Source: Fructobacillus fructosus KCTC 3544 (lineage in GTDB: Bacteria > Bacillota > Bacilli > Lactobacillales > Lactobacillaceae). Taken from it: 64,000 bases of DNA. Location: positions 1 to 64,000 of the forward strand of contig NZ_JQBH01000002.1 in assembly GCF_001438695.1 (NCBI RefSeq). The letters are read 5' to 3'. A model generated the notes under the pieces. The model saw nothing but the letters and a program-made list of their open reading frames with translations. It did not search any database and was not told the DNA's origin. A program made the translations under genes and the position numbers. Below are positions 1 to 64,000 of the stretch, piece by piece; within the stretch, counting starts at the first letter, position 1; each line of letters begins with the position of its first letter.

Positions 1-34
1 CTATGAATCGAACCTAGTGATGTAAAAAAAGTGT

Positions 35-238
35 CTAACTTATTGACATACGAGCAACCTCATTGAAAGCAAGTTCAACGTCATCGGTGTGAAGCTGCTT
101 CAAAACGTCCTCACCAAGGAAAATCATGATCTCATCACGTATCTTTTTTGACTCAGCTTTGGCTCTTGATAACTGAAGCTTAGCCCTCTCTTCCTTAGCC
201 TTTTGTTGCGCCAACTTCTTAGTAATTGATTGATTCAT
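35..238 (-). CDS. small charged protein, unknown function (plasmid-associated type)
   Basis: This 67-residue protein is rich in Lys, Glu, Ala and Gln in its first half (residues 5-35, probably one amphipathic helix). It has no signal peptide or membrane segment. A strong AGGAGG site lies just upstream of the ATG. Its ribosome binding site directly follows the stop codon of a decayed topoisomerase fragment on the same strand, so the two were once co-transcribed. That arrangement suggests a conjugation or mobilisation region of a plasmid. I do not recognise the family. Function is unknown and the mobile origin is inferred from context only. Confidence 0.55.
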   Translation of the reverse strand: MNQSITKKLAQQKAKEERAKLQLSRAKAESKKIRDEIMIFLGEDVLKQLHTDDVELAFNEVARMSIS

Positions 239-252
239 AATACTTAACCTCC

Positions 253-468
253 TTATTTTTTATTCAAGCTAAAGCCAATATACTTGTTCTCTTTGTAAAT
301 TTGTTCTTTAAGCAAGCCTTCTGCTTGATAGATCTTTTCTTTACTACTCTTAGCCTCAAAATGGATTGTTGTTCCAGCTAAAGCATTTCAACTTCCTCAT
401 CAATAAAGCGGTGTCCTGAAAACTGCCAGTATGTTGAAAATTTTTCTCTCTTCTGATGGCTAGAAGCT
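253..468 (-). pseudogene. C-terminal remnant of a plasmid-type topoisomerase (TopB-like), frameshifted
   Basis: Translating the minus strand gives FSGHRFIDEEVEML, then a one-base slip at a T run near 380, then AGTTIHFEAKSSKEK and a tail ending KYIGFSLNKK before a TAA at 253-255. These segments match, in order and spacing, the extreme C-terminus of the intact topoisomerase at 2179-4242 (FSGHKFTPEEVQALL, SFRAKSKRGK, KYVGFKPEFK). Everything upstream of this C-terminal domain is missing. The 5' limit is approximate. It is a relic of a second, diverged copy, not a piece of the intact gene. Confidence 0.75.
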
Positions 469-581
469 TATTTTTATATTTATAAAGAATTTTTACGTAA
501 TATTATTTAAAGTGTTTGATTAGTTCGATTTTTCTGTTTAATTGGTCGAAATAACAATTAAACTGTTTTTTTTAGCAGAAT

Positions 582-620
582 ATTACACGTATTGAACACG
601 TATTTGTAATGTGATAAGAT
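582..620 (+). promoter_or_regulatory. hicAB promoter with overlapping repeats (candidate HicB operator)
   Basis: A -35 TTGAAC (592-597) and -10 TAAGAT (615-620) are 17 bp apart. The -35 lies inside a direct repeat ACACGTATT (585-593 and 596-604, 11-bp period), bracketed by an inverted repeat ATTACA (582-587) / TGTAAT (605-610). This layout fits autorepression by the HicB DNA-binding domain, which is inference. The promoter also argues that hicA starts at 641, because a GTG at 611 would lie before the transcription start. Confidence 0.6.
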
Positions 621-640
621 TACATGAAGGGAACGAATCA

Positions 641-817
641 ATGCAACGAAGAGCAGTCGAGCAACGCTTTAAAAATGCAGGCTGGTCGTTGAAAAGGCAC
701 GGGGCTAATCATGATATTTGGCAATCAAGTGACGGTAGGGATACCGAAAGATTACCTCGACACCCAAAATTCAATGATAAATTGGCAATGGCGTTGTTTA
801 AAAAGCATGGCATTTAG
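641..817 (+). CDS. hicA: HicA family toxin (mRNA interferase)
   Basis: This 58-residue protein has the HicA layout: an N-terminal helix (RAVEQRFKNAGW), a strand with the conserved catalytic histidine in KRHGANHDIW, then a C-terminal LAMALFKKHGI. HicA toxins are small double-stranded-RNA-binding-fold ribonucleases that cleave mRNA. The ATG at 641 is chosen because a GAAGGGA site precedes it at about 9 bp and the -10 element lies at 615-620; the GTG at 611 has no ribosome site. hicB follows after 53 bp with its own very strong AAGGAGG. The pair sits in an AT-rich accessory region beside plasmid-type genes. Confidence 0.85.
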   Translation: MQRRAVEQRFKNAGWSLKRHGANHDIWQSSDGRDTERLPRHPKFNDKLAMALFKKHGI

Positions 818-870
818 GCTAGCTATACTCGTGATCCTTTATATTTTAAAAACAAGGAGGTCTTTTTATT

Positions 871-1269
871 ATGGCTAATATTGTTATTTATCCTATTATC
901 ATTAAACGAACTGACAGTGATGATTATCGCTATTTTGTTGAAATTCCTGATGTTGATGGTTTCACTGAAGGAAACACGATTGAAGAAGCATTAGAAATGG
1001 CTAGAAGTTACATTGGTGAGATGGCTATCGATAATTTAGATACTGGTGAGTCTCTTCCCCCTTCTAATGAAAGTCTACCAACTGTTAAAGACCCCAATTC
1101 ATTGGTCACTCTGATTGATATTGATATTGATGACTATATCCGAAAACACGATAATCGTTTGGTTAAGAAAACGTTGACGATTCCTAGCCGTTTGAATGAA
1201 TTGGCGAAAGAGCATAACATCAATTTTTCCCGTGTGTTAGTAGATGCTCTTCAAAAAAAGTTAAGCTAA
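871..1269 (+). CDS. hicB: HicB family antitoxin
   Basis: This 132-residue protein has an N-terminal HicB RNase-H-like fold (residues 1-60, with YFVEIPDVDGFTEGNTIEEA, typical of the family) that binds and blocks HicA. Its C-terminal segment (residues about 98-132, KKTLTIPSRLNELAKEHNI onward) looks like a ribbon-helix-helix DNA-binding domain, suited to repressing its own promoter. AAGGAGG lies about 10 bp before the ATG. An intrinsic terminator follows directly. The stronger ribosome site compared with hicA suits antitoxin excess. Confidence 0.88.
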   Translation: MANIVIYPIIIKRTDSDDYRYFVEIPDVDGFTEGNTIEEALEMARSYIGEMAIDNLDTGESLPPSNESLPTVKDPNSLVTLIDIDIDDYIRKHDNRLVKKTLTIPSRLNELAKEHNINFSRVLVDALQKKLS

Positions 1270-1277
1270 AAAAATTT

Positions 1278-1312
1278 GCACATGTTTCCCTTTCGATTCA
1301 TGTGCTTTTCTT
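1278..1312 (+). terminator. intrinsic terminator after hicB
   Basis: Stem GCACATG (1278-1284) / CATGTGC (1299-1305) with a T-rich tail, just past the hicB stop. The rest of 1313-1475 is AT-rich with no recognisable element. Confidence 0.7.
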
Positions 1313-1475
1313 TTACCTTGCTTACTCAAAGAAAAAGCATTAACCGGCTATTGATTAACGCTTCACATTTGATTATTTCTTAAATCCCATTAAATTAACT
1401 TTTACTTGTAACTATTAACTCTTGATGTTGTTCCTTACCAAGCAATCCTTTACATCATAGCTTTTAGTAACTTAT

Positions 1476-2117
1476 TTATTCTTTTAAGTATGATTTTATT
1501 TCGTCATAATGTTGACGAATTAAATTCATATTATATGTTTTATCAGAGTCACTGTTTTTTACATGTTTCCATAGGATGGCTGCAACCTTCATGGGAGATT
1601 TAAAGTTAGTTGAATTTGGATCTTGTCTAAAATCTTTCACAAAATTATTCCATTGATAGGTTTTTTCTTCTTCGCTTCTGGATTGATAACTTGATTCTTT
1701 ATTTTCATAAGCTTGGATTAAGTCTTGTACTGTTGCCTTTTTGTCATTACTTTTTTCAATTTCGCGCATTTTGATTCCCATTGATTTTGTAAACGAAAAT
1801 TTATCAAGATCATAGTAACGACAAAAGAATTTTCTTGCTTCGTTATTCAAACTGAATCCGGAATCTAATATTGGGGTCGATACTGTAATGTCACTGGCAT
1901 TCAGTCTTTTTTTACTTCTTCTACTAATTCTGACTGGCTTTATTTGATCCACTGCTTTTCCTTCTAAAAGAGCAGTGATATAGAGCGTTAATTCATACTT
2001 TGTCCCATATGTTGGTAAGTGATAACGTCGACAAATTTCTTGCAATTCAGTCTTATACCAATAATATTTATTAAACTCATTTGCATTCATATATCGATTA
2101 AATTCCGGTCTTACCAC
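1476..2117 (-). CDS. SAP-domain-containing protein (DUF6434-like)
   Basis: About 213 residues. The N-terminal part (residues 1-55) contains NKYYWYKTELQEICR...LPTYGTKYELTLYI, which reads as a SAP-type helix-extension-helix nucleic-acid-binding motif preceded by the aromatic FNKYYWYK block seen in lactobacillal SAP/DUF6434 proteins. The rest is helical and Lys/Asp rich, with no catalytic motif I recognise. Starts are GTG: 2117 gives a protein beginning VRPEF, as usual in the family; 2126 is an in-frame alternative almost touching the AAAGGA site. It sits 61 bp downstream of the topoisomerase on the same strand. The biological role is unknown. Confidence 0.65.
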   Translation of the reverse strand: MVRPEFNRYMNANEFNKYYWYKTELQEICRRYHLPTYGTKYELTLYITALLEGKAVDQIKPVRISRRSKKRLNASDITVSTPILDSGFSLNNEARKFFCRYYDLDKFSFTKSMGIKMREIEKSNDKKATVQDLIQAYENKESSYQSRSEEEKTYQWNNFVKDFRQDPNSTNFKSPMKVAAILWKHVKNSDSDKTYNMNLIRQHYDEIKSYLKE

Positions 2118-2178
2118 GTCAATCACATCCTTTCATGAGTTAACTTTTATTGTTTGAATCTTTCTTATCACTACTTTC

Positions 2179-4242
2179 TCACTTAAACTCTGGCTTAAAG
2201 CCCACGTACTTACGTTTACGGTAGACCTGGTTCGCCAGTTTTCCTGAGATATTAAGTACCTTTCCTCGCTTGCTTTTAGCTCTGAAGGAAATGGTTTGAT
2301 CGTTTAGTAAGGCTTGCACCTCTTCTGGCGTAAATTTGTGTCCGGAAAATTCACTGGTGAAGGTCACATCTTGGCCACGCCAGATACCAGTGATTTTGTC
2401 TTTGGGCGCGACTTTTTTACGGGTTCTTTTCTTAGGTTCGCCGAGCGCTTGTTTAAGTAATTTAGCGTTTTCGGCCATGACTGGGATGTCGTGGTCAACG
2501 GTTTTGACGATGGAATCAAGGGCTTGGTCGGCGGTCATTTCGAACTTGCCAACCTGGTCGAAGATGTCAAAGACTCGTTTGGTGGTTTTGGGGTGTGCCA
2601 ACCAGGTGTTTTGAGCCATGATGGCGACGGCGATACCGTCGTTTGTGAGAGTGATTTTACCCTTTTTGTCTTGAATATAGGCTTTTTGGCCACTGGAGAG
2701 TTCGCCATAGGTGCTGGTTCGTGTGGCACCGGTTCCAATGTTATATTTTTCAAGGAAAGTCTTGAGCCACTTCCAAGTTGGTGTTGCAGGCTTTGGGTTT
2801 TGCCCTTCATAAACAAAAAGATGCCCTGTTGTACCTAATTGCTTGGTTGTTGTCTCACTTTCTTGATCGGCATTTTGATCGTCATAAATCTGTTTCCAGC
2901 CCATTGCAATCGGCGTGTTAACGGTGGTTTTGAAGGCTGGGTAGTCCACTAATGACCCGATAATTTGCTGGTAACGGTAATCTTCTGCGAACATGGCCAA
3001 GAAGTTCTTACCAAGTACTTGGTAGATTCGCTTGGCTGAAGGACCATAGGATTGAAGTGCATCCAAAGACGTCGGTACCTTAGGACCTGGTCGGTTGGCC
3101 CCGTGGGCGCCCTTGTCTTGAACGTGGGTCGGCCGTGGTGTGCGGTGCGTGAGTTGACTACTGTCGGCATGAACAACTGCGGCAATTTTGTCTACTAATG
3201 GCAGCATGTCGTTAAACTGTTCTTTGGTAATTGTCTTGTCTTCCGTACGGGGATAGGAGACAATCTGTGCCTCGTAGAGCTTTTGATAGGTTGTCAGAAC
3301 TTCCTTAGCCTTGAAGCCCTCTTTGGCCAGAATGGCCGATAACGAAGACAAATCGAGGAGCTTGGGTGGCCGGGTGACTTTATTCTTACGGGAATCCTCT
3401 TGAACGGCTGACTGTTTGTTAAAATGCTCGTTGTCCTTTAACGCGGCTTCACTTGGAAAACGAAAAGGTACCGTTTCGGCTTTTACGTCTACTTTTCGAG
3501 CATAAACATTCCCCTGATCATCCTTAAAGCGATACTCAAAGTATGGCACTTTCACGTAGTTTTGGATGGCCTGCAGTTGCTGATAAATTCGCAAGAGCAT
3601 CGCTGATTTCAGCCGGCCCTGTCGTGACACGATTGGATAGCCTTCTTTTTTGGTTAAGGTAGTGGCGGCACGGGTGAGCTGCATGGAAGCAAAGTCCCAT
3701 TTGTTTCGGGCCAGTCCTTTCTGGTAAGCGCTGTGGGTGGCTTTACTTTCGATTGGCTGAAGGTGGGTCAGCGCATTAATCAAACTTTTGGAACTTTCAT
3801 CTGTAAAAGTCGCACGGAAAACGGGCCCCTGCCACTGAATAGCATCAATGGCTTCCCAGGCAAGCAAGTCCCCCTCCCCCGACGGATCGGTATCGGTCGC
3901 GATAATCAGCCCGTCGGTGTTTTTTGCTTGCGACTTTAGTTCATCGATGATTTTCTTAGTGCTTTCAGTCCGTTTACTATGCGAATTATAGGCCTTAATA
4001 TAAGTACGCTTCCATGATAAATCGCTTAGGTTCCATGGTAGATCCTTTAATTTCCAAGAGGCATACTTATCTTTTAAATCGGCTGATACCTGTTGCTCCG
4101 GTTCCTTCAAGGTCATCAGATGACCACGTAAATTTGTCAGTTCAAAGTCGTAATCGGCCAAATGGCCACGTTGCCCGCCGAGTGCCTTCGCAAAATTTTT
4201 GCGTGCACTCGGCTTTTCTGTGATGATTAAGTAACGTGGCAT
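2179..4242 (-). CDS. topB: type IA DNA topoisomerase III, plasmid type
   Basis: This 687-residue enzyme has a Toprim domain at the N-terminus (LIITEKPSA near residue 5; acidic cluster ATDTDPSGEGD near 115-126), the central type IA domain with the active-site tyrosine in IVSYPRTED (about Tyr330), and a C-terminal Toprim_Crpt-like repeat around FSGHKFTPEEV. Type IA enzymes pass single strands through a transient 5'-phosphotyrosine break and decatenate DNA. The compact form with this C-terminal repeat is typical of topoisomerases on conjugative plasmids of lactobacilli rather than the chromosomal TopA. AGGAGG precedes the ATG. Its neighbours (hicAB, SAP protein, a second topoisomerase relic) support an integrated plasmid-derived segment. 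Confidence 0.9.
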   Translation of the reverse strand: MPRYLIITEKPSARKNFAKALGGQRGHLADYDFELTNLRGHLMTLKEPEQQVSADLKDKYASWKLKDLPWNLSDLSWKRTYIKAYNSHSKRTESTKKIIDELKSQAKNTDGLIIATDTDPSGEGDLLAWEAIDAIQWQGPVFRATFTDESSKSLINALTHLQPIESKATHSAYQKGLARNKWDFASMQLTRAATTLTKKEGYPIVSRQGRLKSAMLLRIYQQLQAIQNYVKVPYFEYRFKDDQGNVYARKVDVKAETVPFRFPSEAALKDNEHFNKQSAVQEDSRKNKVTRPPKLLDLSSLSAILAKEGFKAKEVLTTYQKLYEAQIVSYPRTEDKTITKEQFNDMLPLVDKIAAVVHADSSQLTHRTPRPTHVQDKGAHGANRPGPKVPTSLDALQSYGPSAKRIYQVLGKNFLAMFAEDYRYQQIIGSLVDYPAFKTTVNTPIAMGWKQIYDDQNADQESETTTKQLGTTGHLFVYEGQNPKPATPTWKWLKTFLEKYNIGTGATRTSTYGELSSGQKAYIQDKKGKITLTNDGIAVAIMAQNTWLAHPKTTKRVFDIFDQVGKFEMTADQALDSIVKTVDHDIPVMAENAKLLKQALGEPKKRTRKKVAPKDKITGIWRGQDVTFTSEFSGHKFTPEEVQALLNDQTISFRAKSKRGKVLNISGKLANQVYRKRKYVGFKPEFK

Positions 4243-4292
4243 GTTGACCTCCTAGGATGAATTTAGTGCTCTTTTGGACTGATGCTATAACC

Positions 4293-4336
4293 ATTATATA
4301 AGAAAAGCGGTGCTGCTGAAACAACACCGCTTCTCT
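4293..4336 (-). promoter_or_regulatory. hairpin/terminator merged with topB -10 element
   Basis: An inverted repeat (4301-4336; stem AGAAAAGCGGTG / CACCGCTTCTCT) reads on the minus strand as a stem followed by TTTTCTTA and, immediately, TATAAT (4293-4298). It can therefore stop leftover transcription from the glucan-binding gene while the -10 serves topB. A weak -35-like TTTCAG falls in the loop. Confidence 0.45.
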
Positions 4337-4393
4337 AACTTGTTTGCATCATCTGATTATAGCATGGTGTCAGCGAGCATCCCTTTTGATAAA

Positions 4394-4425
4394 AAAAGCA
4401 GTGTTACCTTCACAACACTGCTTTA
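4394..4425 (-). terminator. terminator of the glucan-binding protein gene
   Basis: Stem AAAGCAGTGTT / AACACTGCTTT overlaps the stop codon at 4423-4425 and is followed on the minus strand by a T run. Its stem and loop arrangement resembles the hairpin at 4301-4336, about 90 bp away. Confidence 0.75.
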
Positions 4426-5157
4426 ATTGGCATCTACCTCAAGATTTGGTACCCAGCCATGTTCGGTTGGACTCAAGTAGGCACCACCGAATCCTGGATT
4501 AAGGGGCTCATTCGTTTGGGGATTACGCATATAGTAAGTATTATCGTTACCAAAGTAATACGTTGTGCCGTGAATATTTTGGTAACCCTGGACTGCGCGG
4601 CCATCCGGATCCGTATAGTAGGTCAGTCCCCATGCTTGGCGCCAGCCTTCGTTTTGGCGGACACCGTTAACGAACCAGTAATAGGTTCCTGCATAGTAAC
4701 GGAAACCAGTAAAGAGCTGACCATTTTCATACCAACGGTAGCCACCGTTTTCAGCTGAACCATCCCAGACATAGCCTTGCACTGGACGTTCGTAGTAGGT
4801 ATTATCGGTTCCAAAGTTGGCGACTTTACCATCAATAACGCGTGTTCCTTGAACTGCGCGACCATCTTGGTCTGTATAGTAAGTTAAGCCCCACGCCTGG
4901 CGCCAACCCTCATTTTGGCGCACACCGTTAACGAACCAGTAGTAGGTTCCAGCATGGTAGCGGAAGCCAGTGTATGGGTGACCGTTCTCCAGCCAATTCC
5001 AACCACCGTTAGCTGTCGACACGTTTGGTGAGTAGACGTAACCGCTTCGAGTATCATCGGCGCTGGCTTTTCCAGCAGACAATGTGATAACCAGAGCTGC
5101 GAGAGCCAGTAGCCCAATCAGCATTGTCTTAACTGTTTTCTTTTTTCTCAATAACAT
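4423..5157 (-). CDS. secreted orphan glucan-binding repeat protein
   Basis: 244 residues. A signal peptide (Lys-rich N-terminus, hydrophobic core, cleavage likely after ASA at residue 33) is followed by two long repeats (about 39-112 and 118-201). Each contains NGG(W/Y)xW(L/Y)ENG, GTYYWFVNGVRQNEGW and LTYYTDxDGRAVQG. These are the glucan-binding repeats found in the C-terminal domains of dextransucrases of Leuconostoc, Weissella and lactobacilli. No glycoside hydrolase family 70 catalytic domain is present, and no LPXTG anchor; the tail ends VPNLEVDAN. It is probably an extracellular alpha-glucan or cell-wall-polysaccharide binder. GAGG ribosome site upstream; monocistronic with its own terminator. 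Confidence 0.85.
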   Translation of the reverse strand: MLLRKKKTVKTMLIGLLALAALVITLSAGKASADDTRSGYVYSPNVSTANGGWNWLENGHPYTGFRYHAGTYYWFVNGVRQNEGWRQAWGLTYYTDQDGRAVQGTRVIDGKVANFGTDNTYYERPVQGYVWDGSAENGGYRWYENGQLFTGFRYYAGTYYWFVNGVRQNEGWRQAWGLTYYTDPDGRAVQGYQNIHGTTYYFGNDNTYYMRNPQTNEPLNPGFGGAYLSPTEHGWVPNLEVDAN

Positions 5158-5389
5158 TTAGTGCCTCTTTCTTTTTTATTTGTTTTAATTATCACAAGTA
5201 TCTTTCCAAAAAAACTCTACTCCATTGTTATAGCAAATTCTTTATGGAAAAAGTGTTCCTTTCGTTCGTTTTAATAGAATAGACAATAACGTTATTTTTT
5301 CTTATACATTAACGACGTGTAACTACCTGATCCAGGACACATTCTTTTGTTTTAATAACTCCCCCCTCCCCTAATGGGTCCAACTAGCG

Positions 5390-5434
5390 TACAATATACA
5401 TAAATCGAAGATATGTTCAGTATTGAACAGGAGG
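5390..5434 (+). promoter_or_regulatory. lactonase gene promoter with palindrome next to the ribosome site
   Basis: A -10-like TACAAT (5390-5395) and a palindrome TGTTCA-GTAT-TGAACA (5414-5429) that abuts the AGGAGG ribosome site. The palindrome may be a repressor operator; the regulator is unknown. The remaining intergenic DNA (5158-5389) is AT-rich with a 12-bp palindrome AATAACGTTATT (5285-5296) and nothing else recognisable. Confidence 0.45.
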
Positions 5435-5440
5435 TAGCCC

Positions 5441-6484
5441 ATGATTGAAAAGTTTTTAATCGGTACTTATACCATTAACGATAGTGAAGGAATTTTTGAG
5501 GTCGATCTCGATACGGACCGCAAGGTCTTGGAGAACGCCCACTTAGTGGCCAAGATTGATAGTCCAACCTACTTGGCTGAGTCAAAGAAACACATCGTCT
5601 ATGCCGTTGACCGGAACATGGAAGAACCCGACCTGCGTGGTGGTGTGGCGACTTTTGACTTTAACCAGACACCAGCCGAACTGTTACAAGAAGAAATCGA
5701 AACGGGCACGTCAGATGCCTACGTGGCGATTGATGAAGAGCGACAGTTAGTCTTCACGGCCAACTACCACATGGGCTACGTTTCGGTCTACGCAATTCAA
5801 GACGATGGTCGCCTTCGTCTAGCTGACCGTGTACAAAGTCTTGGGGACGTTGGGCCACGACCACAGCAGGCTGATGGTGCCCACCCCCACTATGCTAACC
5901 TAACACCGGACGGTCGCTTGATTGTTTGTGATTTGGGAACGGACCGCGTGCACGTTTATGATATTTCAGACGAAGGTAAACTAACAGCGGTTTCCGAACT
6001 GAAAACAACCCCTGGTTTTGGTCCACGAAACATTTCCTTTGTGAATGAAACGAACCTAGGCTACCTCGTTGGAGAGCTGGCCAGCCAAGTCTCGGTCGTT
6101 CGCTATAATCCTCAGGATGGTTCGCTAGCGATTTTAAACACCTATTCCACGATTCCATCCGATTGGACAGCGCACAACGGCGCTGCGGCAATCAAGATTA
6201 GCCACGATCAGCGCTTTGTCTACATCACAAACCGTGGCCACGATTCCATTGCTGTCTTTGCGATTGTTGGGGATGGTGAACTGGCCCTGGTGGAACGGAC
6301 GCCGAGCGAGGGAGAATTCCCGCGCGACTTTAACTTCAGTGCTGATGAAAGTCTGTTGATTGTCGCCAACCAAAACTCTGATAACATGGCCCTTTTTGAG
6401 CGTGATCAAGTCACTGGCCGCCTCACGCTTTGCCAAAAAGATTTCGCCGTTCCTGAAGGCACGTGTGTCATGCGCCGTCTGTAA
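5441..6484 (+). CDS. pgl: lactonase-family beta-propeller protein, likely 6-phosphogluconolactonase
   Basis: 347 residues, the usual length of the seven-bladed-propeller lactonase family (YkgB type). The N-terminus FLIGTYT, the middle PHYANLTPDGRLIVCDLGTD, the GPRNISF segment and the late GEFPRDFNFSADE match the family pattern of one-blade repeats. It probably hydrolyses 6-phosphogluconolactone to 6-phosphogluconate in the cytosol, the second step of the phosphoketolase route of heterofermentative bacteria. AGGAGG precedes the ATG. It is monocistronic with a terminator after it. Some family members act on other lactones, so the substrate is inferred. Confidence 0.85.
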   Translation: MIEKFLIGTYTINDSEGIFEVDLDTDRKVLENAHLVAKIDSPTYLAESKKHIVYAVDRNMEEPDLRGGVATFDFNQTPAELLQEEIETGTSDAYVAIDEERQLVFTANYHMGYVSVYAIQDDGRLRLADRVQSLGDVGPRPQQADGAHPHYANLTPDGRLIVCDLGTDRVHVYDISDEGKLTAVSELKTTPGFGPRNISFVNETNLGYLVGELASQVSVVRYNPQDGSLAILNTYSTIPSDWTAHNGAAAIKISHDQRFVYITNRGHDSIAVFAIVGDGELALVERTPSEGEFPRDFNFSADESLLIVANQNSDNMALFERDQVTGRLTLCQKDFAVPEGTCVMRRL

Positions 6485-6486
6485 GC

Positions 6487-6520
6487 TAGCAAAAGGATTG
6501 AATCCTTTTGCTTTTTTTAT
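6487..6520 (+). terminator. terminator after the lactonase gene
   Basis: Stem GCAAAAGGATT / AATCCTTTTGC followed by seven T. Confidence 0.85.
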
Positions 6521-6566
6521 ATTTCTTTTAGTAGAATAGGGATAAATTACCTGAGGGAGAAGACAA

Positions 6567-7097
6567 ATGTTCATTCGAACGGCAAAAGTAACCGATGCGC
6601 AAGAACTAGTGGCCATTTATCGACCATATGTTCAACAAAATACAACGAGTTTTGAATATGAAGTCCCCTCGGTTGCTGAATTTGAAAGGCGAATTAAACA
6701 GACACTCATTGCTTACCCTTACCTGGTGGTGGTGGAAGACGGCCAAATCCTTGGTTACGCCTATGCCCATCCCTATGGTGAACGCGCAGCTTACCAATGG
6801 GCAGCTGAAGTGAGTGTCTACGTCAGTCAAGCGGCTCAGAAAAAGGGCGTTGGCAAGGCGCTCTATCTCGCCATCGAAGAACTTTTAAAAAAGCAGCACG
6901 TTGTCACCGTAACGGCCTGTGTGACTGGCAAGAACCAAAACAGCATTGCCTTTCACCAGCACATGGGGTATGCCATTGTGGCAAACTTTCAAAAAATTGG
7001 CTTCAAAGACGGTCAGTGGTTAGACACTTACTGGTTACAAAAACGCTTGTCAAAAGATGACAAACCGCAACCCTTTCTCCCCTTTTCAGAGCTATAA
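6567..7097 (+). CDS. GNAT N-acetyltransferase, phosphinothricin acetyltransferase-like
   Basis: 176 residues of a single GNAT domain. It starts MFIRTAKVTDAQELVAIYRPY, typical of the Pat/MnaT subgroup, and has the acetyl-CoA-binding loop QKKGVGKALY (about residues 92-101) and the later NQNSIAFHQHMGY. Members acetylate the amino group of small amino-acid analogues such as phosphinothricin or methionine sulfone; the natural substrate here is unknown. GAGGGAG ribosome site. Lies downstream of the lactonase but separated by a terminator. Confidence 0.8.
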   Translation: MFIRTAKVTDAQELVAIYRPYVQQNTTSFEYEVPSVAEFERRIKQTLIAYPYLVVVEDGQILGYAYAHPYGERAAYQWAAEVSVYVSQAAQKKGVGKALYLAIEELLKKQHVVTVTACVTGKNQNSIAFHQHMGYAIVANFQKIGFKDGQWLDTYWLQKRLSKDDKPQPFLPFSEL

Positions 7098-7109
7098 CAA
7101 TATGAAACA

Positions 7110-7140
7110 AAAAGTCCGGTATTGCATACCGGACTTTTTT
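7110..7140. terminator. bidirectional terminator between converging genes
   Basis: Perfect stem AAAGTCCGGTAT / ATACCGGACTTT with T runs on both strands, shared by the acetyltransferase gene (+) and the nucleotidase gene (-). Confidence 0.9.
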
Positions 7141-8698
7141 AATAGTCAATGTGAAAATGTCTTTGTTTAGTCGAGAAGATCTCGTCGTGATTTTGAAAAT
7201 AATTTTCAATCAGTTCACTGATGGTTTGCCTGCCTTCCGATAGGACTTTTCCTTCCTTAAAGACTTGGTTACCGGCCCCCGTGGCACGGTAGTTATTGAC
7301 AACGATTCGATAGGTTTTATAAGGATCAAAGGGCTGTTGTTGGATGGCCTCAATCGTCACCCGTTGACCGATGGGTTTAGTGAGGTCAAAACGGTAGTCC
7401 AGTCCTAGCCAAAGATCGTAATTATAGTCTTGTTTCTTTGAAAGGTGGTAAGCCGGGTTGACAGCGATTTGCTGATCGATAAGGGTAAAATAAGCTGCAT
7501 TGGTTTCAAGTGCTTTCTGGACTTGCTTTCCAGTCATGGCGATTGTAACCAGTGTATTGGGAAAGGGATAATTACCCAAAATGCTACGCCGTGTGATGGT
7601 GTGGCCGAAACCAGCCACTTCATCATTGAAAAGTGCGGTCGCTGAGAGATCGGCCCCAGTGGCTTCCAGTTGGATGTGATTAATCAAGTCAACAAAGGGA
7701 TGTCCCGTTTGACGGGCCCGGGGGACTGACTGTATGGTCAGGTCGATTCCGGAATTCGCGAGGACTTGGTCGAGCCAAGCATCCAACTCTTGTTTTAATG
7801 ACTGATACTGTGCCAGTAGTTTGGCATCTTCTGGCCAATTATTCGTGTGAACCAGGTTAGCGACCGCCGGTTGTGTTTGCCCCTTCTGATTTTTTTCATC
7901 AGTAAAAGGGATGGTTAGTTGCCCCACGGCTTCAGCACGATAGCCAGGCTGACTAACCGGGACACCGTTGTAAACTCCGGCAATTTGGCGGTGTTGATGC
8001 CCCGTAACTAAGGCAGATAATCCAGGAAGTTTCAGTAACTGATTCCCCTGGTTTTCTCCCGTTTCGGGTTCAAGGATGGCATCGGTCGTCAAATCCCTGG
8101 CAAAGCCACCATGATAGGCAATGACGATGGCGTCGACACGACTTTCTAATTGTTTAATCAATTTTTTGGCCACTTGAACAGGATCAACAAATTCGATTCC
8201 TCGAATGTTTTCAGGCTTTTCCCAGTTCGGCACGTACTTGGTTGTTAAACCAATGACGGCGACTTTTTTACCTTTTTTTTCAAAGATTTTGTAGGGTTGC
8301 CCGATAAATGGTTGACCGGTTTTTTTATCCAGCACATTGGCGTTTAATAGTGTCTGATCGTCTTCAAAAATCTTCTTTAGATAGTCGATTCCAAAGTTGA
8401 ATTCATGGTTACCTAACGTGCGAACGTCATAGGCGATTTGCTTGGGCAACTCACTGAAAATCGTTGCCTGATCAGGGGCCGATTCAGCAATGTAGTTTCC
8501 CAGCAAGGGTCCCTGAATGAAGTCACCATTGTCAATTTTAATTAGAAAATCGCCGTTTTTTTCGGCATCTTTCGTCATTGTCGAAAGCACACTTGCTGCC
8601 CGAAACAATCCGTATGGTGCCGCAACGTCCTTTGCAATGGTTTCCTCTCCCCACCAAAAAGTATGACTATCCGATGTCGAAAGAATCTGTAAATTCAT
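7139..8698 (-). CDS. 5'-nucleotidase / 2',3'-cyclic phosphodiesterase family metallophosphatase (cytosolic)
   Basis: 519 residues. The N-terminal calcineurin-like metallophosphatase domain (about 1-300) shows the metal ligands in STSDSHT, NGDFIQGP, GNHEFNFG, AYHGG and VTGHQH. The C-terminal 5'-nucleotidase domain (about 330-519) contains FPNTLVTIAMTGKQVQKALE. UshA/CpdB relatives are normally secreted, but no signal peptide is seen, so it should act inside the cell on imported or internal nucleotides. It is the last gene of the phnDCEE operon, 39 bp after phnE with its own AGAGGAGA site. That position links transport to phosphate removal. The exact substrate is not visible. Confidence 0.85.
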   Translation of the reverse strand: MNLQILSTSDSHTFWWGEETIAKDVAAPYGLFRAASVLSTMTKDAEKNGDFLIKIDNGDFIQGPLLGNYIAESAPDQATIFSELPKQIAYDVRTLGNHEFNFGIDYLKKIFEDDQTLLNANVLDKKTGQPFIGQPYKIFEKKGKKVAVIGLTTKYVPNWEKPENIRGIEFVDPVQVAKKLIKQLESRVDAIVIAYHGGFARDLTTDAILEPETGENQGNQLLKLPGLSALVTGHQHRQIAGVYNGVPVSQPGYRAEAVGQLTIPFTDEKNQKGQTQPAVANLVHTNNWPEDAKLLAQYQSLKQELDAWLDQVLANSGIDLTIQSVPRARQTGHPFVDLINHIQLEATGADLSATALFNDEVAGFGHTITRRSILGNYPFPNTLVTIAMTGKQVQKALETNAAYFTLIDQQIAVNPAYHLSKKQDYNYDLWLGLDYRFDLTKPIGQRVTIEAIQQQPFDPYKTYRIVVNNYRATGAGNQVFKEGKVLSEGRQTISELIENYFQNHDEIFSTKQRHFHIDY

Positions 8699-8737
8699 CT
8701 TGTTCTCCTCTAGAAAGCAACACCTGCTTGCCCTTTT

Positions 8738-9532
8738 TTATTTCAGTAGGTGCTTTCGAATGGCACCGGATAACCAATCAATGACCGTCACCATTAAGAT
8801 GATGCCAATCAAAATGATCCCAACGCGTGACCAAGAACGGTTAGACAGGGCGAAAATCAAAGGAGCCCCGACACCACCCGCACCAACAATTCCAAGAATG
8901 GAAGCTGAACGGACGGCAATCTCAAACCGGTAAAGGGTGAAGTTAATGAATTCCGGTAAGACGGCTGGTAAAGTCGCCCAACTTAATGCATCGAGCCGGT
9001 TCCCACCTGCTGAAATGATGGCTTCTTCCGGACCGCGATCAATGTTTTCAATTGCTTCAGAGAAGAGTTTTCCCATCATTCCAATTGAGTGGACCCCCAT
9101 TGCCAAGACACCGGCAAAGGCTCCTGGCCCAACGGCTTTAATGAACATAATGGCTAAAACAAGTTCAGGAAAAACACGAATCAGTGTTAATAAGAATTTA
9201 CCAGTGGTTGACCGGACGGAAAATTTCTTACTCGTTTTCGCTGCCCAAAAGGCGAAAGGAACGGCAATGAATGACGAAATAATGGTGCCAAGAAAGGCGA
9301 TTGCTAGCGTTTCAAACAGTGCCGAGATGAGGTCTTCCCCATGGCCACTGTAAACATAGGACCAATCAGGATTAAAAAGACCAGCAAAAATGGCGCCTAA
9401 AATCTGGCCGGCTGAATCCTTCATGCCCTTAAACTCAATTCCTGAAAAGGCCCAAATAACAATGATTAAGGCAATGACTCCTGCCGCATAGGGCTTCAGG
9501 CGACTAGATAATGAGCGTTTTTGAACCATCAT
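8738..9532 (-). CDS. phnE: phosphonate-type ABC transporter permease (second PhnE)
   Basis: 264 residues with about six membrane helices; the first is around residues 15-31. The EAA loop typical of PhnE reads EEAIISAGGNRLDALSWATLP, followed by SILGIVGAGGVGAPLIFAL. It is the inner-membrane channel half of a PhnCDE importer. It overlaps the upstream permease gene by 4 bp (ATGA), so the two are translationally coupled and likely form a heterodimer. No C-P lyase genes are nearby, so phosphonate catabolism is not implied. Confidence 0.9.
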   Translation of the reverse strand: MMVQKRSLSSRLKPYAAGVIALIIVIWAFSGIEFKGMKDSAGQILGAIFAGLFNPDWSYVYSGHGEDLISALFETLAIAFLGTIISSFIAVPFAFWAAKTSKKFSVRSTTGKFLLTLIRVFPELVLAIMFIKAVGPGAFAGVLAMGVHSIGMMGKLFSEAIENIDRGPEEAIISAGGNRLDALSWATLPAVLPEFINFTLYRFEIAVRSASILGIVGAGGVGAPLIFALSNRSWSRVGIILIGIILMVTVIDWLSGAIRKHLLK

Positions 9533-10311
9533 GAGAGCGCCTCCCTGAGTTTATTTGACAGTGCATCGACCAGGACAATAACCACTAAGATGGCTAGAAT
9601 CACGACGGATGTTTGATCGTAGCGGAATGTGTCCAAAGTTGTGTTCAAGTATAAGCCAATCCCACCAGCACCCAGATAACCAAGCACGGCCGAAGCGCGA
9701 ACGTTGATTTCCAGTGTGTAGAGGAAGAAAGACAAGTATTGGTTTAAGACCTGAGGGATGACGGCGAAAACAATGACCTGGGAGCGTTTACCGCCGGCCG
9801 CCCGCATGGCTTCGATTGGTCCTTGGTCAACCGTTTCAATGGCCTCGTACAGTAACTTAAACATCATCCCAAACGAGAAAACGGCCAAGGCCAAGACACC
9901 AGACAAGGTCCCAATGCCGACAACAGCGACGAATAGCGCAGCTAACAGCATTTGTGGAATGGAGCGAATCAGGTTCATCACAAAGCGAATGATGCCCCGA
10001 ACAAAAGCGTTCCGCACAATGTTACTGGCGGCTAAAAAAGCGAACGGAATGGCGGCAATGCCGCCAATTAAGGTTCCCACGATGGCCATCTGCACGGTTT
10101 GAGCTAAGGGAGTCAACACCCTTGGCAGATAAGACCAGTCTGGGTTTGCCATTTTAATCCAAAGATCAGCAAACTGCTCCATTGAAAAGTCCTGCCCGAC
10201 CTGAGTGGCTTGAGCGGATAGCACCACAGCGATGAAAAGCAGCAAAAAGACCGTAAAACCCGTGACGTGCCACTCCTTCATAAATGGGCGTTTTGGTATC
10301 GATTTGTTCAT
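9529..10311 (-). CDS. phnE: phosphonate-type ABC transporter permease (first PhnE)
   Basis: 260 residues, again about six membrane helices, with the PhnE EAA loop IEAMRAAGGKRSQVIVFAVIPQ and the later AVLGYLGAGGIGLYL. It is a paralogue of the following permease (same GGxR...P spacing), as in other two-permease Phn systems. Its ATG shares a base with the phnC stop codon, so the operon is tightly coupled. Confidence 0.9.
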   Translation of the reverse strand: MNKSIPKRPFMKEWHVTGFTVFLLLFIAVVLSAQATQVGQDFSMEQFADLWIKMANPDWSYLPRVLTPLAQTVQMAIVGTLIGGIAAIPFAFLAASNIVRNAFVRGIIRFVMNLIRSIPQMLLAALFVAVVGIGTLSGVLALAVFSFGMMFKLLYEAIETVDQGPIEAMRAAGGKRSQVIVFAVIPQVLNQYLSFFLYTLEINVRASAVLGYLGAGGIGLYLNTTLDTFRYDQTSVVILAILVVIVLVDALSNKLREALS

Positions 10312-11108
10312 TAATCTTCCTCCGCCTCGTCAGTCGCCGTTGCGTGGTCATCCCCCGCTTCCCGGTAGATTTCCTTAAAGTCGCGTTTGTCCACTTCGGC
10401 AATTGGCTTGTCGTAAATAATCTGACCCTCCTTTAGGCCGACAATGCGACTGGCATACTTCAAGGCCAAGCCGATGGAGTGAACGTTTAGAATGATGGTC
10501 ATGCCATCTTCTTCATTTAATTTCTTCAAATCGTTCATAACGACTTTTGTCGTCTTCGGATCCAACCCGGAAACGGGTTCGTCCGCCAGAATAACCGAGG
10601 GTTCCTGCATGAGCGCTCGGGCAATGCCAACACGCTGTTGCTGACCCCCGGAGAGGTCCCTTGCCTTGACGTAGTACTTATCAAGCAGGTTGACCCGGGC
10701 CAGGTTCGCAGCGGCCATTTCCTGGTCTTCCTTCTTAAAAAGGCCAAAAGCGGCTTGCCAGGCTGGATAGTAACCTACTCGTCCCGACATCACGTTACGG
10801 TAGACCGAAGAGGTCTTCACTAGGTTGTAATTTTGGAAAATCATGGCAGCCGAGCGACGAATCTTGTGGAGCTTATCACCTGACGCCTTCGTGATGTCTT
10901 GACCATCAATAAGAATCGCACCTTCCGTGACATCGTGAAGCCGGTTGATGGCCCGTAGCAAAGTCGATTTACCAGAACCCGATAACCCAACAATCATGAC
11001 GAATTCACCATGGCCAATGGTCAGGTTAACGTCCTTTAACCCAACGACCCCGTTTGGATAAACCTTCGATACGTCTTTTAACTCAATGTTTCCCTTTTTG
11101 TCTAACAT
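10311..11108 (-). CDS. phnC: phosphonate-type ABC transporter ATP-binding protein
   Basis: 265 residues. Walker A GLSGSGKST (about 42-50), the Q-loop in MIFQNYNLV, signature LSGGQQQRVGIARAL, Walker B VILADEPVSGLDP, and the switch histidine in ILNVHSIGLA. The PhnC subfamily is indicated by the long insertion between the Q-loop and the signature motif (MSGRVGYYPAWQAAFGLF) and by its neighbours. Start set at the ATG at 11108 with AGAGG upstream; the open frame extends to 11180 but lacks a ribosome site there. It energises import through the two PhnE subunits. Ends with an acidic tail. Confidence 0.92.
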   Translation of the reverse strand: MLDKKGNIELKDVSKVYPNGVVGLKDVNLTIGHGEFVMIVGLSGSGKSTLLRAINRLHDVTEGAILIDGQDITKASGDKLHKIRRSAAMIFQNYNLVKTSSVYRNVMSGRVGYYPAWQAAFGLFKKEDQEMAAANLARVNLLDKYYVKARDLSGGQQQRVGIARALMQEPSVILADEPVSGLDPKTTKVVMNDLKKLNEEDGMTIILNVHSIGLALKYASRIVGLKEGQIIYDKPIAEVDKRDFKEIYREAGDDHATATDEAEED

Positions 11109-11198
11109 AAGAACCTCTTCAGCGCTGCTACCAGCGTTTTTTTCATATAAAATGGCTACCAGCCAATCGGCGGTAACCATCTAAGACTTTATTAGTGA

Positions 11199-12149
11199 TT
11201 AGCGCAACTTTTCAATCTGTTGATTGTGCTTGCGAACTGTATCAAAATTAGCATCCTTGGAATCGGAAACACCATCCCATGAATAGATGTTATGCAGGAT
11301 TTGCTTTCCTTCATCCGTCTTGGCGATTTCTTTCATTGCTTCTGCAATCTTTTTTGAATCCGCCGATGAAACGCCCTTCCGAAGGGAAATGGTATCGTTT
11401 GGAATGTTGTCCGTCGTGTACAGAATGCGTGTCTTATCAAAGACGTCCGGTTGGTCCTTCTTCACAACGTTTCGAGCATCCCCAAAGATAAAGGCGGCAT
11501 CTGTGTCGCCATTCAAAACGGACAGAACAGCTTGATCATGTCCCTTAATTTGAACGAGTGTTGAATCTTTAATTACGTTGATGCCCTTCTTGTTCAATTC
11601 GTCAATTGGATAGACATAGCCAGCAGCCGATGTTGGGCTCTGCACCGCAATCTTCTTACCCTTCAAATCCTTTGCCGACTTGATGTTTGAGTCTTTCTTA
11701 ACGATGATCATGGACTTATAGTGGTCAACTAACTTACCCGTTGAACCACCAGTGTTGTCGTCTTTGATGCCGTAACGTGTCGATTGCAAAATGACTTTGG
11801 TACCATACTGCTTATGCGCAGTGACGTAAGCATCGGGTGACAAGAAGCCCATGTCAATCTTCTTTGAACCCATGGCTTCAATCATGGAGTTTGTATCCGT
11901 TGATAGCGAAACGTGAACCGGAATGCCCAGTTGCTTACTCAAAAGTGTTTCCAATGGCTTGGCTTTTGCCAGCAAAGTACCAGAATTAATGGAGGGAGTG
12001 AACTGAACGTTCAGTTCCTTTAAGTCCATTTTAGATTCGGTCTTACTAGATGATTGGCTCGAATCTGATTTTTTTCCACCCATGGTAAAGGCGAAGAAAC
12101 CACCAATCACAATGACGAAAACAGCAGCAGCGACAAGAAATTTTTTCAT
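11199..12149 (-). CDS. phnD: phosphate/phosphonate ABC transporter substrate-binding protein
   Basis: 316 residues of PhnD/PtxB type: an N-terminal membrane segment (residues 4-24), a Ser-rich linker, then a type II periplasmic-binding fold with NVQFTPSINSGTLLAKAKPLE, MGFLSPDAYV and KKIAVQSPTSAAGYVYP. The ATG at 12149 with AGGAGA is chosen over an in-frame start at 12254. Unusually, the N-terminal segment contains no cysteine, so there is no lipobox and the protein should be held by an uncleaved helix. First gene of the phnDCEE-nucleotidase operon, with PurR-box-like sites upstream. The ligand could be a phosphonate, phosphite, phosphate ester or nucleotide. Confidence 0.88.
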   Translation of the reverse strand: MKKFLVAAAVFVIVIGGFFAFTMGGKKSDSSQSSSKTESKMDLKELNVQFTPSINSGTLLAKAKPLETLLSKQLGIPVHVSLSTDTNSMIEAMGSKKIDMGFLSPDAYVTAHKQYGTKVILQSTRYGIKDDNTGGSTGKLVDHYKSMIIVKKDSNIKSAKDLKGKKIAVQSPTSAAGYVYPIDELNKKGINVIKDSTLVQIKGHDQAVLSVLNGDTDAAFIFGDARNVVKKDQPDVFDKTRILYTTDNIPNDTISLRKGVSSADSKKIAEAMKEIAKTDEGKQILHNIYSWDGVSDSKDANFDTVRKHNQQIEKLR

Positions 12150-12227
12150 GTTCCTTTTCTCTCCTAAATAAACAACATCTTGTTTATATTGTTCGTGTTT
12201 ATGCTCGAAAATATTCCCCCAAACGAT

Positions 12228-12354
12228 TTTCGTTCGGTACTTAAACAGTATCACGTATTTTTAGCGGACAATCAACCCAATATTTGAAATTTAAATCAAA
12301 AATAAGCGAACATTAAATTAAAATTTATATAATAATCAGTGAATACCGAACATT
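12228..12354 (-). promoter_or_regulatory. phnD promoter with PurR-box-like sites
   Basis: On the minus strand a -35 TTGATT (12270-12275) and -10 GATACT (12247-12252) are 17 bp apart, giving a start near 12240. On the plus strand, AATACCGAACATT (12342-12354) matches the Gram-positive PurBox AWWWCCGAACWWT at every position. ATAAGCGAACATT (12302-12314), 40 bp away and so on the same helical face, has one mismatch. A third, weaker CCGAAC (12232-12237, minus strand) lies just past the transcription start. Control by PurR is inference. Confidence 0.5.
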
Positions 12355-12370
12355 TTCGATTATTGAGCAC

Positions 12371-12404
12371 TAAAAAAGTCGAGCAAATGTGCTCGACTTT
12401 TTTA
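12371..12404 (-). terminator. terminator of the lysine operon
   Basis: Stem AAAAGTCGAGCA / TGCTCGACTTTT next to the asd stop codon, with a T run on the minus strand (and on the plus strand). Confidence 0.9.
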
Positions 12405-13460
12405 TCAGTTTTTTAATAGCTTTTCGGCAACCAAACGTTCAGCAATTTCGACCGTATTCCATGCCGCTCCCTTGAGTAAGTTATCCGAAACAACCCAGAG
12501 GTGAAAGGCGTTTGGATTCTCTTGATCAGCTCGAACACGTCCAACAAACGTTTCACGCTTTCCCTCAGCTGTTAGTGGCTGCGGGTAGAGCTGCTGACTG
12601 GAATCGCCTTGGAGGACCAGACCCTCCCCTGCAGAAAGAACTGAGCGAATCGCTTGTGCGGTTGCCTTTTCATCGTTCACTTCAATGTAGACGGATTCAC
12701 CGTGTGAAATGGGTACAGGAACCCGAACACAGGTTGCCGTCACTTTAAGGTCTTCGGCATCCATGTCGTTCAACAAAATCTTCTTTGTCTCATGAATCAT
12801 CTTCCACTCTTCATGGGTGTAACCATCTTCTTCGAAGACATCAATCTGTGGCAGGAGGTTAAAGGCCAATGGATAGTGTTTTTTGTCACTGGCTGTTGGT
12901 AAAATATTGGCCGTCATTTCCTTTCCGGCAAGATAATCACGGCTTTCTTGGAAGAATTCGTTAAGAGCAGATTGCCCTGCTCCGGAGGCTGCTTGATAAG
13001 TGGAAACAATGATCTGTTTTAAGCCAAAACGTTCGAAAATTGGTTTCAAGGCCACGACCATTTGAATGGTCGAACAGTTCGGGTTGGCAATGATTCCCTG
13101 GTGATTTCGGAGTTGTTCCGGATTCACCTCTGGGACAACCAGTGGAACCGTTGGGTCCATTCGGAAGGCGGATGTGTTATCAATGCAGACCGCCCCGCGT
13201 TTCATCGCTTCCGGTAATAAACGCTTGGAAACGGCGCCTCCTGCAGAGGCCAAGACAATGTCAACACCGTCAAAGGCGTCAGCTGTTGCCTCCTCAATCA
13301 CAACGGCTTTTCCCTTAAAAGGCAAGGTCTTTCCAGCTGATTGCGCTGAAGCGAGAAGTTTGATGGTTCCGACCGGAATCGTTGATTGCTCGAGCTGTTC
13401 GATTAGACGGGTGCCAACGGCGCCTGTTGCGCCAAGAATAGCGACGGTGTATGTTTTCAT
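12405..13460 (-). CDS. asd: aspartate-semialdehyde dehydrogenase, lysine-operon copy
   Basis: 351 residues. NADP-binding GATGAVGTRLIEQL at the N-terminus, catalytic cysteine in NPNCSTIQMV (about residue 128), and active-site histidine in VPISHGESVYIE. It reduces aspartyl phosphate to aspartate semialdehyde, the branch point to lysine or threonine/methionine. It is the last gene of the riboswitch-controlled lysine operon, 10 bp after the aminotransferase gene. A paralogue at 34099 sits with thrC, so this copy is probably dedicated to lysine and cell-wall diaminopimelate. AGGAGA site before the ATG. Confidence 0.93.
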   Translation of the reverse strand: MKTYTVAILGATGAVGTRLIEQLEQSTIPVGTIKLLASAQSAGKTLPFKGKAVVIEEATADAFDGVDIVLASAGGAVSKRLLPEAMKRGAVCIDNTSAFRMDPTVPLVVPEVNPEQLRNHQGIIANPNCSTIQMVVALKPIFERFGLKQIIVSTYQAASGAGQSALNEFFQESRDYLAGKEMTANILPTASDKKHYPLAFNLLPQIDVFEEDGYTHEEWKMIHETKKILLNDMDAEDLKVTATCVRVPVPISHGESVYIEVNDEKATAQAIRSVLSAGEGLVLQGDSSQQLYPQPLTAEGKRETFVGRVRADQENPNAFHLWVVSDNLLKGAAWNTVEIAERLVAEKLLKN

Positions 13461-13470
13461 TTCTCTTCTC

Positions 13471-14667
13471 CTAGTTTAGTAATCCTGTCGAAAGCGCCGT
13501 TCTTATCCTTCTCAACGCCTCCTTGATGTTGGTCATTGAAGCAGCATAGGACAGCCGGACGTACCCGCGGCCCCCTTTCCCAAAGGCAGAGCCAGGAATC
13601 AGTCCGACTTTGGCAATCTGGGCCATGTGCAGAGCAAAGGCTTCGTCGTCATTTCCGAACTGTTCGGGGATCTTCACGAACAAGTAGAAGGCTCCGTCAG
13701 GATAGAGTGCTTTGAGTCCAATGTCAGTCAAGCCCTGATAAAGAACGTCACGCCGCTCTTGGTATGTCGCAAGCATGGCTTCAATGTCGGCGTCGCCGTT
13801 TTCAAAGGCTTCGGCGGCGGCCGCTTGATCAATGGATGATGGGCAGGTCACCATGAAGGCGTGCACTTTTCGAAGTCGGTCGATGAAAGCAGCAGGCGCT
13901 GCCACAAAGCCAACCCGCCAGCCGGTCATGGCGTAAGATTTGGAAACGCCCGAAATATAGACGGTTTGCTCCGGCAAGTCCCGGGCAATGGAATAGGGCC
14001 GCTGGTCATAAGTCAAATCACTATAAATCTCATCCGTGATAACGAAAAGATCGCGATTCTTCACCACCTGGGCCAGTGCATGCACTTCTTCTTCTGACAA
14101 AGTCACACCCGAAGGATTGTTCGGGTAACTGAGCATGACTGCCTTAACCCTTTTATTTTCGGCCAACGTCTTTTCCAAAATGGTGGGATCCAATTTAAAG
14201 TCGCTGGTTGAGGTATCGATGTCAATCACTTCCCCACCAAGCAGCGTGATGATGGGCTCGTAAAGGGCAAAGGCGGGTGTTGGAATAATGAACTGATCAC
14301 CGGGATTGATTAAGGTTTCGAGTACGCCATAAATGGCCTCAGTAGCACCAACCGTAACCAAAATGTCCGTTTCGTCTTGATAATTCAAGCCATGGTTGCG
14401 CCTTAGGTATCCAGTGATGGCTGATTGAAGCTGTTTGGTTCCCGCCTGTGCCGTGTAATGGGTTTGGTTTTGGTCCATTGCGGAAACAACGGCTTGTTTG
14501 ATGTGGGCAGGGGTATCCAAATCGGGTTCCCCAATCGTTAGCTTCACCAATCCAGGAATATTGGAAACTTGGTTATCGAAGGAACGAATCTTGGAAGCCT
14601 TGACCAAATCGAGTCGCTGGTTATAACTTTTCTGGAGCGTCTTTAGTAATTCTGGCATATTAGACAT
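13471..14667 (-). CDS. patA: N-acetyl-LL-diaminopimelate aminotransferase (class I PLP)
   Basis: 398 residues of a fold-type I aminotransferase. The PLP lysine lies in ISGVSKSYAMTGWRVGF, with YPNNPSGVTLSEEE and ITDEIYSDLTYD upstream. Class I enzymes of this length in dap operons transaminate N-acetyl-2-amino-6-oxopimelate to N-acetyl-LL-diaminopimelate. The flanking acetyltransferase and deacetylase genes support that step. GGAG site before the ATG; 8 bp after dapB. From the sequence alone a general aromatic/aspartate aminotransferase would look similar, so the assignment rests partly on context. Confidence 0.87.
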   Translation of the reverse strand: MSNMPELLKTLQKSYNQRLDLVKASKIRSFDNQVSNIPGLVKLTIGEPDLDTPAHIKQAVVSAMDQNQTHYTAQAGTKQLQSAITGYLRRNHGLNYQDETDILVTVGATEAIYGVLETLINPGDQFIIPTPAFALYEPIITLLGGEVIDIDTSTSDFKLDPTILEKTLAENKRVKAVMLSYPNNPSGVTLSEEEVHALAQVVKNRDLFVITDEIYSDLTYDQRPYSIARDLPEQTVYISGVSKSYAMTGWRVGFVAAPAAFIDRLRKVHAFMVTCPSSIDQAAAAEAFENGDADIEAMLATYQERRDVLYQGLTDIGLKALYPDGAFYLFVKIPEQFGNDDEAFALHMAQIAKVGLIPGSAFGKGGRGYVRLSYAASMTNIKEALRRIRTALSTGLLN

Positions 14668-14675
14668 TCTCTCCT

Positions 14676-15446
14676 TTACATGACGTGTTCAAGACCAACG
14701 CATAGTTGGTCCAACTGTCCGACTTTTTCAATGGCCAGCACAACACCCTTCATGAATGACGAACGGCTGAAACTATCTTGGCGTATCGTCAGCGCTTCCC
14801 CTTCGCCACCAAACAGGACTTGTTCATGAGCAACGTAGCCCGGCAAGCGAACGGCATGAATCCGGATTCCATGGTAATCTGCCCCGCGGGCACCGGGAAG
14901 TGTCTCTTTTGAGGCACCCTGTTCGTGTGCTCGGCGTACCTGGTCGATTCGTTTGGCCGTCATGAAAGCCGTTCCGGAAGGCGCATCCTTTTTATCCTCA
15001 TGATGCATTTCAATCACTTCCACTTCGGAGAAGTAATGGGCAGCCTCCTCCGAAAACTTCATTAACAAAACGGCCGACAAAGAGAAGTTGGGGACAATTA
15101 AACCAGCGACGCCCTTTTCTTTTGACAACGACAGTAGCTCGTCTTCTTCAGCATCGCTTAAGCCAGTGGTTCCAATGACGGGCTGGATGCCATGCTCAAT
15201 GGCGAAGCGTGTGTTCTCAAACACGGCCGCGGGAGTCGTGAAGTCAAGCCAGACATCCGCCGGCACGTCAATTTCGGACAATTGCTGGTAAACTTGTACG
15301 CTTTCGTCCAGACCGTAGGCCGTTGCCTGTTGGTCGGCGTGGGGAGAATAAACCGCCACAATCGTCATGGACTTTTGCTGGGTAATCGTTTGAATGGCTT
15401 GCTGGCCCATGGAACCTAAGAAACCGGCGACAATGACTTTAATCAT
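14676..15446 (-). CDS. dapB: 4-hydroxy-tetrahydrodipicolinate reductase
   Basis: 256 residues. Dinucleotide-binding [12 protein letters not shown] at the N-terminus, GTTGLS, and the diagnostic [15 protein letters not shown] containing the catalytic His-His and Lys. It uses NAD(P)H to form tetrahydrodipicolinate. Its start overlaps the dapA stop by 4 bp, so translation is coupled. It acts directly after DapA in the pathway. Confidence 0.95.
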
Positions 15447-16327
15447 GAAAATGCTCCTTCTGTCTTCAACGCATCAAGTAAGTGTGCTTGTTCATTTTCA
15501 TCAAGCGGTAGAATTGGTAACCGGCAGGCGCCAACTTGGTAGCCGGCTGCATTCAGCATTGCTTTGACGGGCGCTGGGGATGGGTACATGAACAAGGCCG
15601 CCATCTTTGGGGTCAGCCAACGCTGCAATCGACCGGCTTCTTGAAAGTTGCCAGCGTAGAAGGCATCATACATGCCCCGCATTTGACTCCCATAAAGATG
15701 GGAAGCCACGGAAATAACACCACGTGCGCCAATCACCAGGGCAAAGAGTGCTTGGGCGTCCTCACCAGAGTAGACCGCGAAGTCGTCTTTTACATGGTCA
15801 ACTAAGTATTCTAAATCCGCCATGCTAGTACACTGCTTAACACCCACGATGTTTGGGTGGGCAGAGAGTGCGACAATGGTGTCGTTTTGCATCGTCACGG
15901 CCGTTCGACCGGGAACGTTATACATCACAACTGGTAACCCTCCCTCTTCGGCAACCGCCAGGTAGTGCGCCATCATCCGCCGCTGATCAGGTTTGTTATA
16001 GTAAGGAACCACCACCAAGGCGGCATCGATACCAGAAATTTGACTCACTTCTTTTGTAAAGGCAATGGTTTCGGCCGTGTTGTTCGAACCCGTACCAGCA
16101 ATGATGGGTACTCGACCGTTCACAATTTCGGCAAAGCCTTGGTAAAGAGCCAACTTTTCTGCGTGACTCAAGGTAGGCGTTTCACCCGTCGTACCACCAA
16201 TTACAAAGCCACGGTGTCCTTCTTCGAGATACCGTTCCGTTAGGGCGGCTAGGCTAGCAAAGTCAATTTGGTTGTTTTCATCAAACGGGGTCACAATAGC
16301 GGTCATTAAATCGGCATTTTCAAACAT
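15443..16327 (-). CDS. dapA: 4-hydroxy-tetrahydrodipicolinate synthase
   Basis: 294 residues, a complete (beta/alpha)8 aldolase-type barrel. [15 protein letters not shown] near residue 42 carries the substrate-binding threonines; the catalytic tyrosine is in [11 protein letters not shown] and the Schiff-base lysine in NIVGVKQCT. It condenses pyruvate with aspartate semialdehyde, committing flux to lysine and diaminopimelate. GGAG site before the ATG; 2 bp after the deacetylase gene. Confidence 0.95.
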
Positions 16328-16328
16328 A

Positions 16329-17486
16329 TCATTCTCCTTCTTCCTGCAACATGCGGAACGTTAAAAAGTCGCGAATCGTTGAAACAGCAGGTGCCAGTGC
16401 TTCTTCCTTTGGCGAAAAAGTCGCAGCGTGCAATGGATGTTCATCCTCAACCCCCAGCCAAAACATGGTGCCGGGAATTTTTGATAATAAGTACCCAAAG
16501 TCCTCACCAGTCATCGCTGGTTCCGTCAGCTTGAATTGCTCAGGGTGCTTAGCCTGCATGAAATCGATGAAATTCTTTGTCAGTTCCGATGTGTTCTCCA
16601 CGGGAAGATAGCCGCCCTGCGTGAAGGTTGGCACGACCTGACAACCGTAACTCTTGGCAATCCCTTGAGCAATCGCGTTAATTTGTTCCATTAAGTCAAC
16701 TAACATCGTCTGTTCCAAGCCACGAATGGTGCCTTCCAAGCGGGCAGAGCCAGCAATTACATTTCGAATGCTACCGGCGTTGAAACGGCCAAAGGTGATG
16801 ACACCAGACCGGATGGGATCAATCCGACGGGCAACAATGCTTTGAATCTGTCCAATAAAGGCTGCAGCGGCCACGACCATGTCGTTGGCATCCTGTGGAA
16901 AGGCAGCGTGACCACTTTTACCGATAAAGTCGATATCGACTTCGGCAGACCCAGCGAATAAGGTCCCCATCCGGCATCCAATTGTGCCGGCGGGCAAGTT
17001 CGGAGTATCGTGAAGGGCGTAAAATTCATCAGGCCGCCATTCTTCTTCAAAGACACCGCGTTCATACGCAAGTAACCCACCGTTTTCTTCTTCCTCTGCT
17101 GGTTGAAAAAAGAAGAGAAGATTATCTTCTGGCTGGTTTTCGGCAAAATAAGCGATTAAACCAAGGGCGACTGTCATGTGCATGTCATGACCACAAGCGT
17201 GCATCCGCCCTTCATGAGTTGAAGCAAAAGGCAAATCGGTGTCCTCCGTAACAGGCAAAGCATCGATATCGGCACGGTAGCCAATGGTTCGCTTTGGCTT
17301 GGAACCAGCAATTCGAACCAATAAAGTAGTCGGAAGTTCTTCAATTTCTCGAATCGTTAGGTGCTCCTGATTAAAAGAGCGCACCTTATCGAATAAATAG
17401 GCATGTGTTTCGTGCTCGGCCAAAGCCAATTCGGGAATTTGGTGTAAATCACGGCGAATCTGAATCAGATCGTTTTCGGTTAACAT
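16329..17486 (-). CDS. N-acetyl-diaminopimelate deacetylase (M20 amidohydrolase)
   Basis: 385 residues of an M20 metallopeptidase fold. Metal ligands are visible in HACGHDMHM, in [13 protein letters not shown] (acidic cluster) and in the C-terminal [11 protein letters not shown] dimerisation domain lies at about 175-290. Members of the YkuR subgroup remove acetyl from N-acetyl-LL-diaminopimelate. Position between dapH and dapA supports this role rather than a hippurate or amino-acid hydrolase. The ribosome site is weak (AAGAAAG). Confidence 0.88.
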
Positions 17487-17490
17487 AGCA

Positions 17491-18195
17491 TCACAACTTT
17501 CTTAAATCATCTTCCAAAGTCGTCTTTGACTCGGTCTGTGCATCAACGTCCTTGACTTTGCGGGCAGGATTACCAGCTACCACGGTGTGTGGCATAACAT
17601 CCTTCGTCACGATGGAACCAGCGGCAACAACTGCCCCCTCACCAACTCGAACGCCTTCAATCACAACGGCATTGGCCCCGATTAAGACATTGTCTTCAAT
17701 GACGACAGGCTGGGCGGAAGCAGGCTCAATAACCCCTGCCAAGACGGCGCCTGCACCGATGTGAGCGTGCTTGCCAACAATGGCCCGGCCACCCATGACA
17801 ACACCCATGTCAATCATGGAATTTTCGCCGATTTCACAGCCAATGTTGATAACTGCCCCCATCATGATCACCGCATTGTGACCGATTGTGACCTGGTCTC
17901 GAATGACCGTCCCTGGTTCAATCCGGGCATTAATGTTCTTTAAATCAAGGAGGGGCACGGCCGAATTACGTGCGTTGTTTTCAATTTCGTAATCGGTAAC
18001 GCCCTCCTGCTTCAAAACCACAGCCAGGTCGGTCCAGTCACCAAAAACCGTTGCCACCCGGTCATCACCAAAAACTTTCACCGTATTTGGATAAGTCAAC
18101 TTACTTAAATTGCCTTTAATATATGCTTTTGTCGGTGTTTTCTTCTTTGCGGAACCAATGTATTGGATAATTTCTTCTGCGTTCGTTTCTGTCAT
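17491..18195 (-). CDS. dapH: tetrahydrodipicolinate N-acetyltransferase
   Basis: 234 residues. An N-terminal helical DapH domain ([20 protein letters not shown]) is followed by left-handed beta-helix hexapeptide repeats (about 85-215; [33 protein letters not shown]). It acetylates tetrahydrodipicolinate, which defines the acetyl variant of the diaminopimelate pathway. AGAGGGAAG site before the ATG. It precedes the deacetylase by 4 bp. The length and N-terminal domain match DapH, not the succinylase DapD of Gram-negative bacteria. Confidence 0.92.
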
Positions 18196-18233
18196 TGTTC
18201 TTCCCTCTTTTCTTCGTTTTCTTCTATAAAAGA

Positions 18234-19556
18234 CTATGCTCGTGAGCTACCATCCAAATTAAAATCAAGTCGTTCAAGATCGTCAATTCGTTCACGGCGT
18301 GTGACTAGGGTACTTCGACCGTTTTCGACAAAGACAACCGCTGGCTTAACATTCAAGTTGTAATTGGAGGCCATTGAATAGCCATAGGCTCCGGTATTCA
18401 AAATTGCCAAAATGTCGCCGGGCTTCGTTTGCGGCAAGGCTTGTTCCTGAATTAAAACATCTCCTGATTCACAATATTTACCGGCCACTCTAACCGTCTC
18501 CATTACTGGTGCCAACGGATTGTTGGCCAAAACAGCTTCATACTTAGCATCATAGAGAGCGGGTCGAATGTTATCGCCCATCCCACCGTCAACGGCGAGG
18601 TATGAACGAATTCCCTGCACATCCTTTCGTGCCCCAACCGTGTAAAGACTGTAGCCAGCAGGACCGACAATGGACCGGCCCGGTTCAATCCAAATGCCGG
18701 GTGTGGGGATGTTCAACGACCTTGTCCGCTGTTTAACAGTTTGAATAATTAGATTGACAAAGTCTTGTGGAGCAAGTGGTCGATCGGCACTCACATAGCG
18801 AATGCCAAAACCGCCCCCAACATTTAAAATTTTGGTTTGATAGCCATAATCCCTTGCCCACCGGGCGGCCAAGTCGACTAACTTTTCGCTTGCCCCTTCA
18901 AAACCCGCTAATTCAAAGATTTGTGAACCGATGTGGGCGTGAATCCCAAGCATGGTCATCCTTGGTTCTTGTAAAACTCTTTGTAAGGCTTCATCAGCTT
19001 GCCCGGAAGCCAAGTCAAAGCCAAACTTACTATCAACCTGTCCGGTTTGAATGTACTCATGGGTGTGGGCCGAAATCCCTGGTGTGATGCGTAGAATGAC
19101 GTTAGCCCGTCCTCCTGTTTCCTCTAGTAAACGATGTAACAAGGCAATTTCATGAAAATTGTCTAAGGCAATGAGCCCGATTCCGACTTTTAAAGCCAGT
19201 CGCAGCTCCTCTTCGGATTTATTATTGCCATGAAAAGTCATTTTCTTTGCTGGAAAACCTGCATGCAGGGCCATTTGAATCTCGCCTGCTGACACGACAT
19301 CGACATGCCCATTCATTTGGTTGACGAGTTGGTACATGGCCGTATTGGCAAAGGCCTTACTGGCGTAACAAACGGCGTAATCGACTTCGTTTTCTTCGAA
19401 GACCTCTTGGAAAGCTCGAATTTGGTGGCGTATTTTTGCCGTATCGTAGACGAGAACCGGTGTGCCGTACTCGTCTGCTAGAGCCACGGCATCACAGCCG
19501 CCAATCGTCAAATGGCCTGAAGCGTTGATTTGATTTCCCTGTATTTGTTCGTTCAT
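18234..19556 (-). CDS. lysA: diaminopimelate decarboxylase
   Basis: 440 residues, a fold-type III PLP enzyme. The PLP lysine is in [12 protein letters not shown], the phosphate-binding loop is VGGGFGI, and the interface cysteine motif is CESGDVL. It decarboxylates meso-diaminopimelate to lysine. The ATG at 19556 follows AAGGAGAGAAC; an open frame extends to 19640, but that part lies in the riboswitch terminator. First gene of the lysine operon. diaminopimelate epimerase, the missing step, is encoded divergently at 21377. Confidence 0.94.
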
Positions 19557-19582
19557 CCGTTCTCTCCTTGTCAAAATGGCAT

Positions 19583-19836
19583 AAAAAAAACTCCTGTACG
19601 AAGTGGTTAACACTTCATACAAGAGAATCCAATGGTTCACAAAAAATTAACTGGTTTCAAATGTCGAAAGCGCAACACGATTAAATCGTGACAGTCCATC
19701 GCCTATTGAACGATGTCCCAGCTTACCCCAGCCTGTGTAGCTGAAGCGCTTCGGCAACCTTGCCTTTCGGTTAGCGTCGTTGTCCACACAGGAACTCGAC
19801 TAACTTACTCATCGCGGTTGCAACCTCTTCGATGTC
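19583..19836 (-). ncRNA. lysine riboswitch (L box) with expression-platform terminator
   Basis: The minus-strand leader carries the L-box core: AGAGGTTGCAACCGCGATGAGTAA at its 5' end (about 19812-19836, of which the AGAGG and GATGAGTAA parts are diagnostic), then GAAAGGCAAGGTTGCCGAAG, and CTGGGACATCG. Downstream a strong hairpin (19590-19625; CTCTTGTATGAAGTG / CACTTCGTACAGGAG) plus eight T forms the terminator. Bound lysine should cause premature termination and shut off all seven lysine genes from lysA to asd. Confidence 0.93.
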
Positions 19837-19840
19837 TCAA

Positions 19841-19869
19841 ATAGTAAACTAATTTTTTAATCTCGTCAA
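19841..19869 (-). promoter_or_regulatory. lysine operon promoter
   Basis: -35 TTGACG (19864-19869), 17-bp spacer, -10 TACTAT (19841-19846), just upstream of the riboswitch. Confidence 0.75.
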
Positions 19870-19948
19870 CCCTTTTTATTAAAAATTTTTAATCATTTTT
19901 CTTCATATACCGCCACAAAAAAGGACGGTTTTTAGTTCTTTTTTCAAG

Positions 19949-19976
19949 TTGTTTTCTCAAAAAGTGCTGATACAAT
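19949..19976 (+). promoter_or_regulatory. promoter of the aspartokinase-dapF unit
   Basis: -35 TTGTTT (19949-19954), 16-bp spacer, -10 TACAAT (19971-19976). The transcript leader to the ATG at 20011 is under 30 bases, too short for a riboswitch or T-box. Confidence 0.55.
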
Positions 19977-20010
19977 GCAAACAAATTAAAAACAAAAGGA
20001 GCATGAGAAA

Positions 20011-21384
20011 ATGACAAGGGTTGTGAAATTTGGGGGTTCTTCCCTAGCGAACGGACCACAGTATGAGAAAGTTACTCAGATTATCATGGCGAATCATGAG
20101 CGTCGGATTGTGGTGGTTTCTGCACCAGGTAAACGAGACGAAAATGATCAAAAGGTCACCGATCTCTTAATCCAATACGCGACTTTATCAGAACTAGACC
20201 AAAATATTGAAAACATTCAAAAAACACTGGTCGCGAGATACGAAGCGATTGCTCAGTATTTTAAGCTATCACCCAGTGATTTCAAAACAATTCGTGAGAC
20301 AATCATCCAGTTACCCCATCTCTTTGCAGGGAAGGGAAATGACCGTCTTGCTTATTTTAAGGCCCATGGTGAGAAATTAAACGCGATGCTAATGGCGCTT
20401 ATTTTGCAAAAACTGGGTCAGCGGGCTCGCTTTGTGGACCCAGCCGAACTTGGGTTGGTTGTGACCGGACAACCCGATAGTGCAACCATTACAGAAGAAA
20501 GCTATACCAACATAAAACATTTCAAAATAAGTGACGATGAAATCTTGGTGATTCCTGGCTTTTATGGCGTGACCAAAAAAGGCGATATTGCCACCTTCGC
20601 TCGTGGTGGTTCGGACATTACTGGCTCCATTGTGGCTAGAGGGTTTGGTGTTCATTTGTACGAAAACTTTACGGACGTCTCTTCGGTTTACGCAGCGAAT
20701 CCGAACATCGTCGACCGACCAGTCGCCATCGAACAAATGACGTATCGTGAAATGCGAGAGCTTTCCTATGCCGGCTTTTCCGTTTTTAACGATGAAGCCA
20801 TTATTCCTGCCATTCAAGGACAGGTCACCATCAATGTTAAGAATACAAACCGTCCCAATGATCCTGGAACACGAATCATTCCCGAACATGACTTTCACCC
20901 CAGCCACCCCATCACCGGTGTCAGCAATTCTGATCACTTTTCAGCCTTGTACTTGCACCGCTACTTACTAAACCAAGAGGTCGGTTTGACGCTCAAATTA
21001 CTGCAAATTTTTTACCGCTATAACATCTCTTATGAACACATGCCTTCTGGAATTGACGATTTAACCATTATTTTTGATAATCGGCAGTTAACGGAGGATA
21101 AAATTCAAGCACTTTGTGCCGATATCGAAGAAACGCTTGAACCGGATGCCATGCAATGGATTGAAGATTACACAATCATCATGATTGTTGGTGAGGGTAT
21201 GTTTTTAAAGCCAACAACCGTAGCTGAAGCCATTTCGGCCCTAACGATGAATGGTATCGAGGTGAACATGATTAACCAAGGAGCCTCACAAATTTCAGCC
21301 ATGATTGGTACGAAGAAAAAGGACGCCAAACACGCCGTTGCCACAATTTACCAGCATTTTTTTCAGGAGGATAACCATGACTGA
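20011..21384 (+). CDS. lysC: aspartate kinase, lysine-side copy
   Basis: 457 residues. Catalytic amino acid kinase domain (about 1-300) with VKFGGSSLANG, FARGGSDITGS and FTDVSSVYAANP, then two ACT regulatory domains (about 310-457; IMIVGEGM, MINQGASQISAMI). It phosphorylates aspartate, the first step of the aspartate family. It overlaps dapF by 8 bp. A paralogue at 38888 is grouped with threonine genes, so this copy probably serves lysine/diaminopimelate. The ACT domains suggest feedback inhibition, effector not readable. GGAG site before the ATG. Confidence 0.93.
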   Translation: MTRVVKFGGSSLANGPQYEKVTQIIMANHERRIVVVSAPGKRDENDQKVTDLLIQYATLSELDQNIENIQKTLVARYEAIAQYFKLSPSDFKTIRETIIQLPHLFAGKGNDRLAYFKAHGEKLNAMLMALILQKLGQRARFVDPAELGLVVTGQPDSATITEESYTNIKHFKISDDEILVIPGFYGVTKKGDIATFARGGSDITGSIVARGFGVHLYENFTDVSSVYAANPNIVDRPVAIEQMTYREMRELSYAGFSVFNDEAIIPAIQGQVTINVKNTNRPNDPGTRIIPEHDFHPSHPITGVSNSDHFSALYLHRYLLNQEVGLTLKLLQIFYRYNISYEHMPSGIDDLTIIFDNRQLTEDKIQALCADIEETLEPDAMQWIEDYTIIMIVGEGMFLKPTTVAEAISALTMNGIEVNMINQGASQISAMIGTKKKDAKHAVATIYQHFFQEDNHD

Positions 21385-22360
21385 ACTTGTCCATGTCCAC
21401 GGATCACATAATTCTTTTTATCTCTTAGACCAAACGTTATTCGAAACACCCTTGTCGCAAAAGCAGTTAATCCAACTTGCTCAAAAACTTTGTCAGAAAA
21501 AAGGCGATTGGCCTGGTGCGGATGGCTTACTCGTCATCGATGAGCCAACACATGCAGGCCCCTTGGGCAAAATGACAGTCGTTAATGCCGATGGTAGTAT
21601 CGCTTCGATGTGTGGCAATGGATTACGGACGGTGGCCCGCTACTTATCAGAACGCGAGGGCCAAACGGCTTTTACCGTTGAAACGGCTGAAAGTGATTTA
21701 AAAGTCCGACGAGAAGCTGACTTTGTGCCCGGGGTACCGGCGTTTTCGGTTGAGATTTCACCGATTCGCTTTAACAAGAAAGCTTTCCCATTTGATCATT
21801 TGGAAAAGGAAAGAATCTTCGATACAAAACTTCCCGTTTTACACGATTATCTACACTTTACCGCCATTGCCGTTCCCAACCCCCATTTGATTAGTTTTGT
21901 TGAAACGGATGAGGACTTAACGGATACCCTCGGTCAACTGGGTCAGCGTTTGAATGCAGAAAATCCCTACTTCCCGGATGGCGTCAATGTCAATTTCGCC
22001 AAAATTTTAGACAAAAATATTTTATTCGTTCATACCTATGAACGGGGCGTCGGCTTTACCAACGCCTGTGGTACCGGTATGTCCGCCACTTCCTATGCCT
22101 TTTCCATGATTCATCCCGAACTAGTCGATGTAAGTAAGGAACTGACGATTTATAATCCGGGAGGCATGGTAAAGACACGGATTCATCAAGATAAAGAACA
22201 ACCATGGATTGAATTAATTGGTAATGCAACGTTTATTGATAAAGTCACCATTCCAGAAGAATACCTGTCCAGTGGTCATTTTGATTTAGCCCAGTTGAGG
22301 CCTGTTCAAACGGGAGAAGAAACAAATTATAACCGTTTTGTGGCCAATCTACCCCACTAA
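21377..22360 (+). CDS. dapF: diaminopimelate epimerase
   Basis: 327 residues. Two catalytic cysteines in MCGNGLRTVARYL (about residue 75) and TNACGTGMSAT (about 231), the hallmark of cofactor-independent epimerases. It converts LL- to meso-diaminopimelate for LysA and for peptidoglycan. The ATG at 21377 follows AGGAGG inside the end of the aspartokinase gene. The C-terminus is longer than in most DapF proteins by roughly 40 residues. Terminator follows. Confidence 0.93.
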   Translation: MTELVHVHGSHNSFYLLDQTLFETPLSQKQLIQLAQKLCQKKGDWPGADGLLVIDEPTHAGPLGKMTVVNADGSIASMCGNGLRTVARYLSEREGQTAFTVETAESDLKVRREADFVPGVPAFSVEISPIRFNKKAFPFDHLEKERIFDTKLPVLHDYLHFTAIAVPNPHLISFVETDEDLTDTLGQLGQRLNAENPYFPDGVNVNFAKILDKNILFVHTYERGVGFTNACGTGMSATSYAFSMIHPELVDVSKELTIYNPGGMVKTRIHQDKEQPWIELIGNATFIDKVTIPEEYLSSGHFDLAQLRPVQTGEETNYNRFVANLPH

Positions 22361-22368
22361 AGTTAAAA

Positions 22369-22412
22369 TAGCGCCAGTCATCCGTTTTGATGACTGACGC
22401 TCTTTTTTCAAT
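22369..22412. terminator. terminator between dapF and converging acetyltransferase gene
   Basis: Stem CAGTCATC / GATGACTG extended by GCG/CGC pairs, followed by six T on the plus strand. Confidence 0.75.
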
Positions 22413-22415
22413 TAA

Positions 22416-22856
22416 TTATTTCATTTTCTTGAGGAATTTCTTTTGTGTTTTGACCTCGGTAAAGCCAATATGTCGGTAAAAGTCATGCGCTGCCGTTCGT
22501 TCGATGCCCGAATTTAAACGTATCGTCAATATTTGCAATTTTTCAGCTTCTTCTGATAACCACCTCATCAGCTGTCGGCCAATGCCGGTTCCTCGTCGTT
22601 CGTTTTGCACGGCTAAGGCAAGTACGTTCATCGCATCTTCTGCGTACAACTCACGATACAATTCCGCGTGAACATAACCGACTACTTCCCCGTTACGTTC
22701 GTCGACCGCAACGGCAATTAGATAATGATTCGCATCATTCAAAGTAAGTTGGAGCTGTTGTTTAGTAAATTCCAGTGACTGATCGTAGCCTAGGGCTTGT
22801 CGATTGATCTTTTGAAGCCACACGGCATCACTTATTGCAGCTGAACGAATAATCAT
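22416..22856 (-). CDS. GNAT family N-acetyltransferase
   Basis: 146 residues of one GNAT domain. MIIRSAAISDAVWLQKINRQ at the N-terminus, the central GEVVGYVHAELY strand, acetyl-CoA loop ERRGTGIGRQLMRWL, and the terminal HDFYRHIGFTEVK. Substrate unknown. It lies 14 bp after proA on the same strand, so it is probably transcribed with proBA, although nothing shows a link to proline synthesis. Confidence 0.8.
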   Translation of the reverse strand: MIIRSAAISDAVWLQKINRQALGYDQSLEFTKQQLQLTLNDANHYLIAVAVDERNGEVVGYVHAELYRELYAEDAMNVLALAVQNERRGTGIGRQLMRWLSEEAEKLQILTIRLNSGIERTAAHDFYRHIGFTEVKTQKKFLKKMK

Positions 22857-22870
22857 GTGAAATCCTTTTT

Positions 22871-24112
22871 TTACTCTCTCACTTGTCCGTCACCAAACAC
22901 TTCATACTTAATGGTGGTTAGTGCAGCAAGTCCCATTGGTCCGCGGGCATGCAGTTTTTGCGTTGAAATACCGATTTCCGCACCGAAGCCAAATTCAAAA
23001 CCATCCGTGAAACGAGAAGAAACGTTCTGATAAACAACGGCGGCGTCCACTTGATTCATAAAGTTTGTCACATTTTGAACGTTTTCAGATAAAATTGTTT
23101 CGGAATGATGGGTTGTGTGCTCGTTAATCCAGTCGATAGCTTGCTCGCAGTCCTTCACAACTTTGATAGCCATAATCAAATCGTTATATTCCGTATCCCA
23201 ATCCTTTTCATTGGCTGCTAAAATTCGAGTATCAATCGTCCGTGACTGCTCATCACCACGCAACTCAACACCTTTTTCAATCAGGGTTTGCACAACCTTT
23301 GGTAAAAAGTCCTTCGCAATCGCCTCATGAACCAGCAACTTTTCGGCTGAATTACAGACTGCTGGTTTTGACGTTTTAGCGTTTGTAATCACTGAAATCG
23401 CTTGGTCTTGATCTGCTGATTCATCCACAAAAATATGGGTATTGCCAGCACCTGTTTCAATCACGGGAACGGTTGCATTTTGAACAACAAAGTCAATAAA
23501 GGCTTTAGAACCACGTGGAATAAGTACGTCAACGTACTTGCGCATACCTAATAATTGGTTAACGCTCTCATGAGAGGTATCTTCAATTAGTTGAATGATG
23601 TTACGATTCAACCCATTGTCAGACAGCACGTTCCGCAAGACTTTTGCTAGTACTTTATTCGTTCGAATGGCCTCCTTGCCACCCCGTAGAATAACTGCGT
23701 TACCAGATTTAATGGCTAAGGCGGCGGCATCAACCGTCACATTTGGACGCGCTTCATAAATCATGGCCACCACACCAAGTGGGACCGTTTTCTTGGTTAT
23801 TTTAAAACCCGTTGAATGCTCCCAGGAATCATATGGCCCAGCTAGTGGATCTGGTAAAGTCGCCACCGCGCGCAGAGACGCGGCGATGCCTTGAATCACT
23901 AATTGATTAACGGTTAGTCGATTCCGCATGGGACCAGACAAGTCACTAGCAGCCGCCAAGTCTTCATCATTAGCCCGAATAATTTCTTCCTGTTGGCTAA
24001 GCAAAGCCGTTGCCATTGCTTGAAGTAGCTGGTTTCGCTCTTCGTTACTCAGTTGGGCAACCGCCTGGCTGGCAGCCTTTGCTTGTTGCCCAATCGTTTC
24101 CATCGTCATCAT
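22871..24112 (-). CDS. proA: gamma-glutamyl phosphate reductase
   Basis: 413 residues of aldehyde-dehydrogenase fold. Catalytic cysteine in SKPAVCNSAEKLLVH (about residue 257), NADP-region motifs MIYEARPNVTVDAAALAIKSGN and VILRGGKEA, and HARGPMGLAALTT near the end. It reduces glutamyl-5-phosphate to glutamate semialdehyde in proline synthesis. Follows proB by 2 bp. In-frame ATGs at 24112, 24109 and 24103 leave the exact start uncertain by three residues. Confidence 0.94.
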   Translation of the reverse strand: MMTMETIGQQAKAASQAVAQLSNEERNQLLQAMATALLSQQEEIIRANDEDLAAASDLSGPMRNRLTVNQLVIQGIAASLRAVATLPDPLAGPYDSWEHSTGFKITKKTVPLGVVAMIYEARPNVTVDAAALAIKSGNAVILRGGKEAIRTNKVLAKVLRNVLSDNGLNRNIIQLIEDTSHESVNQLLGMRKYVDVLIPRGSKAFIDFVVQNATVPVIETGAGNTHIFVDESADQDQAISVITNAKTSKPAVCNSAEKLLVHEAIAKDFLPKVVQTLIEKGVELRGDEQSRTIDTRILAANEKDWDTEYNDLIMAIKVVKDCEQAIDWINEHTTHHSETILSENVQNVTNFMNQVDAAVVYQNVSSRFTDGFEFGFGAEIGISTQKLHARGPMGLAALTTIKYEVFGDGQVRE

Positions 24113-24114
24113 GC

Positions 24115-24900
24115 TTATTCTCCTTGAAAATGTGTTCCAATTGCCTTACCTTCAATCACTGCACGAATATTTTCTGGATTATTTCCGTTGATAAGGGCCA
24201 TTTCCCGACCATGGGCCATCATGTACTCAGCCGCTTTCAACTTGGTTGCCATCCCGCCGGTGCCGAGGCCAGAAGTCGATCCAGTGGCTGCTTGCCTGAT
24301 GGCATCCGTCACTTCATGAATTTTTCGTAAGGGCTTAGCCTGCGGATTGGTGTTCGGATTAGCAGTATACAGCGCATCCACGTCCGATAAGACAATCAGA
24401 TCAGCACCCATTTCTTCTGCCAATAAGGCAGCCAACCGATCGTTATCACCAAAAGAGTGCTGGTGATCAAGTTCATCCACAGCAATGACATCGTTTTCAT
24501 TAACAATTGGAATCACCTTTTGCATCAGCAACTCATTGATGGCAGCCTTCGTATTAGCTAACATCGCCGGGTTTTCAAAGACATCATACGTCAGTAAGAC
24601 CTGACCAATGAGTTGCTGGTAGAAAGAAAAAGCCTGATTATAGATAGTCATTAAGTACCCCTGACCAATGGCAGCTAAGGCTTGTTGCTGCGGAATCTCC
24701 TTTGGCCGACTGTCGAGTCCCATTTGATCAATGGCCACCCCAATGGCCCCTGAAGTGACAAAAAGGATTTCGTGTCCATCTTTTTCCAAAGTCGTTAACA
24801 CCTGTGCTAAACGGTTAATGACTGGATAGTTTACCTGTCCAGTCGAATCCACAATGGTGCTCGTTCCAACCTTTACAAGAATACGTTGCCAATCTGCCAT
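24115..24900 (-). CDS. proB: glutamate 5-kinase
   Basis: 261 residues, the short form without a PUA domain. Amino acid kinase motifs VKVGTSTIV, TSGAIGVAIDQMG, VNENDVI, FGDNDRLAALLA, VLSDVDALYT and GTGGMATKLKAA. It phosphorylates glutamate, the first step of proline synthesis. ATG at 24900 with GAGGGAAAG upstream. A TATAAT (24932-24937, minus strand) is the likely -10. Nothing else is recognised in the gap up to the ammonium transporter gene. Confidence 0.94.
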   Translation of the reverse strand: MADWQRILVKVGTSTIVDSTGQVNYPVINRLAQVLTTLEKDGHEILFVTSGAIGVAIDQMGLDSRPKEIPQQQALAAIGQGYLMTIYNQAFSFYQQLIGQVLLTYDVFENPAMLANTKAAINELLMQKVIPIVNENDVIAVDELDHQHSFGDNDRLAALLAEEMGADLIVLSDVDALYTANPNTNPQAKPLRKIHEVTDAIRQAATGSTSGLGTGGMATKLKAAEYMMAHGREMALINGNNPENIRAVIEGKAIGTHFQGE

Positions 24901-25167
24901 GAACTTTCCCTCAATTGTTTTTCTTTCAATTATAGCAGTAAACAATTCTTAAATTAATCATTTCAGAAAAAGTCGTTCGACTGCCATTAAAAGGAGTGGC
25001 AATCAATCGTTCGTTCCAAAACCAATCAACGGCCTGACGATTCAAGACTATTTTAAAAATTACGTATCGTAGGATGTTAGAAAAGTTATCAAGATTTAAT
25101 TGGTCTAATAAAAAAAGACGTAAACTAAAAACAATGTTAATCAAGAACTTTCGAAAGGAAATGACTT

Positions 25168-26343
25168 ATGCAGGCTGGAGACATTGCTTTTATATTGATA
25201 TCATCACTTTTAGTTTGGTTAATGACCCCTGGACTGGCTTTCTTTTATGCCGGTGTGGCTGATGAAAAGAACCGTTTATACATGTTGCGACTCGGTCTAA
25301 TTATAATTGGTCTAGTCAGTATCCTCTGGTTTGCCTTCGGCTATTCCTTTGCCTTTACCGGTAGCGAGAACTTTTCAAAAGTGTTCAACCAACTTTTCTT
25401 TAATGGCGTTTCATTTACTCATTCAACACGTGAGCTAACCATTCCAGACGCCCTCTTCGCCTTCTTTCAAGGCACCTTCGCCATGATTACGGTGCTCATT
25501 ATTGTTGGGTCAGTTCTTGGTCGAATGAAAACAAAGGCCCTTTTGCTCTTTCTCAGCTTCTGGTTGCTCGTTGTTTACGCGCCCTTAGCTCATATGGTTT
25601 GGGATAACGGCTTTATCGCACGCCTGGGAGCCATTGACTTTGCCGGCGGGACCGTTGTCCACATCTCGTCCGGTGTGACGGGACTGGTCTTAGCGCTGCT
25701 GCTTGGCCGTCGTCGCGATATGAAGGTAATCCCCGCTAAAAGTTCATACACCTTTATTGGCGGCCTCCTACTTTGGCTCGGTTGGTTTGGATTCAATGGT
25801 GGTTCCGCCTTAGCCGCAAACGGACAGGGAATCCTGGCCATGTTTAACAGTGCCATTGCCTCGGCCGCAGGTCTTCTTGGCTTTTCTTACTGTGCCTACC
25901 GAAAGCAAAGCAACATCACAATCAGTGACCTATTCAACGGTGCACTAGCTGGATTAGTTGCCATCACACCAGCAGCCGGATTTGTGGCACCTTGGGCAGC
26001 CTTGCTCTTTGGTATGGTTGCAGCGCCCGTTATCTATTGGTCACTTGCAACTTTGAAAACGAAGTGTCAGTATGACGACACGCTCGATGCCTTCGGCATT
26101 CACGGTGTGGGCGGCATCCTCGGCGCCTTACTAACCGCTATCTTCGCGGATAAATCCTTCTTCTCACCCGTCCAAGGTGTCATCCATGGCAATTGGACTT
26201 TACTGGGCGAACAAGCCCTGGCTGTTCTGTTGACGGTTGCATTCACCGCCGCTCTTTCCTACCTCCTTGCAAAAGTCGTTTCGCTGTTTACCAAGGGCTC
26301 ACTCCGTGTCTCGGCAGCTATTGAAGACCGTGGCTTAAATTAA
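25168..26343 (+). CDS. amtB: ammonium transporter (Amt/AmtB family)
   Basis: 391 residues with about eleven membrane helices. Family landmarks: LLVWLMTPGLAFFYAGVADEK near the N-terminus, the pore histidine in GGTVVHISSGVTGLV, WFGFNGGSALAANG, and the second pore histidine in FGIHGVGGILGALL. It conducts ammonia/ammonium across the cytoplasmic membrane. No glnK/PII gene is adjacent, unlike most bacteria. AAAGGAAATG-type ribosome site; monocistronic with a terminator. Confidence 0.93.
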   Translation: MQAGDIAFILISSLLVWLMTPGLAFFYAGVADEKNRLYMLRLGLIIIGLVSILWFAFGYSFAFTGSENFSKVFNQLFFNGVSFTHSTRELTIPDALFAFFQGTFAMITVLIIVGSVLGRMKTKALLLFLSFWLLVVYAPLAHMVWDNGFIARLGAIDFAGGTVVHISSGVTGLVLALLLGRRRDMKVIPAKSSYTFIGGLLLWLGWFGFNGGSALAANGQGILAMFNSAIASAAGLLGFSYCAYRKQSNITISDLFNGALAGLVAITPAAGFVAPWAALLFGMVAAPVIYWSLATLKTKCQYDDTLDAFGIHGVGGILGALLTAIFADKSFFSPVQGVIHGNWTLLGEQALAVLLTVAFTAALSYLLAKVVSLFTKGSLRVSAAIEDRGLN

Positions 26344-26356
26344 TTGAGTGAAACAA

Positions 26357-26402
26357 AAATCCTAGTAACGTATCGATTTAAACACGTTACTAGGATTTTT
26401 TA
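26357..26402. terminator. bidirectional terminator after amtB
   Basis: Stem ATCCTAGTAACG / CGTTACTAGGAT with A and T runs either side. Confidence 0.88.
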
Positions 26403-26969
26403 TTAGTCGATATTCGCTGCACAACGCTCGATAAACTCTTTTCGCTGTGCTTCCGTACTTTTCTGAGTATTCATGTTCCCAAGGACCAAAGTTTTGGTGA
26501 CCTTGATGCCACAGAAGCCAAGGACGAGGTGCTTCCAACGGTAAACAACGCTACCGTAAATGGACTTTGTAAAGAAAGCTGGGCCACGACTCGTAATGAA
26601 GAGTTTGGCCGTTTTGCCAGTTAGCAGCTTATCAATTTTGGTTGCTGATTGATAGTGATAGGCGAAGTGCGGTGTCAACGTGCGATCCAAAAAGCCCTTT
26701 AACATGGCTGGTTCGGCCCCCCACCATGTTGGAAAGAAGAAGACTAGCTGATCGGCTTCTTTAATCAGTTCCTGATAGTGGTTAGGCTTACTTTCGTCTT
26801 CCATGTGCTGACGGAAGCCGTATTCAAGATTTGGATTAAAGTCCTCTTCTGCTAAATCAATCATCTTGACCTCGTGACCGGCCGCTTGTGCTTTTTCGTA
26901 ATAATTAACGGCATTAGCGTGGTTAAAGGACTGACTATCAGGATGTCCTTGAATGATTAATAGTTTCAT
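26403..26969 (-). CDS. NAD(P)H oxidoreductase, flavodoxin-like fold
   Basis: 188 residues of the NQO1/KefF/MdaB flavoprotein family. LLIIQGHPDSQSFNHA (FMN/FAD phosphate loop), FFFPTWWGAEPAMLKGFLDR and KTAKLFITSRGP are typical. Likely a two-electron quinone or azo/nitro reductase in the cytosol. Its ATG overlaps the stop of the upstream glutamine amidotransferase-like gene by 4 bp, so the two form a coupled pair. Confidence 0.85.
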   Translation of the reverse strand: MKLLIIQGHPDSQSFNHANAVNYYEKAQAAGHEVKMIDLAEEDFNPNLEYGFRQHMEDESKPNHYQELIKEADQLVFFFPTWWGAEPAMLKGFLDRTLTPHFAYHYQSATKIDKLLTGKTAKLFITSRGPAFFTKSIYGSVVYRWKHLVLGFCGIKVTKTLVLGNMNTQKSTEAQRKEFIERCAANID

Positions 26970-27667
26970 CTAATCTCTCCTTTTTGTGCCACTACTGGTT
27001 GCTTAACTAAGTAATCCAAGATTTTAGCTAAGACGACCTTATTTTCTTCAGGCACACCATGTGTCAAGAGGTCATTAGCAGTTTGGTGTAAGTCATTCCC
27101 TTCATCAGCGTACTGACCGTCGTTTGCCACCATTTCACGAACAGCATCCGCATCCGGCTCAAAGTGAAACTGTAAGCCAACGACGTTGCCCATGACAAAG
27201 CCTTGGTTCGCCACTAAATCAGAAGAGAAAAGTAACTCCGCTTCCTTTGGAATGACAAACTGATCCTCGTGCCAATGTAAAACGGTCATTTGATCAGGTA
27301 AGCCTGGAATTCGATTACTCTGTCGGCGAACTGGCGCCCAGCCAACTTCTTTATGGGCAGCTTTGCTGATGGGATAACCCAGCACTTTGACAATTTGTTG
27401 CGCGCCGTAGCAGATGCCAAGCACGGGCTTTCCCGCAGCTAACATGTCAGCAATCAATGATCGTTCGTTTTTGATATAGTCATCCGAATCGTTCGGTGAC
27501 TGCGGGCTGCCGAGCACGACCAGAAAGTCCGTTTGTTCTTCCTTTGGCAACACACCTGAGAAATGGGCCGGATGGTAAACCGTCATCTCGTGATCATTTC
27601 GCTTCGACCAATCAGCGATTGTGCCAGGGCCTTCGTCTGGTGTGTGCTGTAAGACATTAATGCGCAT
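26966..27667 (-). CDS. class I glutamine amidotransferase-like protein
   Basis: 233 residues. Catalytic triad visible: Cys in LGICYGAQQIVKVLG (about residue 85), His and Glu in GLQFHFEPD. Free-standing proteins of this type (GMP-synthase-glutaminase-like, including the YfeJ and gamma-glutamyl-hydrolase groups) hydrolyse glutamine or gamma-glutamyl compounds. No synthetase partner is encoded nearby. ATG at 27667 chosen with GGAAAGG upstream; a TTG at 27691 is in frame but less likely. Confidence 0.78.
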   Translation of the reverse strand: MRINVLQHTPDEGPGTIADWSKRNDHEMTVYHPAHFSGVLPKEEQTDFLVVLGSPQSPNDSDDYIKNERSLIADMLAAGKPVLGICYGAQQIVKVLGYPISKAAHKEVGWAPVRRQSNRIPGLPDQMTVLHWHEDQFVIPKEAELLFSSDLVANQGFVMGNVVGLQFHFEPDADAVREMVANDGQYADEGNDLHQTANDLLTHGVPEENKVVLAKILDYLVKQPVVAQKGEIR

Positions 27668-27828
27668 AAAAAACCTTTCCATCGACGGCAATTTGATATG
27701 GGTTTCGCCTGCATCTGCCCTTATTTGCCTCTATTATAGCAGAGAATGAAAAAGAGTCTAATTTCTTTAGCGATTATTCATGCGACTGTTATAATATCAC
27801 TAGCCTTTTATAACTTTTGGAGGAAAAC

Positions 27829-28524
27829 ATGTCGATAAAAAACCTTATTTTTGACCTCGATGATACCCTACTTGACTTTAAGGGTGGCGAAGTGGCCGAC
27901 ATTAAAGAACTTTTTGCTACTCATTGTCACTTAGAGGGGCCAGCACTAGAAAAAGCCTTAGCAACTTATCAGGGCATTAACAGCCGACTTTGGTATCAGT
28001 ATGAGATGAAAGAAATTGATCGAGAAGAAATCTTTACTAGCCGCTTCCCCAAAACCTTGGCCGCTCTCGGCCTGACAGAGCAAGCTGACGCTAAACAACT
28101 GGAAGAAGACTACGCCTACTTACGTGATCATAACTACCGCATGCTTGACGGGGCAAAGGAGCTTCTCGAAACCCTTAGCAAGCGTTATATGCTCTTTGCA
28201 GGGACAAACGGTCAGGAAGAAACCCAATACCGCCGACTGAAGGCAACGGGCTTACTCCCCTATTTTACTAAGGTATACACTTCCGAAGGCTTAGGGGTTG
28301 CCAAGCCGGATGCCAGCTTCTTTGAAAAAATTTTTAGTGCCGAAGCAGCCGTTCAAAAAGAGGAAACCATTATGATTGGGGATGGCCTCTATTCGGATAT
28401 ATTAGGTGGACAAAATGCTCAGATGGCTACTATCTGGGTGAACTTAAAACATAAGGAGCTACCAACCGATATTCATCCTTCCAAGCAAGTGCATTCACTG
28501 AACGAATTAGCAGAAATTCTCTAA
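27829..28524 (+). CDS. HAD hydrolase, YjjG-type nucleotidase
   Basis: 231 residues. HAD motif I LIFDLDDTLLDF, motif II FAGTNGQEE, the motif III lysine in GVAKPDASFF, and motif IV MIGDGLYSDILGG. The helical cap lies between about 20 and 95. The YjjG subgroup dephosphorylates (non-canonical) pyrimidine and other nucleoside monophosphates. The ATG at 27829 follows GGAGGAAAAC. TATAAT at 27790-27795 is the likely -10. Monocistronic. Confidence 0.85.
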   Translation: MSIKNLIFDLDDTLLDFKGGEVADIKELFATHCHLEGPALEKALATYQGINSRLWYQYEMKEIDREEIFTSRFPKTLAALGLTEQADAKQLEEDYAYLRDHNYRMLDGAKELLETLSKRYMLFAGTNGQEETQYRRLKATGLLPYFTKVYTSEGLGVAKPDASFFEKIFSAEAAVQKEETIMIGDGLYSDILGGQNAQMATIWVNLKHKELPTDIHPSKQVHSLNELAEIL

Positions 28525-28525
28525 A

Positions 28526-28558
28526 AAAACGACACCCGAAAAGGTGTCGTTTTTTATT
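28526..28558. terminator. bidirectional terminator
   Basis: Stem AACGACACC / GGTGTCGTT flanked by A and T runs, between the HAD gene and the converging SDR gene. Confidence 0.9.
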
Positions 28559-28561
28559 TCT

Positions 28562-29215
28562 TTAAAAGACGGAAGAAATGTTTTCATCACCCTGTTCAAA
28601 AGTGATGATTCGGTGCATGGCCTTATCGTCGTGTAAGGCTGCAACAATCATTGCTGCCACGTCGGCGCGGCTGACTGTGCCTGCTCCGGCTTCCTGGTCC
28701 GTAATCTGCTTGATTGTGCCAGTCCCAGCCTCATCAGTTAGCGTCGTTGGTCTGAGAATGGTGTAGTTCAATCCAGATTGCTGCAAAAGTCGATCGGCAT
28801 AGTGTTTCATCATAAAGTAAGTGTAAATGCCAGACTTAACCCAGACCGCCCGGTTATCTGCCCCGGCAGCCGACACCATGACGAATTGCTGAACATCCGC
28901 TTTCTTAGCAGCTTCCATCGACTTGACAGCACCGTCCAGGTCAATTTCCGTTGTCCGTTCTGCGCCGCCCTTACCGCCAGCACCAGCCGAAAAAACAACC
29001 TGATCAATCTGATAATCCGTCATGATTTTGGCCATTTCATCAGCTGACTTCGTCAAGTCGAAGAGTACGGGATTCAACCGATCTTCCGTTGCTAAGTCAT
29101 CGAACTGGTTAGGGTCCCGAAAACCAGCGTAAACATGATCACCGGTAGCAGCCAAATCAGCGGCTGCCAATGAACCGACTTTTCCGTGTGCACCAATTAC
29201 TAAAATATTTGCCAT
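28562..29215 (-). CDS. atypical short-chain dehydrogenase, NAD(P)-binding
   Basis: 217 residues. N-terminal dinucleotide-binding motif VIGAHGKVGSLAA, then VVFSAGAGGKGG and YTILRPTTLTDEAGTG, as in YwnB/NmrA-like atypical SDR proteins. The classical YxxxK pair is not evident, so it may be an NAD(P)H sensor or a flavin/quinone reductase relative. Ribosome site AAGGGAG. Stands 29 bp upstream of nothing on its strand but follows the mutase gene, so co-transcription is possible. Confidence 0.78.
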   Translation of the reverse strand: MANILVIGAHGKVGSLAAADLAATGDHVYAGFRDPNQFDDLATEDRLNPVLFDLTKSADEMAKIMTDYQIDQVVFSAGAGGKGGAERTTEIDLDGAVKSMEAAKKADVQQFVMVSAAGADNRAVWVKSGIYTYFMMKHYADRLLQQSGLNYTILRPTTLTDEAGTGTIKQITDQEAGAGTVSRADVAAMIVAALHDDKAMHRIITFEQGDENISSVF

Positions 29216-29244
29216 AGCAAACTCCCTTCTTTTGTCTTAAATAA

Positions 29245-29970
29245 TCACCTTACTGATTCTTCGGTCAACACCGTTTTTTGACGAATTTGTAAATCATCCG
29301 AAAAGTCATAAAGAATCGGCTGACCATTTGGAATCTCCACCTTCGTCACTTCCTCAGCTGTTAAACCTTCAATCAATTTTGTTAGTGCCCGAATGGAGGT
29401 CCCGTGAGCGACAACCAGCACATCCTTTCCCTGTTTCAAATCGGTTAAAATACCGTTTTCAAAAATTGGTCGGACACGATTTTCAGTTGTCTGGATGTTT
29501 TCACTCTTTGGTAAAAGACCGTATGGTACTTTTGCATAGCGATGATCAAAGGCGGGATAGGTTTGACCATCAATCGTAACCTCGGGGTGGATTCCTTCGG
29601 CGTCTGGTGGCAGAACAGAATAGGAGCGACGCCAAGTTTGCACCTGGTCTCGGCCATATTTCTGCCGCATCTCATCCTTATCCTCGCCTTGAAGAATCCC
29701 GTAATGGCGTTCATTTAATCGCCAACTCTTTCGTTGCGGAACAAATGATTGTCCTAGTTCCTCAAGAACCCGGTTAATCGTCATAATGGTTCGTGATAGA
29801 ACAGATGAATAGGCACTCGAAAACTGCAGGCCTTGATCTTGCAAAAGACGGCCAGCTTTTCTCGCCTGTTCCTTTCCCGTTTCTGATAGCTGCGTATCAA
29901 TCCACCCATTGAAACGGTTCGATTGGTTCCATTCGCTTTGACCATGACGAATTAAGACAAGTGTTGGCAT
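29245..29970 (-). CDS. gpmA: 2,3-bisphosphoglycerate-dependent phosphoglycerate mutase
   Basis: 241 residues. Phosphohistidine motif VLIRHGQSEWN, Arg/Glu in SRTIMT and RLNERHYG, and the second histidine in VVAHGTSIRAL. It interconverts 3- and 2-phosphoglycerate in glycolysis. The usual LNKAET block after RHYGxLQG is replaced by EDKDEM, so this may be a divergent paralogue of the main glycolytic enzyme. Own AAGGAG-type ribosome site and upstream terminator-bounded region. Confidence 0.87.
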   Translation of the reverse strand: MPTLVLIRHGQSEWNQSNRFNGWIDTQLSETGKEQARKAGRLLQDQGLQFSSAYSSVLSRTIMTINRVLEELGQSFVPQRKSWRLNERHYGILQGEDKDEMRQKYGRDQVQTWRRSYSVLPPDAEGIHPEVTIDGQTYPAFDHRYAKVPYGLLPKSENIQTTENRVRPIFENGILTDLKQGKDVLVVAHGTSIRALTKLIEGLTAEEVTKVEIPNGQPILYDFSDDLQIRQKTVLTEESVR

Positions 29971-30035
29971 AAGTAACTCCTTTTATTCTGCCCTATTCTA
30001 CACTTTAGAAGCCCGTCGGGACAAGTCCCTAACTA

Positions 30036-30062
30036 GAAAAAGACGCCGCAGCGTCTTTTTCA
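30036..30062 (-). terminator. terminator of the pyruvate oxidase gene
   Basis: Stem AAAAAGACGC / GCGTCTTTTT with little loop (CGCA), just past the pox stop. Confidence 0.85.
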
Positions 30063-30069
30063 ATCGGCA

Positions 30070-31887
30070 TTACAACTTAATACCGTATTCTTCAAAGAAT
30101 TCAGGTAAAGTCTTCAATGACTGGCCATCGTATGAATCAAGGAAGTCACGAACATTCTTAGCCTTTGGTACATCGAAGTTAGCATTGTAATTTGGGTTAA
30201 GTGTTTCAACGTAGTGATCGCCTTCTGGCTTCAACTGAAGCTCTTCTACCGGCAATGCACGCTTTGGCGAAATCTTGATGTCAATCAAGAATGGCCGACC
30301 AGCTTTCGTTACCTCAACCGCCTTGTCAAAGGCTGCTGGCAATTCAGCTGGTTCCGTCACTTGAACTGATTCAACACCCATCCCTTCAGCAATCTTAGCA
30401 AAGTTTTGATCTTCCAAATCAATTCCTGAACGGTGCATGGCCACATCATCTTGTTCGGACTTGATAAAGTCAAGTACTTTGTTCGATGTAATGACGTTAA
30501 TGATTGGCAAGTGGTACTTCCGCTCCGTAATGAGATCTTGCATAATCATCGAGAAGGCACCATCACCGGCAACTTGAATTGCTTGACGGTCAGGGAAGGA
30601 TAACTTTGCGGCTAGAGCACCTGGAAGACCCGTACCCATTGATGCAAAGAGTGCTGAAATAACCATCTTTTGCTTCTTTGAAACCTGCAAGTGCCGGAAG
30701 GCATTGATGATGTTGTCCCCGACATCGATGGAGAAGATGGCATCATCCTCGGCAATCCGATTAACCTGCTTGTAAATAGCGGCTGGATTGATTGGATCAG
30801 CCTCACTATTTTCTTGTGCCTTCATGTATTCTTGCCAGTTCTTATTATCCGCAATGGCCGCCTGCATGAATGGACGTTCAGGAACCTGATCCGCTTTCGC
30901 AAGAGCTGCCTCAACGAAGGCCGTCGCATCTGCCCAGATGCCAAAGCCGAGGTTGTGGTGACGACCAAGTTCGACACGGTCGTTATCAACCTGGACGAAT
31001 TTAAATGGATGAGTCGTGTAAATCAAATCAGCAAACGGGAAATCCGCTCCAATGGTAATCACCAAATCGGCACTTGCCATGATTTCATCGGCTGCCTTGT
31101 GAGCAGCACGATTGGCCATTCCTAAGTTCCCCTCGTAGGCCTCACTGATGTGCCCCTTAGCCAGTCCAGTCATCACAATTGGAATCTGAAGCTTCTTTGA
31201 CAATTCGATGATGGCATCGCCACCGTCCTGAATTCCACGGCCAACGTGGAAGACGGGGCGCTTTGCGTGAGCGACCATCTCAAGGAACTTGTCGATTTCC
31301 TTGGCAGTTGGTTGCACGGCCGGTACTTGTTTGTCATCACTAGGTCCATGAGAACCGTATGCCAAATCGGGAATCTGAACATAACCTAAGTCATTTGGAA
31401 TAATCACAACGGCAACACCACGGTGCTTGTAGGCTTCGCGAATCGCTTGATCAACAACGTGTGGCAAGCTTTCAGCAGTCATCACCGTCCGGCAGTAAAC
31501 GGAGACATCTTCAAAGATGGGATCTTCATTAAACTCCTGGAAGAAGTTCGAGTTCATCACCTTTGTGCCTGTTTGACCAACCAAAGCCAGAACGGGGGCG
31601 TGGTCTTCACGCGCATCGTATAAACCAGTCAAAAGGTTGGTGGCACCTGGTCCAGCGGAACCAAAGGCAACACCAATTTTACCAGTTAACTTGGCATCGG
31701 CAGATGCGGCCATTGCGCCAACCTGTTCGTGACGAATCTGAACGTATTGTAAACGTTCCTTTTCATCAGCTAAAGCAGCCATTGTTGAGTTGAAAGAACC
31801 ACCAGGATAACCATAAATGTGGTTAACTCCCCATTCTTCCAATACCTTTAACATGGCGACGCTTGCAGCTACAGTGTTCTCAGACAT
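30070..31887 (-). CDS. pox: pyruvate oxidase
   Basis: 605 residues, the length of Lactobacillus plantarum pyruvate oxidase. ThDP-binding glutamate in RHEQVGAMAASADAKLTGK, central FAD domain (about 185-340), and the C-terminal ThDP/Mg motif GDGAFSMIMQDL with downstream Asn. It oxidises pyruvate with phosphate and oxygen to acetyl phosphate, CO2 and H2O2. Start at the ATG at 31887 after AAAGGAGA; the frame is open to 31974 without a ribosome site. A long palindrome covers the promoter, suggesting repression under some growth condition. Acetolactate synthase is a weaker alternative. Confidence 0.92.
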   Translation of the reverse strand: MSENTVAASVAMLKVLEEWGVNHIYGYPGGSFNSTMAALADEKERLQYVQIRHEQVGAMAASADAKLTGKIGVAFGSAGPGATNLLTGLYDAREDHAPVLALVGQTGTKVMNSNFFQEFNEDPIFEDVSVYCRTVMTAESLPHVVDQAIREAYKHRGVAVVIIPNDLGYVQIPDLAYGSHGPSDDKQVPAVQPTAKEIDKFLEMVAHAKRPVFHVGRGIQDGGDAIIELSKKLQIPIVMTGLAKGHISEAYEGNLGMANRAAHKAADEIMASADLVITIGADFPFADLIYTTHPFKFVQVDNDRVELGRHHNLGFGIWADATAFVEAALAKADQVPERPFMQAAIADNKNWQEYMKAQENSEADPINPAAIYKQVNRIAEDDAIFSIDVGDNIINAFRHLQVSKKQKMVISALFASMGTGLPGALAAKLSFPDRQAIQVAGDGAFSMIMQDLITERKYHLPIINVITSNKVLDFIKSEQDDVAMHRSGIDLEDQNFAKIAEGMGVESVQVTEPAELPAAFDKAVEVTKAGRPFLIDIKISPKRALPVEELQLKPEGDHYVETLNPNYNANFDVPKAKNVRDFLDSYDGQSLKTLPEFFEEYGIKL

Positions 31888-31920
31888 TAGACATCTCCTT
31901 TTTCCTTTTTTGTTACCCAC

Positions 31921-31954
31921 AGTATAGTCGTTTACTACACATATGTGAAGTAAA
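31921..31954 (-). promoter_or_regulatory. pox promoter with 24-bp palindrome
   Basis: Minus-strand -35 TTCACA (31944-31949), 17-bp spacer, -10 TATACT (31921-31926). A 24-bp inverted repeat (31931-31954; half-site TTTACTACACAT) has one mismatched pair and covers the -35 and most of the spacer. It does not fit the catabolite-repression cre, Rex or LexA consensus I know. Likely a dimeric repressor operator; the regulator is unidentified. Confidence 0.6.
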
Positions 31955-31980
31955 GTTTTAAAAAGTTTTGTCAATTTTCA

Positions 31981-32244
31981 TTAGGCCATTAAAGAAACTG
32001 CTATTCCTAATTGTTTGGCTAATTCTTCCTTTAACTGCACCGCCTGCTTTTCGGTCACATGCTGAACGGACTTAATTTGTCTAGAGACAGTAGCATGACC
32101 AATCCGCCCCCATTCAAAGAAAACGTTTAATTCGTGGGAGAACGGTTGAATGACGAGACGAACTTCATAAATCACGTTTCGCTTTTTTTCAAATAGCGGA
32201 TTAATGAGGCGTAAAATATCGGCAACTAGCTTAGTGTTGACCAC
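31981..32244 (-). CDS. small conserved-looking protein of the uvrX cassette
   Basis: 87 residues starting at a GTG (32244) preceded by a perfect GGAGG at 7-8 bp and overlapping the previous gene by 14 bp. Contents: ADILRLINPLFEKKRNVIYEVRL, FFEWGRIGHATVS, VTEKQAVQLKEELAKQLGI; mixed alpha/beta, soluble. I do not recognise the family. Being third in an SOS-controlled operon, it may assist or restrain the translesion polymerase, which is inference. Confidence 0.6.
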   Translation of the reverse strand: MVNTKLVADILRLINPLFEKKRNVIYEVRLVIQPFSHELNVFFEWGRIGHATVSRQIKSVQHVTEKQAVQLKEELAKQLGIAVSLMA

Positions 32245-32629
32245 GTTGCACCTCCGCAAAACGGATATTTGCCCATTCCACTTTTGACTCCCCAAGATAA
32301 AATCCACCATCGAAAAAGTCGGTGACGACACCAACAATGGGTAGCGGAATCTGACGATTAGCATCGACCGTATTTTCTTGTAATCGCAATCGCCAGCCGT
32401 ATTGAGAAGCGAGCAGTACCTGTTCCCTAATCAGCGTCAGTGGTTGCTTTTCCAGCCAACTAGCTCGCTCCTGATTTTCATGAAGCTGACTATCCTGTTG
32501 CATTTTCGCCGTATGATCGGATAAAAAGAAGCCGTTCCACTTAATTTTTCCACGCTCACGATAGTCATTTCGAAAATAGCAATCGACGGTTTGAATCCAT
32601 TCATCTTCCTCTAAAAAATCACTAGTCAT
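32231..32629 (-). CDS. YolD-like protein
   Basis: 132 residues. The segment DYRERGKIKWNGFFLSDHT resembles the YolD family signature (RGxIKWxxFxxLxEH). Bacillus YolD and YqjX are encoded beside Y-family polymerases and are thought to act as their partners, analogous to UmuD. The ATG at 32629 overlaps the uvrX stop by 8 bp, so the genes are translationally coupled. Confidence 0.72.
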   Translation of the reverse strand: MTSDFLEEDEWIQTVDCYFRNDYRERGKIKWNGFFLSDHTAKMQQDSQLHENQERASWLEKQPLTLIREQVLLASQYGWRLRLQENTVDANRQIPLPIVGVVTDFFDGGFYLGESKVEWANIRFAEVQRGQH

Positions 32630-33959
32630 AAGCATTCCCTCCGTTATGTCCGCCAACTAATCCCGCTCGCTCAATTGCCCGTGCACCGCGTTCAAGGGAT
32701 AAGGACCGTACGATGGCAGCCGAACCAAAGCGTTTTCGTAGTTGGTCCACCACTTGATCAATCGGATCCTGTTCTTCTGTTTCAGTGAGCGGTGCTTCCT
32801 CAAAGAGGGAAATTGGTTGGACTTTATCGCTACCCAAATCACTCATCGCTACGCCGATATGTCGGACCGGGCGGCCATTCCAATGCTGATTAAATATTTT
32901 TTCTAAGACGCTCATCATGGTTGTGCTTCGATTGCTCGGATCAATTCGAACCGTTTTGTGTAGACCGGCCGAACGATCGTGACGTTCATCGAAGTCAATC
33001 TTTTGTTCGGCATAACCGAGATAGAGCGAAACGAGAGCCGCTTGTACCCCGTGGGCTCTCAAACGAGAAGCTACCTGGTCCGCCATTTCTAAAATCACCA
33101 CCCGAATCGCTTCCCGATCTCGATAGTTGTAGGGTAAAACCTGCGAATTGCCGTAGGACTTATTTTTAACTTGAATTTTTTCAGTGAGGTCAGAGCGGTC
33201 AATTCCCCAGGCTAAAGCGAAGAGTTGTTCGCCCATCAGCCCCAGCTTCTTCCTTAATTGATAGGGGTTGTAATGGGCAAGGTCGCCCATTGAATTGATT
33301 CCCCAACTCTGCAGCTTCTTAGCCGTTTTTCGGCCAATCGACCAGACCTTGCCAAAATCCATAACCGGCCATAGCTTGTCTGGTACGTCTTCATAATGCC
33401 ATTCTGCCAATAAGTGACGAGCGGATTTTGCCTCCAAATCAAGCGCTAACTTAGCTAATGCCGGACTGTCCCCAATCCCGATGGACAGGTAAATGCCAGT
33501 TTCTTTAAGAACATGCTTTTGAATCCGTTCAGCCACTGCATTTGGCGAATCACCAAAAAGTGGCCAAAAGTTCGTCATATCGAGAATGGATTCGTCAATG
33601 GAATACGGAAGCAAGTGCGCCTCGTCCACATACTGCTGGTAAATGGCGTTAATTTCCAAATTCCTTTTGATGTAAAGGTTCATTCTCGGTTCAGCCTTAA
33701 TCAACTGGGGAATATCCGGGACGTCCTTTTGTCTAGTAACGTTGGAAATCCCTAACATCTTCTTAGCCATGGGAGAAGAGGCCAGTACGAGCCCCCCCTT
33801 CAAGTTCTCCTGATGGGACATGACGACAAGCAAGGCTTTCAATGGATTCAACTTTCGCTCCACGCACTCCACGCTCGCATAAAAGCTCTTCGAGTCAATT
33901 AGAAAAACGACTCGTCGCTCTTCATTTGCATAAATCGTTTCAAGCGCTTTGTTGACCAT
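32622..33959 (-). CDS. uvrX: Y-family DNA polymerase, UvrX/UmuC-like
   Basis: 445 residues. Catalytic acidic residues in FLIDSKSFYASVECVER (residues 19-35) and YSIDESILDMT (about 118-128); steric palm ASSPMAKKMLGI; helix-hairpin-helix region WSIGRKTAKKLQSWGI; a little-finger domain to about 380. It is a translesion polymerase of the kind found on lactobacillal and bacillar plasmids, phages and chromosomes. AGGAGG precedes the ATG, and a LexA site overlaps the promoter. No beta-clamp motif was identified with confidence at the C-terminus. Confidence 0.92.
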   Translation of the reverse strand: MVNKALETIYANEERRVVFLIDSKSFYASVECVERKLNPLKALLVVMSHQENLKGGLVLASSPMAKKMLGISNVTRQKDVPDIPQLIKAEPRMNLYIKRNLEINAIYQQYVDEAHLLPYSIDESILDMTNFWPLFGDSPNAVAERIQKHVLKETGIYLSIGIGDSPALAKLALDLEAKSARHLLAEWHYEDVPDKLWPVMDFGKVWSIGRKTAKKLQSWGINSMGDLAHYNPYQLRKKLGLMGEQLFALAWGIDRSDLTEKIQVKNKSYGNSQVLPYNYRDREAIRVVILEMADQVASRLRAHGVQAALVSLYLGYAEQKIDFDERHDRSAGLHKTVRIDPSNRSTTMMSVLEKIFNQHWNGRPVRHIGVAMSDLGSDKVQPISLFEEAPLTETEEQDPIDQVVDQLRKRFGSAAIVRSLSLERGARAIERAGLVGGHNGGNAYD

Positions 33960-33988
33960 CCCCGTTCACCTCCTTAACTGCTTATTCA

Positions 33989-34011
33989 ATTATACGAACA
34001 GATGTTCGTAT
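33989..34011 (-). promoter_or_regulatory. LexA (SOS) box overlapping the uvrX -10
   Basis: CGAACAGATGTTCG (33995-34008) matches the Gram-positive LexA/DinR consensus CGAACRNRYGTTYG and extends to a 20-bp palindrome (33992-34011). On the minus strand it runs directly into TATAAT (33989-33994), so bound LexA would block polymerase. Confidence 0.88.
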
Positions 34012-34020
34012 TTTCAAGCA

Positions 34021-34057
34021 AAAAAAGGCATCGACCAAAATAATTTAATCGATGCTG
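34021..34057 (-). terminator. terminator of the asd-thrC operon
   Basis: Stem GCATCGA / TCGATGC with a 17-base loop and seven T on the minus strand. Confidence 0.75.
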
Positions 34058-34098
34058 ATTTATTTATTGATTTATTATAAGTGGACTTACTTTTTTGA

Positions 34099-35160
34099 CT
34101 ATAGCAAGTTCATTTCGACCATTTTTTCGGCAATTTCAACGGTGTTCCAAGCCGCACCCTTCAACAGATTGTCCGAAACGATCCAAAGATGAAAGGCGCC
34201 TGGATTTTCCAAATCGGCCCGAATACGTCCGACGAAAGTCTCCCGCTTTCCTTCCGCCTCAACCGGCTGTGGGTAAACCTGGTGCGCCACATCGTCTTCC
34301 AAGACAACACCAGGAAAATCGACCATCAACTGGCGAATGTCAGCTACCGTGGCTTGTTCATCCCCCGTCTGCACATAGACACTCTCTCCGTGTCCGATAA
34401 TGACTGGAACACGTACGGCAGTCCCCGTGACTTTCATTTCCCTACTATCCTTATCATCCAACAGGATTTTCTTCGTTTCATGAATCATCTTGTATTCTTC
34501 GTGCGTGTAGTCACCGTCTTCAAAGACATCAATCTGAGGCAGTAAGTTAAAGGCCAGTGGATAGTGCTTTTTATCGGACTTAACGGGTAGAATCTTAGCA
34601 TGTTCAGCCATTGATTGACCGTTCAACCGAGCCTGCGCCTCCGCTTTAACTTCATCAATCGCCGCTTGACCAGCACCAGATGCCGCTTGGTAAGTTGAAA
34701 TAATCACCTGATCCAGGCCAAAACGATCATGAATTGGCTTTAACGCCATGACCAGCTGTGTCGTTGAACAGTTGGGGTTTGCAATAATGCCCTTATGATG
34801 AAGCAGGGCTTCGGGATTAACTTCCGGCACCACTAAGGGCACGTTGTTATCCATGCGCCAGTAGGAAGAATTATCAATCACAACGGCCCCAGCCTTGACT
34901 GCAGCCGGTGCCAAGTTCTTTGAAACCGAGCCGCCAGCCGATGCCAGAACAAGGTCAACCCCTTCAAATGAGGATGGTGTTGCTTCTTCCACCGTAAGAA
35001 CCTCGTGTCCAAAGGGCACTTTTTCACCAGCAGACTTCGCCGATGCGAGTGCCCGAACAGTCCCATAAGGAATGGTGGACTGCTGTAATTGATCCAAAAT
35101 GCGGCGACCAACGGCACCAGTGGCACCTAAAACCGCAACGGTTAACTTCTTCTCTGACAT
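34099..35160 (-). CDS. asd: aspartate-semialdehyde dehydrogenase, threonine-operon copy
   Basis: 353 residues and clearly paralogous to the copy at 12405. GATGAVGRRILDQL, catalytic Cys in NPNCSTTQLV and His in VIIGHGESVYVQ. It follows thrC by 11 bp on the same strand, so it should supply semialdehyde for threonine and methionine. The two copies differ throughout (for example in the QARLNGQSMAEH insertion region), so duplication is not recent. GGAG site before the ATG. Confidence 0.93.
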   Translation of the reverse strand: MSEKKLTVAVLGATGAVGRRILDQLQQSTIPYGTVRALASAKSAGEKVPFGHEVLTVEEATPSSFEGVDLVLASAGGSVSKNLAPAAVKAGAVVIDNSSYWRMDNNVPLVVPEVNPEALLHHKGIIANPNCSTTQLVMALKPIHDRFGLDQVIISTYQAASGAGQAAIDEVKAEAQARLNGQSMAEHAKILPVKSDKKHYPLAFNLLPQIDVFEDGDYTHEEYKMIHETKKILLDDKDSREMKVTGTAVRVPVIIGHGESVYVQTGDEQATVADIRQLMVDFPGVVLEDDVAHQVYPQPVEAEGKRETFVGRIRADLENPGAFHLWIVSDNLLKGAAWNTVEIAEKMVEMNLL

Positions 35161-35171
35161 GCTTTTTCTCC

Positions 35172-36632
35172 TTAGTGCTTAAAGGCAGCTTGAATCGTTG
35201 CCTTAATTTGATCCGTCGTAATGACTTGGCGGTGCCGAATTGGCCGTTCATAAAGGTTCGCCATCTGAACGGGAATCGTGGTCTTCGTTGCTTCCGATAG
35301 AGCCACCAAACCGGCTTGGCCCGCTACCGCTTCTTTACCCAAAGCAGTTAATACCGTCTGGGCAAACTTATAAGGGCTTGCCGTTGACGCCAGCAACGTG
35401 TGTCGACTACCCTCGCTGTACAAGGCCTTCGCAACGGCCGTGTGGGGATCAATGAGGTAATGATCTTTTCCATAGGTTTCTTGTATTGTTTGCAAAACCG
35501 TTTCTTGACTAGTCCAACCCGCTGAAAAGTCTTGCAGAGCAGTGCGACTTTCGGCTGGTAAGTAATACTGGCCCTTTTCTTGTAGATCCGTCATTAATTG
35601 GCGAACAACGTCGCTATTGCGATCTGTGGCAAAATACAGCAGGCGCTCGAGGTTGGAAGAAACCAAAATATCCATGGCCGGTGCGTTAGTCACCTTGAAA
35701 TCCCGGCGCCGGTCATAAACCCCTTGATTGAAAAAGTCGGTCAGCACATTGTTTTCATTTGAAGCAACGGTAAAGTGGTGAACTGGTAAACCAACTTGAC
35801 TAGCATAGTAAGCCGCCAGCATATTACCGAAGTTTCCCGTTGGGACAACAATATCAATCGCTTCCCCGGGTGCAATATCTCCCTTAGCAATCAGTTGCCC
35901 ATAGCCGGCAAAATAGTAAACAATCTGAGGAATGAGTCGCCCGATATTGATGGAATTGGCCGATGACAATTGAATTTGTTCTTTCTCGAGAAAGTCGTGA
36001 AAGCCAGCGTCTGACAATAGTTCTTTGACCGCCCGTTGTGCCTGGTCAAAATTACCTTCCAATCCATAAACATAGGTGTTTTTACCAGGCTCGGACTGCA
36101 TTTGCTGCCGTTGGATGTCGGATATGCCCTTCTTAGGATACAAAACAGCAATTTTTGTCTTAGGAACATCCGCGAATCCGGCCATGGCTGCCGTTCCTGT
36201 GTCACCGGACGTTGCCGTTAAGATGGCAATCTCTTTGTCTAATCCCTCTTTTTTAGCCGCTAATTTTACAAGCTGTGGCAAGGCCTGTAGCGCCACATCT
36301 TTAAAGGCCATGGTTGGTCCATGAAACAGCTCCAAATAGTGTAAGTGACCAAAATCAGCTAAGGGCACAATTTGATCGTTTTGCCATTGTGAGCCATAGG
36401 CCTTTCGAATGGCTTCGCGAAGGTCTTCTTCCGCAAAATCCGGTAAAAAGGCAGTGAACACCTTCACGGCGATTTCTTGGTAGGACAGACTTTTCAAGTC
36501 GGCCAGGGTCAAATCAAGGGTTGGCCAAGCGTCCGGTACGTACAAACCACCATCATCGGCCAAGCCCTTCAAAATTGCCTGAGCAGATGAAACGGCTGGG
36601 CTGTTCCCCCGCGTTGAAATATAAGAAATCAT
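35172..36632 (-). CDS. thrC: threonine synthase
   Basis: 486 residues, fold-type II PLP enzyme. An N-terminal small domain (YISTRGNSPAVSSAQAI) is followed by the PLP lysine motif LFHGPTMAFKDVALQ (about residue 110) and the phosphate loop TSGDTGTAAMAG. It converts phosphohomoserine to threonine. Heads the thrC-asd operon, divergent from hom-thrB-aspartokinase. Confidence 0.94.
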   Translation of the reverse strand: MISYISTRGNSPAVSSAQAILKGLADDGGLYVPDAWPTLDLTLADLKSLSYQEIAVKVFTAFLPDFAEEDLREAIRKAYGSQWQNDQIVPLADFGHLHYLELFHGPTMAFKDVALQALPQLVKLAAKKEGLDKEIAILTATSGDTGTAAMAGFADVPKTKIAVLYPKKGISDIQRQQMQSEPGKNTYVYGLEGNFDQAQRAVKELLSDAGFHDFLEKEQIQLSSANSINIGRLIPQIVYYFAGYGQLIAKGDIAPGEAIDIVVPTGNFGNMLAAYYASQVGLPVHHFTVASNENNVLTDFFNQGVYDRRRDFKVTNAPAMDILVSSNLERLLYFATDRNSDVVRQLMTDLQEKGQYYLPAESRTALQDFSAGWTSQETVLQTIQETYGKDHYLIDPHTAVAKALYSEGSRHTLLASTASPYKFAQTVLTALGKEAVAGQAGLVALSEATKTTIPVQMANLYERPIRHRQVITTDQIKATIQAAFKH

Positions 36633-36665
36633 ACATGCCTCTCAATCTATTTTGATTTCATTTTC

Positions 36666-36737
36666 TTATCATAATTTAGGTTATTTTATCATAATCGAAC
36701 GTTTCATTCCATTACCTAGCATGGTAAGCTATGATAA
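36666..36737. promoter_or_regulatory. thrC/hom divergent control region with repeated TTATCATA boxes
   Basis: TTATCATAAT occurs at 36666-36675 and 36686-36695, 20 bp (two turns) apart, and the inverse TATGATAA at 36730-36737. On the minus strand the first two read as -10-like TATGAT for thrC; the third serves as -10 for hom. They may be overlapping promoters, operator sites for a shared regulator, or both. No T-box is present. Confidence 0.4.
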
Positions 36738-36765
36738 ATTAAAAAAACAAGTAAAGGATTAACTT

Positions 36766-37995
36766 ATGACAATTCATGTTGGATTGATTGGCCTTGGCAC
36801 GGTAGGACAAGGTTTGCTTACCCTACTCAATCGAAACAAAGATTACATCCAAAATAAGCTTGGTGAAGCCATTCAGGTTGACCAAATTTTAGTTCGAAAT
36901 TTAGAAAAGAAACGTGACAACTTACCCAAAAACGTCTTGCTCACGGATTCCTTTAACGACTTTACTAAAAATTCGAACCTCGATATTATCATTGAAGTGG
37001 CCGGTGGCATTCATCCCGCTAAGGAGTGGCTGCAATGGGCACTGGAAAACGGCCGGTCCGTGGTCACGGCAAATAAAGATCTCATTGCCAGCCATGGGAG
37101 TGAACTGATTGCCCTTGCCAAGCAAGAAAAAGTCGGTCTGGCCTATGAAGCGGCTGTGGCTGGTGGTATTCCAATTATCGCCAATCTGACTGACTATTAT
37201 GCCACCGACCAGATTCATTCGTTAGCTGGAATCGTCAACGGTACCACGAACTACATGCTTAGCCAAATGAGTCAAAAGGGCTGGGATTACGAGCAGGCCC
37301 TGACAAAAGCGCAAGAATTGGGCTTTGCTGAAGCCGACCCTAAAAACGACGTTGAGGGGATTGACGCCGCCTATAAGGCCATCATTCTGGCACGCCTCGT
37401 CTTTGGCCTTGATTTATCACTAGCAGACTTTCCCATTGAAGGAATCACCGCCGTTCACCCAACCGACCTAGCAACCGCCGAACAGCTAAACGGCAAAATC
37501 AAGCTCATTTTTGCCATTAACCAGACACAAAACGGCGTGAGTGTTTCGGTTCGCCCCCATTTCTTACATCAAGATAATTTGCTGGCCTCAGTGGAAAACG
37601 AAAATAACGCTATCTTAATTAATAGCCAAAGTCTGAACAACAGTCTGCTCTTTGGCCCCGGTGCAGGCGCACTACCAACTGCCCAAGCCGTACTAGCCGA
37701 CTTATTGACCACTGCCGAAAGGCGCTTCTATCCGGCACTGCCCCGTCAGGGTGAATGGCAGTTCCAACATGAAACAACCCAAAGTCACTTATTCCTATTG
37801 ACTACCGAACAAGGCGAAGCCCTTTTCAATCAGTTACTAATCAACCAAGCCCTCATTGACCATACCGTTTGGGTACCGGAGCAAAAGCAACTGGCCATCT
37901 TCACGAAGGCCATTAGCCAACAGGACTTTGAAGCGGTTCGTGACCAACTCCAATCAACAAATACTGGCGTAAAGGAGTATCCAATTTACAAATGA
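36766..37995 (+). CDS. hom: homoserine dehydrogenase
   Basis: 409 residues. NAD(P)-binding GLIGLGTVGQGLL at the N-terminus, ANKDLIASHG, then the catalytic-domain signature IVNGTTNYMLSQM with EADPKNDVEGIDAAYK. A shortened C-terminal regulatory region (about 330-409) is ACT-like. It reduces aspartate semialdehyde to homoserine, the gateway to threonine and methionine. AAAGGAT ribosome site; overlaps thrB by 4 bp. Confidence 0.94.
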   Translation: MTIHVGLIGLGTVGQGLLTLLNRNKDYIQNKLGEAIQVDQILVRNLEKKRDNLPKNVLLTDSFNDFTKNSNLDIIIEVAGGIHPAKEWLQWALENGRSVVTANKDLIASHGSELIALAKQEKVGLAYEAAVAGGIPIIANLTDYYATDQIHSLAGIVNGTTNYMLSQMSQKGWDYEQALTKAQELGFAEADPKNDVEGIDAAYKAIILARLVFGLDLSLADFPIEGITAVHPTDLATAEQLNGKIKLIFAINQTQNGVSVSVRPHFLHQDNLLASVENENNAILINSQSLNNSLLFGPGAGALPTAQAVLADLLTTAERRFYPALPRQGEWQFQHETTQSHLFLLTTEQGEALFNQLLINQALIDHTVWVPEQKQLAIFTKAISQQDFEAVRDQLQSTNTGVKEYPIYK

Positions 37996-38870
37996 TTACC
38001 ATAAAAGTCCCGGCGACATCCGCCAACCTCGGTCCAGGTTTCGATACACTCGGGCTAGCTCTTGACTCCTATTTGGAACTCACAATTGAACAAAAAAGCC
38101 CAAACTGGTTCATCAAACACGCCTTTGGTCCACATATTCCAACAGACGAGCAAAACCTAATTGTTTCTTCAGCTCTGTCGATAGACGCTAACCTCCCCGC
38201 CCATACCTTACAGGTTCATTCGCCCATTCCCCTTGCCAGAGGCTTGGGCTCCTCTTCATCAGCCATCGTGGCTGGTATTGTCTTGGCCCATGTGTTAAGA
38301 AACGAAACCGTGAGTCGACAGCAGGTTTTTCAAGAAGCAGCGGCCATCGAAGGCCATCCCGATAACGTGGCGCCCGCTGTTTTTGGTGGCTTACAACTTT
38401 CTTCAGTCACCGAAGAGGGGCGCTTTTCAAGCACGACCCTTCCTTTCCCCGAAGAATTAATTGGATTGGCACTCATCCCCAACTATGCCGTTTCGACTAA
38501 AAAAGCACGGGCCATCTTACCAAAAAAACTCCGCTACAAGCAGGTGGTCCAACAGGGAAATGCTCTGGCTCGCTTGATTGCAGCCTGTTATACCACCGAT
38601 GCTGGAGCGCTTCGCCAACTGGTCGAAGAAGATCAAATCCATGAACAGTACCGAGCACGACTTTGTCCTGCCCTTCCGAAAGTGCGCGAATTGGAAGCCA
38701 GCATGGGGATTCACGGCTCCTATCTTTCGGGAGCTGGTCCAACCATCATGACCTTGGCTACGGCAGACGAAATAAAGCGACTACAAGCACCATTGGCTGA
38801 GCTCCAAAAAGACGCAATCGTTCAAAAGATGCCGATTAGTCAGCAAGGTTATCAAATCATTCAACAGTGA
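37992..38870 (+). CDS. thrB: homoserine kinase
   Basis: 292 residues of GHMP kinase fold. VPATSANLGPGFDTLGLAL at the N-terminus, the ATP loop PLARGLGSSSSAIVAG, and the C-terminal GSYLSGAGPTIMTL. It makes phosphohomoserine for ThrC. ATGA overlap with hom shows coupling. Confidence 0.95.
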   Translation: MITIKVPATSANLGPGFDTLGLALDSYLELTIEQKSPNWFIKHAFGPHIPTDEQNLIVSSALSIDANLPAHTLQVHSPIPLARGLGSSSSAIVAGIVLAHVLRNETVSRQQVFQEAAAIEGHPDNVAPAVFGGLQLSSVTEEGRFSSTTLPFPEELIGLALIPNYAVSTKKARAILPKKLRYKQVVQQGNALARLIAACYTTDAGALRQLVEEDQIHEQYRARLCPALPKVRELEASMGIHGSYLSGAGPTIMTLATADEIKRLQAPLAELQKDAIVQKMPISQQGYQIIQQ

Positions 38871-38887
38871 AAGGCAGTGAATTGAAT

Positions 38888-40243
38888 ATGAAAGTCATTA
38901 AGTTTGGTGGTTCATCATTGGCCAACGGACAACAATTTGAGCGTGTCGTGAACATTATTCGAGAAGATTCCCAAAGGCAGGTTGTCGTAACCTCCGCTCC
39001 TGGGAAATCCGCCACCGAATCAGTCAAAGTCACGGACATGCTGTTACAATACGCCGAATCTTGTATTAGTGGCCATCCTGATGAGCAGCTACTCAAAGCG
39101 ATTAAGGTGCGTTACCGCCAAATTGCTGACAACTTTGACGTCAGCGAAGTAGATTTAGCGACGATTACCGACCAGTTAGATGCCCTGAACCAGGCACACT
39201 ACCCTAGTTATCGACAACTACGCGAATACTTTGCTGCCCATGGTGAACTGCTCAACGCCCAGCTGTTAGCACTGATTCTTCAATCACAGGGCGTGCCGGC
39301 ACGCTTCGTCTTACCCACCCAGATTCGTTTCGAGTCTAAAAAGAATGATGAAGCCGTCTTTGATGAAGAAAAGAGTTTGGATCGTTTAGCTACCTTTCCT
39401 GTGGAAAAAGACGTGGTCTATGTCTTTCCTGGTTTCTTTGGTTTCGACCAGCACAATCGCATTCGAACTTTTTCACGCGGTGGTTCGGACATCACGGGCG
39501 CCATCCTCGCGGAGGGTTTGCAGGCTAGTCTATACGAAAACTTCACCGATGTTTCAGCCATTGCGACGGTTGACCCAAACGTTATTGCCAACCCAGAGCC
39601 GATTCAGGCCATGTCTTATTCCGAAATGCGGGAACTTTCCTACGCCGGTTTTAACGTCTTTCACGACGAAGCGATTATCCCAGCCATTCACGGGCAGGTA
39701 CCGATTTGCGTCAAAAACACCAACGATCCAGATGCCTTGGGTACTTGGATTGGTCCGGCTAGTCAACTCAAGGATTCTCGTAACATCACCGGAATTGCCT
39801 GCACCAAGCACTTCGCTGCCCTCTACTTGCATCGTTACTTGCTAAACCGTGATAGCCAGTTTACCCGCCGACTTCTTGCACTCATGGCTGACTACAAGAT
39901 TTCTTATGAGCACATGCCCAGTGGAATTGATGATTTAACGGTTATTTTCAACCGCGAAAACCTCAGCGAAAAACAGCTCCAAGAATTTGTACAGGCTGTT
40001 CGGCAGGAACTAGCTCCCGACATCATCCGTTTGCACGACCAACTCGCCATCATTATGGTCGTTGGTCAGGGAATGAAAAACCGGTCCGGTGCTCTTGAAC
40101 AAATCATTGCCCCACTGGCAAAAGAAAAAATTTCCTTACAAATGGTCAACCAGGGTGCTTCCGAAATTGCCATTATGCTAGCCGTCGACGAAGAGGATGC
40201 AAAGCGGGCCATTAAGGCCATTTACGACTCGGAGTTTGCTTAA
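38888..40243 (+). CDS. aspartate kinase, threonine-side copy
   Basis: 451 residues from the ATG at 38888 (an in-frame GTG at 38867 lacks a ribosome site). VIKFGGSSLANG, SRGGSDITGAI, FTDVSAIATVDP, then two ACT domains (IMVVGQGM, MVNQGASEIAIML). It is paralogous to the copy at 20011 with the same architecture. Third gene after hom and thrB, so probably feedback-regulated by threonine or methionine rather than lysine; this is inference from position. Confidence 0.93.
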   Translation: MKVIKFGGSSLANGQQFERVVNIIREDSQRQVVVTSAPGKSATESVKVTDMLLQYAESCISGHPDEQLLKAIKVRYRQIADNFDVSEVDLATITDQLDALNQAHYPSYRQLREYFAAHGELLNAQLLALILQSQGVPARFVLPTQIRFESKKNDEAVFDEEKSLDRLATFPVEKDVVYVFPGFFGFDQHNRIRTFSRGGSDITGAILAEGLQASLYENFTDVSAIATVDPNVIANPEPIQAMSYSEMRELSYAGFNVFHDEAIIPAIHGQVPICVKNTNDPDALGTWIGPASQLKDSRNITGIACTKHFAALYLHRYLLNRDSQFTRRLLALMADYKISYEHMPSGIDDLTVIFNRENLSEKQLQEFVQAVRQELAPDIIRLHDQLAIIMVVGQGMKNRSGALEQIIAPLAKEKISLQMVNQGASEIAIMLAVDEEDAKRAIKAIYDSEFA

Positions 40244-40262
40244 ATTTTAATTTCTGATTACT

Positions 40263-40305
40263 AAAACAGCCGATACGCCATTAACAACGTATCGACTGTT
40301 TTTTC
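40263..40305. terminator. bidirectional terminator
   Basis: Stem AAAACAGCCGATACG / CGTATCGACTGTTTT with A and T runs, between converging transcription units. Confidence 0.87.
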
Positions 40306-40344
40306 TATTCGGTTCATCATTGAAAAATGTTTTCACCAAATTAT

Positions 40345-41169
40345 CTATTGCTTCGGCACAACCCAATACTTCGTATCGTTATGTTTTTGAACAAACTCTG
40401 CAAAGTCTTTTGATTGGTAAGCCTTTTTAACCGCTTTCGCCCATGCCTTATTTTTATCCTTCTGGTTGACTGTTGCCACGAGGTAGTAAGCATCCGCCAA
40501 CTTCTCTTGATAAAGAATGTCAGAAGATGGCACCTTAGCCGGATAGGAATCCGAACCAGGCAAGACCACGTAGGCAAATTCGTTTCGAACACGTGGAATT
40601 GTGTATGATTCCATTTCCTTAAACTTCAATCCATTTGGATTTTCAGCAATATCCTTTTGAGTTAACTTGATTTCGTTGACACCTGACTTTAACTTAATTA
40701 AGCCAGCCTGGGCAAGCAATCGGTAAGCACGTGACATGTTGGATGGATCGTTTGGAATGGCGATGGTATCGCCTGCTGCTACATCGTTCAAGTTATGTTT
40801 TTCCCCAGTATAAAGTCCCATTGGTACTGTCGGGATCTTGACAATGCCTGTTAAATGACCATGCTTCTCTTTATTAAAATTATCGAGGTAGGCTGTGTGT
40901 TGGTCAACATTTAAATCGGCTTCGCCATTATTTAAAGCAATGTCGGCGTTCAATAGCACGCTAAAATTCTTTGAACGAACTTGATACCCCTCTTTTTCAA
41001 GGATTGGTTTCACCCCATCCAAAAACATTTCACTATAGGGACAAGGTGAAGTGGCAACGGTAATGATTTTATCCGCATTTTTGTCATGCTTAGGTGCAAA
41101 AGAAAAGTAGGCCACGCCAACGACTACGAATGCAGCTAGGGTACTAAAAATTATTTTTTTCTTACTCAT
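40345..41169 (-). CDS. MetQ/NlpA-family substrate-binding protein without lipobox
   Basis: 274 residues. An N-terminal membrane segment (residues 5-25) is followed by the NlpA fold: ITVATSPCPYSEMFLD, GEADLNVDQHTAYL, TVPMGLYTGEKHN, AIPNDPSNMSRAYRLLAQAGLI. The family binds methionine for the MetNIQ importer. The N-terminal segment has no cysteine, so there is no lipoprotein anchor. No metN or metI is adjacent, so the ABC partner must be elsewhere. It follows the PLP enzyme gene by 8 bp and shares its methionine T-box. Confidence 0.85.
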   Translation of the reverse strand: MSKKKIIFSTLAAFVVVGVAYFSFAPKHDKNADKIITVATSPCPYSEMFLDGVKPILEKEGYQVRSKNFSVLLNADIALNNGEADLNVDQHTAYLDNFNKEKHGHLTGIVKIPTVPMGLYTGEKHNLNDVAAGDTIAIPNDPSNMSRAYRLLAQAGLIKLKSGVNEIKLTQKDIAENPNGLKFKEMESYTIPRVRNEFAYVVLPGSDSYPAKVPSSDILYQEKLADAYYLVATVNQKDKNKAWAKAVKKAYQSKDFAEFVQKHNDTKYWVVPKQ

Positions 41170-41177
41170 CTCTCCCC

Positions 41178-42338
41178 CTAATTCTGTGCAACTTGAAAGG
41201 ACTGTTCCAAGTCGGCAATCAAGTCCTCAGGGTCTTCCAAGCCAACGGACAGCCGGACCAAATTCGGCTTAATACCGGCTTTTTCCCGTTCTTCAACGGG
41301 TAGTTCGAGGTGGGTCATGAAGTATGGCAGCTCAATCAGACTTTCAACCGATCCAAGGCTGACGGCCAGCCAGATTAACTTTGTATTGTTCACCAACTTC
41401 TTAGCGTCAACGCCTTCCTTCACTTCAAAGGAAATGACACCCCCAAAACCACGTAGTTCCGTCTTGGCAATCTGGTCTGATTCATCCCCAGCTTGACCAG
41501 GATAATAAAGGTTATCAATGACATCCGTTCTTGTTTCCAAATAGTCCAATACCTGACGTGCGTTTGCCAAATGACGGTCCAAACGCACTGACAACGTCTT
41601 GATACCACGAATAACAAGGGCCGAGTCTTGCGGTGACAGAATCCCTCCAATGGCGTTTTGGGCAAAGTAAAGTTGATCACCGAAATCTTGATCATTTGTC
41701 ACAACTAAGCCAGCAATCACGTCGGAGTGGCCAGCCAAATACTTAGTAGCCGAGTGAATGACCACGTCGGCGCCCAGTTGCAGTGGCTGCTGCAAGTATG
41801 GGGTCAAGAAGGTATTATCCACGATGACTTTGGCAGAACGGTCGTGGGCAATGTTGGCAATTTGGCGGATACTCGTGACTTTCAGGAAGGGATTGTCAAT
41901 CGGCTCAAAGTAAATCGCCTTGGTGTTTTCTTGGAAAGCATCCGCCACTTCTGCCAGATTTTGCGTATCGACGGCCGTAAAGTCGATGTTCAACTGCGTC
42001 AAGTAGTCATAAATTAAACGAAACGTACCGCCATAAATGTGCTTAGCCACAATGATGTGGTCGCCAGGCCGAAAAGCTGAAAAAGTCGCGTGAATGGCGG
42101 CGCTTCCAGAGGCAAAGGCAAAACCCCGGCTAGCCCCTTCGAGAGCGGCAATTTGGTTTTCCAAATATTCTCGTGTGGGATTAAGAGACCGTGAGTAATC
42201 ATACTTATTCACCGCATCAATATCTTTAAATGCAAAAGTCGATGAATGATAGATGGGGACGTTCACCGCACCCGTATTGTTATCCGTTAACTTATTCAGA
42301 CCCTTACCAAAAATGAGTTTCGTGTTAAATCCTGTCAT
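41178..42338 (-). CDS. Cys/Met metabolism PLP enzyme (cystathionine gamma-synthase / beta-lyase type)
   Basis: 386 residues of the transsulfuration family. YDYSRSLNPTREYLENQIAALEG, FAFASGSAAIHATFSAF, the VDNTFLTPYLQQPL segment, and PLP lysine in HSATKYLAGHSDV (about residue 198). These enzymes make or cleave cystathionine in methionine synthesis. A methionine T-box leader and the nearby metA and metE support that pathway. Synthase, beta-lyase and gamma-lyase activities cannot be separated by eye, so metB/metC is left open. Confidence 0.88.
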   Translation of the reverse strand: MTGFNTKLIFGKGLNKLTDNNTGAVNVPIYHSSTFAFKDIDAVNKYDYSRSLNPTREYLENQIAALEGASRGFAFASGSAAIHATFSAFRPGDHIIVAKHIYGGTFRLIYDYLTQLNIDFTAVDTQNLAEVADAFQENTKAIYFEPIDNPFLKVTSIRQIANIAHDRSAKVIVDNTFLTPYLQQPLQLGADVVIHSATKYLAGHSDVIAGLVVTNDQDFGDQLYFAQNAIGGILSPQDSALVIRGIKTLSVRLDRHLANARQVLDYLETRTDVIDNLYYPGQAGDESDQIAKTELRGFGGVISFEVKEGVDAKKLVNNTKLIWLAVSLGSVESLIELPYFMTHLELPVEEREKAGIKPNLVRLSVGLEDPEDLIADLEQSFQVAQN

Positions 42339-42356
42339 GTTTATCTTTCCTCTCTA

Positions 42357-42492
42357 ATTAAAAAAGTCCCGTAGTCAAAAGACTACGGGACGACTAAATC
42401 GTGTTACCACCCTGATTCTAATTAGCATCACTACTAATCACTCGATGGGTACGTCAAAAAGAGATACCCTAACGCGATAACGGGCGCACCCG
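42357..42492 (-). repeat. inverted repeat copy A (T-box 3' half)
   Basis: About 136 bp that is nearly identical, in inverted orientation, to 44000-44135. It covers stem III, the T-box sequence and the terminator (CGGGTGCGCCCGTTATCGCG ... GTCCCGTAGT, identical over long stretches). Confidence 0.85.
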
Positions 42493-42624
42493 GTACAAGC
42501 TAGCATTCACGCTCACCTATACAAAACTCGAGGACCATTTTTCAAAGGTTTTCGTTCATCAACTCACACCAACGTTGATTCTCTGGGCAACAGCCACCTT
42601 TTACTTTTCCTGTCGCGGTTTGTT
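42359..42624 (-). ncRNA. methionine T-box leader (for metC-like-metQ-like)
   Basis: Minus-strand leader with the T-box sequence GGGTGGTAACACG (42400-42412), a GC-rich intrinsic terminator (GTCCCGTAGT / ACTACGGGAC, 42366-42392) followed by six T, and a candidate ATG specifier (42504-42506) in GTGAGCGTGAATGCTAGC. The TGGT of the T-box pairs with ACCA, agreeing with the A discriminator of methionine tRNA. Uncharged tRNA-Met should allow readthrough. Confidence 0.88.
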
Positions 42625-42630
42625 GAAGAC

Positions 42631-42660
42631 AGTCTATCAAGACTTTTTTTGTTTTGTCAA
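42631..42660 (-). promoter_or_regulatory. promoter of the metC-like T-box unit
   Basis: -35 TTGACA (42655-42660), 18-bp spacer, -10 TAGACT (42631-42636). Confidence 0.7.
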
Positions 42661-42685
42661 GTTAAAAATTAAAATAAAATGATAG

Positions 42686-42714
42686 TTGACAATTTTTAAT
42701 TTCACGTATAAACT
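42686..42714 (+). promoter_or_regulatory. promoter of the metA T-box unit
   Basis: -35 TTGACA (42686-42691), 17-bp spacer, -10 TAAACT (42709-42714). Its -35 is only 25 bp from the -35 of the divergent unit. Confidence 0.6.
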
Positions 42715-42720
42715 AACTCA

Positions 42721-42995
42721 CAATTTCATAAAATGAACTTTTTTAGAGAAGATTTCTTCGGAACATTAAGGTTAAAGTGAACGTCGTAAAGTGAGAAGGC
42801 GCCCTTATACTGAAGAATGGATGGGCTCAATTATTAAAGGCAGACTGTGCAAGCAGCTGTCCGGTAGGAACCGTTATTTTCCCTGACATGTTTGTGTTGT
42901 AGAGGCTCGCACTGCAAAGTGCCAGCGAAATTGGGTGGTACCACGAAAGCATTCGTCCCATGGTTTAAAAATCATGGAATGACTGCTTTTTTTAT
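42721..42995 (+). ncRNA. T-box leader of metA
   Basis: T-box sequence GGGTGGTACCACG (42933-42945) followed by a terminator stem around CCATG / CATGG (42957-42980) extended by AGCATTC / GAATGACTGCT and seven T. A stem III-like hairpin (CGCACT / AGTGC) precedes it. It is unlike the two flanking leaders in sequence. The TGGT again fits an A discriminator (methionine possible; cysteine tRNA normally has U). The specifier codon could not be placed with certainty; an ATG lies in CCCTGACATGTTTG near 42887. Confidence 0.8.
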
Positions 42996-43015
42996 TTGTA
43001 CGTAAGGAGAAAAAA

Positions 43016-43810
43016 ATGGGACGAATCAACATTTTAAATGGCTATAACAAGAACGCGGATGAACGGGAAAAACAGGCAATTGACCTCGTTATTGTCAATT
43101 TAATGCCCACTCGGGCAGAAACCGAACACCAATTTATTTCGGTTTTGAAGTTAACCCCTTACAACTTTAACCTGACTTTTGCTGGGATGGCCACTCACCG
43201 TTATCGTCATTTTGAACGAGACATTCGGGCAATTTACACAACTTTGGATCAAATTCGTGACCAAAAGTTCGATGCCCTGATTATAACTGGTGCGCCCCTC
43301 GACCAAATCCCTTTTTCAGAAGTCGATTACTGGGCTGAGTTTCAAGATTGGGTGAATTGGCGGAAAGAACATGTCCAAACGTCCCTCTTTACCTGTTGGG
43401 CCGCTTGGGCAGCGGGCGAAATCGACCGGCTTTTTAAGGGACAAGCGCTTTCACATAAAATCTGCGGTATCTACCAAAGCAATGGCTACACCATTCCCCA
43501 TTCCCGTTATTTTACAATTGACCAAGATAGTATCACCCATTCCGCAACGGTACTAGCTGGCACAAAACAATTGGGTGCGACAATCGTTAAAGAAGAACAG
43601 AGTGCCAGTTATTACGTGACTGGACACTTGGAATACAGCACCCAAACCCTGGCCAATGAATTTGCGCGGGACCAACAACAGCAAAAGAAGGTCAAAGCGC
43701 CAGAAAATTATTTCTTGTTACAAGGGGCACCAAAAAATACCTGGCAGCGCTCAACCAGACGCTTCTTTCGTGAATGGCTAGCTCCTTTTCAAGAACGAAA
43801 ATTAAAATAA
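43016..43810 (+). CDS. metA: homoserine O-acyltransferase family protein (MetA type)
   Basis: 264 residues, shorter than E. coli MetA (309) because the usual N-terminal extension is lacking. INILNGYN, VNLMPTRAETEHQF, catalytic cysteine in SLFTCWAAWAAG (about residue 122) and histidine in VTGHLEYSTQTL (about 205). It activates homoserine with acetyl- or succinyl-CoA for methionine synthesis. In some lactic acid bacteria relatives act as serine acetyltransferases, so the acceptor is not certain. Lies between two methionine T-box units. AAGGAGA site before the ATG. Confidence 0.85.
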   Translation: MGRINILNGYNKNADEREKQAIDLVIVNLMPTRAETEHQFISVLKLTPYNFNLTFAGMATHRYRHFERDIRAIYTTLDQIRDQKFDALIITGAPLDQIPFSEVDYWAEFQDWVNWRKEHVQTSLFTCWAAWAAGEIDRLFKGQALSHKICGIYQSNGYTIPHSRYFTIDQDSITHSATVLAGTKQLGATIVKEEQSASYYVTGHLEYSTQTLANEFARDQQQQKKVKAPENYFLLQGAPKNTWQRSTRRFFREWLAPFQERKLK

Positions 43811-43823
43811 ATTAATTTTTTTG

Positions 43824-43852
43824 TTGACAAAGGGATGTTATACCGGTATATT
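43824..43852 (+). promoter_or_regulatory. promoter of metE-metF-cystine transporter unit
   Basis: -35 TTGACA (43824-43829), 17-bp spacer, -10 TATATT (43847-43852). It lies only 14 bp after the metA stop. Confidence 0.75.
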
Positions 43853-43859
43853 TTTGGTA

Positions 43860-44135
43860 AATTATGAAACGTTGATGAGATAAGTAAAGTTCAGCGGCAA
43901 GTAAAGAGAGCCAACGTTTGGTGAAAGTTGGTCTTGTCAAGGACTTGAAAATGGTCTTGGAGTTGTGTAATCGGGTGAGTTTTGACATGAGCCTGATTCG
44001 GGTGCGCCCGTTATCGCGTTAGGGTATCTCACTTTTGACGTACCTATCAAGTAGTTAGTAGTGATGCTAACTAGAACCTGGGTGGTAACACGATTCCGTC
44101 GTCCCGTAGTCTTTTGACTACGGGACTTTTTTATT
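43860..44135 (+). ncRNA. methionine T-box leader of metE
   Basis: T-box sequence GGGTGGTAACACG (44080-44092), terminator stem GTCCCGTAGT / ACTACGGGAC (44101-44126) with six T, and candidate ATG specifier at 43987-43989 in GTGAGTTTTGACATGAGCC, in the same place as in the metC-like leader. The 3' 136 bases are almost identical to the inverted copy at 42357-42492. Confidence 0.9.
44000..44135 (+). repeat. inverted repeat copy B (T-box 3' half)
   Basis: Partner of copy A at 42357-42492. The two face each other across metA, about 1.5 kb apart. Confidence 0.85.
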
Positions 44136-44182
44136 GCAAGTAGTTAGCAGAAAAACTGAAGAAAACCTGAGGAGGTTAGGAA

Positions 44183-46450
44183 ATGGCTACAACAATTATT
44201 GGATTCCCCCGCATTGGAGAAAATCGCGAATTGAAGCGTGCGCTCGAAAAGTATTGGAAACAAGAAATCAATCAAGCTGAATTGAAACAAGTAGCGCAGG
44301 AATTAAAAGAAAAAAACTGGCATAAGCAAGCGGAGGCCGGCTTATCATACGTTGCCGCTGGGGATTTTTCTTTCTTCGACAACCTGCTCGATTTAGCTAA
44401 CTTACTAAATATCGTGCCCAAGCGCTACCAAAAATTGGGACTTGATGCATTGGACACCTACTTCGCCCAGGCACGTGGGTACCAATCGAAGCAAGCATCG
44501 GTGAAGGCTTTACCCTTAAAGAAGTGGTTCAATACCAACTATCATTACTTAGTTCCTGAATTTGACGACCAAACGATCATCAAAATTCAAGACAGTTTCT
44601 TCTTCGAAGACGTCGAACAGGCTCTTGTCCAACACAATCAGGTGAAAGCTTCACTAATCGGACCATTCACGCTATTAAAGCTTGCTAATTTTACAGGTCA
44701 GAAACAGGCAAACGATTTCGTACCAGCAATCATTCAGGCTTATCAAGACATCTTCAAACGACTCAGCCAAACGAAATTGGCCTGGTTACAGATTGATGAA
44801 CCGGCATTAGTCTTTGATTTAACAAAAGAAGATCGCCAGTTGTTTAATAAGCTTTACCAGGAATTATTATCCGAAAAGCACTCGTTCAAAGTCAATTTAC
44901 AAACTTACTTTGGGGACGTCCGGGACGTCTATACGGATTTGTTAGCCTTGGACTTTGACGGTATTGGCTTAGATTTCGTCGAAGGAAAGGAAAGCTTGGC
45001 GCTTGTTCAAGAACACGGTTTCCCTGCGAACAAAACACTCTTTGCCGGTGTCTTGAACGGAAAAAACATTTGGCGCAATCACTATAGCAAAACCGTTAGC
45101 TTACTAAAAGAGCTACCAGTACGCAATAACTTGGTCATCTCCACTTCCTCTTCTTTACTCCATGTTCCCTACAACGTTGAAAACGAAAGTGAGTTGTCAG
45201 AAGACATTCAAGGCCACCTTTCCTTTGCCTACCAAAAACTAACTGAATTACACGATTTGGAAGGCATTTTCTTCCGTGGTGAAACGGAGGCACAATTCAA
45301 AAATGATCAGTTGTTTGAAAACATTAAGCACCCCACTAACCAAAACGTTACAACCCGTCTGCAACAATTAACGGAGGCCGACTTTATTCGCCAACCAGAA
45401 CGTGCAAAACGCGAAGTAATTCAAAAGAAACGTTTTAACTTACCTGAGTTACCAACCACAACGATTGGTTCTTTCCCGCAAACACAAGATGTGCGGACAA
45501 ACCGTTCTCGGTTCCGTAAGGGCGAAATTAGCCAAGCTGAATACCAGACTTTCATTGATGAAAAAATCAAACGCATCATTAACTGGCAAGAAGAAGCTGG
45601 CTTTGATGTCTTAGTGCATGGTGAATACGAGCGAAATGACATGGTCGAGTATTTCGGCGAAAACCTCGATGGTTTTGTCTTCACGAAGAAGGCTTGGGTA
45701 CAGTCATACGGTAGCCGTGCCGTTAAGCCACCAATTATTTGGGGAGACGTTAGTCGGAAAAAAGCCATCACAGTCGCTACTTCTGTTTACGCACAATCCC
45801 TGACGAATAAGCCTGTGAAGGGAATGTTGACTGGACCAGTTACCATCTTCAACTGGTCTTTCCCTCGCGAGGATATTTCTGCCAAAGAATCGGTTACCCA
45901 GATTGCGTTGGCCATTCAAGACGAAGTCTTAGACCTGGAAAAAAACGGCATTGCCATCATTCAGATTGATGAAGCCGCCCTTCGCGAAAAGCTACCGTTA
46001 CGCAAGACGGATTGGTACAGCCAATACCTCGACTGGGCCATCCCCGCCTTTAAGTTGGTCCACAGTAAGGTCCAGGAAAGCACACAAATTCACACGCACA
46101 TGTGCTACAGCGAATTTAACGATATCATTCAAGCCATTGATGCCCTCGATGCCGACGTCATTTCTTTTGAAGCATCGCGATCTGATTTGTCCATTATTGA
46201 TGAGCTTAAGAAGCATCATTTTGAGACAGAAGTTGGACCAGGTGTCTATGATATTCACTCTCCCCGTATCCCAAGTGCCGAAGAAATTCATGGTATTATC
46301 CAAAATATTCTCGCCAAGTTACCAGTTGCTAAAGTCTGGATCAATCCGGACTGTGGTTTGAAGACCCGTGCCGAGGCAGACGTCTTTACAAGTCTCGAAA
46401 ACTTAATTACAGCAACACGGGAAACACGGGCAGCTCTCAGAAAGGATTAG
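44183..46450 (+). CDS. metE: cobalamin-independent methionine synthase
   Basis: 755 residues, two-barrel enzyme of normal length. N-terminal GFPRIGENRELKRALEKYW, C-terminal TTTIGSFPQTQDVR, zinc ligands in IHTHMCYSEFND and in NPDCGLKTR, and the substrate residues in IIQIDEAALREKLP. It transfers methyl from 5-methyl-tetrahydrofolate (polyglutamate) to homocysteine. GAGGAGG site; first gene of the T-box operon, 2 bp before metF. Confidence 0.96.
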   Translation: MATTIIGFPRIGENRELKRALEKYWKQEINQAELKQVAQELKEKNWHKQAEAGLSYVAAGDFSFFDNLLDLANLLNIVPKRYQKLGLDALDTYFAQARGYQSKQASVKALPLKKWFNTNYHYLVPEFDDQTIIKIQDSFFFEDVEQALVQHNQVKASLIGPFTLLKLANFTGQKQANDFVPAIIQAYQDIFKRLSQTKLAWLQIDEPALVFDLTKEDRQLFNKLYQELLSEKHSFKVNLQTYFGDVRDVYTDLLALDFDGIGLDFVEGKESLALVQEHGFPANKTLFAGVLNGKNIWRNHYSKTVSLLKELPVRNNLVISTSSSLLHVPYNVENESELSEDIQGHLSFAYQKLTELHDLEGIFFRGETEAQFKNDQLFENIKHPTNQNVTTRLQQLTEADFIRQPERAKREVIQKKRFNLPELPTTTIGSFPQTQDVRTNRSRFRKGEISQAEYQTFIDEKIKRIINWQEEAGFDVLVHGEYERNDMVEYFGENLDGFVFTKKAWVQSYGSRAVKPPIIWGDVSRKKAITVATSVYAQSLTNKPVKGMLTGPVTIFNWSFPREDISAKESVTQIALAIQDEVLDLEKNGIAIIQIDEAALREKLPLRKTDWYSQYLDWAIPAFKLVHSKVQESTQIHTHMCYSEFNDIIQAIDALDADVISFEASRSDLSIIDELKKHHFETEVGPGVYDIHSPRIPSAEEIHGIIQNILAKLPVAKVWINPDCGLKTRAEADVFTSLENLITATRETRAALRKD

Positions 46451-46452
46451 CA

Positions 46453-47370
46453 ATGGATGTGTCCGAACTTTTTAAGAACAAGACGGTCTTTTCAATCGAA
46501 ATTTTCCCACCAAAAACAGCTTTGGGACGAGAAAAATTAATGACTTCTCTGTTAGAAATTAGAGATATTCAACCTGATTTCATTTCAATCACGCAATCAG
46601 CGGCCGCCTGTTTTAACGAGCAACGAACGTTAGCCATAGCCCAAGCAATCCAGCAAAAGCTTGGTATTGCGACCATTGCTCACGTCCCCTGCCTTTACCG
46701 AACGAAAGAAGAGGTCAAAGACTACTTAACGGACCTAGAGGCAGCCGGTGTGCAGAATATTCTGGCGCTGCGTGGGGATGCAGGTAATCAGCAAATTTGT
46801 CCAAGAGACTTTACCTATGCCAGTGATCTCATTAACTTCATTAACAGGAACGGACACTTTGATATTTCTGCCGCTGCCTACCCGCAAAAGCACCCCGAAT
46901 CGAGTGACGTTGTGTCCGATACACTGCATCTAAAGGAAAAAGTGCAGGCAGGAGCCAAGCACTTAATCACCCAAATGGTCTTTGATAACCAAGACTACTG
47001 GGAATTTAAGGAGCGACTGGCCCTTGCCGACATTCATGTCCCTGTTGAAGTGGGCATATTGCCCTGCACCAACTCCAGGCAAATCAAACGAATTACCAAA
47101 ATGTCTGGCATTAAACTCCCCAAAAAATTCCTGGCCATCACCGAGCGTTACGCAGACGATCCCGTCGCCATGCGTGATGCGGGCCTCGCCTATGCAATCG
47201 ACCAAATTGTTGACTTGATTGCCAATGGCGTTGACGGAATTCACCTCTATACCATGAACAACATGGAAAATACTCGACACATTTGGAATGCCATCAAAAA
47301 CCTACTTCCCGACCAAACGGTTAGTCAAAGCCAATGTACTTTTGTTGAAAAAGAACGTGTTCGTGGCTAG
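46453..47370 (+). CDS. metF: methylenetetrahydrofolate reductase
   Basis: 305 residues of an FAD-binding TIM barrel. FSIEIFPPKT at the N-terminus, SITQSAAACFNEQRT, ILALRGDAGN, and HLITQMVFDNQDYWEF are family landmarks. It makes 5-methyl-tetrahydrofolate for MetE, encoded immediately upstream. FAD binding near ALRGD. No separate ribosome site stronger than the end of metE (GAAAGGA). Confidence 0.93.
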   Translation: MDVSELFKNKTVFSIEIFPPKTALGREKLMTSLLEIRDIQPDFISITQSAAACFNEQRTLAIAQAIQQKLGIATIAHVPCLYRTKEEVKDYLTDLEAAGVQNILALRGDAGNQQICPRDFTYASDLINFINRNGHFDISAAAYPQKHPESSDVVSDTLHLKEKVQAGAKHLITQMVFDNQDYWEFKERLALADIHVPVEVGILPCTNSRQIKRITKMSGIKLPKKFLAITERYADDPVAMRDAGLAYAIDQIVDLIANGVDGIHLYTMNNMENTRHIWNAIKNLLPDQTVSQSQCTFVEKERVRG

Positions 47371-47425
47371 GGTCAGCATTCCTCGTCTAGTTGTCATTTG
47401 AAAAATAATAGGAGGTCCTATCTCC

Positions 47426-48814
47426 ATTACGATCACAATCATCATCGTCAGTGCGGCCATTCTCATTTTATTTGGGTTAGCCGCTTTACAAAAGAAAGGC
47501 GTCAGCTTTAACCGAATCGTACTACTTGGTTTGGCGTTAGGAATCACCTTTGGCATCGTGACTCAAATCATTTGGGGAACCAAAAATCAAAGTGTCTTGC
47601 AAGCCGTCGATTGGATTAACATTGTTGGCAACGGCTACCTTGCCCTCCTGCAAGTACTGGTTGCTCCGCTGATTTTGATATCGATTATTGCTGCTTTTAC
47701 AAAACTCAACACAAATAAAAATTTCTTGAAGATCACACTAAACGTACTATTAGTTTTGTTAGGAACTACGGCCATTGCTGCCCTAATCGGCATCCTTTCG
47801 GTCAGTCTCTTCCATTTGAAAGGTACGTCGTTTATCAATCACGCGGCAAACTCTGACACACTCGCCGTCCTTAACCAAAAGCAATCGACTTTAACTGAGC
47901 AAACGGTGCCACAAAAAATCGTTTCCTTCCTTCCAAAAAACATTTTTGCAGATCTGTCAGCAAGCCGAGTAACCAGTACCATCGCCATTGTTATTTTTTC
48001 CTTTTTCGTTGGCCTTGCCTACCTTCAGTTACGAAAGGAAAACACAAAGTTAGCGAATTCCTTTGCCTATGGCATTGACGTGATTGACGGAATTATAACC
48101 AAATTGGTACGCATCATTATTTCGTTAACACCATACGGTATCTTTTCGTTGATGACCAAAACAGTTGCAATTAGTAGCCTGAAAACCATTACTAGCCTTG
48201 GTATTTTCATCATTACTGTTTACTTCGCCCTAGTCCTTGTGTTGGTTGTGCATACCGTGCTCCTCATCTTGAACCACATTAACCCAATCATTTACTATCA
48301 GAAAGTCTGGCCAGCACTAATTTTTGCCTTCACCTCACGTAGTTCGGCCGGTGTCCTTCCATTAAACATCGATATTCAAAAGAATCAACTCGGTGTGAAT
48401 CCCGGTATTGCCGACTTTTCAGCCAGTTTCGGCTTGTCAATCGGCCAAAACGGTTGTGCCGGTGTTTATCCAGCTATTCTGGCCGCCATTTCCGCAACCC
48501 TCTCCGGAACGAACATCCTCTCCCTACAATTTGTGATAACGCTGGTCGCTGTTGTAACCGTTGCTTCCTTTGGAGTTGCCGGTTCAGGGGGTGGCGCTAC
48601 CTTCGCCAGTCTGATTGTCTTAGGAACACTAAATCTTCCACTCAGCATCATGGCATTGGTCATTGCTGTTGATCCAATTGTCGACATGGGTCGGACATTA
48701 GTGAACGTAAACGATAGTATCATCGCTGGTTTATTAACCGCCAAACACAATCACTTACTTGATACAAAAGTATTAGCGGAGAGCCAATCCAAATCACCAC
48801 TTATCATCGATTAA
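47426..48814 (+). CDS. tcyP: L-cystine uptake protein (TcyP-like, dicarboxylate/amino acid:cation symporter), apparent ATT start
   Basis: 462 residues if translation starts at the ATT at 47426, which lies 9 bp after a perfect GGAGGT (47411-47416). This restores the first membrane helix (TITIIIVSAAILILFGLAAL) and the family length (Bacillus TcyP is about 463). No ATG, GTG, CTG or TTG occurs in frame from the upstream stop (47399) until a TTG at 47531, which has no ribosome site and would remove helix 1. Later motifs: GGxxxPxLIS-like VAPLILISIIAAF, FTSRSSAGVLPLNI, GLSIGQNGCAGVYPA, AVDPIVDMGRTLVNV. Cystine import fits its place after metE-metF. Confidence 0.8.
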   Translation: MTITIIIVSAAILILFGLAALQKKGVSFNRIVLLGLALGITFGIVTQIIWGTKNQSVLQAVDWINIVGNGYLALLQVLVAPLILISIIAAFTKLNTNKNFLKITLNVLLVLLGTTAIAALIGILSVSLFHLKGTSFINHAANSDTLAVLNQKQSTLTEQTVPQKIVSFLPKNIFADLSASRVTSTIAIVIFSFFVGLAYLQLRKENTKLANSFAYGIDVIDGIITKLVRIIISLTPYGIFSLMTKTVAISSLKTITSLGIFIITVYFALVLVLVVHTVLLILNHINPIIYYQKVWPALIFAFTSRSSAGVLPLNIDIQKNQLGVNPGIADFSASFGLSIGQNGCAGVYPAILAAISATLSGTNILSLQFVITLVAVVTVASFGVAGSGGGATFASLIVLGTLNLPLSIMALVIAVDPIVDMGRTLVNVNDSIIAGLLTAKHNHLLDTKVLAESQSKSPLIID

Positions 48815-48821
48815 TGTCACC

Positions 48822-48852
48822 GAAAAAGTCACCATCGTGGTGACTTTTTTAT
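48822..48852 (+). terminator. terminator of the metE operon
   Basis: Stem AAAAAGTCACCA / TGGTGACTTTTT followed by T run. Confidence 0.88.
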
Positions 48853-48890
48853 TATCACAAAAACTCTTTTTCGCCCCTTCTAAAAAACAG

Positions 48891-49095
48891 TCGACAAAGT
48901 CGTCTTGAATATGCTATCTTATTGGAGTAGCAAAGCTACAAAATAAAAATTGTCCACTGGGGTGCCAATACGGCTGAGATGATACCCATTGAACCTGATT
49001 CTAGTTAATACTAGCGTAGGAACGTGGTCACTTGATCTTTTTTTAATGGATTCAGTGTCAGCACTTTCTGCCAAGCGTGGAAAGTGCTTTTTTTG
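48891..49095 (+). ncRNA. TPP riboswitch with promoter and terminator
   Basis: Promoter TCGACA (48891-48896), 18-bp spacer, TATCTT (48915-48920). Aptamer at about 48950-49030 with the THI-box landmarks CTGGGGTGCC, GGCTGAGATGATACCC, GAACCTGAT and TAGCGTAGGAACGTGG. Terminator stem AGCACTTTC / GAAAGTGCT (49060-49088) plus seven T. Thiamine pyrophosphate should switch tenA off. Confidence 0.95.
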
Positions 49096-49124
49096 CGGCT
49101 ACCCGTTGGACAGACGGAGGAAAC

Positions 49125-49826
49125 ATGAAATTTTCAGAACAACTACAGGCACAGGCTAAGCCGATTATGGACGCCATCAACAAGCATCCATTCGTCGAAG
49201 GATTGGCTAAGGGCGACCTTCCAAAGGAAGCGTTGATTAGCTATGTCCAACAGGACTACCTCTTCTTGAAGAAGTTGCGTGAAGTTTGGGCCTCGGCCAT
49301 TCGAATGAGCAAAAATGACGAACAAGTTCGCTTTTTCTGGGGAATTATCGAAGTCATTTTGGATGCCGAGTGCGATGCCTACGATGCGTTCTGTGAACAA
49401 GCAGGCGTCAAGATGGAAGACATGAAAAACGCCATTCCCTCTCCAAAAGCCTATCTGTATGAAGCACACTTGGACCAGGCCGTTCTTTCAGGAAACATGT
49501 TCTACTTACTGGCTGCCTTTGCGCCAACGCCATGGACCTATCTTGAGTTTACGAGGCACATTTTAGATTCGGATGCCGACATGACCAACAATCCATTCAA
49601 GCCGGTCTTGGACTTTTACCTGAACGAGGAAAACTATGCTGGTCCGACGTTCAAGTTTATCGATGAAATGGCTGAAACGGCAACTAAGGAAGAATTAGCC
49701 GAAGCCAGCCAATTCTTTTTGAAGACTTGCGAATTAGAGTGGCAATTCTGGGAACAGGCCTATTACCAACAAGACTGGCACTTCAAAGAAGTGTTAGAAG
49801 CTAGTCGTCTTGAAATGACTAAATAA
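49125..49826 (+). CDS. tenA: TenA/thiaminase-II family protein with altered active-site cysteine
   Basis: 233 residues, all-helical TenA fold. Conserved YVQQDYLFLKKL (substrate Asp), SGNMFYLLAAF and the C-terminal Glu in ELEWQFWEQAY. TenA salvages thiamine pyrimidines by hydrolysing aminopyrimidines. In Bacillus TenA the nucleophile Cys135 sits in ALLPCYWLYYE; the equivalent here is AFAPTPWTYLEF, so threonine replaces cysteine. Activity may be lost, changed or rely on another residue. ATG at 49125 with ACGGAGG; the TPP riboswitch ties it to thiamine metabolism. Confidence 0.88.
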   Translation: MKFSEQLQAQAKPIMDAINKHPFVEGLAKGDLPKEALISYVQQDYLFLKKLREVWASAIRMSKNDEQVRFFWGIIEVILDAECDAYDAFCEQAGVKMEDMKNAIPSPKAYLYEAHLDQAVLSGNMFYLLAAFAPTPWTYLEFTRHILDSDADMTNNPFKPVLDFYLNEENYAGPTFKFIDEMAETATKEELAEASQFFLKTCELEWQFWEQAYYQQDWHFKEVLEASRLEMTK

Positions 49827-49842
49827 CGCGTAACGAATTCAG

Positions 49843-49881
49843 TAAAAAAGAGCAGAAACATTGATATGTTTCTGCTCTTTT
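49843..49881. terminator. bidirectional terminator
   Basis: Stem AAAGAGCAGAAACAT / ATGTTTCTGCTCTTT with A and T runs, between tenA and the converging cyclo-ligase gene. Confidence 0.92.
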
Positions 49882-49884
49882 TGC

Positions 49885-50436
49885 CTACTTAATTAAATAC
49901 TGGACTGCCTGATCATGCTGGTCAACCGGCCAAGTCAAGCCGCTTTGTTCCTCAAGAACTAAGCCAACAGAAGCCCCCTCGTACTCAAATAGGAAGCGAT
50001 CATAATAACCACCACCGAAGCCTAGACGATGGTGGCTAACAAAGTCAAAGGCCAGTGCCGGTACAATGACTAAATCCAGACTGTCTTTAGCAATGGTCAC
50101 TTCACTAGTCGGTTCCCATAAGCCAAGCTTTCCTGATTGAACCAATGGCGTTTTTTCTGTCACTAAACGAAATGACAGGGCACGGTTCGCCTCGACTTTG
50201 GCCAGGTAGACAAACTTTCCCTCTTGCCAGGCCCTCTGAATAATTGGTTCTGTTGCGACTTCAAAAGCCATGGCATGCGTCAAAGCGACGTGGTTGGCCT
50301 GCTGCCAGAACGAACTGGCGAAGAGTTTTTGGTGCAGTTGCTTTTCTTCTGCCGCCTTTTTGTCAGGATGATCAGCTACCAGTTTTTTTAAACGGTTTTG
50401 CTGATGTTGCCTTGCTAACCCTTTTGATTCAAACAT
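49885..50436 (-). CDS. 5-formyltetrahydrofolate cyclo-ligase
   Basis: 183 residues. ATP loop region near the N-terminus (QHQQNRLKKLV) and the C-terminal signature LVIVPALAFDFVSHHRLGFGGGYYDRFL, diagnostic for the family. It converts 5-formyl-THF to methenyl-THF, returning folate to the one-carbon pool used by GlyA and MetF. It follows glyA by 14 bp, so the two form an operon. Confidence 0.92.
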   Translation of the reverse strand: MFESKGLARQHQQNRLKKLVADHPDKKAAEEKQLHQKLFASSFWQQANHVALTHAMAFEVATEPIIQRAWQEGKFVYLAKVEANRALSFRLVTEKTPLVQSGKLGLWEPTSEVTIAKDSLDLVIVPALAFDFVSHHRLGFGGGYYDRFLFEYEGASVGLVLEEQSGLTWPVDQHDQAVQYLIK

Positions 50437-50450
50437 TTTAATCAGTTCAC

Positions 50451-51683
50451 TTATGGCATACCATGCATCATGGCGAGCTTTTCAGCATCTTGCTTAATTT
50501 CCTTCAACACCTTTGGGTCTTCAGGGTTTTCCAGAGCACCAACAATTAAACGAGCGACCTTTCGAGCCGCTGCCTCATCAAAGCCACGTGTCGTAATGGC
50601 CGCAGTTCCGATTCGAATGCCAGAAGTCACGAATGGCGACCGTTGTTCGTTTGGCAAAGCTTCCTTATTCGTTGTAATGGCGACCGAATCAAGTAACTCT
50701 TGCGCTTCCTTACCCGTCAGACCCGTCGCTGTCAAATCCAGGTTAAAGAGGTGGTTATCAGTGCCACCCGCAACCACTCGGATTGTTGGGGCTTCGTGAA
50801 AGACTTCAACCATTGCCTGAGCGTTTTTAATGACCTGTTCTGCGTAGGTCTTAAAAGCCGGCTGCATGGCCTCACCAAAAGCAACGGCTTTGGCTGCAAT
50901 CACGTGCTCCAAAGGTCCACCCTGAGAACCAGGGAAAATGGCGGAATTTAACTTCTTGGCATACTTTTCCTGCGACAAGATGACCCCACCTCGTGGGCCA
51001 CGAAGGGTCTTGTGTGTCGTGGATGTCACCACGTCCGCAATGCCCACTGGATTTTGGTGCAATCCCGCAGCAACCAAACCAGCAATGTGCGCCATATCAA
51101 CCATCAAGTAGGCACCGACTTCATCTGCAATTTCTCGGAACTTTCTAAAATCGATGGCACGTGAATAAGCTGAAGCACCCGCTACAATCATTTTAGGTTG
51201 GACAGCCTTGGCCTTAGCCAAAATCGCTTCATAGTCTAATAACTCAGTTTCAGAATCCAAACCGTACGTTTCTGAATGATAGATTTTACCCGAAAAGGAA
51301 ACCTTTGCACCGTGCGTCAAATGTCCCCCAGCGTCCAAATCCATTCCAAGAATGGTATCACCCGGGTTCAAAAAGGCCATGTAAGCTGCCGCATTGGCTT
51401 GTGAGCCAGAATGTGGCTGTACGTTCGCGTATTCAGCACCGAAAAGCGCCTTCAAACGGTCGATGGCTGCCTGTTCAATCACATCGACGTATTCCGTTCC
51501 CCCGTAGTAGCGCTTGTAGGGATACCCCTCCGCATACTTGTTGGTTAACACAGAGCCTTGTGCTGCTCGTACAGCTGGTGAGGCAAAGTTTTCAGAAGCA
51601 ATCAATTCAATCGTTCGATTCTGGCGTGCTGCTTCCTGTTCAATTCCCGAAAAAATCAAGGGATCTTGTTCCATAAATGTCAT
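50451..51683 (-). CDS. glyA: serine hydroxymethyltransferase
   Basis: 410 residues, fold-type I PLP enzyme. [59 protein letters not shown] and the PLP lysine in [15 protein letters not shown]. It transfers the serine hydroxymethyl group to THF, giving glycine and methylene-THF. AGGAG site before the ATG. A palindrome upstream may control it. Confidence 0.96.
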
Positions 51684-51723
51684 TTACTTTTCTCCTACGT
51701 GAATGTGGTCCGGACAAAATGAC

Positions 51724-51766
51724 TGAACACGATTGTTCAATCCTTTAAAAACATATGTTTAGTATA
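51724..51766 (-). promoter_or_regulatory. glyA -10 element and two palindromes
   Basis: Minus-strand TATACT (51761-51766) is the likely -10. Downstream of it lie AAACATATGTTT (51749-51760) and TGAACA-CGAT-TGTTCA (51724-51739), both perfect palindromes. The second is placed to act as a roadblock operator. The regulator is unknown. Confidence 0.45.
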
Positions 51767-51843
51767 CGATATTTATCCATTTACCTGGGTCTTTTTAAAA
51801 AATAAATTCGCTGCTAATCCACTGTTGAAAGACAATCGAATGG

Positions 51844-52809
51844 TTAAAATTCATGCAAAAAGTTGGTTAATGCCGACGAGGATAAACCGTTTTCTAATCC
51901 AATCAACAATTTCAAACGAGCCTTTTGACCGTTGACCGCTCGTGCAAAAATAGCACCGGCCTTTTCTAATTGAATTCCACCACCCAGGTAGTCATAGACG
52001 GGTTCGGCAATGCCGTTATAAGAACGAGAAACAATAACAACTGGAATATCAGCATCTAATAACTTCTGCACCCCACGGGCCGCGTCCTCCCCTAAATTAC
52101 CGGCACCCAAGGCTTCAATAATGATGCCATCGATGTGTTCACTCTCAGCAAAAAGCGAGAGAATTTGACCGTCCATCCCAGCGTAAGCCTTCATAACCGG
52201 AATTTTCTTGCTAACATCAGCAATTGGATAGGTCATCGTCTTTGGTAGATCGTAAAAGAAGATAATCTGACGCTTCGTAATCATCCCCATTGGTCCAGAA
52301 ATGGGTGATGCAAAAGTCGCTACGTTCGTGGCATGAGTCTTAGTTACAAAGCGGGCCGCATGAATTTCATCATTCAACACGACCATGACACCACGGTTAG
52401 CCGCTTCACTATCAATCGCAACCCGAAGCGCTGATTGGAAATTATAGAGACCGTCGGATCCAAGTTCATTCGAGGAACGCATGGCCCCGGTCATCACAAT
52501 GGGAATGGCCAAATCAAGTGTTTTGTCCAGGAAAAAAGACGTTTCTTCGAGCGTGTCCGTTCCATGTGTTATCACAACTCCGTCATAGTCCTTGTCAGCA
52601 TCCTTGAGACGGTTATAGAGCTGCAACATGTGCTGGGGCGTAATATGCTCTGAGGGCAAATTAAAGATGTTTTCAATGTCAAGGTCGACAGCCGGCAAAT
52701 CAAATTGCGCTTGATTCAATGGGTTCTCAACCCCAACTTCAACATCGCCGTCTTCATCAGCGTGCATGGCAATGGTCCCGCCAGTATGCAAAACTAGAAT
52801 TTTTTTCAT
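51844..52809 (-). CDS. ansA: L-asparaginase (type I, cytosolic)
   Basis: 321 residues. First catalytic threonine in LVLHTGGTIAM and second in VVITHGTDTLEETS, with the type-I pattern PIVMTGAMRSSNELGSDG. No signal peptide, so it acts in the cytosol, releasing ammonia and aspartate from asparagine; aspartate feeds the pathway encoded elsewhere in this window. Its ATG overlaps the recO stop, so it is coupled to the era-recO cluster. Confidence 0.92.
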   Translation of the reverse strand: MKKILVLHTGGTIAMHADEDGDVEVGVENPLNQAQFDLPAVDLDIENIFNLPSEHITPQHMLQLYNRLKDADKDYDGVVITHGTDTLEETSFFLDKTLDLAIPIVMTGAMRSSNELGSDGLYNFQSALRVAIDSEAANRGVMVVLNDEIHAARFVTKTHATNVATFASPISGPMGMITKRQIIFFYDLPKTMTYPIADVSKKIPVMKAYAGMDGQILSLFAESEHIDGIIIEALGAGNLGEDAARGVQKLLDADIPVVIVSRSYNGIAEPVYDYLGGGIQLEKAGAIFARAVNGQKARLKLLIGLENGLSSSALTNFLHEF

Positions 52810-53597
52810 GATTCGTTCTCCTTTGGACGTGGTTTAATCGTTAATTGCCTCTCAAAAGCGGCCATTTTCTGAATAAAACGCTTTTCTTTTGGTTGAAAGC
52901 CAAGCTGCCGGTCATATAAATAGTCCACCACTCGTTGAATGCCACGCTTGGTAACCGGTGACAAATTGACTTTTCCCATCTTTGCAAGATCAATTGTTGA
53001 AAAAAGTCGCAAGTAATAAACCGTTTTTTGGTCTAAATGAAGGCGATGGTCATCCATGTCGAAATGAGCCTTTTCAATAATCCCGTTGTATTTTTCTGAA
53101 TAATCAAAATCGCCAGTCTGTGCGCCGGACAACGGATCCCGCTGCCAATTCGGTGAAATGCCAAAAACCGGTAATAGTTGTAGCTCCACAACGTTAGCAA
53201 TCACTTGGGGATCCTTTTGTGCATTTAATTGGTCAAAGGCGGCCAACGTCTTAGCATACCATTCTGGCTGCGGCACGTTTTCTTCAAACGCCACGGTCAA
53301 ATCCTTTGCAATTAGAGCCGCGTAAGCCGCAGTCGTGAGGTCCACTACCACGTTTTTATAAATGCGACTTTCCTGAACAGAATTAATGAAGGCCAAGCCC
53401 TGTTGATTCTTAGGGTAAGCCCCGTCCACCACCAACCAGGTGAAGGGCTGACTCACTGCCGCCAACTGCGATTTTTGTTTTTTGGCACCACGTGCCATGG
53501 CCGTGATGATTCCCTGCTCCTTTGAGAAAATTTTTACTAGCAGATCATTTTCTCGATATGGCATAGTGTTTAGAATAAGTCCTTCAATCAGTGCCAT
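52806..53597 (-). CDS. recO: DNA repair protein RecO
   Basis: 263 residues. An N-terminal OB fold (LIEGLILNTMPYRENDLLVKIFSKEQG) followed by the helical RecO_C domain with a PGL-type segment. The zinc cysteines of some RecO proteins are absent here. It loads RecA onto gapped DNA with RecR. Start at the ATG at 53597 after AAAGGGGG; an open frame to 53615 is less likely. Confidence 0.9.
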   Translation of the reverse strand: MALIEGLILNTMPYRENDLLVKIFSKEQGIITAMARGAKKQKSQLAAVSQPFTWLVVDGAYPKNQQGLAFINSVQESRIYKNVVVDLTTAAYAALIAKDLTVAFEENVPQPEWYAKTLAAFDQLNAQKDPQVIANVVELQLLPVFGISPNWQRDPLSGAQTGDFDYSEKYNGIIEKAHFDMDDHRLHLDQKTVYYLRLFSTIDLAKMGKVNLSPVTKRGIQRVVDYLYDRQLGFQPKEKRFIQKMAAFERQLTIKPRPKENES

Positions 53598-53631
53598 GGC
53601 TGCCCCCCCTTTCAAAAAATGATAATGTACG

Positions 53632-53660
53632 AAAAAGCGGCCAGTATGCGACCAGCCGCA
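53632..53660 (-). terminator. possible attenuating terminator between era and recO
   Basis: Stem GCGGC / GCCGC (53637-53659) with five T on the minus strand. The stem is short, so it may only reduce readthrough into recO-ansA. Confidence 0.45.
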
Positions 53661-53674
53661 ATGTCTTATTTAAT

Positions 53675-54586
53675 TTAAAAGTCGTCCTTGCGATAACCAA
53701 GTGACTGCAAGGCCTGTGGACGGTCACGCCAGCGTTCTTCAACCTTCACCCAGGTTTCCAAAAAGACACGTGAACCGAGCAAACGCTCGATATCCTTACG
53801 AGCACGGGTTCCGATTTGTTTAATCATCTTCCCCTGCTTACCAATCACGATGTTCTTTTGCGTTGGTCGCTCCACGATAATGGAGGCTTGAATGTGGACA
53901 ATCCCATCGGCTTCCGTCGCAATTTTGTCAATGACCACGGCTACCGAATGAGGCACTTCTTGTTGCGTTAATTGCAAGACTTTTTCACGAATCAATTCCG
54001 AAATAACGAACCGTTCTGGGTGATCCGTCAATTGATCAGAATCAAAGTACTGTGGGCCTTCGTCCAGGTCCTTGATGACCGTTTCTAGCAATTCAGGAAC
54101 GTTGTCACCCTCAGTTGCTGAAATAGGGAAAATTTCCGTCCATTCAGGAGCATCTTCTTGGTAAGTCTTAATGACTTCAAAAAGGTCTTCCTTCTTTAAC
54201 AAGTCAACCTTGTTCACCAAAAGAAAGATTGGCGTATTCTTCACTTCTTTCAAGCGATTAATAATAAAGTTATCACCCGCCCCACGCTTCTTTGAAGCAT
54301 CGACCACAAACCAAATGGCATCGGCTTCATGAAGGGCAGAAAAGGCAGACTTCACCATGTAATCACCCAATGAATTTTGTGGCTTATGAACACCGGGTGT
54401 ATCAATAAAGACAACTTGGGCGTCATCTGTCGTGTAGATTCCCTGAATTTTATTACGAGTGGTTTGCGCCTTGTTCGACATGATGGCAATCTTTTCACCA
54501 ACAATGCGATTTAGAAGCGTTGATTTACCAACGTTTGGCCGACCAATGATGGCCACGAAACCGGATTTAAATCCTTCTTTTGTCAT
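53675..54586 (-). CDS. era: GTPase Era
   Basis: 303 residues. G1 [10 protein letters not shown]3 DTPG in [12 protein letters not shown]4 NKVD, then the C-terminal KH domain with [21 protein letters not shown]. It binds 16S rRNA and assists 30S maturation. GAAAGGA site before the ATG; 3 bp after dgkA, in the classic phoH-ybeY-dgkA-era-recO order. Confidence 0.96.
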
Positions 54587-54589
54587 GAA

Positions 54590-55144
54590 TTATCCTTTCA
54601 AACGATGAATGAAACGTGAAAAATCAGTTTGGATACCGAAGAAATGCCAGAGATGGGGCTGGAAAATGATGAAGAGAATCACCATTTCGGCAGCAACCGA
54701 AACCAAGACCATTCCTGCGGAGACATCTTTTACCAAACCAGCGAGGGGATGGTAGCGTTTATCAACCATGAGGTCAATCACCGCTTCCACAACCGTGTTA
54801 ACAAATTCGCCGTAAATGGCTAGAAAAACGCCAATGACCACCCACAACCATTCGGAACGGTTTAACCCAAGGTAGAGGCCACCAGCCAAGACAACGAGAG
54901 CAAAGCCGACGTGAAAGCGCATGTTGCGCTCCCGTACAAGAACGAGAAAAATCCCCTTTAGTGCATTAAAAAGCGATTTAAAAAAATTACGATTACGACC
55001 GGTTTCACGCCCATGCTCCGAAGAAACCTCCACTTGTTGGCTCTTCTGCTGAACCTTGTTTGCTGAGTCCAGTTCGTCTTGGAAAGTCGCAAGTTCGTCA
55101 CGTTGGAGGTTATCCCCCCGCTTAGCGTCGGAGTCCATAGTCAT
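54590..55144 (-). CDS. dgkA: diacylglycerol/undecaprenol kinase with N-terminal extension
   Basis: 184 residues. The kinase part (about 54-184) has three membrane helices and the family motif EFVNTVVEAVIDLMVD with KDVSAGMVLV. Gram-positive members phosphorylate undecaprenol. About 50 polar, Gln/Glu/Asp-rich residues precede it, absent from the usual 120-130-residue enzyme. The ATG at 55144 has AAAGGA upstream and lies inside the last 23 bp of ybeY, so the extension is probably translated. Confidence 0.9.
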   Translation of the reverse strand: MTMDSDAKRGDNLQRDELATFQDELDSANKVQQKSQQVEVSSEHGRETGRNRNFFKSLFNALKGIFLVLVRERNMRFHVGFALVVLAGGLYLGLNRSEWLWVVIGVFLAIYGEFVNTVVEAVIDLMVDKRYHPLAGLVKDVSAGMVLVSVAAEMVILFIIFQPHLWHFFGIQTDFSRFIHRLKG

Positions 55145-55604
55145 CTAAAATATTCCTTTGCAAATCAAACATTTCTTTCTCTTCTTTTTCACCCAACATA
55201 TGGTCATAACCATTAAGGTGTAAGAACCCATGAACGACAAGGAAACCCAATTCCCGCTCAAAGGAATGGCCGAGGTATTCAGCCTGACTCTCAATAATGT
55301 CAACGGAAACTAAAATATCGCCAATGTTCTTAGCAATTTCTTCATCCATTTCTTCGTCGTCCAAAATTGGGCTATCATCGCCGTCTTCTTCAATGGCGAA
55401 GGAAATGACATCTGTTGGTTTATCAAGTCCGCGATAATCGCGGTTATATGCCTGAATGGCATCGTTATTCATAAACGTCACGGACATTTCAGTGTTGTCA
55501 GGCAATTTTAAATATCGACCGGCATAGTCTAAAACATAAGTCACCAAGTCTTTATGGTACTGCGTGACCCCGTCTTTGGTTTGATCAATTAACGCTAAAT
55601 CCAT
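55122..55604 (-). CDS. ybeY: endoribonuclease YbeY
   Basis: 160 residues. Zinc motif HGFLHLNGYDH (H-x3-H-x5-H) near residue 130, and RGLDKPTDVISFA. It takes part in 16S rRNA 3'-end maturation and ribosome quality control. A strongly acidic stretch (EEDGDDSPILDDEEMDEE) in the middle is typical of the family's variable loop. The ATG shares a base with the phoH stop. Confidence 0.95.
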   Translation of the reverse strand: MDLALIDQTKDGVTQYHKDLVTYVLDYAGRYLKLPDNTEMSVTFMNNDAIQAYNRDYRGLDKPTDVISFAIEEDGDDSPILDDEEMDEEIAKNIGDILVSVDIIESQAEYLGHSFERELGFLVVHGFLHLNGYDHMLGEKEEKEMFDLQRNILDDYGLRR

Positions 55605-56605
55605 TATGCTTTTCCTTCTTCACGTGCTTGTTTTAAAGCTTTGATTTTTTCATCTGCTTCGTCGTAGGCAGAAACTATCTGGCCAACCACTGGGTGTCGA
55701 ACGACATCTTGACTGTCAAAGTGGACAAAGTCAACCCGATTCAATCCTTGCAAGATTTTTTGGGCTGCTAACAAGCCGGACTTCACGCCCTTTGGTAAAT
55801 CAATCTGCGATGGATCGCCATTGACAACCATTTTAGATTGGAATCCTAAACGAGTCAGCACCATCTTCATTTGGGCGTTCGTGGTGTTTTGCGCTTCATC
55901 AACAATAATAAAAGCATCATCGAGCGTTCGACCACGCATGTAAGCCAGTGGCGCAATTTCTAAAACGCCTCGCTCAATTAAGCGCTCCACATGTTCGGCA
56001 CCGATTAAGGTATTCATCGCATCATAAATTGGCCGCATGTATGGGTCAACTTTTTCTTTTAAATCACCTGGCAAAAAGCCAAGTGACTCACCCGCCTCGA
56101 CAGCCGGTCGAGCAATAATAATCCGCTCGACGTCGCCTTTTTTAAGCGCTGCCACGGCCATTGCCACGGCCAAGAACGTCTTACCGGTACCAGCAGCCCC
56201 AATCCCAAAGGTTAAATCATTGTGCTTGATGGCAGAAACATATTGCCGCTGTCCATAGTTTTTCACACGAATGGCACGACCACGTCGGTCTTTTAGAATA
56301 GATTCTTGGTAAAAGTCCAAGAAGTACTCCAACGTTCCCTTCTTAGCCATTGTTGTAGCAGAAACAACATCAGCCGGACCAACCGACACCTGCTTTTTTA
56401 CTAATTGTGTTAACACGTTCAAAACAGAAAGCGCCTTCGATACAGCCTCCTCATCACCTTCAATGGCTACTTGGGTGCCACGAGTGCGTAGGGAAACTGC
56501 TAATGCTTCCTCAATCAGGATGAGCAGTTGATCGTTAGCACCAGTTAAGACGCTTTGCTGTTCAACGTTTTGAAAGGTAAAAATCTTTTCGTTTTGTTTT
56601 GTCAA
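55604..56605 (-). CDS. phoH: PhoH family ATPase
   Basis: 333 residues. Walker A GIGAAGTGKTFLAVAMA and Walker B AFIIVDEAQNTT, in the superfamily 1 helicase-like PhoH/YbeZ fold, with an N-terminal KH-like extension. It works with YbeY in RNA metabolism and sits directly upstream of it. The likely start is a TTG at 56605 with GAGGG upstream; no in-frame ATG fits better. Confidence 0.93.
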   Translation of the reverse strand: MTKQNEKIFTFQNVEQQSVLTGANDQLLILIEEALAVSLRTRGTQVAIEGDEEAVSKALSVLNVLTQLVKKQVSVGPADVVSATTMAKKGTLEYFLDFYQESILKDRRGRAIRVKNYGQRQYVSAIKHNDLTFGIGAAGTGKTFLAVAMAVAALKKGDVERIIIARPAVEAGESLGFLPGDLKEKVDPYMRPIYDAMNTLIGAEHVERLIERGVLEIAPLAYMRGRTLDDAFIIVDEAQNTTNAQMKMVLTRLGFQSKMVVNGDPSQIDLPKGVKSGLLAAQKILQGLNRVDFVHFDSQDVVRHPVVGQIVSAYDEADEKIKALKQAREEGKA

Positions 56606-56648
56606 AAATCATATCCCTCATTTGCTTGGAACTTTCTTCATTTTAACA

Positions 56649-56686
56649 CAAAAAAAGCCCGACAGAGTCGGACTTTTCGTGATTTT
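56649..56686 (-). terminator. terminator of pyk
   Basis: Stem AAAGTCCGAC / GTCGGGCTTT followed by T on the minus strand, just past the pyk stop. Confidence 0.87.
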
Positions 56687-56697
56687 TACAGCTCTAA

Positions 56698-58116
56698 TTA
56701 GAGTGTTTCAACAGAAACGTTGTTAGCTGACTTTGTCTTGTCAAGTGGGGCAACTGTCATCACAACAATCTTGTCACCTGATTCGGCCAAACCTTGGTCC
56801 TTTGCAACTTGCTTAGCTTCAACAATCAAGTCATCAACTGACTTTGGTGTTTCGGCCAAGATAGGAAGAACGCCGTTGTTCAAAGTCAAACCACGTTGTA
56901 CGCGTTCTTCAGCAGTCAAGGCAACGATTGGTGCCAATGGACGGTGCTTTGAAACCATACGAGCTTCGTAACCAGTGTCAGTCAAAACAACAACGGCCTT
57001 GGCTGAAACTGAATCAGCCAAACGAGCAGCTGCTGAAGCAACTGATTCAACTGAATCGTTGTGGTAGAACGTGTCTTGGTGACGTGAGTAAAGAGGCAAA
57101 ACAGTTTCTGCCTTTTCATCCAACTTAGCCATCATTGTAACAGCTTCAACTGGGTATTCACCGTTAGCTGATTCACCAGACAACATCGTTGCATCAGTAC
57201 CATCCCAAACCGCGTTGGCAACGTCAGATGCTTCGGCACGTGTAGGACGTGGGTTGTCTTCCATTGAGTCAAGCATTTGAGTGGCAGTGATAACTGGCAA
57301 ACCACGCTTGTTCATGTTAGCCATCATTTCCTTTTGAATCAAAGGAACGTTTTCGGCAGGAATTTCAACACCCATGTCTCCACGAGGAATCATCAAACCG
57401 TCAGATACGTCCAAGACAGCATCCAAGTTGTCGATACCTTCTTGTGACTCAATCTTAGGAATGATTTGAACATGTTCCATGTTCTTTTCCTTCAACAAAG
57501 CACGGATTTCCAAAACATCTTCAGGCTTACGAACAAATGAAGCCGCGATGTAGTTGATTTCGTGATCCAAACCGAAACGAATGTCATCAGCATCCTTTTC
57601 AGTGATACCTGGCAAGTTGATTGATACGCCAGGGGCGTTAACACCCTTACGTGAACCAAGCAAACCATGGTTATCAGCCTTTACGACCAATTCCTTGTTA
57701 GCTTCGTCCTTTTCCATGATAGTCGTTCCAAGCAAACCATCATCAAAGAGAACCTTTCCGCCAACCTTTACATCATCGAACAAACCTGGGTAAGTAACGG
57801 CGATCTTGTCGTGTGTACCTTCCAAGCTTGCGTCCATTGAGATGCGGAATACATCACCAGTGGCGAATTGAATCTTACCATCTGCTTGCTTCGTGGTACG
57901 GATTTCCGCACCCTTCGTGTCAAGCAAACGTCCAACAGTCTTACCAGTAATCTTTTCGGCTTCAGCCACCTTTTGCATGCGGCCCAAGTGTTCTTCATGA
58001 TCACCGTGGGAGAAGTTGAAACGGAATACGTTAGCACCAGCTTCAATTAACTTCACAATGGTTTCGACATCATTTGATGACGGACCAAGCGTTGAGACGA
58101 TTTTCGTCTTTTTCAT
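56698..58116 (-). CDS. pyk: pyruvate kinase
   Basis: 472 residues, without the C-terminal PEP-utiliser-like extension of many Bacilli. KIVSTLGPSSN at the N-terminus, FRFNFSHGDHEEH, catalytic lysine in QIIPKIESQEG, MIPRGDMGVEIP, and ATQMLDSM. It makes ATP and pyruvate at the end of glycolysis. Codon use is highly biased (repeated preferred codons), consistent with high expression. Lies downstream of dnaE with its own promoter. Confidence 0.96.
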   Translation of the reverse strand: MKKTKIVSTLGPSSNDVETIVKLIEAGANVFRFNFSHGDHEEHLGRMQKVAEAEKITGKTVGRLLDTKGAEIRTTKQADGKIQFATGDVFRISMDASLEGTHDKIAVTYPGLFDDVKVGGKVLFDDGLLGTTIMEKDEANKELVVKADNHGLLGSRKGVNAPGVSINLPGITEKDADDIRFGLDHEINYIAASFVRKPEDVLEIRALLKEKNMEHVQIIPKIESQEGIDNLDAVLDVSDGLMIPRGDMGVEIPAENVPLIQKEMMANMNKRGLPVITATQMLDSMEDNPRPTRAEASDVANAVWDGTDATMLSGESANGEYPVEAVTMMAKLDEKAETVLPLYSRHQDTFYHNDSVESVASAAARLADSVSAKAVVVLTDTGYEARMVSKHRPLAPIVALTAEERVQRGLTLNNGVLPILAETPKSVDDLIVEAKQVAKDQGLAESGDKIVVMTVAPLDKTKSANNVSVETL

Positions 58117-58172
58117 GGGTATATTGCTCCTTTGATATCTTGGTGAGTTGCGACAAACAACTTCCTACAGAC

Positions 58173-58202
58173 ATTGTAATACACTAGGCAACCATTTCAC
58201 AA
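58173..58202 (-). promoter_or_regulatory. pyk promoter
   Basis: -35 TTGTGA (58197-58202), 18-bp spacer, -10 TACAAT (58173-58178), minus strand. Confidence 0.55.
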
Positions 58203-58210
58203 GCTAGAAT

Positions 58211-61200
58211 CTAACCTTTTTCTTTAAAAAGGACATTTTTCTCGCCAAAGATGCTTTTTAGTTGGCTAAAAACCGTGCTGTCATTTGATAGTGCATATTG
58301 ACTTGGTAAATTTTGTCGCTTACGAGTACTTGGCCAGTAAAGGGTAACCAGATGATGACCAGCATGGCGCTTCATTAATTCCCAAAGCGCTGCCTTCTGC
58401 TTTTCTTCGACCGTTTCATCAGTTAAACGCAGAAACCAAGTGCCGCCTTTTCCGGAAGTTTCCGCCTTTTTTACGAGGTCATCCGAACTTCGTTTAGCGT
58501 TCCCCTCATCAGGATTAGCAACTTGTATTTGATTCGCAATCAAGGAAAGCCCCTGCCGTTGCTCAGTCTTTCCGGCAACTTTCAGAACACGACCGACTTT
58601 TAATTGTTCCGCCAAACGCTCGTACATTTTCGGAAAGACCGTGACATCGATGGAACCCGTCATATCAGAAACGGAAAGGAAGGCCATTTGGTCCCCTTTC
58701 TTCGTTTTAATCACCTTAACTTGTTTAACCAAGCCGTAGATTTTAACTTGCTGATTCGACTGCAAGTCAGCGATAACCTGCACTTCGTTTCGATCATAGT
58801 CACTTTGAAAGGCTTCCGTCGGGTGTCCCGATAAATTAAAGCCAAGCACCTCTTTTTCCTTTTGCAAGCGTTCAACCAAACCAAAGTCCGGTAAAAGTTT
58901 CATCTTGGTTTCTTGCAAAACCTGATCACCAAAGGCAGCGGCAGTCAACAAATCCTGCCAATTACCAATTAATTCAGCCCGATTAAAGCCAAAGTGATCG
59001 AAGGCACCGGCGTAGGTTAGCAGATTAAGAATTTTTTCTTTCCGCCATTTTTCAGGAAGAGCCAGCAAAAAGGCATGCAAAGTCTTAAATGGTCCTAACT
59101 GCTCACGAATTTGCAGGATATCTTGAACAAAAGGTGACGGCAGTCCAGCAAAATTGCCTAGCCCCATTTGTAAGGATTGGTCATCAATGGACCAGTCCGC
59201 TTGCGAACGATTGATGTCCGGGCCGAGGACCTTGATTTGACGTCGCCTTGCTTCTTGAAGATATCCCTGCGCTTTCGCTGCTCCTCCCTGATGGACATTT
59301 AGAAGAGCGGTGTAGAAAGCCAAGGGTGCATGGGCTTTTAAGTAGGCAAGGGAAAAGGATAATTCCGAATAAGCAACGGCATGGGACTTGTTAAAGCCAT
59401 AGTTAGCAAACTGATCAATATAGGCAAAAAGTCGTTCCGCCTCCTGCTCACTATGCCCTTTCTGCTTGGCCCCCGCTAAAAAGCTTTCCTTTGCTTGCGC
59501 CATTTGCTTCAGCTTCTTTTTTGACATAGCCGACCTTAAAAAGTCCGCCTGGGATAAGCTAAACCCCGCATAAGCTTCGGCAACCTGCATCACTTGTTCT
59601 TGATAGACCAAAATACCGTAGGTATCGGCCAAAATTCGGTCCACAACAGGATCCGACTTTGGCACCGCCTCTTGACCTAGCCGGCGCTTAATAAAGGTTT
59701 CGATGTGCTGACTAGGACCCGGACGATACAGTGCAGTCGAGGCCGTAATCAAGGAAAAACGGTCAATTTTTAACCGGCGTAACATTCGCTGCATTCCGGG
59801 CGATTCAAATTGGAAGACGCCGTTTGTTTGACCCGACGCAAATAAAGCCAATGTTTCTTTATCCTCAAAGGAAATCTTTTTAATGTCAAAGTCTTGACCA
59901 AGCACCGGTGCGGCCAACGCCACGCCCTTCGCCAATATCTTCAAAGTCGTCAGACCAAGTACATCGATTTTTAACAGCCCAAGCTCTTCAACCGGCCCCT
60001 TCGGTAACTGGGTCATTAAATAGCCATCATTCCCGCGTTGAACTGGTAGCGTATCCACTAACGGCGAATCGGACAACACGACACCGGCAGCGTGCGTCGA
60101 GTAGTTACGCGGCAGATTTTCCATCTTAAGGGCTGTTTTTAACAGCAAGTCGCCAAATTCAAACTTTCGTAATTCAGGTTCAAGTCGGTTTTTGGGATCT
60201 GACAGGGTCTCATTTAACGAGACTTTTCGACCATTTTTACCAGCTGGTATGGTGTCCGTTAGTCTTTTTTGCGCTTTAGCGTCGAGTCCAAAAACACGGC
60301 CCACATCACGAAGAACTTGCTTTGCTGCCAAAGTACCAAAGGTGATAATTTGGGCAAAGTCTTCTTGACCGTACTTATCATGCAGGTAAGCCAACAATTC
60401 ATCCCGCCGATCGTCTGGCCAATCAATATCAATGTCTGGCATTTGTGCACGTTCAGGATTCAAAAAACGTTCAAAAAGCAACCCAGAGCGAATCGGGTCA
60501 ACATTGGTAATTCCCAAGCAATAGGCAACGAGTGAGCCAGCGGCAGAACCACGACCGGAACCGGTTTGAACGTGTTGGTTTCTGGCGAACTTTAAAATAT
60601 CCCAGACAATTAAGAAATAGTCAGCAAAGCCCAAGTCAATAATGGCTGATAATTCCCGCTCTAAACGAGCTAAATAGGGTTGTGCATCTGAAATACTATC
60701 CAAGGCCATCCGCCTTTTCAAACCAGCTTGTGCTAGTTCCCGTAAAAAGTCAGCAGAAGACAAGGTGGAATCCTGCTGATAATGAGGTAAGGCAGGTTTT
60801 TTAAAGGTCAAAGAAACCGCCACCGAAGCAACAAAAGCCTCGTTGTTCTCGTATGCTTTTTTTAGGTGAAGGGTTTGTTGATACTCCTGTGCCAGTGTTG
60901 CTTGGTCTTTTAGGTAAAAAGCGCCTTTTTCGTGTGATAAACTGGGTAAGTTTTCAAGCTTTGTTCCGGTATCAACGGCCCGAAGTACCTGAGTCGTAAA
61001 GGCATCTTCTGGGTTCAAATAATCAACACGGTCCCAGGCAATCAGTGGCAACTTCTTTTTATCTGAATAAGCCGTCAAAGACTTTTGCTGAACGAAGGAA
61101 AGTTGCGGATTAATACCAAGGTACTGTTTTTCGACTGAACCAATCTGGCTGGTCAACTGTTCCAAATAATGGTCAGCAGCGGGATCGGACGAAGTAATGA

Positions 61201-61597
61201 GTTGCCCTAATTCTGATTCAGGCGTCAAAATGAGCGCCACCCCTTCGAGGTGCTTGGCCAACATCGACCAAGTCATTGGCTGGTCATCAAGGGTCATCTT
61301 TGTTGAGGATAGATACAGTAAGTTTTGGTACCCCTTTTGGTTGTAGGCCGACAACAAAACCGGAAAGGTCGTTGCCAAGTTCACGAGACCGTTCACCATC
61401 AATTGGACAGAAAAAATGGGGAGCACGTCCCGTTTCTTGGCTTCCTTGTAAAAGTCAACGAGCGAATACATGACGTTCTTTTCGGCCAATGAAACTGCTT
61501 GGTACCCACGTGCCTTGGCCGTTTCAACGATTTGGTTGACACTACTAGGACTTTGCAGTAATGAATAGGCGCTTTTTACCTGAAGCGGTGCGTACAT
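58211..61597 (-). CDS. dnaE: DNA polymerase III subunit alpha, DnaE type
   Basis: 1128 residues. N-terminal PHP domain (VKSAYSLLQSPSSVNQIVETA), the palm with PDIDIDWPDDRRDE (catalytic aspartates), SGRGSAAGSLVAYCLGI, the fingers/tandem HhH region FANYGFNKSHAVAYSELSFSLAYLKAH, and a C-terminal OB fold (about 945-1030). It is the error-prone/lagging-strand polymerase that hands primers to PolC in Firmicutes. ATG at 61597 with GGAGG; the TTG at 61609 overlaps that site. Confidence 0.96.
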   Translation of the reverse strand: MYAPLQVKSAYSLLQSPSSVNQIVETAKARGYQAVSLAEKNVMYSLVDFYKEAKKRDVLPIFSVQLMVNGLVNLATTFPVLLSAYNQKGYQNLLYLSSTKMTLDDQPMTWSMLAKHLEGVALILTPESELGQLITSSDPAADHYLEQLTSQIGSVEKQYLGINPQLSFVQQKSLTAYSDKKKLPLIAWDRVDYLNPEDAFTTQVLRAVDTGTKLENLPSLSHEKGAFYLKDQATLAQEYQQTLHLKKAYENNEAFVASVAVSLTFKKPALPHYQQDSTLSSADFLRELAQAGLKRRMALDSISDAQPYLARLERELSAIIDLGFADYFLIVWDILKFARNQHVQTGSGRGSAAGSLVAYCLGITNVDPIRSGLLFERFLNPERAQMPDIDIDWPDDRRDELLAYLHDKYGQEDFAQIITFGTLAAKQVLRDVGRVFGLDAKAQKRLTDTIPAGKNGRKVSLNETLSDPKNRLEPELRKFEFGDLLLKTALKMENLPRNYSTHAAGVVLSDSPLVDTLPVQRGNDGYLMTQLPKGPVEELGLLKIDVLGLTTLKILAKGVALAAPVLGQDFDIKKISFEDKETLALFASGQTNGVFQFESPGMQRMLRRLKIDRFSLITASTALYRPGPSQHIETFIKRRLGQEAVPKSDPVVDRILADTYGILVYQEQVMQVAEAYAGFSLSQADFLRSAMSKKKLKQMAQAKESFLAGAKQKGHSEQEAERLFAYIDQFANYGFNKSHAVAYSELSFSLAYLKAHAPLAFYTALLNVHQGGAAKAQGYLQEARRRQIKVLGPDINRSQADWSIDDQSLQMGLGNFAGLPSPFVQDILQIREQLGPFKTLHAFLLALPEKWRKEKILNLLTYAGAFDHFGFNRAELIGNWQDLLTAAAFGDQVLQETKMKLLPDFGLVERLQKEKEVLGFNLSGHPTEAFQSDYDRNEVQVIADLQSNQQVKIYGLVKQVKVIKTKKGDQMAFLSVSDMTGSIDVTVFPKMYERLAEQLKVGRVLKVAGKTEQRQGLSLIANQIQVANPDEGNAKRSSDDLVKKAETSGKGGTWFLRLTDETVEEKQKAALWELMKRHAGHHLVTLYWPSTRKRQNLPSQYALSNDSTVFSQLKSIFGEKNVLFKEKG

Positions 61598-61725
61598 GGG
61601 AACCTCCAATAAAAATAGACAATTAGCTATGTTTATTATACCGAAATTTTGTTCTCATCGTCGGTCAATCTCTGGTCAGTGCACTTGAAATCAATTGTTT
61701 TTCACCCTCTTTTTGACAAAACAAC

Positions 61726-61753
61726 TTGACCAATTCTAAAAGAGGCGTAAGAT
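61726..61753 (+). promoter_or_regulatory. promoter of the small membrane protein gene
   Basis: -35 TTGACC (61726-61731), 16-bp spacer, -10 TAAGAT (61748-61753). Confidence 0.55.
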
Positions 61754-61782
61754 TGTCAGTAAATAAAAAAGGTGGTGAAAAA

Positions 61783-61965
61783 ATGCGCTATATCGTAACC
61801 GCAATCTGGTCGGCACTCTTTGGATTGCTGCTCGGCTACTTAATTGCTCAGATGACCAGTGTTGCTTATAATCCGGCAATGTCTGCACTCGTTACCATTA
61901 TTATTGGTGAATTGGCAACGGTTGTAGTTCCCGCCATTTCAAAAGAAAAGAAGACAGCAAAATAA
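61783..61965 (+). CDS. small membrane protein, DUF2929/YjzD-like
   Basis: 60 residues with two predicted membrane helices (about 3-22 and 30-50): MRYIVTAIWSALFGLLLGY then ALVTIIIGELATVVVPAI, ending in a lysine-rich tail. It matches the YjzD-like family of short Firmicutes membrane proteins of unknown role. ATG at 61783 with AAGGTGG upstream; the frame is open further 5' but without a better site. Confidence 0.8.
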   Translation: MRYIVTAIWSALFGLLLGYLIAQMTSVAYNPAMSALVTIIIGELATVVVPAISKEKKTAK

Positions 61966-61978
61966 ACTATTTAATTTA

Positions 61979-62021
61979 AAAAGGACTTTTTGAGAAAATA
62001 ATCTCGAAAAGTCCTTTTTTG
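61979..62021. terminator. bidirectional terminator
   Basis: Stem AAAAAGGACTTTTTGAGA / TCTCGAAAAGTCCTTTTT with one bulge, between converging genes. Confidence 0.87.
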
Positions 62022-62041
62022 TGTTTCAAATCACGGTGATT

Positions 62042-63280
62042 TTATTGAACGGCCTGCTGAACAATTTCTAACAAAACAGCTGTTGCTTGTTCCATTACTT
62101 GTTCAGAAACAAATTCAAAGCGACCGTGCATGTTTTCACCACCAGCAAAGAGGTTGGGGGTTGGTAAGCCGAGGTAAGTAATCTTTGAACCATCGGTTCC
62201 ACCACGAACTGGTTCAATCTTTGGTTCGATGCCGAGCGCCTTCATCGCGCTCTCAGCTAACGCGACGACTTCTTGATGATCTTTCAGTACATCCCCCATG
62301 TTATAGTACTGATCTTGTATGTCCACATGCACTCGTTCGGTTTCAAAACGTGTATTGAGTTCATCGACAATCAAGCGTAGCCCTTCTTTTTTGGCTTCAA
62401 ACGCTTTTTTATCGTGGTCACGAATGATGTAGGCCATCGTTGCTTCATCTGGTGTACCATCTAGTGAGCAAAGATGGTAAAAGCCTTGACGCCCTTCCGT
62501 CTTTTCAGGTCGCTCATCTACAGGTAATTCATTGTGCAAATCAATGGCCAATTGCAAGGCATTAACCATGGTATCTTTGGCCGTACCTGGATGAACGTTG
62601 CGACCCGTAATATTAATCTTGGCACCCGCAGCGTTAAAGGTTTCCCATTCCAGTTCACCAAGTGGACCACCATCCACTGTATAGGCAAAATCAGCGCCAA
62701 AACGCTCCACATCAAACTGGTTAGCTCCCCGACCGATTTCTTCATCCGGACCAAAGGCAAAGGCCAAAGGCCCGTGCTTGACTTCTGGGTGGGCCATCAA
62801 GTAATCAATTAATGCAAAAATTTCAGCGACACCCGCTTTATCGTCGGCGCCAAGTAACGTCCGGCCATCAGTCGTAATTAAATCGTGTCCCTTATAGTTT
62901 TTCAAATTAGGAAAATCTTTTGGATCAAGAACATATCCAGAATCGCTCAATGAAATAATCGAAGCTCCGTCATAATTCTTTACTTCTTGTGGCTGAACGT
63001 TCTGGCTTTCAAAGTCGGCTGTATCAACGTGTGAAATGAAGCCGATGGTTGGTACGGCAACACTGTCGACATTTGCCGGCAATTTTGCAAAGACGTATCC
63101 GTCAGCCATGGTTTGCACATCGGTTAATCCAAGGGCCTGCAATTCATCGGCTAGCTCTTTCAAAAAAGCCACTTCTTTAGGATCAGATGGCGTACTCGTC
63201 GACTCCTCGTTCGAGCGAGTATCCACCTTGACAAAACGCTTAAATCGTTCAATTAACTTCGGAAACTTTTCAGACATCAT
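62042..63280 (-). CDS. pepT: peptidase T (tripeptide aminopeptidase)
   Basis: 412 residues of M20B metallopeptidase. Zinc ligands in ISHVDTADFE and LLGADDKAGVAEIF, acidic pair in FGPDEEIGRGA, and the C-terminal VRGGTDGSKITYLGLPTPN. It releases the N-terminal residue from tripeptides in the cytosol. AGGAGG site; two adjacent ATG codons. It follows the nif3-like gene by 6 bp. Confidence 0.95.
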   Translation of the reverse strand: MMSEKFPKLIERFKRFVKVDTRSNEESTSTPSDPKEVAFLKELADELQALGLTDVQTMADGYVFAKLPANVDSVAVPTIGFISHVDTADFESQNVQPQEVKNYDGASIISLSDSGYVLDPKDFPNLKNYKGHDLITTDGRTLLGADDKAGVAEIFALIDYLMAHPEVKHGPLAFAFGPDEEIGRGANQFDVERFGADFAYTVDGGPLGELEWETFNAAGAKINITGRNVHPGTAKDTMVNALQLAIDLHNELPVDERPEKTEGRQGFYHLCSLDGTPDEATMAYIIRDHDKKAFEAKKEGLRLIVDELNTRFETERVHVDIQDQYYNMGDVLKDHQEVVALAESAMKALGIEPKIEPVRGGTDGSKITYLGLPTPNLFAGGENMHGRFEFVSEQVMEQATAVLLEIVQQAVQ

Positions 63281-63286
63281 AACCTC

Positions 63287-64000
63287 CTACAGGTATCGAT
63301 ATGGGTCAGTGTTTACTTGGCTAGTCACAACAGACAAATCCTGGGAAAACCACTCACGGACTTTTTCTGCCATGGGTTCTTTGGCAATGGCCTCCATGTG
63401 GTGATCCGGGTCCAAAACGGCAAAATCCTCAGCCAAGACATCATGACCAACGTGATAATACAAATCAGCCGTGACGTACAGGTCAGCACCCGCTGCCTGT
63501 GCTTGAGGCCAAAACTTGCCTCCGTCCCCACCAAGAACGGCGACCCTTTGAATCATTCGGTTAGGATCATTGGCGATTAATCGAACGGCCGCTACCCCAC
63601 ACTTACTTTTGACTTGCCGTGAATAATCCGCCATCGAAAGCGGCTTTTTTAAGGTCCCGATTCGACCTAAGCCTGCTTTTGGATTCCGCTCATCGACTAC
63701 TAGTGGTGTTGCATCCTCAATGTCAAAAGCCGTGCAAAGCCAATCATTCAATCCACCAGCTGCCGCATCTAAGTTGGTATGGGAAGAATAAACCACAATG
63801 TTTTGTTTGATTAAGTCAGCGTACATCTTGTTTTGCGGATTCGACAAATCCAGATTTTTGGCCGGAAAAAACATTGGTTCATGGTGCGCCCAAATAAAAT
63901 CAACTTGCTGCTCAATCGCCTCTTGAACCGTTTCCGGTCGTACATCCAAAGTCGTCATCACACGGTGAATGGCTTGTTTGGGATCCCCAATCTGTAAACC
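63287..64000 (-). CDS. Nif3-like dinuclear metal-centre protein (5' end beyond the window)
   Basis: The frame is open to the window edge: residues GLQIGDPKQAIHRV precede VMTTLDVRPETVQEA, so the start lies outside. Metal-binding HHEPMFF and SSHTNLDAAAGG near the N-terminal part, GGDGGKFW, and the C-terminal DLYYHVGHDVLAED and DPDHHMEAIAKEP are family landmarks. The family (YqfO/GTP cyclohydrolase I type 2) forms hexameric toroids; the function is unsettled. Probably co-transcribed with pepT. Confidence 0.88.
   Translation of the reverse strand, partial: GLQIGDPKQAIHRVMTTLDVRPETVQEAIEQQVDFIWAHHEPMFFPAKNLDLSNPQNKMYADLIKQNIVVYSSHTNLDAAAGGLNDWLCTAFDIEDATPLVVDERNPKAGLGRIGTLKKPLSMADYSRQVKSKCGVAAVRLIANDPNRMIQRVAVLGGDGGKFWPQAQAAGADLYVTADLYYHVGHDVLAEDFAVLDPDHHMEAIAKEPMAEKVREWFSQDLSVVTSQVNTDPYRYL

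Follow-up and report, generated by a model that had tools for sequence, protein, structure and literature searches.

The window, a stretch of 64,000 nt from contig C12 of the Fructobacillus fructosus KCTC 3544 genome (1,484,857 bases, 45 contigs), carries a cluster of methionine genes with three methionine T-boxes, one each before metC, metA and metE-metF; a metQ-like gene follows metC. A metC/metB-type PLP enzyme gene, here called metC (41178..42338, minus strand), matches Pfam Cys_Met_Meta_PP with 454.4 bits, and the 25 NCBIfam matches listed for it, of 47, all fall under their own cut-offs. The gene for a MetQ/NlpA-type lipoprotein (40345-41169) lies on the same strand, begins 8 bp past metC, and is probably controlled by the metC T-box.

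On the plus strand, metA (43016..43810) encodes a member of the homoserine O-acyltransferase family with a short N-terminus (Pfam HTS, 215.1 bits; NCBIfam MetA_acetyl, 203.6 bits, far under the cut-off of 460.5). Compared with the family profiles, ~22-24 positions are missing from the start of the protein, and the open frames of its nearest homologues are similar in length. It is followed by metE, for cobalamin-independent methionine synthase (44183..46450, plus strand; TIGR01371, 1022.6 bits, cut-off 929.95), and metF, for methylenetetrahydrofolate reductase (46453..47370, plus strand; TIGR00676, 300 bits, cut-off 293.7). Promoter-like elements were recognised by eye ahead of the metC leader (TTGACA-18-TAGACT, 42631..42660, minus strand) and the metE leader (TTGACA-17-TATATT, 43824..43852, plus strand).

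T-box leaders of this kind sense uncharged tRNA(Met) by way of an AUG specifier and the T-box; an antiterminator competes with a terminator, and tRNA binding leads to readthrough. The leaders were searched for with the Rfam covariance model RF00230 (gathering cut-off 93 bits), and its positions 1-219 are covered in all three leaders alike. The metE leader (43863..44109, plus strand) scores 109.4 bits (E 2.9e-23), and the metC leader (42383..42625, minus strand), with AUG specifier, stem I, stem III, T-box and antiterminator region, scores 92.7 bits, just below the cut-off. The metA leader (42733..42963, plus strand) is of a different T-box lineage and scores below the cut-off (47 bits, E 1.9e-9).

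In the metC and metE leaders the specifier AUG stands before GGUC, as placed by the Rfam alignment, and in the metA leader an AUG specifier was identified by eye only. The T-box GGGUGGUAACACG is present, and its UGGN bulge would pair with the acceptor end of the tRNA. No tRNA(Met) is found among the 30 tRNA matches listed. The metC leader ends in a terminator hairpin with an 11-bp stem and a U run (42366..42391, minus strand; sequence and fold), and the metE leader in an 11-bp hairpin and U run (44101-44126, plus strand; fold).

Inverted likeness of the metC and metE leaders

The two leaders point outward from metA, which lies between them, and share long inverted arms. The sequence-only reading had described nearly identical T-box halves in inverted orientation around metA, and this description is borne out. 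Ungapped arms of 101 nt (42359-42459 and 44033-44133) are 91% complementary, arms of 46 nt (42456-42501 and 43990-44035) are 87% complementary, and a short pair of 22 nt in stem I (42520-42541 and 43948-43969) reaches 86%. The base-by-base comparison of the leaders that it had called for was carried out by global alignment. The 3′ halves, with stem III, T-box and terminator (metC, 42366..42492, minus strand; metE, 43999..44126, plus strand, terminator included), agree in 117 of 128 columns (91%), while the 5′ sensor halves, which contain stem I and the AUG specifier, match at 91 of 148 columns (~61%). The longest exact runs common to the two leaders are 36 and 32 nt. It had also held the metA T-box to be unrelated in sequence, in agreement with its separate lineage; the sole direct repeat found between the metA and metE leaders consists of the T-box core (20 nt, 85%).

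Closely similar leaders occur elsewhere in the genome. With an E limit of 10 the covariance model finds 26 T-box matches, of which nine exceed the Rfam cut-off and one has an E of 3.86. Five leaders fit the stem III element pattern: those of metE and metC, and one each on contigs C1, C43 and C34. The 3′ halves of these five are 80-91% identical in their ten pairs. By best local alignment within the genome, the metC leader is matched best by the C43 leader and the metE leader by the C1 leader. Labels for the genes behind other leaders (metQ, solA, racD, luxS) were given by eye or from recall, with the exception of the MetQ similarity. Two further T-boxes (L006 and L009, G000:C44:10480-10712 and 10892-11124, minus strand) stand in tandem ~180 bp apart, are 82% identical over 196 columns, and precede a gene that appears by eye to be ABC-permease-like.

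The likeness of the 3′ halves had been judged far above that of two old T-boxes, a yardstick that fails, since a leader of another species is as similar to metC as metE is: the metQ-type leader of G003, in the same genus, is 92% identical to the metC 3′ half, compared with 91% for metE. The terminator stem and loop are identical in the five genome leaders and in the G003 metQ-type and G002 leaders.

Arrangement of the cluster in other genomes

Matches to metA were found in 136 of 301 genomes, and metA neighbourhoods were examined in eight of these, in addition to the window and the operons of congeners, with one genome per species. Among named records, the MetA protein matched five loci at 29-31% identity and 47 plasmid records, each of these under 60%. 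The six closest homologues (48-55% identical; G056, G242, G270, G148, G241 and G170) all lie outside the genus, in three genera. In all six the same arrangement recurs: metC on the minus strand with a T-box, metA on the plus strand with its own T-box lineage, and metE-metF on the plus strand with a T-box; a leader homologous to that of metA sits upstream of metA in each. A second metC-like gene lies between the metC-side T-box and metA in G242, G241 and G170. The metE of G242 (L096, ~8682-10125) matches only query residues 1-152 and 425-755, and looks internally shortened, with its T-box and metF retained. At the next locus, in G041, metE-metF is on the opposite strand and metC is present only as a distant paralogue, and the metA of G193 is distant (29%). 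Among the 13 genomes of the genus, the congeners with a metA match (G001, G003, G005, G009 and G012) carry distant homologues in a different met operon, and MetE is present in four, the window's included.

Since six genomes from three further genera have the same arrangement, sequence comparison indicates that the pair of leaders flanking metA is old. This tells against a recent inverted duplication, in which one T-box would have been copied across metA not long ago. The 91% identity of the 3′ halves would fit such an event, as the sequence-only reading had proposed, but leaders of the same kind occupy both places in the six genomes, the metC 3′ half is as close to a congener leader (92%) as to metE, and each of the two leaders has its best genome match elsewhere. 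The 5′ halves, at ~61%, reject a sisterhood of metE and metC (p-AU 1e-5), which the 3′ halves do not (0.43). With sisterhood rejected by the 5′ halves and old leaders at both places, recent duplication was set aside as very unlikely.

The inverted blocks, with their exact runs of 36 and 32 nt, could also be read as the ends of an invertible segment, recombination across them flipping metA and swapping the promoters and sensor halves of metC and metE. The loci with the metC(-)/metA(+)/metE-metF(+) arrangement, window included, show one orientation of metA in seven of seven, and no inversion of metA was seen across these seven species-level loci. Nor are the 5′ halves swapped in the way that the earlier reading had expected from such recombination. 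Each is closer to its own counterpart in G056 than to the other leader there, the metE half being 72% identical to G056 metE and 63% to G056 metC, and the metC half 62% to G056 metC and 53% to G056 metE. Both sensors read AUG, so a flip of metA would change little. Nothing in the compared sequences indicates recombination that inverts metA, and with one orientation at all seven loci and the sensor halves unswapped, the invertible segment was set aside as extremely improbable.

Horizontal arrival of the cluster was considered. Within the genus this metA is confined to the window's genome, one of 13, with identities of 36-41% for the other matches, and MetE shares 59-61% identity with its congeners compared with 70% with G056. 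Against this, the GC and GC3 of the cluster genes are ordinary for the window, and the nearest relatives of the leaders by identity include congeners.

Histories of the two leader halves

Whether the 3′ likeness exceeds expectation was judged among 61 of 62 methionine T-box leaders (1830 pairs; G294, with its motif unmatched, was excluded), with the 3′ half trimmed to ~100 nt. The 3′ half is more alike than the 5′ half in 1700 of the 1830 pairs. Such a general bias would suit a history free of conversion, in which the leaders descend from older copies, the constrained stem III, antiterminator and terminator evolve slowly, and metE keeps or regains the states of type II leaders (of which metC's is one); the sharing of one terminator stem and loop by the five genome leaders, the G003 metQ-type leader and that of G002 points the same way. 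We regard this slow-evolution account as possible, although somewhat short of probable.

It has difficulty with the excess that survives matching for 5′ divergence. The metC-metE pair combines 89% identity in the 3′ half with 61% in the 5′ half, a value equalled by none of the 859 between-genome pairs whose 5′ identity differs by no more than 3 points; the metA-flanking pair of G056 (88% at 65%) is equalled by none of 295 such pairs. The corresponding pair of G242 shows little excess (its value is attained by 104 of 842 between-genome pairs), and in four g23 genomes the pair shows none despite the same arrangement, so that constraint is not by itself what keeps the two leaders alike. The 26 same-genome pairs, which omit second copies in several genomes (e.g., G353, G394, G279, G307 and G233) because the leaders came in part from 40 selected stretches, lie on average 1.5 SD above between-genome pairs (mean z), a value reached in none of 5000 label shuffles; these pair statistics are descriptive, the pairs being non-independent and the leaders of the window's genome mutually raised in general.

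Two methionine leaders of G317 (C2; L169 and L170, ~90.1 and 97.8 kb) lie 7.8 kb apart in direct orientation. Their 3′ halves are 98% identical and their 5′ halves 69%, the strongest excess of the set (1/120). One of them matches a leader of another species, G064, at 99%.

Diagnostic sites and trees were studied in 17 of the 61 leaders, the trees with substitution models without RNA pairing; the G005 leader, with N in part of its T-box, was excluded. With metC as one parent, the maximum chi-square test on metE gave values from 0/2000 to 32/2000 (p 0 to 0.016) in seven of seven comparisons and placed the break at columns 142 to 199; the conserved element CGGGTGCGCCCGTTA starts at column 147. 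With the G003 metQ-type leader as parent, the test gave 5, 73 and 77 of 2000 (p 0.0025 to 0.039) in three of three comparisons, and the breakpoint of G056 was significant with one of four comparison leaders.

The diagnostic sites are those that tell apart two types of leader, I and II, within the genus. At the 24 of them to the left of CGGGTGCGCCCGTTA, metE carries 17 type I states, four type II and three of neither type. To the right, eight of nine are type II and one is type I (left-right Fisher p 0.0006), and four type definitions made without metC gave p from 0.00008 to 0.009. The stretch 44014..44072 (plus strand), with all eight of its diagnostic sites type II, is the proposed minimum converted tract. 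None of the twelve other leaders examined switches type so cleanly; G056 metC is mixed, and metC itself carries a type I state at column 213. The slow-evolution account finds some room here, in that outgroups have several of the metE states as well. Of the eight type II sites, about three (columns 162, 208 and 222), with the state present in several outgroup leaders, may be ancestral, and columns 171/204 and 213/232 look, by eye, like base-paired columns, so that the independent events may number three to five and the evidence for conversion of metE rests on few events.

Trees that join metE to its counterparts in G056 (and G242) are rejected by the 3′ halves (p-AU 0.004 to 0.009) and not by the 5′ halves (0.10 and 0.11). 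The whole-leader tree of the 17 leaders is rejected by the 3′ half (p-AU 0.001) and not by the 5′ half (0.27). The 3′ half still rejects it after metE, metC, G056 metE or G050a is dropped singly (0.002 to 0.008), and since the discordance persists without metE, its cause is wider than the metE leader or this locus alone.

The contiguous split was compared with 30 random column splits, of which 26 also gave cross-half AU p <0.05 in each direction, and for that reason only the size of the misfit relative to random splits is used. On the whole-leader tree the 3′ half misfits by 33.8 log units, against at most 13.8 for a part of the same size, and the summed misfit of both parts is 36.9, against at most 19.9. 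The 5′ half has a misfit of 3.1, and the 5′-sized part of one random split reached 19.9. The summed cross-half misfit is 149, against at most 70, and the real split is more discordant than all 30 random ones, which argues against a history free of conversion. On these alignments the two halves of the 17-leader family come out as discordant in history.

The placement of metE itself is equivocal. Placing it with the four type I leaders of the genus is weakly rejected by the 5′ half (p-AU 0.049; 3′ half, 0.092), and adding G050c to that group gives 0.027 and 0.235; this 5′ tree result goes against a simple type I/type II mosaic. Neither half rejects metE when it is set next to the type II leaders (0.21 and 0.35), nor do the 3′ halves reject a type II group without metE (0.28). 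A single placement can thus serve both halves, in keeping with descent free of conversion. No 3′ site among the 17 leaders is exclusive to metE and metC, and what points to metC as donor is its overall identity and its nearness.

Taken with the excess likeness, these data incline us, by a modest degree of confidence, to ordinary T-boxes whose terminator halves may have been partly homogenised by ectopic gene conversion. The conversion suggested from the sequence alone thus keeps the support of the excess, the breakpoints, the diagnostic sites and the discordance of the halves, and stays unproven, given the lack of exclusive sites among the 17 leaders and the equivocal metE placements.

The methionine T-box leaders form a multicopy family in this lineage. 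Under partial homogenisation, terminator halves would have been copied between members by ectopic homologous recombination, with the join close to CGGGTGCGCCCGTTA, the conserved element that precedes stem III. The metE leader of the window would then combine a sensor half closest to type I leaders with a terminator half closest to type II leaders (e.g., metC's). By identity, the nearest leader to its 5′ half is a luxS-type leader of G012 (77%) and the nearest to its 3′ half is metC (89%). The donor would be a resident type II leader, metC or another; donor, cause and direction alike are inferred. Resident terminator halves would have partly overwritten one another, with the exact runs of 36 and 32 nt as substrate, and runs of that length should suffice for homologous recombination or conversion. 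Overall, the methionine T-box regulon here is an ordinary one whose two inverted leaders are an old pair, and half-wise homogenisation is plausible for it but unproven.

A broader and more tentative proposal, which we hold to be rather doubtful, is that the leaders consist of two exchangeable modules. Terminator halves would be repeatedly homogenised within a genome near the element before stem III, sensor halves would diverge gene by gene, and the resulting concerted evolution would keep the operons of the regulon at one switching threshold.

Relation to known T-boxes and switches

In leader anatomy, AUG specifier, T-box, terminator and place before methionine genes, the leaders are the same as the methionine T-boxes of RF00230, and no mechanistic difference from these is apparent. 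The metA leader differs from the RF00230 members in being divergent and far under the Rfam cut-off. A methionine T-box before the methionine synthase gene of L. plantarum is among those given in the accessible portions of PMC2494555, which also treat the duplication and spread of whole T-box leaders within genomes; in the genomes covered there, related T-boxes of one amino acid stand before several genes, as they do here. Copying of whole T-boxes between genes of one genome is known already. The main text of PMC2494555 makes no mention of recombination or gene conversion, and literal wording for the exchange of single T-box halves, or for gene conversion or concerted evolution of T-boxes, was not found in one open-licence library of papers.

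The invertible switches of Clostridioides difficile, as described in the available part of PMC5386303, likewise have inverted repeats close to a leader region. Their flipping is the work of a site-specific recombinase, whereas the window locus shows no sign of flipping, and a metA inversion switch should not be assumed here. Beyond the hint it gives that switch halves may be copied from one gene to another, the locus is unremarkable. If terminator halves move apart from sensor halves, trees of whole T-box leaders would mix two histories, and regulatory thresholds could, if this is true, spread through a regulon by recombination.

Other features of the window include a lysine riboswitch (19659-19837, minus strand) before a run of genes resembling lysine synthesis, and a TPP riboswitch (48948-49040, plus strand) before a TenA-like gene, the gene labels being given by eye. 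Also by eye, there are two aspartate-semialdehyde-dehydrogenase-like genes (12405-13460 and 34099-35160) and two aspartokinase-like genes (20011-21384 and 38867-40243). The open reading frame at 1476-2126 has a GC content of 31%, compared with 45% for the window, and is possibly foreign.
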